A stretch of 64,000 bases of DNA from Oehlia diaphana (taxonomy: Eukaryota; Glomeromycota; Glomeromycetes; Glomerales; Glomeraceae), in assembly GCA_003833135.1 (NCBI GenBank), contig QZLH01000038.1, positions 58,984-122,983 of the forward strand, in the 5' to 3' direction. Made by a program: the position numbers and the translations under genes. This document shows positions 1 through 64,000 of this stretch, in pieces (positions within the stretch are counted from its first letter, which is position 1; every line of letters starts with the position of its first letter). The notes under the pieces are model-generated. The model was not told where the DNA came from. It worked only from the letters and a program-made list of their open reading frames with translations, and did not search any database.

Positions 1-3000
1 GAGATTGAGTAATGGTTAAGTAACGGAGCGACAAGGCTGTTTCCCATACGTTCTTTGGGACTGATTTTAATTTATCGCTAACACCATAAGTTTGAATTGA
101 GGATTGTATATTGTCAGAAGAGATGTTGATTTGATCGGAAACGGTTTTGTCTAATTTAATAGAACCATCGGGTTTTTGATTTTCTACGATCTTCTTGGTT
201 GATTCAGGAGTGGTTATTGATTTAAGATTTACAAGGGTAGAAGATACTGTGTCAGCGGTATGTTGTACGGTATCGGTTATACTTTCGGATGTGGATTTTG
301 CTGTATCGGTAATATATTTACCCCAACTTGATCCCCAACCAGTCAAAGAAGTAGACAAAGAAGGCCATGAAGATTCTTTCTTTTTATTAGAAGCTTTCTC
401 AACTACTACTTTCTCGCAGGATTCTAAAACTTTTTTTATTAATTTTTCATCCTTGATTTGAGTATGCAACCAGGCGAGGGCTTTTTCATTTTGAGGTTTC
501 ACTTTTGATTGTTGTTTTCCTAACACTTTATTGCAATAAGCAATTGTTATAAATGTATTCCATACTTTGGTATCAAATTTTTTGACACGTTCATCAGTAA
601 TACGGACGGAAGATGAAATATTTTCAGTTGTGATTTCTCCAAGTTTTTCGGTAATCTTGTCGGATATTTTTTCATATGAACCTTCTTTATTTTGAATTTC
701 AATGACTTTTGTGATCTCTTCTTCAGTTACAGTTTCTTGAATTTCTTTTACGATTGTTTGTTCCGCTTTTTCTTTGATTACTTTATTGACTGCATGATCG
801 ACAACAACTGCATCGGTTTTTTCTAATAATTCTTTAATTTTTTCATCACTTCCTAATTCGATCTTCAAATATTTTTCTGCTTTTGCAACTTTTTCTTTCA
901 ATTCTGGTGAAGTGTCAGTAGATGATGTTTTTTTGAGGAAGGATAAGGTTATAGCGGTAATGAGTAATTTTTTGTCCTCTGGTGCTTTCGTTCCTTTACC
1001 AATGAAATAAGATTTAATAGATGAAACTAATGATTCATTAGATTCAACATCAAGCGCCTTAGAAACGGTGTCAGGGAGTTCTAAGGATCCATCTTCTTTT
1101 TGAGATGATACTATTTCGTTTGCTTTTTCGGTTGTGGTAGAGCCTTGGATAATGGAAACGGCATCTACCTTTTCTTTTTTGACACTTTGATCAACAATGA
1201 TCTTTTCCGACGTTGTTAATAACTCTTCTACTAATTTTTCATCTTTGAGTTCCCCAATAAGATACATCTTGGCTTTTTCAGATTGTTCTTTATGTTGATC
1301 TTGAGATTGAGAGGTAATGGTTAAGTAACGGAGTGACAAGGCTGTTTCCAATACGTTCTTTGGAACTGATTTTAATTTATCGCTAACACCATAAGTTTGA
1401 ATTGAGGATTGTATATTGTCAGAAGAGATGTTGATTTGATCGGAAACGGTTTTGTCTAATTTAATAGAACCGTCGGGTTTTTGGTTTTCTACGATCTTCT
1501 TGGTTGTTTCAGGAGTAGTTTTTGATTTAAGAATGATCAATGCCGATCCATAACTCTTTTGATTAGAGGTATAAGTCAACACGGAATTGGTAAGAGTTTC
1601 ATTGGAAGAAATTTCAATTTGTTTTTTGATGGCATCATTAAGCTCGAATGATCCGTCCTTTTGTTGTTGTGATGTTGCGACTTCTATGGTTTTAGCATCA
1701 GTCTTTGACTGAATAGCGGACAATTTAGCTCGCTTCTCTTCCTTCTTTTGTATAACCTTATAACTGGTTTTTTCTACAACTATTGTTTCAGTTGATTTTA
1801 AGTTCTCCTTTTCCAACTCAACATCATTAACTTTTTCTTCATTCCAAGTTGATTCGTGTCCTAAAAAAGAAAGAAAAGTTATATAACAAATATGTACTTG
1901 AAATTATTATAAATTCACATTCTTACACTTTTTATATACCTGGTCTAGTACTTTTTTCTTCTGAAGTTGTTGGGAGATTAGACTGAGGTGATGATTTTAT
2001 ATCATCATTTACTATGGATACTCTTTCATCATCATTTTCAGTAAAATCAAATGAAGGTATACTTAAAGTATATCCTAATGATTTGTCAGATTCAGTTTTG
2101 CGTTCTAAAGTAAAAAAAAATAAAATAAAATGTACCATTTTTAAAATTATAAATTCACATCCTTACACTTTTTATATACCTGGTTTAGTGCTTTTTTCTT
2201 TTGAATTTGTTGGGAGATTAGACTGAGGTGATGACTTTATATCACCATTTACTACGGATACACTTTCATCATCATTTTTAGTAAAATCAAATGAAGGTAA
2301 ACTTAAAGTATATCCTAATGATTTGTCAGATTCAGATTCAGATTCAGTTTTGTGTTCTAAAGTAAAAAAATAAATAAATAATAAAATAAAATGTACCATT
2401 TTTAAAATTATTATAAAATTCAAATTTTATATCTTATATACCTATATTTCTAATTAATGAAAAATTTGGCGAAACCTCATCATATTTAAGATGTTTACAT
2501 AAATCCATCATTTCTTTAAATAATTCTGGTAAGTCAGAAGAATCAGGTCTTTTTGATGGATCAGGATCCCAACATTGTTCCATAATTTTAGCATAAAAAT
2601 TTGGTGTTTCTTTAGTAATATCAGGTCTTTGTCCTTTAACAATTTGAATTGCAAGATACTTATCATGAGGACGATCTGAAAATGGAGATTCATTTGAAGT
2701 TAATTCCCACATTATCATACTTAAACTATAAACTTCAGATTTCTTTGTATATGGCTTTTTCTTTAGTACTTCAGGAGCGATATAAGGTAAAACTCCTTGA
2801 ATTTTATCTGAAGCTTTTTATATAAAAATTAAAAATTTTAATTAATCATTTTTAAAATATTGTAAAAATAAAGCAACCTTTTTTTCGAAATTATTTACCT
2901 ATTTCTAGATCAACGGGTGTACAAAGTCCAAAATCACATATTAAAATACTCCTATTTTCGTCTACCAAAACATTTTTACAATGAAAATCCCTATGGATTA

Positions 3001-3731
3001 AGTTCATTTCGTGAATGTGTTTTAAGGCTTTGGAAATATTTATAAGAATCTCTATTCTATCGGCCCAAGTTAATTCTGAAAAAAATTTATTAATATAATT
3101 TCTTAAATCCCCATATTTTGCACGTCTTATTACCATAGCGTATTCATTTCTTCCAGGTACTTTTGTTATTCCATAAAATGGTATAACGCTTTGACTACGA
3201 CATTTATGATGCATTTTAAACTATCAATTGTAACGACAAAAAAAAAAAAATTAAAAAAATAATTAAAAAATTAGTTATTTTTTTTTTTTTCAGTGTGAAC
3301 CTTTTCCTTTTTACCTCGTTTAGTAATTGATCACCAGTATCCTTAATAGATTTTATAGCCAAAGGTATAGTTAAATTCCAAGTTCCACAAAAAATATTTG
3401 AATTTCCACCATTTGTTAAATGGTTTACATTTTCCAAGTAATTATTTGGTATCCATTCAATAAAATCATCACAATATTTTGAATTATTTTGAGTTTCTTT
3501 AATAAATTCATCTAATTTAGAATTTCCAGTTGTATCGATTAATTTAATTTCATATTTATTGACTTGGTTGGTTTGTATGCTACGAGTTGCGGTTACATTG
3601 GACTTATTTTTTTGATTATTTTGTGAAAAATGAAATTGTCTTAAACATATTTGATTTTGACCTGTATAACTTGTTATTATATGATTACAATGGGTACAAA
3701 TAGTAAATTTTGAATCTTCGGATAAATTCAT
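1..3731 (-). CDS. TKL-type protein kinase fused to VIT/vWA C-terminal-like repeats (K1; continues past the left edge)
   Basis: Six exons on the minus strand: 3731-3315, 3220-2899, 2813-2442, 2356-2180, 2104-1940 and 1860 to beyond base 1. The N-terminus has a CTHC pair, then a Gly loop (LTNGGNSNIFCGTWN), the Lys in PLAIKSIKD, HRDFHCKN, DFGLC and an APE-equivalent PYIAPEVL, so all key kinase residues are present. Exons 4 and 5 are tandem copies of one acidic tail exon. The last intron (acceptor at 1861-1862) joins in phase to an open exon of 1860 bases with no stop. It encodes repeats of about 110-150 residues with QKPDGSIKL, QKEDGSLEL and QNKEGSYEK type motifs and W-x-T-x-x-x-L segments, like the C-terminal part of fungal VIT/vWA proteins. 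I checked that exon's frame codon by codon. The fusion is inferred from splice phase. The stop lies outside the window. Confidence 0.72.
1912..2390 (-). repeat. Tandem duplication of a tail exon plus its intron in K1
   Basis: Two copies with a period of about 240 bp (roughly 1912-2150 and 2152-2390). Each contains the same acidic exon (TESDKSLGYTL and SIVNDD/SVVNGD motifs) and the same flanking introns with GTATATAAAAAG donors. The copies differ by scattered substitutions and an extra ES-repeat in exon 4, so duplication took place at the level of a whole exon-intron unit. Related tail exons recur in the decayed kinase locus at 46260-46680. Confidence 0.85.
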
Positions 3732-5319
3732 GATTTTTCTAACGTAATTCGTATATCCAAAGCACCCTTTTTATACTTCGTAACAAAAAACGCCATTTAC
3801 CATATTTGTTATTAAGATTGACGATCAACGTTTAACTATTACTTTTTGGTTCCTATTCAAAAAATCCATAAGTTAACATGATTGACATGATTAATTTGCA
3901 TGTTATGATCTACACTACACTCTACAGTAGATTTTAACATTTTTTTTTGAATTTATGACTTGAGTAACTTATGTAGTTGTGCAGTAGTTAAAGGGCGACG
4001 TGAGGGGAACGAGCGGTAGGCCGAAGCGCTCGGTATGGAGAGATTGGTGGTGCTTGACATCATTCAATTTCAATGTATTTCTATGTATTTAGCCTGTAAT
4101 ATGTTCTCTTTTCACATTTACTGAATAAAGAAATGCGTTTTCACTTGTAAAAAAAAAAAAAAAAAGGAAAAAGAAACTTGAGTAACATTATTATTTTACG
4201 ATTAAAAATTCATACAAATAATAAATTTTGGAATTCATGCCAAGGAAAATACTGTCCTATTTATATATCAGCGATAAAAAACACTGTTTACTATATTCAG
4301 TTGGTTATTGTCATAAGAATACGAAGCTTGTACGATTGTACAATAACTAACTCGATTTGTAAATAGTTAAAATTTAAAATGACATCACTACATCAGCTGG
4401 GGAAAATCCGTGTAGATCATTTTGTATATATCCGACATTTATATTAAACTCAATCATGGCTTGCGAAATTTTTGTATTTAATAGTAAAAAATAGAATCTA
4501 TCCCATCATAAGAAAAGAAGAAAATCCAAATACAGATATAAATAACTACTTTTATTTTGTAAAAATACCTCAATAATAAGATGAGATCTTCATAGTAGTA
4601 CAAGGCCTTACTTTTCATTATGTTGAAAATTCTTGGAAGTTAAAAGTTTTCCTTCTTGATATCATTCTGTTGTACTGGAAATAACATGGTAATGCTCCAA
4701 TGAAAGTTCTTGCAAGTTTGAATTAGCAGAAAATGTGAACACCGATAATGCAGCTTCGATGGTTTCTCGTGGTGAATAGTGCAATATGTCGCGTTCCCAA
4801 AACATGCTATATATATATAAAAGTTAAAAATGGTATTCTAAACCATCATTCCGTCTTTAATTAAATTTGTAGAACAGCCAAAAATACGCACATAATAAGT
4901 ACATAAAGCCTCATACCAATTTTATTTAGGAAATCGGAAATCTTATTAATGTCACTAATTTTTTGTCGTTGTATTTATTATTTATTATGTTTACAGTATT
5001 TTATTGATTCAATTCCAATTTATTATTTTTATATAGTAAAAAGATTTAATTATTTATCATGTTTATCACTATGTTTATAAATATTTAATGTTTTTTAATT
5101 ATTAACTTTAATATTTTGCTTTTTTTATTGGGATATAACAGTCCATTGAAAATACAACTTGGCACAACTTATACAGTGCATGAAAAATAAAAAGTAAAGC
5201 TGCTAAATTAACAGAATATTCGTTGTCAATATGCATTTGAAGATAATATTACAAGAAACACTTTTATGAAATGAAATAATAATAATTTTAAAATATTTTA
5301 TTTAATATTTATATTAATT
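3732..5319. other. Intergenic, AT-rich
   Basis: No supported gene. A short GC-richer patch at about 3990-4070 contains a cgagcg/cgctcg inverted pair and looks like a fragment of a dispersed repeat. A poly-A run lies at 4149-4165. The stretch upstream of 3731 should hold the K1 promoter, but no element is recognisable. Confidence 0.5.
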
Positions 5320-5712
5320 TGCTATTTGATTATAGAGTTAATTTTGCTATTTGATTACAAGGTTAATTTTGCTATTTGATTTACAAGTTAATTTTGCTAT
5401 TTGATTTACAAGTTAATTTTACTATTTGATTTACAAGTTAATTTTGCTATTTGATTTACAAGTTAATTTTGCTATTTGATTTACAAGTTAATTTTGCTAT
5501 TTGATTATAGAGTTAATTTTGCTGTTTGACTACAAAGTTGATTTTTCTATTTGAAACAGAGTTAATTCTGCTAGAGTTAATTCTGCTATTTGATTACAGA
5601 GTTAATTCTGCCATCTGAAAACAGAGTTAATTCTGCCATCTGAAAACAGAGTTAATTCTACAGAGTTAATTCTGCTATTTGATTACAAGTAATTCTGCTA
5701 TTTGATCATTTG
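5320..5712. repeat. Minisatellite, unit about 25 bp
   Basis: About 15 imperfect head-to-tail copies of a unit resembling TTAATTTTGCTATTTGATTA followed by CAAG. The left copies are the most regular; on the right, variants (gttaattctgctatttga, gccatctgaaaacaga) mark older or degenerating copies. No coding frame runs through it. Confidence 0.9.
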
Positions 5713-5850
5713 CAGCATTTTTCTCTATATTTACTTTAATGCTACAAATGTCATAATAGGCATGACTTATTAAACTGATCACAATATGGTTCCACCTTTT
5801 GCAACGTGAAAGGGTCCTTTCTATTTCACGGAGAAAGAATCCATAGTAAA

Positions 5851-6798
5851 TTATTCTAAAGGAACTATGGAAGACTCATTCATTACCAATCCTGACAAAT
5901 TGTAACCAAAAGTATGATTGGTTTCAGGTTGTATATAAGGATAATCTAATGTTGCATAAGTTGAAAAGAATTCCAAGTTGGATGGAATAGGTGACTCCAT
6001 AAGGTCACAATTAGGATATCCTGGTAAATCATAAGTTACAGCATTAAGGTTAGAGTTAGGTTGAATATAAGGATAGTTTAATGTAGAAGGAGTTAAGAAA
6101 GATTCCAAGTTAGATGGATTAGATGTCTCAATTTGGTTATAATTAATATATCCTGGTAAATCACAAGCTGCAGCAGTGAGGTTGGATACAGGTCGGATGT
6201 AAGGAAAATTTAATGTTAAAGGAGTTTCTAAATTGGATGGAATAGATGACTCAAGTTGATTATAATTAGCTGTAGCAATAAAGTTGGTAGTTGTAGGCGA
6301 AAAATTATATTGATCTTCAGTGATATACTGTAATTGAGGATGAAGTTCTAATGAAGTAGATGATGTAATCGACGTTGAAAAAAGGTTAGATTGGATAGGC
6401 AACTTATTTTCTTTAACATTTTTTGCTCCTTTTTGTTGATTTCTCTTTCTAAATCGATATCCTTTATGTTGTTTAGCATGTTTTTTCTTTGCCACTTTTG
6501 CGCCACAGTCAAAAAGATTTTTGACTTCATTTGATTCATTTAGCCAGAGTTTCCCGATTATTCTAAACTTTTTATTTGCTTGCATCTTCTTGTATTTTGG
6601 TTTATTGCCTTCATTTTTCGCATATAAAATAAAGGAATTTAGAGGACGTGGAATATCAGGCCTAGATTTATTCGAGTTCATTAAAAGTTTGTCTCTGTCC
6701 ATAGTAAATGGATAATCTGTATCATACCAAGTTTGTTCAGGGGTTTTAATGTTCAAATTAAGAGAAAAAGTAGGTTTGTTAGGGTCAGGAGGTACCAT
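5851..6798 (-). CDS. HMG-box protein, MATA_HMG type
   Basis: A single-exon gene of 315 residues starting at the ATG complementary to 6796-6798. Residues about 48-118 form an HMG box: IPRPLNSFILYAKNEG, a helix with FRIIGKLWLNES, then the basic AKKKHAKQHKGYRFRKRNQQ end. This is the form typical of the MATA_HMG proteins expanded in arbuscular mycorrhizal fungi and proposed as mating-type-like regulators. It is expected to bind DNA in the nucleus. The C-terminal half (about 165-315) carries three diverged repeats of about 48 residues with LPGY, SNLE and YPYIQP motifs. The assignment is from motifs alone. Which HMG subclass it belongs to, and whether it has any mating role, cannot be judged here. 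Confidence 0.85.
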   Translation of the reverse strand: MVPPDPNKPTFSLNLNIKTPEQTWYDTDYPFTMDRDKLLMNSNKSRPDIPRPLNSFILYAKNEGNKPKYKKMQANKKFRIIGKLWLNESNEVKNLFDCGAKVAKKKHAKQHKGYRFRKRNQQKGAKNVKENKLPIQSNLFSTSITSSTSLELHPQLQYITEDQYNFSPTTTNFIATANYNQLESSIPSNLETPLTLNFPYIRPVSNLTAAACDLPGYINYNQIETSNPSNLESFLTPSTLNYPYIQPNSNLNAVTYDLPGYPNCDLMESPIPSNLEFFSTYATLDYPYIQPETNHTFGYNLSGLVMNESSIVPLE

Positions 6799-7705
6799 TT
6801 CGATACTATAGATGATAAAATTATTATTAATTTTTTCGTGTACTGAAAGCGTATTTCAGATTTTTTTTTTTAAAAGTAGAATAACGAAGATAACTTCCTT
6901 TTTATAAATAAAAATTTTTATGGATTAATTTAATGATTGTATTATTCCGCGGTAAATATCTATTGGCCTTTTTTGTTAAGATTTCTGTTGATTATTTTTG
7001 TCAATTTCCGCTTTCAGTTGAATCATTTTGTCAATATCTTCTGTTGATTATTTTTGTCTTTCAGTTGAATAATCTTTCTGTTGATTATTTTTGTTAATGA
7101 TTTAAATGGTGGAACGTCGATCATAAAAAGCCACACCATATATGTACGTAATCGAAATTTCAATGAAGAAGATCCCCGCTAGCTGACTTTGTAAAATTAA
7201 TTTTATTTATTTTGCCCTTTTATCTTTATTCCGTTTCTAATTTAGTGAAGTGAAAGAAAGGAGTATTGTAGATTCACAATAGGAAAAAAAAAAGTTGTTA
7301 TAAAAAATAGGAAAACCGGAATTTAAGATTAAAATGATTTTTGTAACATGTAAGAAAAAATCACGGAGAAAATTAAATAATTATTAAGTAAGAGATAAAG
7401 AGATTAATCAACAAACACAAATTAATACTCGTGCAAAAATAAGATTTAAAAAATAATAATAATAATTATTTATTGAAAGTTTAAAAAATTTATGATGAAA
7501 GAAAAAAAAAGATTGTGTAAAAGATCATCAGTTACATTTTTTTGCAGATTTTTTTTTTTACCCCTTTTTACTATTTTAACAAATTTAATAACTTTGGGCT
7601 AAATATTTAACCAGAATTTTTGTGGTTTTTGATTGGTTTAAACGATATCGGTCTCTTTTATTATAGTTTTAACAACTAGATATGATATGACTCAGTGTTG
7701 GAATT

Positions 7706-7849
7706 TTGGCTGCGGTCAAAGGACTTTTTGGCGACAAAACAGCCAACAGCAAGCGGCCAAATTTTTGGCCAAGAGTACTAGTACCTAATAGGTGGTGATT
7801 AGCTTTTGGTCACGGCTAAAGATTTTTTTGGTCATTAAGCCGCAGCCAA
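7706..7849. mobile_element. Possible foldback/MITE-like element
   Basis: The perfect inverted pair ttggctgcgg (7706-7715) and ccgcagccaa (7840-7849) bounds about 145 bp that also contains repeated ggccaa/ttggtc motifs in both orientations. No open frame. Target-site duplications are not clear, so the exact ends are uncertain. Confidence 0.4.
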
Positions 7850-9823
7850 GCGACCAAACAGTGTAACAGCCAAGCCCAGTCAAACGACCAATGGTAATAA
7901 TGTATATTATGAAATTTTTTATTAAAAAAAAAATGAGCTATTTATTTGAATATGATTATTTTTATTCACGAAAGTATGATTTACGAAATTGCACGAGTTT
8001 GTTACTACACTTAACGAGGAGTGAAAGAAGAAAGGGAAATATTATACATACAGCATTTTTACTATAAGACATATCTTAGATTGAATAATATATTTTTTAG
8101 CATTTGTAGATCGGATCACCAGTACTTTTTATTTGTGTTTAAAATTAAGAAATTCACCTAAATTTTTCGTTTTAACTTTCGCTGTGTAACCAGTGACAAT
8201 GTAGGAGGTTGTGAAAAAAAATTACATTTATTAGGGAACAATGATGGATTTACGTACAGCACATGTGAAATATTGTAAACACGTGAAACTACAGTATATT
8301 CGAAAATAATAAATGAAAGAAATCTGCATGTAAAAGTAAAATAAAAAAGAAAACTGCCAGCGAATGGAAATTGTGACATTAGTTCTTACCGTACCAACAA
8401 AAGTTATTACATGCACAGTACATACATAATGCGTTGAAAATAAATCTATTCTAGAACGTTAAGACTACTAAGATTGTTAAAATAATCCATTGCAAATATA
8501 CACAATTGAGGTTTCTGCGGAAGTAAATTTTTGATAAAGAATTTTATTAAACTTTACGTTAAAGATAAGTTAGGATTCTTCGACGTAGATTTATCAAATT
8601 AAACATATGGTTGTAAATTTCAATTTAAATTTATATTCATTATTTATAATTCTTAATTTGAAATCAAAAAATCAATGTAGGATAATTTTATTTGTCTTGC
8701 GAACGCTCATTAATTAGCGGTGTAATAAGTAGATTTATAATTATTATATCCGTATTTTATTCTACTTATTCAATTTCTATATTTAATATTATGCCACCTA
8801 GTGATAATTTAAAATGATATAGTTAGTATAATAGTAATTATAAGATTTGATTCAAACAAAAGTGAAGACAGTAATGGATGATAATTGAATATGAAAAAAC
8901 GTAATAATCACTTGTCGCACTAAGTGTCACTCATGATCACCATACTAATTTTTAAAAATTGCGTGTGATTGCTGAGTTTATAAATGACCGAGAATCTTCG
9001 TTTACTTATTTCCCGGCCTCATATAGATAGCCGGGAAATTACTAATTTTTGTTTAAAATAGTTAGTTTGAAATAGTTAATATTTAATGAGTGGCACGCTC
9101 CATTTATTTCATGGGAAGGGGGAACATCAGGGTTTTTTTCCTGAAGGGGAAAAAACCCTATTTATTCCTAACTCCTCATGAAATTAATAATACTAATGAT
9201 AGTCAAGAAATGCATTTATTTTTTCATGAAATTTTGACATGTAAAAAATGAGTAAATTTGTATGAATTATAAACAAGATTTCATAATAAATTTTCATTAA
9301 ATCTACCAATCTTCGTTTTTTTCGCTTCGTGTTGCGTTAGCTAAATTTATGTAAATCTAGCATGTGATATGATATTTAGCGCAAAATAGGAGGATAGTTG
9401 TACTAGGCGGAAACTATAACTTGTAATTCGGTAAATTCGGTTCGGTAATTCGGTAATTCGGTTCATCAAAAATTATTATTAAGTACCTAATATAAAAAAA
9501 AAAATGGATTCGGTTTTTTAGAACATTCTAAAAATAATATTTTTTCTTGATTCGGAAATTTATTATTTAAATATTTATTCAAAATAATTATGCGCATGGA
9601 ATTTTCCATTTAGATGGTCATACTATTTACAAAAAAAGAATATCATGTAACATCATTGTTCATTTTCCCGTTTCGAATACTATTTAAAGAAATTTCATCC
9701 CATTTGTTGTAATGTTAAATTTATCAAATTGTAAATCCATTTTTCCCAGAGTGTAAACGGTTGCTGTGACACAGTTTTGGACTTTTCCTAATTTGGTATA
9801 AATTATTCCGGCAATCCGGAAAT

Positions 9824-9846
9824 TCTGTGGCGCATTTCGCCACAGA
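9824..9846. other. Perfect 9-bp hairpin
   Basis: tctgtggcg (9824-9832) and cgccacaga (9838-9846) form a perfect stem with a 5-nt loop, about 120 bp upstream of the SCA7 gene S1. It could be a transposon end or a chance palindrome; no function is implied. Confidence 0.5.
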
Positions 9847-9967
9847 CTTTGCACATAAAAAAGGGGTGGACGAACTTCTTAGAATGTTTACTCCGATAGA
9901 ATATCAGTAAAAAATTTTAATACCTCTTTCTTATTTTTATTAAATACTCGTTAAAAAATATATCAAA

Positions 9968-10915
9968 ATGGACGCTTCAACTTCAACTGAATCTTCTAAT
10001 ATAAAAATACCAGAAATGATTGTAACAAATGAAACAAATAAAGGATTACAAGGTAAAATTTTAGATAGAGATATTTACAAATTTTAAACAAAATTATTTA
10101 TTTTATTTATTTATTTTTTATATAATTAAATATTTTTATTTATGATCAAAGACGAGAGGAAAAAAACTAGTAAGTTCATTTTATAATCCTTCAAGTTTAA
10201 ATTTTAATGCGAACGATTATTAATTTTTTTTTATAAAATTTAGATAAAAGACCTAATTCTCCAATATCAGCTGAAGAATCCCCTAGGAAAAAGCAAAAGA
10301 TTAAAAAGAGCAGGAAAAAGAAAAAAATTATAAGACGTAATAAAGGTTGCAAGAAATTTCAAAATTCCTATTTTTCATAATTTTTTTTAGGTTTTTTTTT
10401 TTAAAATATTTAATTTAAAATTAGGAGTGATTGATTTGGACGTTCAATGCGGAGTGATTGCGCAACCTGATAATACGCCTTGCGTACGCTCATTAAATTG
10501 TAAGAAACATTCGTTGGCTTCGAAACGAAATGTTGTGGGTAGATCAAAGCCATATGTCATTTTACTTATTCAATATCAGAAAAATAAAAAATCTATCGAG
10601 CGTCATCAAGGTAATTAATTTATATGTACATTTTTGTATAATTTTATATTATTTTTATCTAATTTATTTATATGTTGACATCTCAAAAGATAATGCCTTG
10701 TCAAAGTCAAACGATAACGATAAAAATGATGATATAGAGAAAGAAGGTGAATTTATAACAAATATAATTTTTTACTTTAAATTTTTATATTTATTCTGAG
10801 AAAAAAAAAAAAAAAAAAAAAAAAATACTAATAATATCTCCTTGCTTCAACACTAGTTTCTACCAAAGAAGATAATAATTCGCTCAATAAAAAAATAATT
10901 CATTTTTATAATTAA
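9968..10915 (+). CDS. SCA7-domain protein (SAGA Sgf73/ataxin-7 type), copy S1
   Basis: Six exons with all introns in phase 1: 9968-10052, 10152-10169, 10244-10345, 10425-10610, 10690-10746 and 10857-10915, giving 168 residues. Exon 3 is very basic (SPRKKQKIKKS then a Lys/Arg-rich run). Exon 4 encodes an SCA7 zinc-binding domain: DVQCGV, PCVRSLNCKKHS, KRNVVGRSKPYV. This is the Cys/His pattern of the domain by which Sgf73/ataxin-7 joins the SAGA deubiquitinase module and contacts nucleosomes. The protein is far shorter than Sgf73, so it may be a stand-alone SCA7 protein. Exon structure is supported by the paralogue at 50637, whose exon 3 has the same length (102 nt). The intron 3 donor (GTTGCA) is weak, and the last exon is placed by homology with similar sequence at 18290 and 24160. 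Confidence 0.75.
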
Positions 10916-11170
10916 TTAATTAATTTAATTTAATTAACGGAACTTATCTGTTTAATTTGTATCATATTTTTATGTAAGCATTATAATAACTTATTAATTT
11001 ATAACACAAATGATCTATTTAACCAATCAAGAAGTATACGCTGTATTATATGCATAATAATATTATTTTTCGGGTTATCAATAATTTTTTTTAAAAAAGT
11101 ATCGCAAATTCTATATGCATGGCTTCAACACAAACGTTATCATTAATAAATATACTGTACTGTATTTATA

Positions 11171-11206
<36 letters not shown>

Positions 11207-11761
11207 TTTTCTATTCAAACCAAATAAGCAATTTTTTTTTTTTTTTTTTTTTTTTTGATAATATAGCTACTATCAACAGCAAATGAGCAATTTATTTTTT
11301 ATATCAATGCATGCATGAATTACTTGATTCAAATAATTTTCGAAGTTACCTATTATATTTGTTTTCATACAATTTAGCTTGTTTATCTAATTAGTCCGAA
11401 GTGTACGAAGAATTATATACCAGATACTGTTTCACAAATGTCCAGTTATGAGTTATCCCGTCCGGCACGTGATGATATGCAATGTGATAACGTAGTAATA
11501 TAACAGAATTAACCGAAAATTTATTCTTAATTCCGACCAAAATTAAATTAACAAAATTCTTAACGTCTTAACCGGTTCAAACAAGACCCGATCCAAAATA
11601 GGCTGATTTTATGTATTATGTATGCTCAAAAATGCAAGTGTAGGCATGCACTATGTATTGTAACCAATTTTTATTGAGTTCCTTATATGTAAACGACAAT
11701 AAAATAAATAAATAAATAAATTTCTTGCTGAAAATTGATATATTCTTTATTAGAAATTAAC
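10916..11761. other. Intergenic spacer between S1 and K2
   Basis: AT-rich; poly-T runs at about 11170-11203 and 11229-11256. The segment at about 11009-11062 is repeated almost exactly at 24300-24355, where it has become the 5' end of the broken kinase gene K4, so it marks duplicated flank. No gene is seen. Confidence 0.6.
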
Positions 11762-14700
11762 ATGAATGAACTAGAAGATCCAGAATATGATACCACTTGT
11801 ACGCAATGTAATCTAAAAATAATAAATTATCCAAATAAACTTTGTAGAAGAAAATTCCTTCCTTCTGCGCAAGTAAATAAACCTCAAGGCGTACAAAAAA
11901 GTAAAATAAACAAACTTTCTAAAGTCAAATTATATTTAGTTAAATTATTTAAGACTAAATTATTTAAAGCTAAATTATTTAAGGCTAAGTCTAAATTACC
12001 TAAAAATGAATTGATTGATGAGAGCAAGACAAGTGGGAATTCTATACTGGACGAATTTATTAAAGAAACTCAACTAAATTCAAAATATTGTGATGATTTT
12101 ATTGAATGGGTTCCACATTCAAATTTAAAATATATAACATATTTAACAAATGGAGGAAATTCAAAAATTTATTTTGGAGCTTGGAATTTATTGTCAAACA
12201 TGTCTTTGACTTCAATAGTTTCAAACCAATTTTCTTTTAAAGTTACTTTAAAAGTCATTAATGATTCTGAAAATATCAATGATCATATCCTAAACGAGGT
12301 AAAGAAAAACGAAATCAAATAAAATAATATATATATATATTAAAATTAATTATTATGATTTTATTTAGCTTAAAGTTCACCATAAATGCCGTAATCCAAG
12401 AGTTATACCTTTCTATGGAATAGCAAAAGCACCTGTAGGAAAGGAATATGCCATGGTAATAAGACATGCAGAGCATGGAGACTTACGAAATTATATTCGT
12501 AAATTTTTTCCAAAATTAACTTGGACTGATAGAGCAAAGATTCTTATTGAACTATCAAAAGCTTTAAATTCAATCCATCAAATGAATTTAGTTCATAAGG
12601 ATTTTCATTGTAAAAATATTTTAGTAGACGAAGATGATAGAATTTTTATAAGTGATTTTGGACTTTGCCAACCAATTGACTCTGAAATAGGTAAAAAATT
12701 AAAGAAAACGATTTTTTATTCATAAACATAATTAATAAAATTATATTTTGTTTTACTAAAAGCTTCGAGTATTCAAGGAGTTTTGCCTTATATCGCTCCC
12801 GAAGTTCTGAGATGTAAACCATATACAAAACAATCAGAAGTGTATAGTTTAAGTATGATAATGTGGGAATTAACTTCGGATAAACCTCCATTTTCAAATA
12901 ATAATCATGACGCAGGTCTTGCGCTTGAAATTCTTGATGAACTGAAACCGCTGAGGCCCGAAATTGTTAAGGGAACACCAGAATTTTATGTTAGCATTAT
13001 GGAACAATGTTGGAGTTCTGAGCCATTAAAAAGACCTGTTGCTTCTCTTTTACCGAAATTATTCGAAGAAATGATAGATCTATGTAAAGTGGCTGATGAT
13101 AATATAGCTTCATCAAAAATTATTTGTTATTCATCATTGTCTGAATCTAATTTTGTAACTAATAATAGTGTTAATACAGGTAAAAATATGAATAATAATT
13201 TGAATGCACTATAACTTAAAATAAATCATTAGTAATATTTTTTTAGGAGATGGTACTAGAGCAACTGATAATCTTAATATGGCACCAACTTATTACCCTA
13301 AGGAAGAAAATACGGTTATGATAAATAATAATAATTCTGTAGATATAGAATTATCACCACAACCTAATTCTGTAACAAGTTTAAATGAAAGTATTATTCA
13401 ACCAGGTACAATATTTATTTTATAGTATAGACATTTAAATGTATATAATTTAAGTTTCATTTTATATTTTAGAATACGGGACCAAAGCGTATGAATATAC
13501 TCTCGAAGGTCAGTATACAGAATTTTTTAAAATACGAAACAAAAGCAAATCATTTAATAATTATATTATTTGATACTAAATATCAAATTTTAAACTTTTG
13601 GTTTATACTGTAGTTCCTAAATGTAAGCGTAATTCGTTATAATATCATATCCGGGTATAATGTATGGTAGAATTAGGCCAATTCTGGCCAATTTTTCCAT
13701 GATCTATATAAAATAACCCGAGCATAATCAATTTTTAAATAGAATATTATACTTAATACTAATTAAACAATCTTTCAATAAAAACAAAATTTTTTTATAT
13801 AACATTTTATAGTTCGTAAGTTTATTTATATATAACTTGTTGCGTAATAATTAATTATTTGCTAATATACCTACTAATTTCAATATTTTAACCTTTTTTA
13901 TATTATATTTCATAGTTGGTAAGCTTATTTACATTATAACTTTATTGTTTATTAATTAAATTATTTGCTAACATAAATACTAACATCAATATTTTAATTT
14001 TTTACATTGCATTTTATAGAAAGTAAGTTTATTTACATTATAACATATTGTTAATAATTAAATTGTTAACGTACCTACTATTTGAACTTTTTTATACTTT
14101 TTTATAGATGGTAAGTATATTTACATTATAACTTATTGTTAATAATTAAATTATTTGCTAATATAACTACTATTTGGACTTTTTATATTACATTTTATAG
14201 GTGGTAAGGTTATTTACATTATAACTTATTGTTTAATAATTAAATTATTTGCTAATATAACTACTATTTTAACTTTTTTACATTACATTTTATAGGTGGT
14301 AAGGTTATTTACATTATAACTTATTGTTTAATAATTAAATTACTTTGCAAATATAATTACCGATTTCAATATTTTAACTTCTTTATATTACATTTTATAG
14401 AATGTATGTTTATTACATTATAACTTCAGTTATTGTTTAATAATTAAATTATTTGCTAACATAAATACTAACATTAATACTTTAACCTTTTTATACTGCA
14501 TTTTATAGGTCGTAAGTTACATTATAACTTTATTGTTTAATAATTAAATTATTTGCTAATATAACTACTCATTCCAATAATTTAACCTTTTTTTATATTA
14601 CATTTCATAGTTGGTAAGCTTATTTACATTATATTGTTTAATAAAAAAGTTATTTGCAAATATAATTACTGATTTCAATATTTTAACTTTTTATATTACA

Positions 14701-17180
14701 TTTTATAGAATGTAAGTTTATTACATAATTTATTGTTTAATAATTAAATTATTTGCTAATATAACTACTAATTTCAATATTTTAACCTTTTTATATTACA
14801 TTTTATAGATTGTAAGTTTATTTACATTATAACTTATTGTTTAATAATTAAATTATTTGCTAACATACCTACTATTTGAACTTTTTTATACAATATTTTA
14901 TAGCTGGTAAGTTTATTTACATTATAACTTATTGTTTAATAATTAAATTATTTGCTAACAATCCTACTATTTGGGCTTTTTTATATTATATTTTATAGCT
15001 GGTATGTTTATTTACATTATAACTTATTGTTTAATAATCAAATTATTTGCTAACATACCTACTATTTGGACTTTTTTATACAATATTTTATAGCTAGTAA
15101 GTTTATTTACATTATAACTTATTGTTTAATAATTAAATTATTTGCTAACAATCCTACTATTTGGACTTTTTTATATAATATTTTATAGCTTGTATGTTTA
15201 TTTACATTATAACTTATTGTTTAATAATTAAATTATTTGCTAACATACCTACTATTTGGACTTTTTTATACAATATTTTAAAGCTGGTAAGTTTATTTAC
15301 ATTATAAATTATTGTTTAATAATTAAGTTATTTGCTAACAATCCTACTATTTGACTTTTTTATATTATATTTTATAGCTTGTATGTTTATTTACATTATA
15401 ACTTATTATTTAATAATCAAATTATTTGCTAACATACTTACTATTTGGACTTTTTATACTATATTTTATAGCTGGTAAGTTATTTACATTATAACTTATT
15501 GTTTAATAGTTAAATTATTTGCTGATATAACTACTAATTTCAATATTTTAACCTTTTATATTATATTTTATAGATTGTAAGTTTATTTACATTATAACTT
15601 ATTGTTTAATAATTAAATTATTTGCCAATAAAACTATTAACATTAATGTTTTAACCTTTATTATATTACATTTTATAGTTGGTAAGCTTATTTACATTAT
15701 AACTTATTGTTTAATAATGAAATTATTTGCTAATATAACTACTAATTTCAACATTTTAACCTTTTTTATATTAATATTACATTATAGAAAGTAAGTTTAT
15801 TTACATTATAACTTATTGTTTAATAATTAAATTATTTGCTAATAAAACTACTAATTTCAATATTTTAACCTTTATCTGTTATTATATTACTTTTATAGTT
15901 TGTAAGTTTATTTACATTATAACTTATTGTTTAATAATTAAATTATTTGCTAATATAACTACTATTTTAACTTTTTTACATTACATTTTATAGGTGGTAA
16001 GGTTATTTACATTATAACTTATTGTTTAATAATTAAATTACTTTGCAAATATAATTACCGATTTCAATATTTTAACTTCTTTATATTACATTTTATAGAA
16101 TGTATGTTTATTACATTATAACTTCAGTTATTGTTTAATAATTAAATTATTTGCTAACATACCTACTATTTGGACTTGTTTATACTATATTTTATAGTTC
16201 GTAAGTTTATTTACATTATAACTTATTGTTTAATAATTAAATTATTTGCTAATAAAACTATTAACATTAATGCTTTAACTTTATTATATTACATCTTATA
16301 GTTAGTAAGTTCATTTATATTATAACTTATTGTTTAATTATTAAATTATTTGCTAACTTAAATACTAATTTCAATATTTTAACCTTTTTATATTACATTT
16401 TATAGGACGTAAGTTTATTTACATAATAACTTATTGTTTAATAATTTAACATAAATACTAATTTCAATATTTTAACCTTTTTATATTACATCTTATAGGT
16501 CGTAAGTTTATTTGCGTTATAACTTATTGTTAATAATTAAATTATTTGCAAAAATATATACTAATATCAATATTATTTTAATTATTTACATTACATTTTA
16601 TAGCTTGTAAGTTTATTTACATTATACTTATTGTTTAATAATTAAATTATTTGCTAATATAAGCAATATTTTAACTCTTTTATACTACACTTTACAGACA
16701 TTGGTAAGTTTATTTACATTATAACTTATTGTTTAATAATTAAATTATTTGCTAACATACCTACTAACATCAATATTATTTTAATTTTTTACATTACATT
16801 TTATAGATGGTAAGTTTATTACATCATAATTTATTATTTAATAATTAGGCTTAATAATTACTATATAAAATAAGTTTTTCCTTAATTCATAAAGGTGACA
16901 ATAATAAATATAATGGAGTAGAAGGTATTTATTTTAATATATTATTTTTTTTTAAAAAAAAAGAAATAATTATAATAATTAAGTAATGTCATTTTATTAT
17001 TAGATTCTAGATATAATACACAAACTTACAAATTTTCTTTGGACGGTAAAGTGATTTATAAGTTAATAATGAAATTATTTAAATTATTAGTCTTTTTTAT
17101 TCTTTCTTTTTTATATAGATTTGAACAAGGCTTATAATGATTTAATTAATAATCGTTCAAGTTTATTGGATATTTCATAA
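11762..17180 (+). CDS. TKL-type protein kinase with a tail encoded by an array of 3-nt microexons (K2)
   Basis: Kinase exons: 11762-12298, 12369-12690 and 12763-13179. Tail exons 13247-13405 and 13473-13508 are followed by 32 predicted microexons between 13614 and 16809, then 16895-16924, 17004-17045 and 17119-17180. The full join is open and gives 569 residues. The N-terminus has CTQC and CRRKF. The Gly loop is LTNGGNSKIYFGAWN, the Lys is in VTLKVIND, the catalytic loop HKDFHCKN is at about residues 255-262, DFGLC at about 275 and PYIAPEVL at about 293-300, so the enzyme looks active. The ATG at 11762 is chosen by alignment with the paralogues. Three-exon kinase domain lengths and phases (0, 1, 1) match K1, K3, K5, K7 and K8. 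Whether the microexons are used, or 13509-16894 is removed as one intron, is not known; both keep the frame. Confidence 0.75.
13509..16894 (+). repeat. Array of intron-like units separated by 3-nt microexons (K2)
   Basis: 32 predicted microexons spaced 88-111 bp apart, after a first gap of 199. Thirty are exactly 3 nt; the others are 13614-13622 (9 nt) and 16698-16703 (6 nt). Starts of the 3-nt exons include 13813, 13916, 14020, 14108, 14201, 14296, 14401, 14509, 14611, 14709, 14809, 14904, 14999, 15094, 15189, 15284, 15378, 15472, 15574, 15679, 15788, 15899, 15994, 16099, 16198, 16302, 16406, 16499, 16604 and 16807. Each unit runs GTAAGTTTATTTACATTATA ... ATTTGCTAA ... TACTAA-like branch site ... 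TTTTAACC ... ACATTTTATAG. The repeat is nearly constant, while the 3 nt between AG and GT take at least 14 values (TTC, TTG, AAA, ATG, GTG, AAT, CTG, CTT, GAC and others). A few donors are GTATG; one acceptor is AAAG. Confidence 0.8.
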
Positions 17181-18214
17181 TTATTTTAAATTTTAACTGT
17201 TAACCGAATTACACGAAAAGGATCGGTAAATTGTGCAAATATAAGTTTAAAATCCATAATTATTTGCAACATATTTTATAGAGTATTTTTGTTTATTTTC
17301 GTTATTTTATTAAAGGAACATTTAACATTTTATTAAATATATATGATATTTATTTCTAATTTGAAATTCTAAATGTATAAAATATTGTTGATACAAATTT
17401 TAAGAATAATAATGTGCTTGTTTTACGTATTAAATAAAAAACTTATTGTTACTATCTGTTAGGTCAACCATCATTTATAAGAATGATGTTTCTACATATA
17501 TATACATACATATACAGCATATAGAAATAAGTTTAGTAAAATTACATACGCTAAAATCACCAAGTTATTTCATCTATTAGCTTTTGGATTAAAACTGTTA
17601 ATATTTGTATTTTGTTTTGAAATAAGACTATACAGTACTTTTCTTTTAAAAGAGTTTGAGCAATACATTTTTTCCAATTCTATATTATCTAATATACATT
17701 AAATATATTTATTATTAAGATTTTGAATGCATTGTATATTTAAACAAATTAAAATACGTTTCATTAAAAATTCTAATTTGATTGTTTTTCAGGATTAAAA
17801 TTTTACTGGCAACAAATTGATACTATCCATTAACGTGGCTGGCCGTTAGTAATAGTTACTGCATTTCAGATTACAACCTGAGGTGCAACTCGCGAATATG
17901 TCTTATTAAAGTTGTAATACGTAAGTCGTGATTGGTTGTATCTTAATAGATGATTAAATCATATTTACTATCGGTCTACTGATATGTATGACACATCAGA
18001 TTCTGACCAAATTAGATCGTACAAGTAATAAACTTAATTTCGGCCGGAATTTTTATTAAATCCTTATAGACTTTTTTAATATTAATCAAGTAACCTCACT
18101 ACTATAGTTATCTAACACTATGTATCTTAAGTATTCGCACCTATTTCATCCATTCAACCAATTACGGCATAAAATTACAACTTTAAGGCTTGATGTTGCA
18201 ACCTTACAAATATA
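17181..18214. other. Intergenic downstream of K2
   Basis: AT-rich sequence with no open frame of coding character, no tRNA-like structure and no clear transposon ends. I see nothing to annotate. Confidence 0.5.
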
Positions 18215-18400
18215 AGAAGGTGATATACTTTTTTACTCTAAAATTTTTATTATTTGAAGGGAAAAAATTACTAAAATTTCCTCCCGCTTCAACACTAGTT
18301 TCTAGTGCTAAAGAAGATAATAATTCGCTCGAAAAAAATTTCATTTTTTATAATTTTATCTATTATACGGAATTTTTCTGTTAATTTGTATCTTACAATA
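18215..18400 (+). pseudogene. SCA7-gene 3' relic upstream of K3
   Basis: The segment cttcaacactagtttctag plus the following aaagaagataataattcgctc matches the last exon of S1 (10845-10890) and the copy at 24150. The rest of the SCA7 gene, including the zinc-binding domain, is gone. Its position ahead of K3 is the same as S1 ahead of K2, so it is a leftover of an SCA7-plus-kinase duplication unit. Confidence 0.65.
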
Positions 18401-19042
18401 TTTCTTACCTGCATAACTATTATAATTATAATTGATGCTTATATTTATTAGTTTATAACTATGTAACAATTACCTTGTATTATATACATAATATTTGGTT
18501 ATCAGAGGGCAATTTTAAAAATCCGTGATCACGGGATCATCTCCCAACGAGTTCTGTCTGCTCACATGATCTTCACCAAATAAAATCGCAAATTCTAATT
18601 TTGTTTTGGATTTCCTAGCATAAAGATTAAATTTAATACATTGCTTCAAGACCTTAAAGTTATATAAATATGTTTATAGCATAATTTTTTTTTATAATGT
18701 ATTGAATAATAACAGTTAATTCGAATCTTTTTTTGATTAAAACGATTGATTTATCACTAAAATGCATGTATGACTGAGTAACTTGTTTCGAAATTTGGTT
18801 CGAAGATTACTTAGAATTTAAAGTTTCTTTCATAAACAACCTTCATCTTAGTGTAACTGGTAACGGTCGGAAAATGCTAATAATTGTGCCAACCTTAATC
18901 GGTTAATTCTTTACTGCGTAGATCTTCCCTTTATAGTCGACGTTAATACGTGGCTCATTTATATAGGTCCTGTTTGTCTAAATAGATACTGGATATTCTC
19001 AATGCAGTATTTTTTTTTTGCATTTTATAAAAAATAAACAAA
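18401..19042. other. Intergenic upstream of K3
   Basis: AT-rich; no gene. It probably holds the K3 promoter, but no element is recognisable. Confidence 0.45.
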
Positions 19043-22018
19043 ATGAATGTATTAGAAGATACCAGTTGTATACAATGTAATCAGAAATTAATAAACGATT
19101 CAATTCAATTTTGTAGAAAAAAGTTCCTTTCTTCGCAAATAAATGAATACAGTGAAACTCGTAGTGTAAAAATTAATGAAACAAACATAACTAAAAAGAA
19201 ATTTATTGATAGCAAGACTAGTGGGAATTCTAAATTGGACGAATTTATTAAAGAAACTCAACTAAATTCAAAATATTGCGATGATTTTATTGAATGGATT
19301 CCACGTTCAGATTTAGAAAATATAAAATATTTAACAAATGGAGGAAATTCCAAAGTTTATACTGGAACTTGGAATTTAATATTAAACATATCTTTGGCTT
19401 CAATAGTTTCAAACCAATTATCTTTTAAAGTTGCTTTAAAAGCCATTAATGATTCCGATAACATTAATGATAATATCCTTAACGAGGTAAGAAAAAATAA
19501 AATCAATAGAAATAAAATTTTCCCCTGAAATTAATTATTGTTATTTATTTAGCTTAAAATTCACCATCAATGCCGTAATCCAAGAGTTGTACCATTCTAT
19601 GGAATAACAAAAGCACCTGGAGGAAATGAATACGCCATGGTAATAAGACATGCAAAACATGGAGATCTACGAAATTATATTCGTAAAATTTTTCCAAAAT
19701 CAACTTGGACTTATAGAGCAAAGATTCTTATTGAGCTATCAAAAGCTTTAAATTCAATTCACCAAATGAATCTAGTTCATAAGGATTTTCATTGTAAAAA
19801 TGTTTTAGTAGACGAAAATGATAGAATTTTTATAAGCGATTTTGGACTTTGCCAACCAATTGACTCTGAAATAGGTAAAAATTAAAGAAAAACATTTTTT
19901 TGTTTCATAGCTGAAAATAATTAATAAAATTATATTTTGATTTTCTAAAAGCTTCGGATAGCATTCAAGGAGTTTTGCCTTATATCGCTCCTGAAGTTCT
20001 GAGATGTAAACCATATACAAAACAATCAGAAGTGTATAGTTTAAGTATGATAATGTGGGAATTAATTTCAGACGAACCACCATTTTCAAATAGACAACAT
20101 GATGCAGGTCTTGCGCTTGCAGTTCTTGATGGACTGAGACCCGAAGATATTAAAGGAACGCCCGATTTTTATTCTAATCTTATGAAACAATGTTGGAATT
20201 TTGAACCATTAAAAAGACCTGATGCTTCTCATTTACCGAAATTATTTGAGGAAATGATGGAGCAGTGTAAAATGATTGATGATGATACGATTTCGTCAAA
20301 AATTGCTTTTTGTTCATCATCAACTCAACCTAATTATGTAACAGATTCAAATGAAAATAGTATTCAACCAGGTATATATATAGATATTTAAATGTGTGTA
20401 ATTTAAGTAAATTCTAATTTCATTTTGTATTTTTAGAATATGAAACCAAAGCATATGAATATACTCTTAAAAGTCAGTATAAAATATTTTTTTAAAATAT
20501 GATAAAAGTGTATACTTTAATTATTCAAATAGTAATAATAAATCATTTATCAATCATAACTATTAAATATCAAAACTTTATTAAATTCTGGTTAATAGAT
20601 GATGCTTTACGTAAGTACATTTTATTATTTAATAATTATTATATTTAAAGCAAGTTTACTAACATTATAACTAATTATTAATATATAATTGAATCATTTG
20701 CTAATTGTTGCATAACTTTATTTTGGAATGCAATATAATATTAATACTTTAAGAAAGTCGTAGTAGTAAGTTTATTTAATATTATTTTAATTATTTAATA
20801 ATTAAATCATTTGCCAATTATATTTATTAAACATTAAAATTTTAATCTTTTTTTTTTTTACTACATTTTAAAGAATGTAAGTTATTGCATTATATACTAA
20901 TTAAAACATTTGCTAATTATGAGTACTAAAAATCAATATTTTTAATTGCTTTTTATAAATACATTTATAGTTCGTAAGTTTATTTAAATTACTTGATGAC
21001 TAATGTACTCGATATATGATGTGCTCTCTTAAATTAATTAATTAATTATTTAAATAAAATTACTAACGTCAATATTTTGATTTTTTTTATGCTACATTTT
21101 TGAGAATGTAAGTTTATTTATATTATAGCTTATTTTTTAATAAATTAAATTATTTACTAATTTTCAAAATTTTAACCTTCGGGAAATATTTCACATTATA
21201 ATTTATAGTCGGTAAGTTTATTTATAATATAATTTAATTATCTAACAATTATATTAATCGTTGTTAATAATTATAGAATGTGATGATGATACTAGTAAGT
21301 TTTATTATAATTGAATTATTTACCAAATTATAATTACTAAGGCTTTTAATTTTTGGGATACCTTCGGATTACAATTTATAGTTGGTAAGTTTATTTATAT
21401 TATAATTTAATTATCTAACAATTATATTAATTTTCTGTTGATATAGTAGAATATGAAGAAGAACGTAAGTATTAAATCATTTGCCAAATTATAATTACTT
21501 TTTATAGAAAAATTAGTACATAGTTAACGATATATGTGGTAAGTTTATTTATGTTATAACTTAATTATTTAATGATTAAAACTTGCTTATTTTTTAATCT
21601 AAATTGTTAGTTGAGACAGAAAACCGGTTTGATTTTAATAATTTAAAATGATGACTAACGAAATAAGTATTTATTTATTACATATATTTTATATTAATAA
21701 AAATTTAATTAAAATTTATATAAGCACAAGTATCTCCAGTTCCTTATAAGGATGATATTGTCAACAATAACATATTCAATGAAGAAGAAGGTATAAAATT
21801 TAATAAATTTAATATAACATTTATTTTGAAATAATTAAATATTTAATTAACATAATTTTTATTATTAGATTCTAGATATGTTACTCAAACTTACAAATTT
21901 TCTTTGAACGGTAAAGTGATTTGTAAATTAATGGCATAAAATATTTAAATTATTGATCTTTTTTTTTTTTAATATAGACTTGAACGAGGCTTATAATGAT
22001 TTAACGAATAAAAAATAA
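19043..22018 (+). CDS. TKL-type protein kinase with a short, irregular microexon tail (K3)
   Basis: Kinase exons 19043-19486, 19553-19874 and 19952-20371, then tail exon 20437-20472 (YETKAYEYTLK). After that come small exons such as 20599-20610, 20754-20765, 20874-20876, 20971-20973, 21115-21117, 21209-21211, 21277-21294, 21382-21384, 21447-21464 and 21524-21538, followed by 21725-21790, 21869-21910 and a last exon from 21978. CIQC/CRKKF, the Gly loop, VALKAIND, HKDFHCKN, DFGLC and PYIAPEVL are all present, so the kinase should be active. The final exon stops early (DLNEAYNDLTNKK then stop at 22016-22018) because an insertion shifted the frame relative to K2. A candidate exon at 21611-21626 breaks the frame if included and is left out. 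The tail model is tentative; the kinase part is firm. Confidence 0.7.
20473..21724 (+). repeat. Degenerate microexon array in K3
   Basis: About ten intron-like units of the same family as in K2 (GTAAGTTTATTTA...TTATAG), but irregular in length. Predicted exons are 3, 12, 15 or 18 nt. The units at 21201 and 21375 carry a diverged tail-like sequence (cttcgg...ttacaatttata). It looks either like an older array decaying or like an ancestral one that was not amplified. Confidence 0.6.
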
Positions 22019-22697
22019 ACGTTCAAGATTATTAGATATTTCCATAAATTCTATTACTAAATTTTAACAAGATCGATAAATTGTGCGAAATACCACATTA
22101 TGTGACATATAATTTAACATATGATAAATCTTTGGGAATTCATTTTTTCTTTATCATTTATTTTTCTATTTTACATTTTTGTTCAGTTTTACTACATTTT
22201 ATTTTTTTTTTGTTGGATTTTTATGCATTTCTTTGTTTCGCTTATAGTGTGTATCTTGATCTTAGGTTTTATAATTATACTTTGTTTTGGTTTTTTGATT
22301 TTGTTTTACAATTTCATTCCTTTTTGACACTTTGAGTTGTATTATGGTACAATTTAAAAAAATTAGCTAATAAAATTAATAACATTTTTAAATTTTGACT
22401 ATTACTGTAATAATTGGTGGAAAATATTTTTACCGTTTAAAAGGATAATAAAAAAAAATATTACAAAGTGCATGGCCTTATAAGTTATAACGACATTGAA
22501 ATCGGAAGTTCTATGTAAATATATATTAATTTTAACAAATAACTAAGTTCATTATTTTAATTTCTGAAGAAGTGATCATGCCGCAGATTTATGCTCCGAA
22601 ATTCTTTAAACTTTTTAATCTAAATATTAGAAATCATTATGAGATATACAGTATAGATCAATAAAATTTCATTATTTTGTTTTTCTTAAAATCAGAT
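22019..22697. other. Intergenic downstream of K3
   Basis: Contains overlapping open frames at 22081-22335 that are only T-rich, hydrophobic low-complexity translations. No supported gene. Confidence 0.5.
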
Positions 22698-22937
22698 CTA
22701 TGGCCAACGAGAGAAAAAAAATTCGTAAGTTTATATTTTTTCAAATTTAAATTTTTCATTTGAATGAATATAATCCACTTTTATAAAATTTTAGAAAATC
22801 AGCGGAAGAATCCCCTAGGAAAAAACAAAAGATTAAAAAGAGTAGAAAATTATAAGACGTAATAGAAGTTGCGGGAAATTTACAAATTCCAAATTTTGAC
22901 AAATTTTTAGACTTTTTTAATATTTAATTTAAAATTA

Positions 22938-23784
22938 GGCCGTTCAAAATTAATAATTAGTTTAACGTCCTTTCTGGCCAAAAATTTTGAGGGGGGGGGG
23001 GGGGGGGGGGGGGGGGAAAATTAAAANNNNNNNNNNNNNNNNNNNNNNNNNNNNNNNNNNNNNNNNNNNNNNNNNNNNNNNNNNNNNNNNNNNNNNNNNN
23101 NNNNNNNNNNNNNNNNNNNNNNNNNNNNNNNNNNNNNNNNNNNNNNNNNNNNNNNNNNNNNNNNNNNNNNNNNNNNNNNNNNNNNNNNNNNNNNNNNNNN
23201 NNNNNNNNNNNNNNNNNNNNNNNNNNNNNNNNNNNNNNNNNNNNNNNNNNNNNNNNNNNNNNNNNNNNNNNNNNNNNNNNNNNNNNNNNNNNNNNNNNNN
23301 NNNNNNNNNNNNNNNNNNNNNNNNNNNNNNNNNNNNNNNNNNNNNNNNNNNNNNNNNNNNNNNNNNNNNNNNNNNNNNNNNNNNNNNNNNNNNNNNNNNN
23401 NNNNNNNNNNNNNNNNNNNNNNNNNNNNNNNNNNNNNNNNNNNNNNNNNNNNNNNNNNNNNNNNNNNNNNNNNNNNNNNNNNNNNNNNNNNNNNNNNNNN
23501 NNNNNNNNNNNNNNNNNNNNNNNNNNNNNNNNNNNNNNNNNNNNNNNNNNNNNNNNNNNNNNNNNNNNNNNNNNNNNNNNNNNNNNNNATGAAAATTAAA
23601 CATATTAAAAATTTCGGAAATTTTCAGTTAAATCGGAAATTCTCGGTACTATTAAATTTTAGTAAAGGAGGGGGTGTTTTAAGCATATTTAAACATATCA
23701 AACATATATGTTTAAATCACCCTTGAATTTTTCAAAAATAGGGGGGGGGGAGGACGTTAAACTAAAGATTAAATTGGAACGGCC
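22938..23784. mobile_element. TIR DNA transposon or MITE, PIF/Harbinger-like, containing an assembly gap
   Basis: The left end ggccgttcaaaattaataat (22938 on) and the reverse complement of the right end (to 23784) match over about 34 bp, both reaching gtttaacgtcct. The element is flanked by TTA on both sides (22935-22937 and 23785-23787), and the uninterrupted paralogue S1 has a single TTA at this site. A 3-bp TTA duplication with a GGCC-starting terminus fits the PIF/Harbinger superfamily. The interior includes a run of 26 G (22991-23016) and the N gap, so any transposase cannot be seen. Confidence 0.75.
23027..23588. other. Assembly gap (562 N)
   Basis: Unresolved bases next to a 26-G homopolymer, which is the likely cause of the break. 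The true size is unknown. Open frames called across it are artefacts. Confidence 0.99.
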
Positions 23785-24308
23785 TTAGAGTGACAATCAA
23801 TGCGAAGTACATATAATTGCGCAGTACATATAATTGCGCCTTCTAGTAATAAGCCTTGTACACGCCTCACATATGTCATTTTACTTAGTATCCAATATCA
23901 GAAAAACAAAAAATCTATTGGGCGTTATCAAGGTAATTAATTTATATGTACATTTTTGTATAAATTTATATTATTTTATCTAATTTATTTGTATGTTGAC
24001 ATCTCAAAGATAATGGCATGTCAAAGTCAAACGATAAAGATAAAAAAGATGATATAGAGAAAGAAGGTGAATTTATAACAAATATAATTTTTTACTTTAA
24101 ATTTTTATATTTATTCTGAGAAAAAAAAAGTACTAATAATGTCTCCTTGCTTCAATACTAGTTTCTACTAAAGAAGATAATAATTCCTCAAAAAATAATT
24201 CATTTTTATAATTAATTAATTAATTAATAACGGAACTATCTGTTTAATTTGTATCATATTTTTATGAACATTATAATAACCGATTATACTTACTAATTTA
24301 TAACACAA

Positions 24309-24870
24309 ATGATCTATTTAACCAATCAAGAAGTACGCTGTATTATATGCATAATAATTTTTTGTAGAAAACAGTTCCTTTCTTCGCAAATAAATGAATA
24401 CAGTGAAACTCGTAGCATACAAATTAATAAAGTAAACATAGCTAAAAATAGCAAGACAAGTGGGAATTCTATATTGGACGAATTTATTGAAAAAACTCAA
24501 TTAAATTCAAAATGTTGTGACGATTTTATTGAATGGATTCCACGTTCAAATTTAGAAAATATAAAATTTTTAACAAATGGAGGAAATTCAAAAATTTATT
24601 ATGGAACTTGGAGTTTATTATTAAACATGTCTTTGGCTTCAATGGCTTCAAACCAATTACCTTCTAAAGTTGTTTTAAAAGCCATTAATAATAATACTGA
24701 TAACATTAATAATCATATCCTAAACGAGGTAATAAAAAATAAACCAATAAAAAAATATATATTTCCTTGAAAATTAATTATTGTGATTTGTTTAGCTTAA
24801 ATTCATCATAAATGCCGTAATCCAAGAGTTATACCATTTTATGGAATAACAAAAGCACCTGGAGGAAATA
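24309..24870 (+). pseudogene. Broken TKL kinase gene (K4)
   Basis: The first exon keeps the middle and end of kinase exon 1 (CRKQFLSSQ, IIEWIPRSNLENI-like region, LTNGGNSKIYYGTW, VVLKAINN) up to the GAG|GTAATAAA donor at about 24728. Its original start and first Cys pair are replaced by the spacer sequence that lies downstream of S1 (11009-11062). Exon 2 begins at 24797 but ends after the GGN motif at about 24868, where repeat sequence takes over. The catalytic loop, DFG and C-lobe are all absent. No functional kinase is possible. Confidence 0.85.
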
Positions 24871-27207
24871 CGCATTTTTTTTTTCAGGGCCAGAATTATA
24901 ATAATTTCGGTCAGTGTCTAAGAAAGACACTAGATTTCCACGAAAAGGAAAGATTTTCGACTAGTATGCAAACTCGTACCTGACGTTTTTACGTATATGT
25001 TACCACCATTCACCAATTCAGTGATAACAGAAACTAAAAATACGATCAAAAGTATAACAGTTTATTTATATGAAGCAATTTTTTACAGGTGCGTTGATAA
25101 TAAAATTTTTACTACTGTCTCTGTAGTCTATAGTAAATTTAATATTATCAAACACTTCTTATAAAATTCTGTATCAAAAACTTTAAAACAAACTATTTCT
25201 CGAGAGAAAAACAGGTTAAAAATTTAAAAAATTTGCAAAAATTGCAAAACTTCTCAATCTTGAGGAATATTTATTTATAACGTAATGGAATAACTTGTAC
25301 ACAATAATTGTACTAAAAAATTGTCTGACGTTTGCTGGATTAGTCTCCGCATAAATAATTTGATTGTGTAACTTGCTATATATTTAAAGCCCGTGACATG
25401 TCTACGTCTAATCTATTTATGGTCAAAAATATTCGAGCCGTGTGCATTCCAATCAACTAATCTAATTTCAGTTAATGAAATTTAACCTTAATCGGAAATT
25501 TTTTAATAATCCGATTGTTTCGGTCTTTTAAGACCGATTTTTTTCATAGATCTTTTTTTTTTAGATCGTATAATTAAAAAAAAATTTTTTTTTTTTCACT
25601 ATTTTTAGACCGAATTGTTTATCCTTTTTTCTTCAGAATTTTTTTTCGGTACTTGTTTTTTTTCGGATTCCTTTTTTTTCGGAAATTTCTCTTTTTTTTT
25701 AAAAAAACCGGTTTCCTTTTTCTTTCCCTCTTTTCCCCAATTTTTTTTTTCTTTTTTCTTTTTATTATTAAATAAAGTATATTAGTATATATATTTACAA
25801 AATTATTATTTTTTTAATAATCAATATAAATATAACATGTAGGAAAATTGACCGACGTTTATTTTCAAATTCATAAAAATCAAAAAAAAATTGATATTTT
25901 CACAATATTTTATATAATTAATTAATTGAAGAAATTTTTAATTTAATAATAGATTATTATAACCAAAAAATCCATAATCGGAATTTTCTAAATAATCACC
26001 AGATTTTTGAATAAAGATTTTAATTCAAATGGTTTAGTTAATTAATAATTTATTCGAGTAAAATGAGTATCAAAAGAATTATTTAATAAATGAAAATGGA
26101 CAATTTCTAATACATTTAATTGTTTAAATATTTTTCCTGAGTTGGTTATAAAGTTTAAGATTGACGTAATATAAAATAAAAAGAAATAATTATAAAATAT
26201 TTTATAATTAATTAATAAAAATATTTTGTAGTATTTTCATATAAATATTAAAATTTTTTCGAAAATACTTCTAAAAAAATTAATCAATTTTTATTGATAA
26301 TTATTTTTTCACAACTCCTTAATTAATCCGAATTTCATTCTATCACTCAAACGTCAAATCATTAGTAAATATAATTATATCCTTCTAATATTATAAATAT
26401 AATTTAATACATACTATTTTATTATTTTTTGTTAACTAATTATTAACCTTATTAAACCTACTGTAACCATCTTTAATTTACTTGGTATTACATTATAATA
26501 CTAAATTTTTCTATTTAAACAAACTCATTGGTCTCCGTGCGAAGCGACGGGTGACTGCTAGTTCTAACTAAAATAATACAATAAAAAAAACTATCTAATA
26601 ATATAACATAATATAATATAATAAAAAAAACTATTAATAAAAATCGAGTCAATGGCTATTAATAATCCATTTAATATGAAATGATTAACCAGTCACTGCA
26701 TAATATTATTTTTGGATTATCAGTGAAATTTTCGTAATTTATATTAAATTCCATGCATAGAATTTAAGATCTTAAACACAAGTGTTTTCTTTATAAATTA
26801 TGTCAATTATTTTTAATAATATAAATAGCTAATGAATCTTTTTGATTAAAGAAGCCTATTTATACAAATGCATACATGTATTACTTATTTTGAACTTTCT
26901 TTATTCAGGAATTACTTGCCATATTTTGTTAGAATGTTATTTCAAATTTTGTTTATCTATCCAATAATATAACGGAGTCCCGAAAAATTCCGACAAACCA
27001 ATTTCTTAATGGCTAAACCCTTCAAATCCAAAAATAGACTGTTATGCAATATGCATGTTCGTGTATACATTATGCATTTGTGGCTTACATTTATTGATAC
27101 TTATGTAGTTCTTTCCTTAAATGCTCGAGTCCATAAAATATATAAATAAATAAATTAGTATTTTTCTCACTAAAAAGTGATATATTCTTGACTATAAAAT
27201 AAGTAAC
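24871..27207. other. Repeat-derived spacer between K4 and K5
   Basis: Begins with tacgcat...cagggccagaattat, which is related to the interior of the element at 34701-34864. It continues with AT-rich sequence, a poly-T/poly-A rich stretch at 25540-25800 and a Helitron-like end at 26535-26561 (listed separately). No open frame of note. Confidence 0.5.
26535..26561 (+). mobile_element. Helitron-like 3' terminus
   Basis: A small hairpin with arms ccgt (26535-26538) and acgg (26547-26550) around gcgaagcg is followed by gtgactg and the terminal CTAG (26558-26561), then T. This matches the layout of Helitron 3' ends (hairpin shortly before CTRR, insertion next to T). The matching 5' TC end and any Rep/helicase are not identified. 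Confidence 0.5.
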
Positions 27208-30200
27208 ATGAATGAATTTGAAGGTTTAGAATATAATAATATTTGTATGCAATGTAATCAAAAAGTGATAAATTATCCAAATCAACTTTGTAGGAGACAA
27301 TTTCTTTCTCCTTTGCGAATAAATGAATATAGTGAAATTCGTAGCGTACAACTTAATGACAAAACAAGTGGAAATTTTAAATTGGATGAATTTATTAATG
27401 AAACTCAATTAAATTCAAAATATTGTGATGATTTTATTGAATTGATTCCACATTCAAATTTAGAAAATGTAAAATATTTAACAAATGGAGGAAATTCCAA
27501 AGTTTATTTTGGAACTTGGAATTTAATGTTAAACATGTCTTTGGCTTCAATAGTTTCAAATCAATTATCTTTTAAAGTTGCTTTAAAAGCCATTAATGAT
27601 TCCGATAACATTAATGATCATATCCTCAACGAGGTAAGAAAAAAATAAAATCTATAGAAAATATATTTTCCCCTGAAATTAATTATTGTTATTTATTTAG
27701 CTTAAAATTCATCATCAATGCCGTGATCCAAGAGTTGTACCATTTTATGGAATAACAAAAGCACCTAAAGGAAATGAATATGCCATGGTAATAAGACATG
27801 CAAAACATGGAGATCTACGAAATTATATTTGTAAATTTTTTTCAAAATTAACTTGGACCGATAGAGTAAAGATTCTTATTGAGCTTTCAAAAGCTTTAAA
27901 TTCTATTCATCAAATGAATTTACTTCATAAGGATTTTCATTGTAAAAATATTTTAGTAGACGAAGGTGATAGAATTTTTATAAGCGATTTTGGACTTTGT
28001 CAACCAATTGACTCTGAAATAGGTAAAAATTAAAGAAAAACAATTTTTTGTTTCATAAAATAATTAATAAAATTATATTTTATTTTTCTAAAAGCTTCGG
28101 ATAACATTCAAGGAGTTTTACCTTATATCGCTCCTGAAGTTCTAACATGTAAACCATATACAAAACAATCGGAAGTATATAGTTTAAGCATGATAATGTG
28201 GGAGTTAGCTTCAAAGAGGCCTCCATTTTCAAATAATTATAATCATGATATAGGACTTGCACTTGCAATTCTTGATGGATTGAGACCTGAAATTGTTGAA
28301 GGGACACCAGATTTTTACGCTGATTTTATGAGACAATGTTGGAATTCTAATCCATTAGAAAGACCTGATGTCTCTCTTTTACCAAAATTATTTGAAGAAA
28401 TGTTGGAACTATGTAAAATGGTTGATAATAATACTATTTTATCAAAAGTGCAATCTAGTTTTGTAATTAATAATAGTGATAAACCAGGTATAAATTAAAG
28501 ATTTGAATGCATTATAATTAAAGCAAATATTTTTATTAATTTTTAGTATTCTTTTAGGATATGATACTGATACTAGAGCATTTGATTTAAGTTTAAATAT
28601 GGCACCAACAAATTACTCTAATAAAGGAAAAGAAATTATGATAAATATGAATAATTCTGTAGATGATATGGAATTATCACCTCAACTTAATTCTGCAACA
28701 AATTCATATGAGAACAGATTTCAACCAAGTATATATATATATTGTGCTTATTGAGTATAGACACTTTAACGTATGTAATACTAATTTTGTTTTGCATTTT
28801 AGAATATGAGACCAAAGCATATGAATATACTCTTAAAGGTTAGTATATTAGAATTTTAAATATGAAAACAAAAAAGCATACCATATAATAATTATATTAT
28901 TTTGCTACTAAACTTCTGGTTTATAGCTCCTTTAGGTAAGTATATTATAATTGTTTAATTAATACATTAACCTAATGATCTGTTTAATAAAAAAAACTTT
29001 TTTTCATACGATATTTTATAGTTCGTAAGTTTATTTATATTATAGCTTATTGTTTAATAATTAAATCATTTACTAATATAACTACTAACATTTTTGTACT
29101 ATATTTTAAAGAACGTAAGTTATTTTTATTATAACTTATTATTTAATTACAACATTATTTGGTTAACATAATTATTAACATCAATATTTTAACATTTTTA
29201 TATTAGAACGTAAGCTTTATTTATATTATAACTATTTAATTATTACATCATTTGCTGATATAACTACTAATATTATTATACTAACTTTTTTTTTAATAGA
29301 ACGTAAGTTTATTTACATTATAACTTATTATTTAATAATTAAATCATTACTAATCATAATTACTAACTTTCTTGTAATACATTTTAAAGAATGTAAGTTT
29401 ATTTATATTATAGTTTATTATTTAATAATTAAAATTATTTGCTAATTATAATTATTTTAAACATCTGGTTTACAGTTCCTACAATCGCAAGTAAGTATAC
29501 TATAATTTAATATAATCAAAAATCGAAACTTTTACCTCGCTCATATTTAATCTTATTATTTAATAATCTGCTAATAATAAACTTTGCCTTTTTTTTATAT
29601 TATATTCTATAGGCCGTAAGTTTTTTTTTATTGTTTAACAATTAAATTATTCCAACATACCTACTAACATCAATATTTTAACCTATATTTTATAGAAAGT
29701 AAGTTTATTTACATTAGAAATTATTTGCTGACTTAACTACTAACATCAATATTTTAACTTTTTTTTTAATATTTTGTAGTTTGTAAGTTTATTTACATGA
29801 TTATAGCTTATTGTTTAATAATTTACTAATATAACTACTAATTTCAATATTTTACCTTTTTTTATACTATATTTTATAGGTGGTAAGTTTTTTACATTAT
29901 AACTTTATTATTGCTTACCAATTAAATTATTTGCTAATATAACTATTAAATATCTTAACTTTTATATTGCATTTTATAGCTCGTAAGTTTTTTATATTAT
30001 TACTTATTGTTCAATAATTAAATTATTTGCTAATATAACTGCTAACATTTTTGTACTATATTATTTTAAAGAACGTAAGTTATTTTTATTATACCTTATT
30101 ATTTAATAATAACATTTATTATAACTTAATTATTTAATAATTAAATCATTTGCTGATATAACTACTAATATTATTATTCTTAATTTTTTTTTAATAGAAC

Positions 30201-32852
30201 GTGAGTTTATTTACATTATAACTTATTATTTAATAATTAAATCAAAACTAATCATAATTACTAACTTTCTTGTAATACATTTTAAAGAATGTAAGTTTAT
30301 TTATATTATAATTTATTATTTAATAATTAAATTATTTGCTAATATAACTGCTAATATCAATATTTTAACTTTTTTTTACTACATTTTATAGCTTGTAAGT
30401 TTATTTACATTATAGCTTATTGTTTAATAATTAAATTATTTCTAATATACCTACTACCTTTATTATATTACATTTCATAGCTGGTAAAGTTTATTTACAT
30501 TATAACTTATTGTCTAATAATTTGCTAATATAACTACTAATTTCAATATTTTAACCTTTTTTATACTACATTTTATAGGTGGTAAGTTTATTGCAATATA
30601 ACTTATTGTTTAACAATTAAATTATTCGATAACATATCTATTACCTTTTTATATTACATTTTATAGTTCGTAAGTTTTTTATATTATTACTTATTGTTTA
30701 ATAATTAAGTTATTTGCTAATATAACTGCTAACATTTTTGTGCTATATTTTAAAGAACGTAAGTTATTTTTATTATAACTTATTATTTAATAATAACATT
30801 TATTATAACTTAATTATTTAATAATTAAATCATTTGCTGGTATAACTACTAATATTATTATTCTAAATTTTTTTTTTAATAGCACGTGAGTTTATTTACA
30901 TTATAAATTATTATTTGATAATTAAATCAATGCTAATCATAATTACTAACTTTCTTGTAATACATTTTATAGCTCGTAAGTTTTTTATATTATTACTTAT
31001 TGTTTAATAATTAAATTACTATTTGCTAATATAACTGCTAATATCAATATTTTGACTTTTTTTTACTACATTTTAATAGCTTGTAAGTTTATTTACATTA
31101 TAGCTTATTGTTTAATAATTAAATTATTTGTTAATATACCTACTACCTTTATTATATTACATTTTATAGTTGGTAAAGTTTATTTACATTAACTTATTGT
31201 TTGATAATTTGCTAATATAATTACTAATTTCAATATTTTAACCTTTTTTATATTATATTTTATAGGTGGTAAGTTTATTGCATCATAACTTATTGTTTAA
31301 CAATTAAATTATTTGATAACATACCTATTACCTTTTTATATTACATTTTATAGCTCGTAAGTTTTTTATATTATAACTTATTGTTTAATAATTAATTATT
31401 TGCTAATATAACGCTAATTTCAATATTTTAACCTTTTTTATACTATATTTTATAGGTGGTGAGTTTATTTACATTATAACTTCAGTTATTGCTTAACAAT
31501 TAAATTATTTGCTAATATAACTATTAAATATCTAAACCTTTTATATTACATTTTATAGCTCGTAAGTTTTTTATATTATAAATAATTAAACTATTTGCTA
31601 AAATAACTACTAACATCAATATTTTAACATTTATATACTATATTTAAAAGAATGTAAGTCTATTTACATTATAACTTAATTATTTAATTATTAAATTTAT
31701 TTGCTATAGTATTTACTAAATACCAAAAACTCCATTTTTGAAATATATTTTTTATATTATATTTTATAGTTGGTAAGTTTATTTAATACATTATAACTTA
31801 TTATTTAATAATTAATTAATTTGCTAATTATATCCTAAAATTTTGGTTTATAGTAGTTCCTTCAAGTAAGTAAATTAGAATTTAATAAATATCTCTTAAT
31901 ATAACAAAAATCAAAACATTTAACCTATATTTAATAAAAAACTTCTTTTATACTAATTCAAAGGGCGTAAGTTTATTTACATTATAATTTAGTTGTTGAA
32001 TAATTAAAGTTGTCTATTAATTGTTATTGAATAATTATTTTAAATTTATTAGAAAAAAGATTTAGTAAGTTAGATTTTTATAATTAATTTCACGAAATAT
32101 CAAAACTTTATTAATTTTTGAAATATTTAATATACAATTTAAAATAGGTGATGATACTAATGGTGAGATTATCTTTATTATAACTTAATTAATGATTAAA
32201 ACTAATTGCTAATTTAATTTGCTAATAATTTTTTAGATTTTGGCAAGTTAGACTTACTAATATTTAATATATTTATTAAATTGTAACTAATTATTAATTA
32301 TTATTTTAAATTTGAAATAGACGATGATAATAGTAGGTTCATTTATTATTATATCTTAATTATTTAATAATTAAAGTTTACATAATTTTTTTTTAATTTA
32401 TTTTAAATTGTTAGATAAGAAGCAGAAAACTGGTTTGGATTTTAATATTTAAAATTATTTGATATGATGACCAAATATTATTTTATGAAAAAAAGTATTT
32501 GTTAATGGCATAATGTTTTATTTTTCATAAAGGTGGTAATGATAACAATAATAGATATAATGAAAAAGAAGGTATATGTTTTAATATAATAAATTTTCTT
32601 AAAAAAGCTGTGAATAATTGAATAATCAAGTAACATCATTTTTTATCATTAGATCCTAGATATATTACACAAACATATAAATTTTCTTTGGGCAGTAAGT
32701 GATTTATAAATTAATTATCAAAATTATTTAAATCATTGATCTATTTTTTCTTTATCACAGCTTTAAATGAGGTTTATAATGATTTAATTAATAATCGTTC
32801 AAGACTATTGGATATTTCATCACATAATTATTTTGCGAAATTTCGAATTTAA
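27208..32852 (+). CDS. TKL-type protein kinase with the longest microexon-array tail (K5)
   Basis: Kinase exons 27208-27633, 27701-28022 and 28095-28487, then tail exons 28558-28728 and 28803-28838. These are followed by 37 predicted microexons of 3-18 nt from 28927 to 32432, then 32533-32571, 32653-32694 and 32761-32852. The full join is open: 567 residues, almost the same as K2. Motifs present are CMQC/CRRQF, LTNGGNSKVYFGTWN, VALKAIND, HKDFHCKN, DFGLC and PYIAPEVL. Two joins use unusual donors (GCAAGT at 32243, GTGAG at several). The last exon extends about ten residues beyond the K2 end. The kinase part is firm; microexon use is inferred from splice signals and frame only. Confidence 0.75.
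28839..32532 (+). repeat. Array of intron-like units separated by microexons (K5)
   Basis: 37 predicted microexons, 29 of exactly 3 nt (for example at 29032, 29112, 29207, 29300, 29390, 29613, 29696, 29780, 29880, 29980, 30072, 30198, 30288, 30392, 30481, 30579, 30667, 30756, 30883, 30973, 31080, 31170, 31266, 31354, 31456, 31559, 31651, 31770 and 31974). The others are 28927-28935, 29476-29490, 31857-31865, 32053-32064, 32148-32162, 32237-32242, 32321-32332 and 32415-32432. Spacing in the main block is 80-137 bp. Each unit has GTAAG or GTGAG, a branch-site-like TACTAA or CTAAC and a TATAG, TAAAG or AATAG acceptor. Blocks of several units are repeated (for example around 30050-30300 and 30735-30960). 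The AA-starting exons all follow exons ending in C, so no TAA arises. Confidence 0.8.
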
Positions 32853-34700
32853 GCAATAGTTTAGCGATATTTATGATAATACTTTTACTTATATATTAAA
32901 GGTAAGGCTATTATATAAATATATATTATGTTAAATTTTAATGCTAAAAATACTAAAAATGTTATTTTTAGCATAAGAATAATAAACAGTGGATTAATTC
33001 TATTATAACAGCTTATTAATAGTATCGTTGTAATAACAATATTATTAGATTAATACAAGCATTTATATATATATATATATATATATTATATTTACTAACT
33101 AAAGGTGTATTTCATTCATTTGAAAATAAATAATTTACTAGTAGGTGAATGTGTTAACACTTAACATATAAGAATGTTTATCTCCTATTTCTTATATCTT
33201 TACCATTGGTTTGTTTAATGAAAATCCTTCATAAGGATTTAATTATAACATTATACCAATTATTACATTTACTTAGTGTTAGATAAGTTTACGCTCTAAA
33301 TTTAAAGATATATTAGGTCACGTCACTGAGTTTAATGGAATGAGCATTCTGCTTAAAGTGCTATATTAACCCAATATAAATGCAGTCCATTTTCACTTAA
33401 CAGCTAGGCATAATTTAATTAAGTTACTAACTGAAATCTCAGTGTTCTTTTCCTTGTAATTATTTTAAATTAAACATTATAAAGTTTATTTGAAACAATG
33501 ATTATTATAATCGTTAAACATTAAATCCTAATTATAATAAATGTTCTTTTTTTATTGTAAATTTGAATGAGATTCTAAATAGGCGATTAAATTAATAACG
33601 TTAAATTTTTCTTAGGTGATTTTGTTATGATATGGTCATCTCGTCTAATTTGAATTTGTTACGAGCATTTAACTTTAATATACCGTATACTATATCATCT
33701 TAATTGATAAATTTTTAGACTATCGCTTTACTCCATTTTTAAAATATTCAAATTTTTTTTTAATATCGAATCGAAAAATAGGGAAAAGATTTTTTACGTA
33801 ACCCCACGCAAAAACAATTAGTATTTAACAAATAACTAAAGAGTACAAAACTTAAAACCGATATTAAAAAGTGGAATTTTTTTAGTGTTAATAATTAAGT
33901 GTTAATTACACTTTCAAAAACTAAATTAGCTAAAATTTTTCGTGATTATCTAATATGCAACTTATTAATGGGCTATAATCCGAATATCAAATTTGAACTC
34001 GAATTTAAAGTTTTAAATAAATTCAAAAGTTCACGTAATGGTTGTATCATTATATAGTAGTACTGTATAATATAGATCGAGCATTGACTTGAACCGATCA
34101 ATAATCGAGCACAATCAAATTCACTAGTCCTTTGTTGATGGTCTAATTTTATTTATTATTACTGTAAATGCATTACTATTGTTATTTAAAGAAGCCGTCC
34201 ATTATATATATTATTAGGAGTCTTCAACATCCAATTAATTAATGTCCACGAGTTGATTGTCAACCTCAAATATTTTTTGGAACAGTGGATGTAGTAGTTA
34301 CAAATTATTATTTTGTCTTGCAGAAATCTCCATAATTTTCTCATCCTATTATTTCGCCTTGTTTCAATTTATAAAATTTATTTACATCATAAATATAATT
34401 TTATATATTGTCGGTATAAAATTAAAGTACACCGGATATCCCGATAAACCGGATATTTTTTAGTGGAACCGATAGATCCGGGTTATCGAATTTCACTGTG
34501 TATTTGATTTCGGCTAATTTTCAAATAGAATGACTCAAGAATTGTATCATTTAAAACATTTAAAAATAATTTATTTGTAGTATGTATCATTTCATGACAA
34601 TGATATTAACGCAAAAATAGAATGAATAATAATTAACAGAAATAGCTTGGCTTGTAATAATAGGATCCCGAGAATCACATTAAAAGGCAACTAGAGTTTA
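32853..34700. other. Intergenic downstream of K5
   Basis: AT-rich, with a (TA)n microsatellite at about 33066-33088. The segment from about 33730 to 34180 resembles 39400-39870 (agcattgacttgaac, gatcaataatcgagca and similar words), so K6 and K7 share duplicated upstream flank. No gene. Confidence 0.55.
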
Positions 34701-34864
34701 GGTCCCAGAAATATATATATAGGGATCAGGTGATGAAAAAAATTTTTTACTATGAGCTGTACGCATTCTTTCAGGGCCGGAATTATGATAATGTTAGTCA
34801 GTTACTATAATAGGAAATAAATTCTGACAAAATACGCATACCCTTTTATATATATTTCTGGGTC
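34701..34864. mobile_element. Small TIR element (MITE-like), about 164 bp
   Basis: The left end ggtcccagaaatatatatat and the reverse complement of the right end ggacccagaaatatatata form imperfect terminal inverted repeats of about 24 bp, with no open frame between. The inside contains tacgcattctttcagggcc, which recurs at the K4 breakpoint (24866). The target-site duplication is unclear. Confidence 0.6.
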
Positions 34865-34936
34865 CTGTTGTATTTTTGAAATTTGCGAATGTCGCAACAT
34901 ACAGTATATTATAACGTTGTATTATTGTATAATAAT

Positions 34937-35245
34937 TAGAGGTTGGAACCGCCCAAAAAAAACCTTACCCGGTTAATTAACCGGTTAATATGAAAATATC
35001 AAAATTTTTTTTTGCTGAGAATTGTACCGATTTTTTGATTTTACTAACACATTTGAGATTATTTTTCATCAATACCATTATTAATAAATAGGAAAAAATT
35101 CGGTATTAAAACTTCGAGTTTTGGGAACACATGACTGAAATTACCAAATCTCTGGGTCGCATTAAGTAAATCTGACCAGAATTATGGATTTATGGTCAAA
35201 ATAGTTTTAACGAAGTCTTAACCGGTTAACCGTCTTTAACCTCTA
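34937..35245. mobile_element. hAT-like non-autonomous element, about 309 bp
   Basis: TAGAGGTT at 34937-34944 and AACCTCTA at 35238-35245 are inverted termini of the hAT type. The flanks show a possible 7-bp duplication taataat, though AT-rich context weakens this. Inside, ccggttaattaaccggttaa near the left and ttaaccggttaacc near the right make further inverted structure. No transposase. Confidence 0.6.
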
Positions 35246-35529
35246 TAATAATATGATTAACTTATGGTGTATTAGTTTCAACATGCGTTACAACGTGTTG
35301 TATCTATCTGCAACACAAAATAGCATGTAGATCCTTCCGTCCCTTCTTTGATAATACCATTCGGAATATAAAATTCGGTGCTGATCCAAGTTGTGTTAGA
35401 CAAAACTTATTACAATGAGCATTAGATGTGCAAATCAATCAGCATTTCACCTTGCACGAAAAAATTGAAGGTTTAAATATATAAAGGAATTTTCTCTAAT
35501 ACATTTTTTGAATTTTGTTAGAAACAAAG

Positions 35530-38500
35530 ATGAACGTATTGAAAGATCCAAAATGTATTAGCATTTGCATGCAATGTAATCAAAGAATAATAAATTATCC
35601 AAATCAACTTTGTAGAAAACAATTTCTGCGGATAAATAAATACAGTAAAATTCGTAACGTACATATTAATCAAGAAAACAAAATTGAAAGTGGAAATCTT
35701 ATTATAGATGAATTTATTAAAGAAACCCAATTAAATTCAAAATGTTGTGATGATTTTATTGAATGGGTATCACGTTCAAATTTAGAAAATATAAAATATT
35801 TAACATTTGGAGGAAATTCAAAAATTTATTCTGGAACTTGGAAATTAAACCGGTTGTCAACTAATATCGCTTTAAAAGTTACTGGAGATTCTGATAATAT
35901 CAGTGACAATATTTTAAATGAGGTAAAAAAAAAAAAATATTATTAACTTCATTTTTTTCTTTCTTAAAATTTACTCTTTTTCTTTTAATTTAATAATTTA
36001 GCTTAAAATCCATCATAAATGTCGTGGTCAAAATATCATACCATTTTATGGAATAACAAAATCGCCCGAAGGAGATGAATATGCCATGATAATAAGACAT
36101 GCAAAACATGGAGATTTACGAAATTATATTCATAAATTTTTTCCAAAACTAACTTGGACTAATAAAGTAAAAATTCTTATTGAACTGTCAAAAGCTTTAA
36201 ATTCTCTACATCAAATGAATATACTTCATAAGGATTTTCATTGTAAAAATATTTTAGTAGATGAAGATGATAGAATTTTTTTAAGTGATTTTGGGCTTTG
36301 TCAACCAATTGATTCGGAAAAGGGTAAATAATCAAATATATACTGGTATATATAATCCATTTTCAAATAAACATCATGACGTAGGACTCGCACTTTCAGT
36401 TCTTGATGGATTGAGACCTAATATTGTTGAAGGAACACCAGATTTTTATACTAATATTATGAAACAATGTTGGGATTCTGATCCATTAAAAAGGCCTGAT
36501 GCATCTCTTTTACCAAAAATATTTGAAGAAATGATAGAACTATGCAAAATGACTGATGATAAAACAGTTTCAACAATAGTTGCTTTTAATTCATTACCAT
36601 CATATATTGATTCAGGTATACAAATCAATATACATATTAATTTAAACAAATATTTGCACTAAAATTATTTAATTTTTTTTTAGAACATGGAACTAAAACA
36701 TTCAATTCTGAAAAAAAAATGATGCCGAATGAAGACAGTTTTGTAGTTACTAAACGAGGCATGTAAAATATAAAAATTTGAAGATTATATATATTATAAT
36801 TATTTAAATATTTACATTTTTGTTTGATTTTTTTCTAGAATATGAAACAAAAGCATATGAATATTCTTTAGAATATGAGGCAGAAGTACATGAATATTCT
36901 GAAACAAAGGCACATGAATATCCTCTAGAATACAGGACAGAAGCATATGAATATTCTCTTGAGTTACCTCAAGCTCTTCAAGGGCCTCCACCTCCACCTC
37001 TCCCTTTACAAGCATCTAATCAACATTCTCAATATTTTCAAGCGACACAACCACCACCTCCTCCACCTCAGAAAGTTGTACAACCTACACATAATAATTC
37101 TTTACTTATGTCTGCTCCACCTACTTATTCTCCTTCAAATGTTTATCCCCCTTCTACAACTCCTTCAAATACTGATGGTTATCAATTTCAACGATTTCAA
37201 CCACAACAACAATTTTCTGGTCCTGATCGAAACCAATCTTCTCAATATCCTCAGAAATTTGTAGAAAATCAATCTATTTATGCTTATCCTCCTTCCCCCT
37301 CAACAACAACAACAACAATTTTCTGGTCCTAATCGAACACAATATTCTCAATATCCTCAGAAATTTGGAGAAAATCAATCTATTCATAATAGTTCTTTAC
37401 CTTCCCAACCACCGGCACTAGGATCTTCGTCTGCTCCACCTGCTTATCCTCCTTCAAATGTTTATCCACAACAACAATCTATTTATAATAGTTCTTTACC
37501 TCCCCAACCACCGGCACTAGGATCTTCGTCTTCTCCACCTGCTTATCCTCCTTCAAATGTTTATCCCCCTTCTACAACTCCTTCAAATGATGATTATCAA
37601 TTTCAACAATTTCAACAACAACAACAACAATTTTCTGATCCTAATCGAAATCAAATTTCTCAATATCCTCAGAAATTTGTAGAAAATCAATCTTTTTATA
37701 GTAGTTCTTTACCTATCCAACCGGCACAAGGACCTTTGTCTGCTCCACCTGCTTATCCTCCTTCAAATGTTTATCCCCCTTCTACAACTCCTTCATATGG
37801 TTATCAATTTCAACAATTTGAACAACAACAATTCCAACAATTTTCTGATCCTAATCGAAAACAATCTTCTCAATATCCTCCAGTGGTAACTAATGTTAAA
37901 ATTATTTATTTTTTTAAAAAAAATGGGTTGTTAATTTAAATACTTCTTTACTTTTGAAATAGTTACCAACAAATGCATACCCACCACTTTTCCGAATGCC
38001 TCAACATCATCATCAAGCGAATTCAAATGTTTATCCCCCTCCTAATTATTCAAATAAATATTCTTCTAATTTTTCAAATGTTTATCCTCCTCATCCTAGT
38101 TCTCCTTCAAATTTTTATCCTCCTAATTCAACACTTTCTCGACCACCACAATTCTTTGATTCTAATCGAATACAATCACCTGTTTCTTCTCAATATCTTC
38201 CAGTGGTAACTAACGTTAAATTCATTCATTCTTTCATTCTTTTTTTTAGAATGTTAATTAAAATACTTCAAATAGTCATCTTCAACAAATGCATACCCAT
38301 CGCCTCTGCCACCTCCTTTCCTAAGATCTCGACTTCCCGAAACATCTCAACTTACTAAATCATCAAGTAAGACTTAACAATCTCTTTTTTCAATAATTCA
38401 CTAAATTAATTAGCATTATACAAATTTATACTATTCATATATGTTTAATAATATCATATAAATTATAGGATATCGATATCAAATGGAAAATGCCGATAAT

Positions 38501-38763
38501 AATCGAACAGAAGGTCAGTATATTAATTGATATAATTTACAATGAAGATGATGTGCATATTTATTTACAAATATCTTTTTTTTTAGATCCTAGATATAAT
38601 ACTCAAACATATGCATTTTCTTTGGACCGTAAGCAATTTTATTTATTTAATTATCATAATTCATCAGTGATGAAAATAAAATCTTATTTAAGCTCTTCTT
38701 TATATTATTGTAGATTTAAACAAGGCTTACAATGAATTAATTAATAATCGTTCGATTATCTGA
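35530..38763 (+). CDS. TKL kinase-like gene lacking the APE segment, with a long Pro/Gln-rich tail (K6); possibly a pseudogene
   Basis: Exon 1 is 35530-35922 and exon 2 is 36002-36323 (HKDFHCKN and DFGLC intact). Compared with K7, intron 2 plus the start of exon 3 (PYIAPEVL to WELTSNKPP) is deleted. A 58-nt intron 36324-36381 (GTAAAT...TAG) would rejoin the frame at GLALSVLDGLRP, giving a kinase without the APE/helix F region, so probably inactive. The tail exon from 36840 repeats YETKAYEYSLE-like units, then a Pro/Gln-rich region with PPAYPPSNVYPP repeats to 37885. A frame change at about 37290-37320 interrupts it. Later exons 37963 to about 38205, 38276-38366, 38469-38513, 38587-38628 and the final exon to 38763 follow the family pattern. 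Candidate GC-AG donor at the end of the 36684 exon. Confidence 0.6.
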
Positions 38764-40333
38764 TAATTCATAACATATTTTCTATTTTACATAGTATGGC
38801 AGGAAAAATATTCATTTTTTAAGAGCTCCATAATTAGTACACCAGTAGTACACCTTTAACAATGTCACGTGACCGTGGTATAATTCAAATTCTTACGTGA
38901 ATTTGTTATGTTCAAGTCTTTTTTTTAAATAGAAAGGACCTCAGTTTATGAGTTTGGGTATCTATTTAACATATCTACTATTTAAATCACTAAATTTTTT
39001 GTTTTTTTATCTTAGATTTGATAATAATTATAATGAAATTACAATTGCACTATTGAAAAATAGCCGTACATTACAAAGTGTGATTCAATGTTGTAATTCT
39101 ATTATTTATACTGTATATATATATATATAATATTCCCAGACACTAAATATCCTTTAGTATTTTACTCGGCTATATAATACTACTCTAATATTAACTAACA
39201 AATAACGGCAATAATATATTGTAGAACATCTATAAATTTTAAACATTTTTCCAAATTAATTTCTTTTTTTATTTTTCAACTATCCTTAAAAATAATTTTG
39301 AAACTTGATTTATTTATTTATTATAATGTCATCCGTAATTTCTGTAAAAACTCCGTGAATATGATATATTTACGGAAATAACATGGAATAAAAAAATACG
39401 GAATGAATTTTTGTAGGGTTTACGTAACCTCACGTAACAAACAATTATTAATAAATAAAGAAAAAAGTATGACAACATAAATCCTAAAAAACTCATCCCC
39501 CTCTTTATAAAATTCACTCTAAAAAGTGGGATTTTTTTGTTAGTGTTATTAAAACCCTGATTTAGTTCCCTTATAAAATTTAATATATATATTAACTTAT
39601 TTTATATATAATTTTAACTTATTTTTTAAACTTATTATTAATTACTGTAATTAATTATTTGTTGTTTGTTATGCTTGAAAAAAAAAAAAATTACCCTTAT
39701 ATATTTCTAATATGCAAAACTTACATCACGTAATGATCGTAGCATCATTCCGAAAAAAAAATTTATTTGTATCATTATATAAAATATAGATCGGACATTG
39801 ACTTGAACCCGATCAATAATCGAGCATTATTAACTCAATCAAATTCACCAGTCCTTGGTCGATGATTAAAGAAATCGTTTATTATACATGTTATCCATGA
39901 TGTACAGTAGATGATCAACTGTGAGAATCTACCAATCATATTCAAATTCTAGAAATATATTTAAAATAAAAATTAATGAATTCGTATATTTAAAATTTAT
40001 ATATCAAATAGAATGACTCATTTATTAAAGTAATAAAGTAAACAGTATAAAAACAATTACTGGCACTCCTATTTACCATAGTTACTACCCAGACGAACCC
40101 AACCTAATTGCATAAAAATAGCATGTAGATCCTTCCCTTCTGCGGGATATGATGAGTGCCGATCCCTTGTTGTATTATTCGGTTAGACAAAACTATTATA
40201 ACGGGTATAGATGTTGCAAATAAATCCTCAGCCTTCGGCATTTCGGAATAATGCTACATGATTACTAATTTAAGGTTTTAAATATATAAAGGAATTTGAT
40301 TTTTCGTACTTTTATTATTAGAAAAAAAATAAT
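38764..40333. other. Intergenic between K6 and K7
   Basis: AT-rich. 39340-40000 shares words and order with the K6 upstream flank (33730-35500), including cattgacttgaac and atagcatgtagatccttcc, which supports segmental duplication of flank plus gene. No gene. Confidence 0.55.
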
Positions 40334-42678
40334 ATGGATATATTGGATGATTCAAAAAATAATAGCATTTGTATGCAATGTAATCAAAGAATAATAAATT
40401 ATTCAAATCAACTTTGTAGAAAACAATTTCTTTCTCCTTCGCGGATAAATGAATACAGTAAAATTCGTAGCGTACAAATTAATCAAGAAAACAAAATTGA
40501 AAGTGGAAATCTTATTATAGATGAATTTATTAAAGAAACCCAATTAAATTCGAAATGTTGTGATGATTTTATTGAATGGGTATCATGTTCAAATTTAGAA
40601 AATATAAAATACTTAACATTTGGAGGAAATTCAAAAATTTATTCTGGAACTTGGAAATTAAACCAGTTGTCAACTAATATCGCTTTAAAAGTTACTAAAG
40701 ATTCTAATAATATCATTGACAATATTTTAAACGAGGTAAAAAAAAATTAATAATAATTACTTTATTTTTTCCTTTCTTAAATTAATTTTTTTTAATTTAG
40801 CTTAAAATTCACCATAAATGTCGTAGTCAAAACATCATACCATTTTATGGAATAACAAAATCACCTGAAGGAGATGAATATGCCATGATAATAAAACATG
40901 CAGAACATGGAGATTTACGAAATTATATACGTAAATTTTTTCCAAAATTAACTTGGACTGATAGAATAAAAATTCTTATTGAACTGTCAAAAGCTTTAAA
41001 TTTTCTACATAAAATGAATTTACTTCATATGGATTTTCATTGTAAAAATATTTTAGTAGATGAAACTGATAGAATTTTTTTAAGTGATTTTGGGCTTTGT
41101 CAACCAATTGATTCGGAAATGGGTAAATAATCAAAAATATAAAATATATAAATATTCTTTTCGCTTTATGAATATTATTAATTAAATTATATATTCTCTT
41201 CTAAAGTTTCAAGTAGCATTCAAGGAGTTTTGCCTTATATTGCTCCTGAAGTCCTAAGAAATAAGCCGTATACAAAACAATCAGAAGTATATAGTATTAG
41301 TATGATCATGTGGGAATTAACATCAAATAAACCTCCATTTTCAAATAAACATCATGACGTGGAACTTGCACTTTCAATTCTTGATGGATTGAGACCTAAT
41401 ACTGTTGAAGGAACACCAGATTTTTATACTAATATTATGAAACAATGTTGGGATTCTGATCCATTAAAAAGGCCTGATGCATCTCTTTTACCAAAAATAT
41501 TTGAAGAAATGATAGAATTATGTAAAATGGCTGATTATAAAACTGTTTCAACAAAAGTTGCTTTTTATTCATTACCGCCACAAACTGAATCAGGTATACA
41601 AACTATAAACATATATTAATTTTAAACGAATATTATATTAAAAATATTTAAATTTTTTTAGAACGTGAAACTAAATCATTTGGTTTTGATAACATGCTTC
41701 CAGCTTATTACTCTGAGAGTGAAGAAAATTTATTTATGTCGAATGAAAACAGTTTTGTAGATATAGACATTGAACCAGGCATATAATATGTAAAAATTAA
41801 ATGTATATATACTATTATTTAAATATTTACAATTTTTATTTGATTTTTTAGATTATGAGACAAAAGCATATGAATATTCTCTTAATATACCTCAAGTTCC
41901 CCAAGCGCTTCCACCTTCTCCTCTCCTTTCAGCATCTCAACATCCTCAACATCCTCAACCGGCTCCACCACCACCTCCTCCACCTCCTCCATTTCCACCT
42001 TTCCAATCATCTCTACCAGCGCCACCTCCTCCTCTCCGAAGATCTCGACTTCCCGAAGCATATCAATTTCCCAAATCAAGTGAGACTTAACAACCTCTTT
42101 TTTTTTTTAAAAAAAAAAAAGAAATTCATTTTATTAGGTTAAATTAATTAGCAATATTAAAATTTATGCTTTATTTATGTATAAACTTGTACAACTTTTA
42201 TTACTAATAATATATTAATAATATCATATAAATTATAGGTTATCGATATCAAATGGAAGATGCCGATATTAATGAAATAGGAGGAGGTTAGTATATAAAC
42301 TCGTACTACTTTTATTACTCATAGATGTTTAATAATATATTAATAATATCATAAAATTATAGGATATCGATATAAAATGGAAGATGCCGATATTAATGAA
42401 ACGGAAGAAGGTTATATTAATTGGTATAATTTATAATGAATGTGGTGTTGCAATAATTATTTACAAATATCCTTTTTTTTTAGATCCTAGATATAATACT
42501 CAAACATATGCATTTTCTTTGGACCGTAAGTAATTTTATTTAATTTGACATCATAATTCATCAGTAATGAAAATAAAAAAATCTTGTTATTGATTTCCTT
42601 CTTTATATTATTGCAGATTTAAACAAGGCTTACACTGAATTAATCAATAATCGTTCAAGATTATCGGATTATTCATAA
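40334..42678 (+). CDS. TKL-type protein kinase with a Pro-rich tail (K7)
   Basis: The cleanest member of the family: nine exons, 40334-40735, 40801-41122, 41207-41593, 41662-41778, 41852-42079, 42239-42286, 42363-42410, 42484-42525 and 42617-42678, giving 551 residues. CMQC/CRKQF lie near the N-terminus, then LTFGGNSKIYSGTWK, IALKVTKD, HMDFHCKN (HRD replaced by HMD), DFGLC and PYIAPEVL. In place of a microexon array, exon 5 encodes a proline-rich segment (PAPPPPPPPPFPP, PPLRRSRLPE) that could bind SH3/WW-type partners. Exons 6 and 7 are tandem duplicates (YRYQMEDADINE, YRYKMEDADINE). Intron 4 appears to start with GC (CCAG|GCATAT), as in K6. The last exons (YNTQTYAFSLD and LNKAYTELINNRS) are those shared by the family. 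Confidence 0.85.
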
Positions 42679-43599
42679 AACATATTTTCTATTTTACATG
42701 TTTATTTAAATTCTAAATTTTAGTTTTTTTATCTTAGATTTGAAAATAATACAATTACAATATTGACAATGATACATTACAAATTTTAAAATTCCAGACA
42801 CTAAATACAGTATTCTTTAGGATTTTTAGGATTTTTAGGATATAGACTCGACCATATAATATTATTCTAACATTAACCAATAAATAACAAGATCGTTATG
42901 GCAATAATATATTGTAGAACACGAATATTTATCTACTAGGAGATGCCAGGGAGCGAAAAAACTAAAATTTGCGATTTCATTGGGTGACGATCACGTGGAG
43001 GACAGAGAAATTCACATGATCAATTTTTTTTTTGTCTTTTACAAATTAATTTGGACTGAACTTTCAATAGTTGAAAATTTCTTGCTTGATTTATTAATTA
43101 TTTTGAGGATAATTAGTTATCGGCTTATCGCAAATTAATTTATCTTATTTTTCAGCTATCCTTGAAAATAAATTTGAAATTTGCTTTATTTATTTATTAT
43201 AATTTTACTATTAAAATACAGACATTTATAGTTCACTTTTAGTATAAAATAATGTGATATAAATATAAATAATCATATGTGGATAATGAACTTAACGTAA
43301 TTCATTCATTACCATTGTTATGTAAAAAATGGAAAAATTAGTTACTGTATTTACATAGTTATTTTCATACTAATTTTTAAAAGTACTTTAAAGTCAAACA
43401 AATAAAATTTTTTGTTGTCATTTCAGAGTTAATCTTAAAATTTCTAAAGCTCATTATTACCCTAGTAACCCAATATTAATTATATTAATTGTCCGGAGCG
43501 TAGCGAAGGACTATTTATTGTACGGAACTAGATAAATTTGTAGTACCGGTTTAACCCATGCATTATTCCTTCCTTCCACCTACGTAACTATAATTTAGC
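42679..43599. other. Intergenic downstream of K7
   Basis: AT-rich; no gene. gtccggagcgtagcgaaggac at about 43491-43511 has gtcc/ggac ends and may be a transposon terminus fragment, too short to classify. Confidence 0.45.
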
Positions 43600-45580
43600 C
43601 CCTGCTTATTTCCTTTTATGTTTTGTATCACATTTTTGTAACGCTATATATTTATGTACTATTAAGCGTTTAAGCGACGGACTCTCAACGGTTTCCGTTT
43701 TCCTAGTTAAATAAGTACTTATAAATAGAGTTCGAACAATTTCCTGACCAGAAGCATCAAGAATTCTAACATAAGGATCTGGTTTTTGAAGTAAACCATA
43801 AACTTGACTTTGGAAGATTTCTGGAATTTTAATTTTAATTTTGAGAAGCCCAATAATGACTTTAGTTACAATAGCACCATTTTCACTTTTTATTTCATCT
43901 TCGATTTCCTTTTTTATATTTGGAGGAATATTAAGAGTCAAAGTAGATTCGAAAGTTTCATCTACTTTCAATACCTCAATCATCAACATCGAATCTCTTT
44001 ATGACTAAGTTTCTTGCAGTTTCAAGGAGTTCTTCTTCGGTTTGTTTATCTCTTACCTGTTCAGTAATCCATTTTGATGTGATTTGATATTTATCAACCA
44101 CCCATTCCTCTCTGAAATCGGCCAATACGTATCTTATAATCCAATCATTATAGCCAAGCTATGTAATTGACATCAAGTTTTGAAATTTTTGAATAAGATG
44201 AGAAATGAGTTTCCAACCTTTTCTTTGCTTCTTCGGCCGAACTGAAATCAAGAGTTTCAGCCAAGTGATTATCAAGTTCAAAACAACCCGGTTCTTTTTG
44301 ATAGCTCAAGAGACGACGTACTTGGCGGACGGAAACGGTACGACGAGTAATGACAATTTTCTTTGAATGAACTATTAAATCTTAATTAATTAATAAATAA
44401 TTTTGAAATTCAAACAAAATAATTGATAGAAATATTTTAATATGTACATATAAACTCTAACTAATATAATAAGTAAATGTGAATTAAATTATTTACCATC
44501 TTTGATTTCAAATCTTTCACGTACGGCTTTTCTTCCACCTGCGATTGCAATTTCTTCAATTTCTAAATCACCACCTAATTCTTCGTACTGAACGTTCATA
44601 AATACCGGCCCATTCACTTCTGTATTCTTTCAATAAAAATCTCAATACCTATAAAATAAAATTACAATAAAAATAATGAGATTTTTTTTAAAAAAATAAT
44701 AACTTAACTTTTTTTGATACATAAATTACATAGTATTAAAACTTACCATACAAGTGGTCCAGATTGTCTTATTGGTATTATGTATGACTCTCTCATCATG
44801 ATTATAATTTTATACAAATAAAATAGTTCTTCTGTATCGGAATAACCAAACAAGTTTGCTAATGTGTTAGAAGGGGTGAAGCTACCATTTGGTGTCTGCA
44901 ATGTAATAAGGATATAAAGTGTTGATTTATCAAAGGGTTTTTCTTTAAGATTGGCAAGAAAATTTTCTGTTGGTTTGGTAAGGCATCTAAAGTTAAAGAG
45001 TAAAATTTTGCTTTGTAATGAAGTTTTCCTTGACCTGAAAGGTTGGCCCATCTAAATATTAAACTGTATGTTAGCTTTCAATTAATAAAAAACCTAATAA
45101 TTTTAATGATTATACTTATTTATCAATGTCATTCAGTGTTCCTTCATACACATTAGATGAAACCTCTTTAACAAGTTCCAAAAATAACATATCCGAGTGG
45201 CTTGTCCTTAGTAAACGAATTACATCCAAAATGAATTTATCCCCAATATTTATTACTGGTAAATAATGAACTTCGATCCAAACAGGATCCAAGTATTTTC
45301 AATAAATTTAGTTTGAGTCATAATGTCTTGACTATCATAGTGAAAAACTTAAGGATCAGACTTTCCTTTAAAACCAAATAATAAATTTTATAAATAATAT
45401 TCGCAGTACAATGAATTAATGATCTATTAAAGAAATAGATACATTACCGCCTGTAAAGAATGAATCAACCTTTTTAAGATCTTTAGCTTCTATTATTCCA
45501 ATCTGTTAATGCCAATTGCATCTTTATCTAAGAGAATAAAAAAAGTCAAGATTTTCTGGATTATCCAATCATTGCAAAAT
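43600..45580 (-). pseudogene. Decayed VIT/vWA C-terminal-type gene remnant
   Basis: Minus-strand fragments in several frames. 45051-44743 has LYILITLQTPNGSFTPSNTL. 44640-44513 has RFLLKEYRSEWAGIYERS, then in another frame YEELGGDLEIEEIAIAGG. 44360-44165 has RQVRRLLSYQKEPGCFELDN. 44160-43990 has YNDWIIRYVLADFREEW. 43989-43606 has LTLNIPPNIKKEIEDEIK and YVRILDASGQEIVR. At least two frame breaks (about 44575 and 44165) and one stop (after RFDVDD) lie between them. The Q-x-x-G-S/C-F-x-L pattern is the same as in the repeat region of K1 at 1-1860. It follows a ricin-lectin fragment and a decayed kinase on the same strand, so all three may once have been one gene or a K1-like duplicate. Confidence 0.6.
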
Positions 45581-45589
45581 AGATTAAAT

Positions 45590-46200
45590 TCATACTATGG
45601 TGTTTTCTTGCTTAAAGAAATTATTTCCACTTGGCAAAATTACACCTTGCAAAAGATATGAATTACTATCAGAAAGCACAACGTGTGAACCATCTTTAAT
45701 ACTGGTTCCTTTCACATTGATAACATATTTAGGATGACTTTTTGGGCCAATATATCCTTCCTTTGTCAAAGTCCATTGTTGATTAGCACTATTAGTATCA
45801 AGTTTTTGGTGTATGTTTACCAAGTTTTCATATATTATAATACTACGATAATATTAATATGATAGAACTTGTTAAATTCACATGATTTTGTATTAAATTT
45901 ACGAGAAAATATAAAATAAAAGTGTATTATACTTATAATTATATAATACTAAAACTCAGATACCCACTATCAACATCTAAATATAAGTTGGTTTGTTTAT
46001 TAATAAGATAACCGTTTTCATGTCTCCAAAGTTGATAAGGAGCATCATTATAAATTTCACTTTTTTGTGAAGTGACAATAGTTTTTAAAATAGTATTACT
46101 AAATCCAAAGTAAGTAGAAATGCGTTTAACACCCAATACATAAACATGAAACATTGAACCGACCCTAAGGTAAAAGTAATCATCAGGAAATTTATCATCA
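45590..46200 (-). pseudogene. Ricin B-type (beta-trefoil) lectin domain fragment
   Basis: Two minus-strand pieces. 46154-45939 encodes APYQLWRHENGYLINKQTNL followed by YLDVDSG. 45823-45590 encodes NQQWTLTKEGYIGPKSHPKY, then VINVKGTSIKDGSHVVLSD. QxW and ...LVLDV/YVINV...G are the beta-trefoil repeat signatures of ricin-type lectin domains, which bind sugars. The piece just upstream (to about 46200) fits the first strand (DDYFYLRVGS). No start or complete exon chain is visible, and neighbouring segments are decayed, so it is probably part of the broken locus. Separate function cannot be excluded. Confidence 0.6.
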
Positions 46201-46259
46201 TTTGCGGTTTTTTTATTCAGAAAGAAATAAATTAGAGGCGTATCAGTAGTATATTCAAG

Positions 46260-47532
46260 TGTTTGGGTTTCAGAATTTTTATTTACTTTATCTGTTTTTC
46301 TTTGAATCTATTGGGAGATTAGACTGAGGTGATGATTTTACGTTACGCTTCATCATTTTTAGAAAAATCAATCGGATCTATACTAGTAGTATATTCAAAT
46401 GTTTTGGTTTCATATTCATATTCTATAAAAATATAATAAATATGCAACTTAAAATTATTATTAATATACTTCTTTGCATTTTTATATACCTGGCTCAGTG
46501 CTCTTTTCTTTTGAATCTGTTGGGGCATTATATTGAGGTAAAGGTTTCACATCAACAAAATCATCATTTGTTACGGATGCTCTTTCTTCGTCATTTTTAG
46601 AAAAATCAATTGGAGCTATACAAGTAGTATATTCAAATGGTTCGATTTTGATTTTATTTCAATTTGCATTCTAAAAGAAAAAGAATAAATATTAAATAAT
46701 GTAACTTTATAAAATTAATTCTTAAAACTTATATACCTATATTTTCATTCAATGAAACATTTGGTGAAACCATACTGTATTGAAGACTTTTACACTTTTC
46801 CTTCATACCTTCAAATAATTCTGGTAAGCGTGACGCGTCAGGTCTTTTTAATGGATCAGAATTCAACATTGTTTCATAATATTAACGTAAAAATCTAGTG
46901 TTCCTTTAATAATATCAGGTCTTCTACCACCAATAATTTGAAGTGCAAGATCCTTATCATGAGAATCACCTAAAAATGGAGGTTCATTTGCTCATATTAT
47001 CATACTTAAGCTATAAACTTCAGATTGCTTTGTATATGGCTTATTCTTTAATACTTCAGGAGCAATATAAGGCAAAACCCTTGGATGTCTTCCTGAACCT
47101 TTAAAATATAAAATATTAATAAATATTGATATTGGTCTGCTTCACTCACCTATTGTTGAGTCAATAGGTTTACAAAGTCCAAAATCACTTATTAAAATTC
47201 TTCTATATTCATCTACCAAAATATTTTTACAATGAAAATCCCTATGAACTAAATTCATTTCGTGAATGTGTTTTAAGGCTTTCGAAATATTATAGGAATA
47301 TATATATACTGTATATATATATAATCTCTACTCTATCGGCCCAAAGTTAATTTTGGAAAAAATTTAAAATATTTTCGTAAATTACCATATTTTGCGCGTC
47401 TTATTACCATAGCCCATAGCGTATTCATTTCTATTAGGTACTTTTGTTATTCCATAAAATGGTATAACATTTGGATTACGACATTTATTGATGCATTTTC
47501 AACTAATAGTTGAAAGATGAAATTATTATTAC

Positions 47533-47579
<47 letters not shown>

Positions 47580-47989
47580 GAAACTTTTTTTCTTTTACCT
47601 TATTTAGAATTTGTTCATCGGAATCCTTAATAGCTCTTATAGCCAAAGGTATGGTTAAATTCCACAAAAAATATTTGAATTTCCTCCTTTTGTTAAATAT
47701 TTTACATTTTCCAAGTAATTATTTGGTATCCATTCAATAAAGTAATCGCAATATTTTGAATTATTTTGAGTTTCTTTAATAAATTCATCTAATTCAGAAT
47801 TTCTACTTGTATCAAATTAATTTCATTAATTTGGTTAGTTTGTATGTTACGATATCCCGTTACATTGACCTTATTTTGTTGATGATTTTGTGAGAAATGA
47901 GAAGAAAGAATTTATACTCTACATAATTGAAGTTGACCTGAATAAGTTGTTATTTTACGATTACAATGTGAACAACCTAATGAACTCAT
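46260..47989 (-). pseudogene. Decayed TKL kinase gene (K9) with tail-exon copies
   Basis: Starts at the ATG complementary to 47987-47989 (SSLGCSHCNRKITTYSG) but hits a stop within 26 codons (CRV then stop), where K1 continues. Recognisable later are HRDFHCKN and ISDFGLCKPID (about 47260-47150), the PYIAPEVL region (about 47080) and the C-lobe to about 46745. Breaks include a TA-rich insertion at 47290-47325 inside the helix before the catalytic loop, a deletion of the WELTS segment at about 46990, and small shifts. An (ATT)n microsatellite (47524-47574) fills intron 1. Two to three tail-exon copies (46670-46300) match the K1 tail exons (agattagactgaggtgatga shared), so this locus and K1 are sister genes. 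Confidence 0.8.
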
Positions 47990-48409
47990 AGTTTCCCAGT
48001 TCAAATTCTTGTTAAAAAAATAAATAATAATTTATCATCCGATGTTTTGATGATCAAATATTTTAATTAACTACAAACGTATTAAACCATGATCACCACG
48101 TTATATAAAAATCACACGACCATACTATTATATCACATGATTTGCGATTTTCATCCCGGTCCAAAGTTTCTCTTTTTATAACGCCAAAATGATGGAGGAA
48201 AACTTATTATTAGACTTATCACAAAATATCGGTCAACTTCTTACTACTGGAAATGATTATGATAATAATCATACACAATATTTAAAGAATAATATTTTTG
48301 ACTGCTCGTATCTATACAAGAACTCAAGATTCACAACAAATTCCTAATAATAACTTCTAACTCAAATTATCCATACAGTATGTTCAAATATTACTTATGT
48401 AACATATTT

Positions 48410-49750
48410 TTTCATTGATTAGATTTTATATTTGTTTAAGTATTACGGCCCTGCCACAAGGGACTTCCTAAGAAGCGCACTATGCTCCTCCCATTAAAAT
48501 TACGCATAGCACCATGCCGTACCACAACCAACCAGCCCTACTGTGAGACTACAACAAAAGCTGGTACTCACAGGCTTACAANNNNNNNNNNNNNNNNNNN
48601 NNNNNNNNNNNNNNNNNNNNNNNNNNNNNNNNNNNNNNNNNNNNNNNNNNNNNNNNNNNNNNNNNNNNNNNNNNNNNNNNNNNNNNNNNNNNNNNNNNNN
48701 NNNNNNNNNNNNNNNNNNNNNNNNNNNNNNNNNNNNNNNNNNNNNNNNNNNNNNNNNNNNNNNNNNNNNNNNNNNNNNNNNNNNNNNNNNNNNNNNNNNN
48801 NNNNNNNNNNNNNNNNNNNNNNNNNNNNNNNNNNNNNNNNNNNNNNNNNNNNNNNNNNNNNNNNNNNNNNNNNNNNNNNNNNNNNNNNNNNNNNNNNNNN
48901 NNNNNNNATTTTTTCATTGATTAGATTTTATATTTGTTTAAGTATTACGGCCCTGCCACAAGGGACTTCCTAAGAAGCGCACTATGCTCCTCCCATGAAA
49001 ATTACGCATAGCACCATGCCGTACCACAACCAACCAGCCCTACTGTGAGACTACAACAAAAGCTGGTACTCACAGGCTTACAAAGTAAGCACGCTATGCT
49101 CCCGCCCATGCATAACATCATGCTGCTCCAATAAAAATACCCAAAGCTAAAAATAATAAAGAAATAAAAAAAATCATAATAAAAAATAAAAAATAACTAA
49201 AAAATAACAAAGAAAGTACACTCACCTTCGGTCCTATCGCAGGACTGCAGCAGAAGCTGGTACCCACGAGCTTAACAAAAAGTAAGCGACTATGCTCCAA
49301 CCCTCGCATAGTACTATACCGTTCCAAAAGACTCCCAGCCAGCCCTACTGTGAGACTGCAGAAAATCTGGTACCCACAGGCTTACAAAGTAAGCACGCTA
49401 TGCTCCCACCCATGCATAACATCATGCTGCTCCAATAAAAATACCCAAAGCTAAAAAAATAAAGAAATAAAAAAAATCATAATAAAAAATAAAAAATAAC
49501 GATAACTAAAAAATAACAAAGAAAGTACACTCACCTTCGGTCCTATCGCAGGACTGCAGCAGAAGCTGGTACCCACGAGCTTACCAAAAAGTAAGCGACT
49601 ATGCTCCAACCCTCGCATAGTACTATACCGTTCCAAAAACTCCCAACCAGCTCTACTGTGAGACTGCAGAAATCTGGTACTCACAGGCTTACAAAGTAAG
49701 CACGCTATGCTCCCACCCTCGCATAACATCATGCTGCTCCAGCAAAAATA
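48410..49750. repeat. GC-richer tandem repeat, unit about 300 bp, with assembly gap
   Basis: gtaagcacgctatgctccc recurs at about 49085, 49387 and 49693, giving a period of about 300-306 bp. Each unit holds two diverged halves: one with tgtgagact-(g/a)ca...ctggta(c)ccacaggctta, the other with gcaggactgcagcagaagct and ctatgctccaaccctcgcat. The block 48410-48581 before the gap is nearly identical to 48908-49081 after it, so the gap likely hides more copies. Composition is clearly different from the surrounding AT-rich DNA. Frames within it are not coding. Confidence 0.85.
48582..48907. other. Assembly gap (326 N)
   Basis: Lies inside the tandem repeat, between two nearly identical copies, as expected for a collapsed array. 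Confidence 0.99.
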
Positions 49751-50636
49751 CCCAAAAATTTACCTTAATATATCGTGTAAACAGTTAAACGTAAAGAGAA
49801 TAAATAGTATAATAAAATATATGAGTTTGATGAGGGGAGAGAAGGGAGGAGGGAGAGAGGAAGAGGAGGAAAAAAAAAGTCTTTATTGAATTTATCTTTT
49901 TAATCACAAACGATGACTCATATTATAACTACGAGTCTATATTATCTATATTACGTATTACGTGTACACGAAATTGACGTGTCGGTCAATATTCATAGAT
50001 TCCGATAATCGTTATATCGGAGTTTGACCGTAGACTTTACGGATATCACGCGGAGATTGTTACTTATCATTGCTTATAAATTATGATCAGTTTTTAGTAC
50101 AAAATTCCTAACTTACAAAAATTACAAAGATGGACCAATGACGAACTCCGAAATACTGCGTAGTTGATCACGTGTTGCATATTTTATACGATTTTATAAC
50201 ATTTTCATTGAAAATAAAATTCATACATTGTGATACTTTTTTTCTTCATTAATAAATACTAAATTAGTATAATGTAAATATATTGAATTTAGATTTTAAT
50301 TTTAAATGTTTCAAAAAAAATTAATTCATTGTTTCAATTTGATATCCGGTAATTTCTGAAAATGGTAATATAATGAAATGAAATTCATTTTATACACTAA
50401 TCATATTGAAGTCTCATATTTGTATTGACAAATAAAATATTTTCCGTATCTTTTTAGGAAATTTTTTTTCATTTATTTTTAAATTTTACTATTATCTTTT
50501 TTATCAGGTGAATTAATAATTCCGATAGAACATATAAAATCATCAGTAAAGCAAGAATTTTTAACAAATTTTTTTTTATCAATTTCGTTAATACAAATAC
50601 AATAAATCAAATATATAATATATTATATAGAATAAA
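49751..50636. other. Intergenic upstream of S3
   Basis: AT-rich; a purine-only stretch (ga-rich) at about 49829-49878 is the only notable structure. No gene. Confidence 0.5.
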
Positions 50637-51496
50637 ATGGATGAGACAAATTCAACTTCTATTGATTCCTCTAAATCCGAAGAAATGTTATCCGAAGCTG
50701 ATTCAAGATTACAAAGTATAGTAATTAAATATTTTATGGATCTTTAAAAATTTTTACTTTTTTTTTTTAATTGATTCTATTTACAGACGAGAACGAGGGA
50801 GAGAAAACTCGTAAGTTTATTAACATTAAAATTAGATTTTCTAATTGTGTGAAATTAATTATACACGTATATTTTTTTATTCTTTTTCGAAATATTTTAG
50901 AAAAAAGACCTAATTCTCCAACAGCGACTGAAACACCCCCTGAGAAAAAACAAAAGGTTAAAAAGGGAAAAGAAAAGAAGAAAGTTAAAAGCCGTAATAA
51001 AAGTAGTGAGAAATAAAATATTATCTTTTTCAAATTTAATTTGAAAATTTTAACCTAATATTTCTTTTTCAATTTAGAAATTAATTTGGATAAACAATGT
51101 GGAGTAATTAATTCACATAATAATAAACCTTGCACACGTTCATTAACTTGCAAGAGTCATTCGATGACCTTGAAACGAAGTGTAACGGGTAGATCGCAAC
51201 CATTTGATACTCTACTTTCTCGATATCAGAAAAAATCCATCGTACGCTCCCAAGGTAAATTCGCGTAACTTATTCTTATGTAATACGTAATAGTCACCAA
51301 ATTTAACGGTTTTTGTTTGTTTCAAAGGTGAAAATAATGTGCCAAATAATAATAATGATAACAATAAGCAAGATGACGTAAAGGAAAAAGGTAAATTTAT
51401 ATCATTGTAATTTTTAAAAAACATTGATTTAGTTTTATAACTAATACTTTAGTAGATGTAGAACAAAATATCGATATATCTTCTTCAGCGCCATAA
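50637..51496 (+). CDS. SCA7-domain protein (SAGA Sgf73/ataxin-7 type), copy S3
   Basis: Six exons, introns all in phase 1: 50637-50715, 50787-50810, 50901-51002, 51078-51254, 51328-51390 and 51453-51496, giving 162 residues. The N-terminus is Ser/Glu-rich. Exon 3 is a basic stretch (RPNSP, PPEKKQKVKKGKEKKK) that looks like a nuclear localisation signal. Exon 4 is a complete SCA7 domain: DKQCGV, PCTRSLTCKSHS, KRSVTGRSQPFDTLLSRY. The C-terminus is Asn/Asp-rich. It is best preserved of the three SCA7 copies in the window. A full Sgf73 is several times longer, so this may be a trimmed paralogue acting with, or competing with, the SAGA subunit; that is inference. Confidence 0.82.
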
Positions 51497-51940
51497 TTCG
51501 CTTAAAAAATAATTTGTTATTATTTTTCATTTTAATAATTTTTCTATTTAACTTATTAATATTATTTGAAATATCATGACTCTATTTAAATAAATTAATA
51601 TTTTATCTTTCAAAATCTATTTTGTCTTGTATAATATATATTACGCATTGTATTTTTTCCCGCAGTACTTTATATAAGAAAATACCATAATTTTTAACAC
51701 CGTATTTTAAAAATGTTAATTTGCTAGAAGTATTAAATATAAATTTATAACAAACGTTAAATATTTAACCTGTTTTATAAACACAAGCAAAGATATCAAA
51801 TTTAATCTATTGTTAATTTCCTAATCACATTGTTAAATTTAATAAATTGCACTACAATACAATCGTCTTTTTTCAGCTATACAAATTAAAATATAGTGCT
51901 AGCGAATGCTAAAGAATTATATTTTGAAAGTAAATAAAAA
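51497..51940. other. Spacer between S3 and a kinase relic
   Basis: AT-rich, no gene seen. Confidence 0.4.
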
Positions 51941-52300
51941 TGAATATTAGATGCTTCAAGTTATATTACTTGTACGCAATGTGATCTGAATTTTGTAGAA
52001 ATCAATTTCTTTCTCCTTCATAATCAAGTGGAAATCTTAAATTGGATGAATTTATTTAAAGAAACACAAAATATTGTGAAGAAAACAAAATATTTAAAAG
52101 ATGGAGGAAATCCAAAAGTTTTTTTTTTGGAACATGAAATTTACAATTAAACATGTCTTTGGCGTCATCTATTAATATTTCTTGAGAGATTCTGATAATA
52201 TTAATAATCATTACTAAATGAGATATTGCAAAAAAAAAATAACAAACCTAAATTTGTTGAATAAATGCTGTTGACTTAGAAACAGGTAAATAATTCTTTT
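51941..52300 (+). pseudogene. TKL kinase exon relic (K10)
   Basis: Degenerate copy of kinase exon 1, closest to K8: ttatattacttgtacgcaat, tttgtagaaatcaatttctt, atggaggaaatccaaaagtt and ggaacatg are all recognisable, with deletions and frame changes. Of exon 2 only the end remains (gacttagaaacag|gtaaat at about 52276-52290). It sits behind S3 as K2 sits behind S1, so this was the kinase partner of that unit. Confidence 0.8.
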
Positions 52301-55300
52301 ATTTTTTTCCACTTTATTTAAAAGCATTCTTAAAGCTGGTCTAACAGGGTTATTAATAGAAAGAAGTCACGAGTTTCTGCAAATTTTTCTTTTTTCAATA
52401 TTTTTAATCGCCTGAAAAATAGTCCCTCTATTATATGGTAGAGGTTTTGATCGATCTTCTACTTACATAGTATGCACGAGTTAGATTTAGAAATTTTTTG
52501 TTGCACTCCCCATCGGTGAAATTCGAATGATAATTTCGATTAATCTTCTTTGTCACTTCTGCCCAAAATGAATCCTTCCCTCCTTTGGGAATTTTATGAT
52601 ATTCTTCGTCGTTACCATTCTTAATAGGACCAAACAGTTGACTGACTCATGATAAATTTATTACAAAGAAATTTTTTATTTTTTAATTTTTGTATTTTAT
52701 CATTATTCTATAATGAAAACAATTTTGGAATGTATTGTTATATAAACCTATCTCTAATTTCTACTGCTATCTCCCTTAAATTACAATTTAACATGATGCA
52801 ATTATAATTTATGGTAAATATGGTAAATATATTATAATATTTAATAATTATATTTTAATTGAAACTAATAAAGCATACGAATTTACGGCGAATATAGAAG
52901 TATTTCTTGTAATGTATGATAATTTGTATTTTCTAATAAAGAACTGCCAAGATCTGCAGATCATCTCATGATTTACGTACCCGAGGATGAGTGTGCCAAA
53001 AAATTTTACCGAAATGTAGTTATTCAAATAGGGCGGGATAAAAAACTTTGTTATCCGATAAAAAATTTGGATCGGCACCAATAGTGTACATTTCGCTAGC
53101 GCCTATAATAATATTTCCAATGCACAGTTATACATCCCAACAGCACACCACATACACAAGTCAAAAAATAAACTTTATTAATAGTAGATACATTTTTTAA
53201 CGTAAGCAACTTTATTCATTATTTGATATCCCTCCAAGCCACGTAAAAGCAGATTTGCCATAATACATAATAATTCTCTTATTTCACATTACATTCTATT
53301 ACTGTAGAATTGATATTTAGTACATATTGCTTTAGATCATTTGTTATATTCCTAAAGAATAATTAAATCATATTATTCTGTAATTTTCTTATTTTATTTT
53401 CTCTCACTAAATTTTGGAACTTCTCCTTACATTGCACTACAGTGTAGGTAGTTCCAAAATTACTATTAATTTTCCCTGCCACACTTGTCCAGAACGAGAC
53501 TTTACTGCACCCAGCTATAATTTACTTTTGTGGGTTTCGCCTGAAACAAGTGACACTACTAGTGGAATCATAAAAAAATCTCGTGCGTTGGGACTCCTAT
53601 AACTTTGCCAAGGATAATCATCAAATTTATCAGATGGGATATAGTTTGATATCACCGTTCCACACGTAATTTTTGATTCCAAACCACCTACAAAACTGCA
53701 AGTTAGTATCACATTAAAAATTAACTAATAAAATATATACTATTTATGCTTTTTTTTGTCTTACCTTTATACTAATTAGTAAATGCAGATTGTTATTAAT
53801 GTACGAAACAAATTAACATACAGTTGAGGAACGCCACCGCAAATCTTTAATTACAATTCTTCTTGAACCTTCCAGGTTATCTGGATCGGTCTCGCTTTCT
53901 CTTGCAAGTGAAATCTATTATCATCGTGGATCTTTGTTATCTGGATCGGTCTCGCTTTCTCTTGCAAGTGAAATCTATTAACATCGTGGATCTTTGATAC
54001 AGCAGCTTGAAATAAATCCAAAGAGTTATTATTGCTATTAAAACAAAAGAATCAGTTGTTTCAATTATTCTTTAGGTATATTATATAAGAATTTGTCTGT
54101 ACGGTACATTATTTAGCGTATCAAACAATTGTAATATAGATTATCTATTTTTTTATCCACTATTTTTGTTAATGTCACTCCTTTTTCATGAATTCTTCTT
54201 TTGCAAAGAGGTAACCTTCAAAGTTCAGAAGCATTTGGCTCACTAAATTACTTTGAAGAAAATCATGGTAAAGCTCGTAAGCATTGATCAATCTATCTTA
54301 TGAGTTCTCCATAACATTTACGAATTAGGAAATCCTAATCATTTGTTTCCTAGAAAAGACATCATCTGGTAGACATAAAATCCCAATGTAACAGTGGTAT
54401 AAAAAGCGCGGGCATCATGTTTAGTTATTATGACTTGAAGCTTACCAATATCAACGACCTCGATATAAAGAGGTTAGTCATATCTCATTACAAATTTTCA
54501 TCTATTATGTTATCCACACATAAACTTTCTTTTTTTCTATGTGCTCATAATGTATTATTGATGACAGGCTGCTAATTTATTTGGTAGGTTGGCATTTAAT
54601 TTTTGTCTTTAATGTATTAACGTTTCCTCCTTGAAAATGGATTTCTACTGGTTCTCCTTTATATTTGATCCAATTAGTCATTATAGAAAGTAATAATCGA
54701 TCTATAACATCTGGAAGTATTGTGTCTCAAGATGGGCTGATTTTGGTCGTCTTGGTCATCTTGTACCGGATGAATTTTTGTGATACTGTATTTACGTTGA
54801 TAATAAAAATGTAAGAAAGAAAAAAGGAAACAATTACTTTTGTCAGACCTTTAAGCTTTCATCAAAATTTTTGTACAAGAATTATTCAATAGGATTTTAT
54901 TATTCCGATGTAAGAGGGGGTTTTCGATATCCAATAATAAATAGTATACGTAATGTCATACAGAAAAGAAAAATAATAGTGTAATTTTCGGATATATTAA
55001 TAAAATGTCTAACGTTGTTTAAATTTCTTATTCAGATCATCTAAAATTACCATAACCAAGCGTAAAAGAAAGAAACATTCTTAAAAAGTTTGTTTTATGT
55101 TAAACCTCATTTGTAAATAGGTTTTTATTTCCAAATCTTTTATGCCCATTTTTTCTCATAAATTCTACTTTTTGATTATAATTATATGTAAAATCAGCGA
55201 CTTTAGGATATAAAATATCAATTTACGTTAGTTTCAAATGATCGGCATGCTGCGTTTGGTAAATTATTTCCTTTATAGATTCATAAACAGTATGTTCGAT

Positions 55301-55605
55301 TGTTATTCATAATAATCTTATACTGTACTAAACTTTTCTGCTTCACCTAATTTAAATCATAAATATTCTCACTAACTTTCGTTTTAATTGTTTTGCATAC
55401 AATTATAAAGTATCTTATAGGTAATCAATTACCTTAAAATGAAATAAGACCAATTTTATTATTAATTATCATTTAACCAAATTTAGCAAAAATGGGATAT
55501 ATTTCGATTGAACAAAATCCTAATTACATCGTTAAATTAAATTATGAGATCTGTATATAAGTAAGTCAAACGAATACTAAATACTACCTGTATCTTTATC
55601 AAAAA
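52301..55605. other. Long spacer with an unidentified exon-like fragment and a 60-bp duplication
   Basis: A minus-strand exon-like stretch (about 53692-53515; preceded by a TTTGTAG acceptor; residues include NYIPSDKFDDYPWQSYRSPN) has coding character but I do not recognise it, and no partner exons are clear. 53877-53936 is repeated head to tail at 53937-53996. 54180-55600 looks like old, decayed repeat sequence. Nothing else is supported. Confidence 0.35.
53877..53996. repeat. Exact-period 60-bp tandem duplication
   Basis: Two copies beginning ttatctggatcggtctcgct and ending catcgtggatctttg, differing at one or two positions; a recent duplication in noncoding DNA. Confidence 0.95.
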
Positions 55606-57844
55606 ATGGGAACCTCAAATTATATTACTTGTACGCAATGTAACCGGAAAATAATAAATTATTCGGGTCAATTTTGTAGAAATCAATTTCTTTCTACTTC
55701 ACAATCAAGTGGAAATAATAAATTGGATAAATTTATTAAAGAAACACAAAAGAAATCAAAATATTGTGATGATTTTATTGAATGGATACCACGTTCAATT
55801 CTAGAAAACATAAAATATTTAGAAGATGGAGGAAATTCAAAAGTTTTTTTTGGAACATGGAATTTAAACATGTCTTTAACTTCATTTAGTAATATTGCTT
55901 CGGTTTCATCTCGTAATATTGCTTTGACTTCATCTAGTAATATTGCTTTAAAAGCAATTAGAGACTCTAATAATGTCAATGATATTATTCTAAATGAGGT
56001 AACAAAAAAAATTCATACTAACAGCTAAATTTTCGAAATTAATTTTTTAATTTTTTAAATTATTTAGCTTAAAATTCATCATAAATGTCGTAATCCAAGA
56101 GTCATACCATTTTATGGAATAACAAAATCACCAGAAGGAAATGATTATGCTATGGTAGTAAAACATGCGGAACATGGAGATTTACGAAATTATATTCGTA
56201 AATTTTTTCCAAAATTAACTTGGACCTATAGAGCAAAGATTCTAATTGAAATTTCAAAAGCTTTAAATTCTATTCATCAAAAAAATTTAGTTCACAAGGA
56301 TTTCTATTGTAAAAATATCTTGGTAGATAAAGATGATAAAGTTTTTATAAGTGATTTTGGACTTTGTCAGCCCATTGACTCAGAAACAGGTACAATAAAT
56401 AATGTAATTTAATAAAATATAATGTTTTCATATTAAAATTTTAAATTTTTACTATTAAAAAGTTTCGGATAAAATTCAAGGAGTTTTGCCTTATATAGCT
56501 CCTGAAGTTCTAAGATGTAAACCATATACAAAACAATCAGAAGTGTATAGTATAAGTATGATAATGTGGGAATTGACATCCAAGAAACCCCCATTTTCAA
56601 ATTATCATCATAATGCAGAACTTGCGCTTTCAGTTCTTGATGGGTTAAGACCTGATATTATTAAAGGAACACCAGATTTTTATGTTAATATTATGGAACG
56701 ATGTTGGAATCCCGAACCATCAGGAAGGCCTGATGCTTCTCTTTTACCGAAATTATTTGAAGAAATGATGGAATCATGTAAAATAGTTGATAATAATACA
56801 GGTAAACCAAATATACAAACCGTTAATATATTTAATATGCTAATAATACTTGATTTTTATTAGATTATAGCCTGGTTACACCGAAACCTCATCACTCTAA
56901 CTCTAATTCTGTAATAAGTGGAAGTACTCAAGGTATATATTATTAAGTATAGACATTTAAATGTCTAATATCTATTGATTTTTTATTTTTTTTTTAGGAT
57001 ATATGACCGCGGCATATGATTATACTCTACGAGAAGAATATTGTTAGTATACAAATTGTAAACTTATTTATATTATAACAATTATCTACTAATGGTTAAC
57101 TATTTTTAATTTATTAGGCTGTAGTAATAGTGAGTTTGAAAAGTTTGAAAGAAGTAAGTTTATTTACATTATACCTTAATTATTTAATAATTATCTCATA
57201 TATTAACATCAAAACTTCCCAAAATTATATTTTAAAGAACGACCACGTAAGCAAACTTAATTGTTTAATAACTATATTTATTTACTAATAATTAACTAAC
57301 CATGGAATCTATTTTTATATTATATTTTAAAGTACGACGACGTAAGTTTATTTTACACTATAAACTATTTAATAACTATATCATTTGTTAAAAATACTTA
57401 CTTTGAAACATATTTCTTATATTATATTTTAAAGCACGTAAGTTTATTTACATTGTAACAGTTTTTAATAATATGAAATAATTTCTAAAAAATATTTTAC
57501 ATTAAAGTGGTTGAATGTAGAAAATTTAAAGAAAATGAAGGTACAATATATATTTTAATATATTTATTTTTTTAAAAAAAGGTATATATTTAAATATATC
57601 ATTTTTGACCTTAGATCCTAGATATATTACTCAAACTTATAAATTTTCGTTGGATAGTAAGTGATATATAAATTATATAAATTATAAACCACTATCAATG
57701 GTGCATTGACATTTTCTTTATTACATGACAGGTTTAAACAAGGGTTATGATGATTACGATGCGCGTAAACCGGAAATTATAAACCGGGGTCCACCTAGAG
57801 TCCAGGGTCCACCCGTTCCAGTAGATGGTTGTATATTACAATAA
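55606..57844 (+). CDS. TKL-type protein kinase with a short multi-exon tail and a divergent C-terminus (K8)
   Basis: Twelve exons: 55606-55998, 56068-56389, 56463-56801, 56864-56932, 56998-57042, 57118-57153, 57238-57246, 57333-57341, 57435-57437, 57508-57540, 57615-57656 and 57732-57844; open join of 470 residues. CTQC/CRNQF, LEDGGNSKVFFGTWN, IALKAIRD, HKDFYCKN, DFGLC and PYIAPEVL are present. Before the catalytic Lys, a short unit (SSRNIAL, SSSNIAL) is repeated three times, lengthening the loop after the Gly-rich strand. Four tail exons are 36, 9, 9 and 3 nt, a small version of the K2/K5 arrays. The last exon does not end in the family's LINNRS but runs on to a Pro-rich end (PEIINRGPPRVQGPPVPVDG). 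Confidence 0.8.
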
Positions 57845-59151
57845 TTATTACGGAAATATACATTTATATAAAGTTTTTATTTGTAATAAGTTGTTGTTTA
57901 TCGAGTTTAATTGCTTATTAAATAAATTATGTTTTCATTGGAAAATATGTTTAGTTATTATATTCATATATTGATTATCATCACTAAATTACCTAATTAC
58001 CAAAATTCTAACTATTCGTCCCAATTTATTTTTTTTCTTTTTTTTTTTTTATAATCGGATGATTTATCGTTGATACTTTGTAATACGCTATAACATAAAA
58101 TGGCAGGGTAATTATAATTACTGACTCGCCATGAAATTTGGCGTTTGTCTCCCTTGTGATCTAGTATGCAATTACTATTTATAGACTGATCGGATGATCC
58201 TAAACACAATTTCTGACCCCTTCCCCAAAAAATGGTCTGGGATTATTTGCCGATAAAAGTATATTCAAATTGGTAAATTTTTTCGGTAAATTTACTTGCA
58301 TACGGCAAAGAAAGCTCACATAGAACTTGAAACTTCCGAGCATCCAAAACGAGCTTCGGAAAAAGCTAAATATATAGTCTATGTCCAAAAGAAAATACAC
58401 TTAATTTTCATGTTAATAAATTTATTAGATCAATTCACGCAATGTGGCGTTAATTGCTTTCTCATTTGGAAGAAACTTTTAGCATACGAACAAAACAATT
58501 AAAGAAATGTAATATAATTTTAAGTATATTTAAGTATTAAATTAAAGCATATTTTTAAACATTTTAAATATAAATACTTTTAAATAGGGACAATATATAA
58601 TTTATTTTCAAGTTTATTTATTTGGGCGGAAATTAGTTCATATCTACAATGTAGCCGCCATATTCTAATATTAGTAAAATTGTCATTTTATATTAAAAAT
58701 TTTCCTATTTGTAGTGAAACTGTCGATCATATGACTTCAGTCGAAGAATCTTCCCAGGGGATTTTCAGATTTACTGCATGATTGCGTCATTTCTTGTTTG
58801 CATCAGCGATTGTTAAAAATTCGTTTGTTTTAGTATAAGAAGTTCTACGTAGAAAATGATGCTAATCTTATTATGATTTACCTTATATATAATTTTTAAT
58901 AGATTTCTTCTTTTTTCGGGAACTTTGGTTACAAAATAATATCAAAGATTTTAAAAGACTAATAGATCTACCAATCAAGAAAACAAATTAACCCAGCCGA
59001 CCAAATCATTCGTTCTTTGAGATTGATGGATCGTCAAACGTATGACAATTTCGTCAAAAAAATTAAATAAAAACCGAATAATTTTTTTATCCAACATTTT
59101 TGATAAATCTTTAAACGAAATTTCGAATTGTAATATAAATCGAAAGAAAAA
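57845..59151. other. Intergenic between K8 and the channel gene
   Basis: AT-rich with no supported gene. Short frames at 58012-58502 have no coding character. The 3' part should contain the channel promoter, but no element is recognisable. Confidence 0.5.
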
Positions 59152-62100
59152 ATGAGTGAGAACACTCCATTACTACAAAATGAGCAAACCGGCTCAAGTG
59201 CGAAAAGTTCCTCAAATGATAGCGAAGGATCAAATATGAAATCGAAGAATTATCTATTTGTTGATAACCAACAATCTTATCAATCACCTTCTAGTTCTGT
59301 AATTGCCAATGAAAGAGATGAAGCTTGGGTGAAAAACCAAAGAGAATTCATATATAAGTCCGGTAAAAGAGCTAGCATTAGAAAAAGATTGGCGTTTAAA
59401 TGTGATACTTCAAGAATCGGAAGAATTTGGGAACTTCTTGATGCAATTCTATCCGCAATGTTTGTTTTATTATACATCTGGGTTAGTGTTTCCAGATTTC
59501 GATAAGTTTATGGCGCAGTAAAGATGAATGTTGACTTTTCTCTAAAAAAAAAAATTTAGAATACGAGATATGTCAAGCTTGATAGCAGCGAAGAAGCATT
59601 TCCTTTCATCCTTCAGACGGCAGACTTTATTCTTGCTACTCTTATTTTAATTCAATATATACCACACATATGGTTGGATAAAGAGCCTTTTCAATATACG
59701 TTTAATATTTTTTCAATTTTAACATGGATTTCGGTGTTTCCGGTCATAGCAGCATATATCCTAACTATTTTTGATGATGTTATGGATAACACTTATATGG
59801 GTGCTGGAATTTTGGTATATAAATATTAAATATTTTATTAAAGCTTCTTTCTTCACCAACAAGGAACATGTCCAACTTTTTAATTATTCAAGGTTTATAT
59901 ATATCCCGTTCGGTTCGCAAGACTTCATTGGACGGTACAAATTGTCTTCGCACCTGTAAAGAGTTCTCTTTTTAAATTATCAAAGGTTATGAGGAAAGGA
60001 ATAAGACTTGGTAAAATTTTATTATGAACTTTTTAATAATTTTCGTTAAGCTTGTTTCAAAGCTAATTTATTTTCGAAAATCTTAATAGTTACAGCGATT
60101 TTATTTACTTTTCTCACGGTTACTGCTTTCATTCATTTGGTTACTTTCAAACAATCGGAAAATAAAGTTGATGAGAATATTTCTTTTAGCGACGCATTTT
60201 TTTTTACTGTTTGTATGTATATATTATGAAATTACATGTTAAATTAATTATCACTATTATTACTATTATTGATAAAATTTGTTTAATTATTCTTCTCCTC
60301 TTAACAGTAAGCAGGTGAGCTATATTTACCTTTATTGTACAATTTAATAATTAAATTTTTTCTAATTTTTTATTTTACAAACTTAGTACAAATGGAATGT
60401 CAACAGATTTGATCCCGGATAGTGCTTTCACTCGTGCCGTTATTTTATATGTTATGCTTGCAGGAGCTTTATACATCCCAACAGCATTATCTGAACTTCT
60501 AACTTTGATACAAGAAAGATCTAAGTATAATCATTCATATAAAGGCGAAATATATAAAGAACATATTATTGTTACTGGAGATTTTGATTCAACAAGTTTG
60601 TTTGAATTCTTGCGAGAATTCTTTTGTCTAGACCATGGTTTGGCAACTATGAATACATATGTGGTGATAATGCATCCAGACGAGGTATGTTTTTTATATT
60701 TATATTTTTGAAATATGAAAAATATTAAACCATCTTTTATATTTATGTATTTTTTTTTAAAAAAAAAGCCTGACGAAGAGATCGTAGAGTTTCTTGAAGA
60801 CCCGGCATTTGTAACTAGAGTACAATATATTAAAGGGTAAATAAAAATTTAAATTTACATGCGTCCCTCTTTTATAATATATTTATTTGTTATTAAATAG
60901 TTTTTTACACATATATTAAGAACGCCTACCTGGCGCCGTAGTCTTGAAAAAATTCGAGCAGATACTGCAAGTGCAGCTTTTCTTTTAACTAAAAAGTTTT
61001 CTAAAAAGGGTGACGAGGACGATGCTAATCAAATAATGAGAGCCTTGGTATGTGAACATTATTTTCGATGTTTGAATTTTTAGTCTCTTAAATAATTTTA
61101 TTTTAAAAAAAAAAATCAGGCTATTAAAAAATACAATCGAAAGCTGAACATATACTCTCAAGTTAATTTGCCCGAAAATGTTCCACATTTTGATTTCTTG
61201 GGTGACTACTTTTGAAATGTTTCTCATATTATACTTATTATATTTATTATACATATTCTAAACTCTATTTTTTTTTATAATAAATAAATAGCGAAGGATG
61301 TTATTTGTATCGATGAAATTACAATGGGTTTAATGGCTCAAAGTTTGGTCGTACCGGGATTTGCATCATTGGTTGTATTACTTACGACATCAGTTACTGA
61401 CGATACTGTTCATAATTTGATTAAAAGTGCAAAGAAGAAACCTGGTATCATATGCCTTTTCTTTTTAACGCGAGGTTTTAATTATTTATAAAATGAAAAG
61501 TTATTAATTATTTTTTTAAATGTCATTTTTTTGAAGAATTAAATTGGGCAATAGAATATGTCCGCGGTATAAAACATGAAATTTATGCTGTCACTTTTTC
61601 TGATGCTTTTATTGGAAAAACATTTTTGGAATGTTCTGAACTCATTTATTCGCGTTTGGGAGCCGTATTATTTTCTATTGGGATTTATAGATTCACAAAA
61701 GGTTGTTTTCCAAATTCTCAACTTGGAAGTGATACATCACCATTTCAAATATTTTTGAATCCACGGAATTATAAGATTAAGGGGAATGAAATTGGATTCG
61801 TAATTTGTGATAATGCCGAAATAACAGCTAAAATGGCAACTTTTAATGAAAACTCGAGACGTTGGTACGATGTAACTTACATAGCAAAATCTGCGCATAA
61901 CTTATTTAATAGAGGCAATCGTAACTCCAAATCATCAAAGTTAAAAAGTACTGCACCTTTACGTCCCTTCACACAAGTTAAGATCGATGCTGATGATGAG
62001 GATGATTTAAGTGATTTGGAAGATCCTGATATCCCACTTATTCCGTTATGTAATGTAAAGTCAGACGAAGAAATTTTACGTAAAAATTTAAGAAAAGCAG

Positions 62101-63378
62101 CCGCAAATATTATTGAATCAGAAGATCATGAAATTAAAGATATTACAGATCATATTATTATTTGTGATCAAAGCAAGGATTTTCCGGAGAATTTAGATAT
62201 TTTTATTTCTGTATTACGAGAAAAAAATTCAACATGTCGTGATATGCCGGTGATTATTTTAAGTAATGGCAAACCAAGTGACACACAAAAACGTGTTTTA
62301 AAAGAATTTGGGCAAGTATATATTATCAAAGGATCACCACTTCGCAGAAGAGATCTAGTTCGAGTTAAGGTCAACTATGCGAAAAAATGTGTCGTCTTAA
62401 GTGATTCATCGAATAATGAAAAGTAGGTTAACAGATTTTATTATAACTCAAACCGATAAAAAAAAACATTATGAACTATTTATTAATTATTTATTTTTTG
62501 ATCTAAAATATTTGAAGGACATACACAAATGCGGATGCCGCATCACTCATGATTGCACTAAACATTGAATCTTTAACTAATGATTGTTATGTTCTTGTCG
62601 AATGTATATATCGTGAGACCTTTAAAATGATCGGTGAAAGTGATTCCGTTAAGAATAACGAAGAAGACTATAGTAAGTAATTTTAGACTTTTATACACAC
62701 TTATAAATTTAGAGAATAATCTAATTAATTATAAAATTTAGTTCAAGCACTTATGAGACCTTCATTTATGGCTGGAAATGTATTCACGCCAAGTAATTTG
62801 GATACAATGCTCTGTCAATGGTAAAAAAAAATATTTTTTTTGTCGAATCAATTTAATTTTCACATTTTTTTAACTAGACATTGATTATTTAATCTTTTAT
62901 CATAGTTTTTACAATCGGCACATCCCTCTTATAATGAAATGTCTTGTTTTCAGTCATGAAATAGATGATAAGATGATATCACCAAAAATTGAACGGCAAC
63001 TAAATCATGAGTGGGAAGATTTAAGAGTTGATTCTGGTCATCTATTCTGTGTTGATGCGCCATCACTTTACATTGGTAATTTTTAGATAAATCTGAATCA
63101 TTTTTATTTATTTATTTATTTATCAACATGACATGATTCTTATATATAAACAAAATTTTTTTTTCATTTTAGGCAATACATATAATGACTTATACAGTTA
63201 TTTAATTAAAGAACATCAAGCTGTTCCGTTAGGGCTTTATCGTTGCGTAACACACAAAAGTGGTCCACACAACTATATTTACGTAAATCCAGATTGGGAT
63301 ACAATTGTTAAAAACTCTGATAAAGTTTATCTTATCGCATCGAAATTACCAAAATTTACGAGTAATAGTACTGAATAG
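59152..63378 (+). CDS. Slo/BK-type (RCK-domain) potassium channel-like protein
   Basis: Fifteen exons: 59152-59481, 59560-59814, 59893-60010, 60090-60212, 60308-60314, 60387-60684, 60769-60836, 60921-61047, 61120-61201, 61292-61444, 61537-62422, 62518-62672, 62742-62820, 62906-63075 and 63173-63378; 1018 residues. Order: cytosolic N-terminus (about 1-85), S1 (RIWELLDAILSAMFVLLYIW), S2-S3 (111-195), S4-like YPVRFARLHWTVQIVFAPVK (about 198-217), S5 (VTAILFTFLTVTAFIHLVTF), pore loop, S6 (AVILYVMLAGALYIPTALSE), RCK1 (EHIIVTGDF...) and RCK2 (DHIIICDQSKDFPENLD, about 715) with the SNLDTMLCQCFYN segment typical of Slo. It should be a gated cation channel of a cell or organelle membrane. The pore lacks TVGYGD (see findings), and no Asp-rich calcium bowl is seen. 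An acidic loop (DADDEDDLSDLEDPD) lies between the RCKs. Confidence 0.85.
60308..60314 (+). other. 7-nt microexon in the channel pore region
   Basis: TAAGCAG lies between ttaacag and gtgagc. It is needed to join exon 60090-60212 (phase 1 end) with exon 60387-60684 (which needs one base of a codon) in frame. It encodes the L-S-S junction just before T-N-G-M-S-T-D. Confidence 0.7.
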
Positions 63379-64000
63379 ACTACTAGTATATGTAATACAT
63401 TTGAATTATGTATTATGTATTTTTTTTGTATATTATTCATTTGTTATTTATCTATTCTATCTATCAATATAATATATTTATTTATTTATTAAAAAAATGT
63501 AAAACTTCAAAAAAACCTATAAATCTATTATGAAGAGTTCTACCGGTTAATATTTAAATAAATGAAGAACCAATTTCTTTATATACCTTCAAATCATTAG
63601 AAGTTCGAGTTATAATAAATACTGTATTCGTTTAGATCCGAATAAAGCGATACAAAATAAAAAAAAAATTGTTTCATATCTGAGATTAGATTATATTAAA
63701 AAACTTTACGTATTTTTATTGGACAAAATTTTTTGTACTAAAATTCATTTATTAAACCACATATATATTTTTAAATAAAATTGACAAATTCAAAATAAAA
63801 TTTAAATTTTTACACAGCTAGCCTATCATCTGATCGTTTTAATTGGTTACTTGAATCAATATAGTGCTACTTACTACTTCGATTTAAATACTGTTAAACT
63901 TTTAAGATAAAGATATTTGTTTTAGATAAGAAATACACGAGATGATATTTATTCAATATGGCAATATATTAAATTCCTATTATTTACAGTATATAGAGTA
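63379..64000. other. 3' flank of the channel gene
   Basis: AT-rich; several AATAAA-like words, no gene. Confidence 0.5.

Follow-up and report, generated by a model that had tools for sequence, protein, structure and literature searches.

Tandem arrays of putative one-codon exons in kinase-like genes of an arbuscular mycorrhizal fungus

According to the accessible parts of the published account, micro-exon genes (MEGs) of Schistosoma mansoni encode secreted proteins and carry 10–20 short exons per gene, mostly of 15 bp, separated by introns of 0.1 to ~5 kb (PMC10526429). The arrays described here resemble MEGs, as portrayed there, in having many successive very short exons that are mostly multiples of three (of the 357 exons called automatically in ten arrays, 337 were 3 nt) and in lying in variable genes that are poorly annotated by automatic means. 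They differ in that the exons are 3 nt long, with up to 78 of them in succession, the introns (mean 94.9 nt) form part of a ~95-nt tandem repeat, and the genes are kinase-like. Aphid bicycle genes, which are putative insect effectors, have ~17 exons per gene on average, and megacycle has > 100 microexons (PMC9168663, available portions). These genes share with the arrays an unusually large number of small exons and rapid evolution, and nearly all of their internal exons begin at codon position 2, which corresponds to the phase-1 introns found throughout the arrays; exons of 3 nt and a tandemly repeated intron-exon unit are both absent from the same portions of that source (PMC9168663). A 1-nt exon that the reading frame requires, confirmed by RNA, is described for Fusarium CYP621A and for plant APC11 and VPS55 in the accessible text of two reports (PMC12940212, PMC8831610). 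Those microexons are isolated, whereas here a 1-nt exon, predicted from sequence alone, closes a 3-nt array in 13 of 15 related loci. In recursive splicing, a long stretch is removed stepwise at sites where an acceptor meets a donor and which leave no nucleotides; successive removal would be common to both, whereas each step in an array would leave three nucleotides. Among the titles and abstract openings listed by a literature search, which covered few subscription papers, there was no report of consecutive 3-nt exon arrays and none of microexons in Glomeromycotina. If spliced as inferred, the arrays would be, to our knowledge, the most extreme case in exon size and number.

Here, we analysed a window of 64,000 nucleotides from Oehlia diaphana (contig QZLH01000038.1, positions 58,984 to 122,983), which contains the kinase-like gene K2 and several related loci (Table 1). 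Among the matches listed, the best relative of K2 was from Rhizophagus irregularis (85% identity, 86% of query), and the Rhizophagus proteins matched carry Pfam PF07714 and PF00069, which assigns the kinase domain of K2 by homology. The last exon before the array ended in ...EYTLE plus a phase-1 G, and the C-terminal endings of homologues P0011, P0014 and P0020 resembled the ending encoded after it. From 13473 to 16924, a transcript with every microexon would measure 171 nt and encode the predicted linker VPKFLENGGECLEYSAATSASDFEICEFLRRPYIDG, and one without any would measure 66 nt.

Table 1. Coordinates of K2, its array and related features in the window.
Feature	Position	Strand	Basis or remark
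K2 kinase-like gene, pre-array exons	11762-12298, 12369-12690, 12763-13179, 13247-13405, 13473-13508	+	in-silico splicing, single open frame
K2 array, 33 introns and 32 putative microexons (30 x 3 nt, 1 x 6, 1 x 9; 105 nt coding)	13509..16894	+	automatic exon parsing
K2 tandem repeat within array, period 95, 29.8 copies	13884-16847
K2 9-nt microexon TTCCTAAAT, reading (V)PK	13614..13622	+	counterparts CTCCTTTAG in A2, TTCCTACAA in A3
K2 3-nt microexons (29)	13813..16606	+	starts 13813, 13916, 14020, 14108, 14201, 14296, 14401, 14509, 14611, 14709, 14809, 14904, 14999, 15094, 15189, 15284, 15378, 15472, 15574, 15679, 15788, 15899, 15994, 16099, 16198, 16302, 16406, 16499, 16604
K2 6-nt microexon ACATTG	16698..16703	+
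K2 final 3-nt microexon ATG	16807..16809	+
K2 post-array exons 16895-16924, 17004-17045, 17119-17180 (TAA at end), ...DSRYNTQTYKFSLDDLNKAYNDLINNRS...	16895..17180	+	in-silico splicing
A2, second array, in neighbouring kinase copy (29 x 3 nt, 2 x 9, 1 x 12, 1 x 15)	28839..32147	+	automatic exon calls, adjusted
A7, smaller and looser group of units in another kinase copy	20754..21480	+
Further kinase tail, a less marked version of the array architecture (small exons: 36, 9, 9 and 3 nt)	57118..57440	+	read by eye
Paralogue with equivalent linker after EYETKAYEYSLE, both in one ordinary exon	36839..37885	+

Automatic parsing of K2 agreed with the 32 pieces claimed in the preliminary description, with its assignment of phase 1 on both sides (both flanking exons were in phase 1) and with its figure of at least 14 values among the 3-nt pieces, of which 14 were counted. 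The splice signals largely followed those it had listed: the 32 pieces had uniform donors, GTAAG in 27 and GTATG in 5, whereas the first donor of the array, at 13509, was GTCAGT and broke this rule, and the acceptors announced as TATAG-type were ATAG at 29 of 32 pieces, with GTAG, AAAG and ACAG once each. TACTAA-like branch sites were recovered in all 33 introns as a loose motif (CTAAY, CTGAY or TTAAY) 12–70 nt 5' of the acceptor, which is weak evidence because the DNA is so AT-rich. Intron lengths were 85–108 nt, with a single exception of 190 nt (n = 33). In an entropy profile of 28 units with 30 nt on each side, exon positions 1 and 3 (1.99 and 1.89 bits) were far more variable than the flanking intron (mean 0.66), and position 2 had 0.75 bits; the claim that the exonic bases vary most was thus upheld for two of the three.

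A strict pattern of 3-nt exon, 75–105-nt intron and 3-nt exon had 728 matches in the 108.8 Mb genome, cf. 0 for each of the reversed, 4-nt/4-nt and 3-nt/4-nt control patterns, which is more than chance. The core proposal of the preliminary description, that phase-1 microexons of one codon each form an array in K2 and would join its tail by splicing, is strongly supported, and such arrays are a genome-wide feature. Fourteen arrays were parsed, all in phase 1 and all in kinase-like genes, several of them having been picked for kinship with kinases; parsing of L032 and L033 found no chain of at least 8 units. Besides the 3-nt exons, the automatic calls in ten arrays comprised 11 exons of 6–15 nt in multiples of three, six of 1 nt and three doubtful calls (8, 17 and 18 nt). 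Introns in these arrays (SD 11.6 nt) fell into all residues modulo 3, and exon length was nearly constant. Some units had damaged signals, as in C17 (AT in place of AG) and C631 (merged introns). Within the window, the joined reading of A2 was Q- and P-rich, and the ordinary linker exon at 36839 was open for ~160 codons, with the frame lost thereafter when the sequence was read unaltered.

The longest array parsed (C268) comprised 78 exons of 3 nt plus a single 1-nt exon; in-silico splicing through all of these gave 516 open codons, and omission of the whole array broke the frame. Residues 1–160 of this protein, used as the sole word source, retrieved no homologue at E 1e-3. A 1-nt exon occupied a fitting, frame-restoring position in 13 of 15 N-terminal loci, under a search pattern that itself required a fitting downstream motif, and C56 and C1374 were without the structure looked for. 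When the N-terminal segment was sought as a single ordinary exon in five paralogous loci, four instead had an array ending with a 1-nt exon; no array was seen in the 1.5 kb examined of C822. Of the 7 loci whose array start could be seen, 6 had first units that, read by hand, gave [AD][LF][ND]DW.

Since all arrays are in phase 1, each codon would consist of the last base of one microexon and the first two of the next, ~95 nt apart. Adjacent joins in ten arrays gave no phase-1 stop (0 of 337; Fisher P = 4e-11), cf. 14 of 327 for exons two apart (P = 0.19), 15 for exons three apart (P = 0.41) and 16 in reversed order (P = 0.43). Shuffling of unit order gave a mean of 18.6 stops, with a minimum of 7 or more in 20,000 shuffles; an earlier shuffle on six arrays gave P = 5e-5, and distinct pairs tallied once per array gave 0 of 284 stops vs a null mean of 14.5. 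Stop and codon-fit counts used a ten-array list that was hand-corrected from the automatic calls: two calls within presumed insertions, of 17 nt in C92 and of 18 nt in C268, were removed, an 8-nt call in C46 was changed to a 3-nt exon and the 12 nt at 31854 in A2 to 9 nt at 31857, the last A2 call was taken as an ordinary exon, and the first C1374 unit was excluded. Four later arrays were parsed automatically without correction, yielding 168 exons: 139 of 3 nt and 29 other calls (five of 1 nt, nine other non-multiples of three and fifteen longer multiples of three), some of these 29 falling outside the arrays. When counts were limited to pairs of adjacent 3-nt exons whose intron was < 150 nt, 0 of 118 joins in the later arrays was a stop (P = 1.2e-4), and the two-apart control gave 6 of 114 (P = 0.64).

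Codons formed across introns also came closer to ordinary codon usage in the true unit order than in shuffled order (z = 5.96 in ten arrays, or 4.2 if stops were given an average score). For single arrays, stop avoidance reached P < 0.05 in only 3 of 10 (K2, 0.089) and codon fit P < 0.02 in 5 of 10 (K2, 0.018), with C681 slightly below its null. A same-exon control was not flat, as T-ending pieces starting AA, AG or GA numbered 9 of 91 vs 54 of 246 (P = 0.007); triplet composition is therefore structured in itself, far more weakly than the adjacent-join effect. A phase-2 reading, with 56 stops in ten arrays, was rejected.

We consider it very probable that each array consists of genuine spliceosomal introns alternating with one-codon exons, which would be spliced together in sequence and translated to give a linker; the best reading is probably a fast-evolving kinase linker assembled one codon at a time. 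The repeat unit would be an intron of ~95 nt plus three coding nucleotides, with phase-1 introns throughout and each codon completed across an intron. The linker would lie between the kinase domain and a C-terminal motif in genes of the K2 type and N-terminal to the kinase domain in the other type. Because intron and codon are repeated in tandem as one unit, such units could be gained, lost or exchanged, which would add, remove or swap single in-frame codons, and base changes within a 3-nt piece would alter residues; through both, the linker would evolve fast while the splice sites stay. The suggestion that tails diversify between copies was upheld: K2 and the C631 paralogue were 93.7% identical in pre-array coding DNA, and their microexon strings were no more similar than shuffled strings. 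We infer from the genomic DNA that the arrays are in fact spliced and translated and that linker diversity is of value. The introns would be removed one after another in a recursive-like manner, since two spliceosomes can hardly flank a 3-nt exon. Inclusion of up to 79 tiny exons would require very accurate splicing, which counts against full inclusion. We give an even chance to the broader idea of a hypervariability device, in which a segment would be coded one codon per exon with every codon split by an intron, the spliceosome would assemble it in up to ~80 steps, and recombination between repeats would edit single residues in frame, with hundreds of units spread across kinase-family genes of the fungus.

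Stops did occur at joins that skip units, which makes full inclusion the likely outcome. The preliminary description had also raised combinatorial alternative splicing, whereby many skipping patterns would generate isoforms. The 3-nt units are all symmetric, so skipping any of them preserves the frame, C268 donors differ in strength (GTAATT, GTACAT and GTAGTT among them), and alternative splicing of a 3-bp exon is described for Drosophila hth in the available part of one report (PMC7392893). However, only full in-order joins avoided stops, one-unit skips being unprotected in both sets of arrays, and the splice sites of K2 are uniform; combinatorial splicing is thus unlikely.

A slow-splicing brake, in which the array would delay or limit kinase expression and the coded residues would be incidental, fits with the time that 33 introns within 3.4 kb should take and with the location of all fourteen parsed arrays in kinase-like genes (some chosen for that kinship), but it predicts neither the order-dependent codon fit nor the conserved array-end motifs and is very unlikely as the explanation, although a brake could arise as a side effect. 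It is highly improbable that K2 has here one intron of 3.4 kb, in which the internal splice-like motifs survive from a duplicated intron and no microexon is ever included: the K2 frame is kept when all 32 pieces are omitted, and motifs in tandem repeats could persist by descent, but stop avoidance confined to adjacent in-order joins would have no cause without joining and translation, and omission of the whole C268 array shifts the frame. The C268 frame is restored by the 1-nt exon alone, so it is compatible with skipping of only the 3-nt part. A phase-0 reading, with each microexon as one whole codon, is the one used by public models P0172 and P0177 and met only 3 stop triplets in ten arrays and 0 of 139 in the later four, but it is barely credible, as upstream exons enter the array in phase 1, a frame common to Rhizophagus models P0123 and P0217 (compared by eye), stop triplets are present in C46 and C1374, and it cannot produce the order-dependent codon fit.

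If the arrays are spliced in order as one-codon exons, they would comprise dozens of consecutive exons of which none has one uninterrupted codon, and would make testable the minimal exon length and the role of exon bodies in recognition, the accuracy and order of intron removal where an exon cannot have a spliceosome on each side, and the way in which repeats of intron plus exon bring about protein change. Comparison with public databases suggests that Rhizophagus kinase models are truncated or misread at arrays (e.g. P0001, P0172 and P0177), which bears on signalling work in these plant symbionts. In the two public R. diaphanus models P0172 and P0177, 64 and 35 residues followed the order of the C268 and C238 microexons, which favours joining; against it, both models use another frame and leave out 14 of the 78 units in C268 and 5 of the 40 in C238.

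Re-parsing of K2, a kinase-like gene, placed 33 introns between exons 13473-13508 and 16895-16924; they alternate with 32 exon-like pieces, and 30 of these are exactly 3 nt long. The counts, coordinates, phase and 105-nt total of the preliminary description, which had proposed a run of one-codon microexons here, were all correct, and in-silico splicing of K2 gave a single open frame of 569 codons. The arrays of K2 (A1), of a neighbouring kinase copy (A2) and of the K2 paralogue C631 (A3) each start with a 9-nt exon (TTCCTAAAT, CTCCTTTAG and TTCCTACAA, respectively), followed by TTC. A transposon-like insertion, by eye common to C631, was seen in the second intron of K2 (13623-13812), and others lie in array introns of C268 (minus-strand stretch, ~7440-7610) and of the fetched stretch L041 (~3165-3390).

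Kinase-gene features in the window
Feature	Coordinates	Remarks
K2 kinase-like gene	11762-17180	
K2 array (A1)	13509-16894	
Second array (A2)	28839-32147	neighbouring kinase copy
Linker exon of paralogue	36839-37885	99- and 210-bp tandem repeats; frame lost after ~160 codons

Microexon arrays are genome-wide. Across 108.8 Mb in 1672 contigs, a strict two-unit pattern (ATAG-NNN-GTAAGT, 75-105 nt, TAG-NNN-GTAAGT) matched 728 times (305 forward, 423 reverse), and there were 0 matches to its backward-read version, to a version with two 4-nt exons or to one pairing a 3-nt exon with a following 4-nt exon. Fourteen arrays, chosen through likeness to the window arrays, the strict pattern or kinship with the window kinases, were parsed: a set of ten with hand corrections (K2, A2, C631, C268, C681, C52, C17, C92, C46 and C1374) and four added later (C238, C56, C123 and C76). 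Relative to the kinase domain, A1-A3 are C-terminal and the other parsed arrays N-terminal; the C268 array comprises 78 three-nt exons and one 1-nt exon, and C681 and C52 supply short array fragments from contig ends. Since contigs end within or near arrays in L034 (C681), L035 (C52) and L046 (C470), array repeats may break assemblies, leaving arrays undercounted.

Exon length is nearly fixed and intron length variable. The parser scored exon lengths of 1-18 nt without preference and demanded AG and GT (or GCAAGT) at the borders, so that the presence of AG/GT is no sign of conservation. In the ten arrays it called 357 exons. Of these, 337 were 3 nt long, eleven had longer lengths divisible by three (6-15 nt) and six were single nucleotides; the remaining three calls (8, 17 and 18 nt) are doubtful and were traced to an ambiguous donor and insertions. 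The 334 introns shorter than 150 nt averaged 94.9 nt (SD 11.6) and covered all residues modulo 3 (122, 90 and 122). One unit of C17 (L041, ~2190) carries AT instead of the acceptor AG (AATATAT CTC GTAAG), and two introns of ~185 nt in C631 (L031, minus strand, ~5311-5495 and ~6082-6268) look like two units merged after microexon or donor loss.

In a phase 1 join, the last base of one 3-nt microexon meets the first two of the next, and the resulting codon spans an intron, its partner bases sitting ~95 nt apart. Joining and translation of the pieces would require that no T-ending piece precede one starting with AA, AG or GA. No stop arose at any of the 337 adjacent joins in the ten arrays: none of the 92 T-ending pieces was followed by such a start, compared with 66 of the 245 remaining pieces (Fisher P = 4e-11). 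Control pairings gave 14/327 stop-making cases two pieces apart (P = 0.19), 15 three apart (P = 0.41) and 16 in reverse order (P = 0.43). The same-exon control was not flat, the combination being rarer here too (9/91 vs. 54/246, P = 0.007), so that triplet composition is itself somewhat structured. Other frames contained 56 (phase 2) and 3 (phase 0) stops, and random reordering of the 3-nt pieces inside each array produced a mean of 18.6 and at least 7 in 20,000 shuffles. To guard against block duplication, each distinct neighbour pair was also tallied a single time per array, which gave 0/284 stops (null mean 14.5, minimum 5). The four later arrays, in an uncorrected parse, gave 0/118 adjacent stops (P = 1.2e-4) and 6/114 two apart (P = 0.64), bringing the 14 arrays to 0/455.

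Codons formed across introns in the ten arrays also fitted the usage of ordinary exons (955 codons from three array genes) better in true than in shuffled unit order (z = 5.96; 4.2 with stops scored as average), and their third positions were 58% T and 4% C, vs. 48% and 5% in ordinary exons. For both stops and codon fit, evidence per single array is thinner than pooled: stop avoidance reached P < 0.05 in C268, C92 and C46 (K2, P = 0.089), and for codon fit P fell below 0.02 in K2 (0.018), C268, C17, C92 and C46 and not in the other five, C681 lying slightly under its null. At the level of sequence, these patterns indicate selection on the joined reading of the microexons.

The sequence likewise shows the structure and frame of the arrays and the conservation of their ends. 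Of the 15 N-terminal loci examined, 13 have a 1-nt exon with a GTAAG donor after the last 3-nt exon; this base is A in 12 and G in one, and the spanning codon reads E in 11, R in 1 and D in 1. FGKSGN, YGKSGN, FRRSGD and similar sequences come next, a downstream motif of the FGKSGN kind being itself required by the search pattern, which C56 and C1374 failed. Joining the C268 flanking exons without the array led to early stops, and joining them via the 1-nt exon alone kept the frame. Seven loci have a visible array start, and in six of them (C268, C17, C92, C238, C56 and C123) the first units, read by hand, give [AD][LF][ND]DW, for C123 assuming a G from the preceding exon; C1374 is without the first array units. 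In C46 (L039, minus strand, ~1271-5967), the joined microexons give a hydrophobic stretch (FWISFLSLVVLGILALMAFFW) that looks like a membrane segment.

The microexons themselves turn over rapidly. Over 1,420 aligned pre-array coding bases, K2 and the C631 gene are 93.7% identical, and over 271 ordinary intron bases 91.9%; the longest common subsequence of their microexon strings was 8 (shuffled 8.5), with 10 for A1-A2 (8.3) and 7 for A2-A3 (7.4). Entropy at exon positions 1 and 3 was 1.99 and 1.89 bits in K2 (position 2, the third base of the phase-1 codon, 0.75; flanks 0.66), 1.95 and 1.93 in pooled A1-A3 (1.10; 0.93) and 1.55 and 1.80 in C268 (1.34; 1.04). Outside the kinase arrays, tandem repeats occur at 5314-5705 and 49030-49756 of the window (periods 25 and 309).

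Most likely, the introns would leave in succession, since the two flanks of a 3-nt exon could hardly be occupied simultaneously, and every unit would be included, because stops are not avoided at joins that leave one out. The product would then most likely be a linker altered by unit exchange and point change, and we would guess that it diversifies kinase regulation between copies. Schistosome MEGs (PMC10526429) and aphid bicycle genes (PMC9168663) are described as variable and rich in short exons, in the latter of the same phase as array exons; the exons described for both are longer and not tandem-repeat units. Isolated 1-nt exons are described in plants (PMC8831610) and Fusarium (PMC12940212), and the literature searched, represented by partial texts, yielded no report of an array of single-codon exons. 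We would file the arrays at the far end of known short-exon-rich genes; if confirmed by RNA, one intron per codon may deserve its own class.

Among the matches listed, the best K2 relatives were from Rhizophagus irregularis, R. clarus and R. diaphanus (62% to the R. diaphanus protein model P0008), and another array gene was 100% identical to R. diaphanus P0177 over 46% of the query. These matches suggest an arbuscular mycorrhizal fungus of the genus Rhizophagus, near R. diaphanus, although K2 found no comparably close counterpart in that species. A P0177 stretch matched C268 microexons in order at 64/64 residues (shuffled mean 37.6, maximum 42) and R. diaphanus P0172 matched C238 at 35/35 (mean 22.2, maximum 26). 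Because both take each microexon as a whole codon, from a shifted frame start, we take them as gene-finder output agreeing on splice sites, not transcript evidence. Since P0001 ends in ...EYTLEVPTSKCIII and P0003 continues past an EYTLE-like sequence, resembling K2's next intron, we read these protein models as suggesting that R. irregularis has arrays here, missed by annotation. The R. irregularis/R. clarus homologues P0011, P0020 and P0014 carry a proline-rich linker between ETKAYEYSL and PRYNTQTY, the same place as the K2 array, and in the window paralogue at 36839 such a linker begins inside a single exon. In joined form, A2 is likewise Q/P-rich, with 11 Q and 6 P among its 44 residues, unlike A1, whose 36 residues include 2 P and 0 Q.
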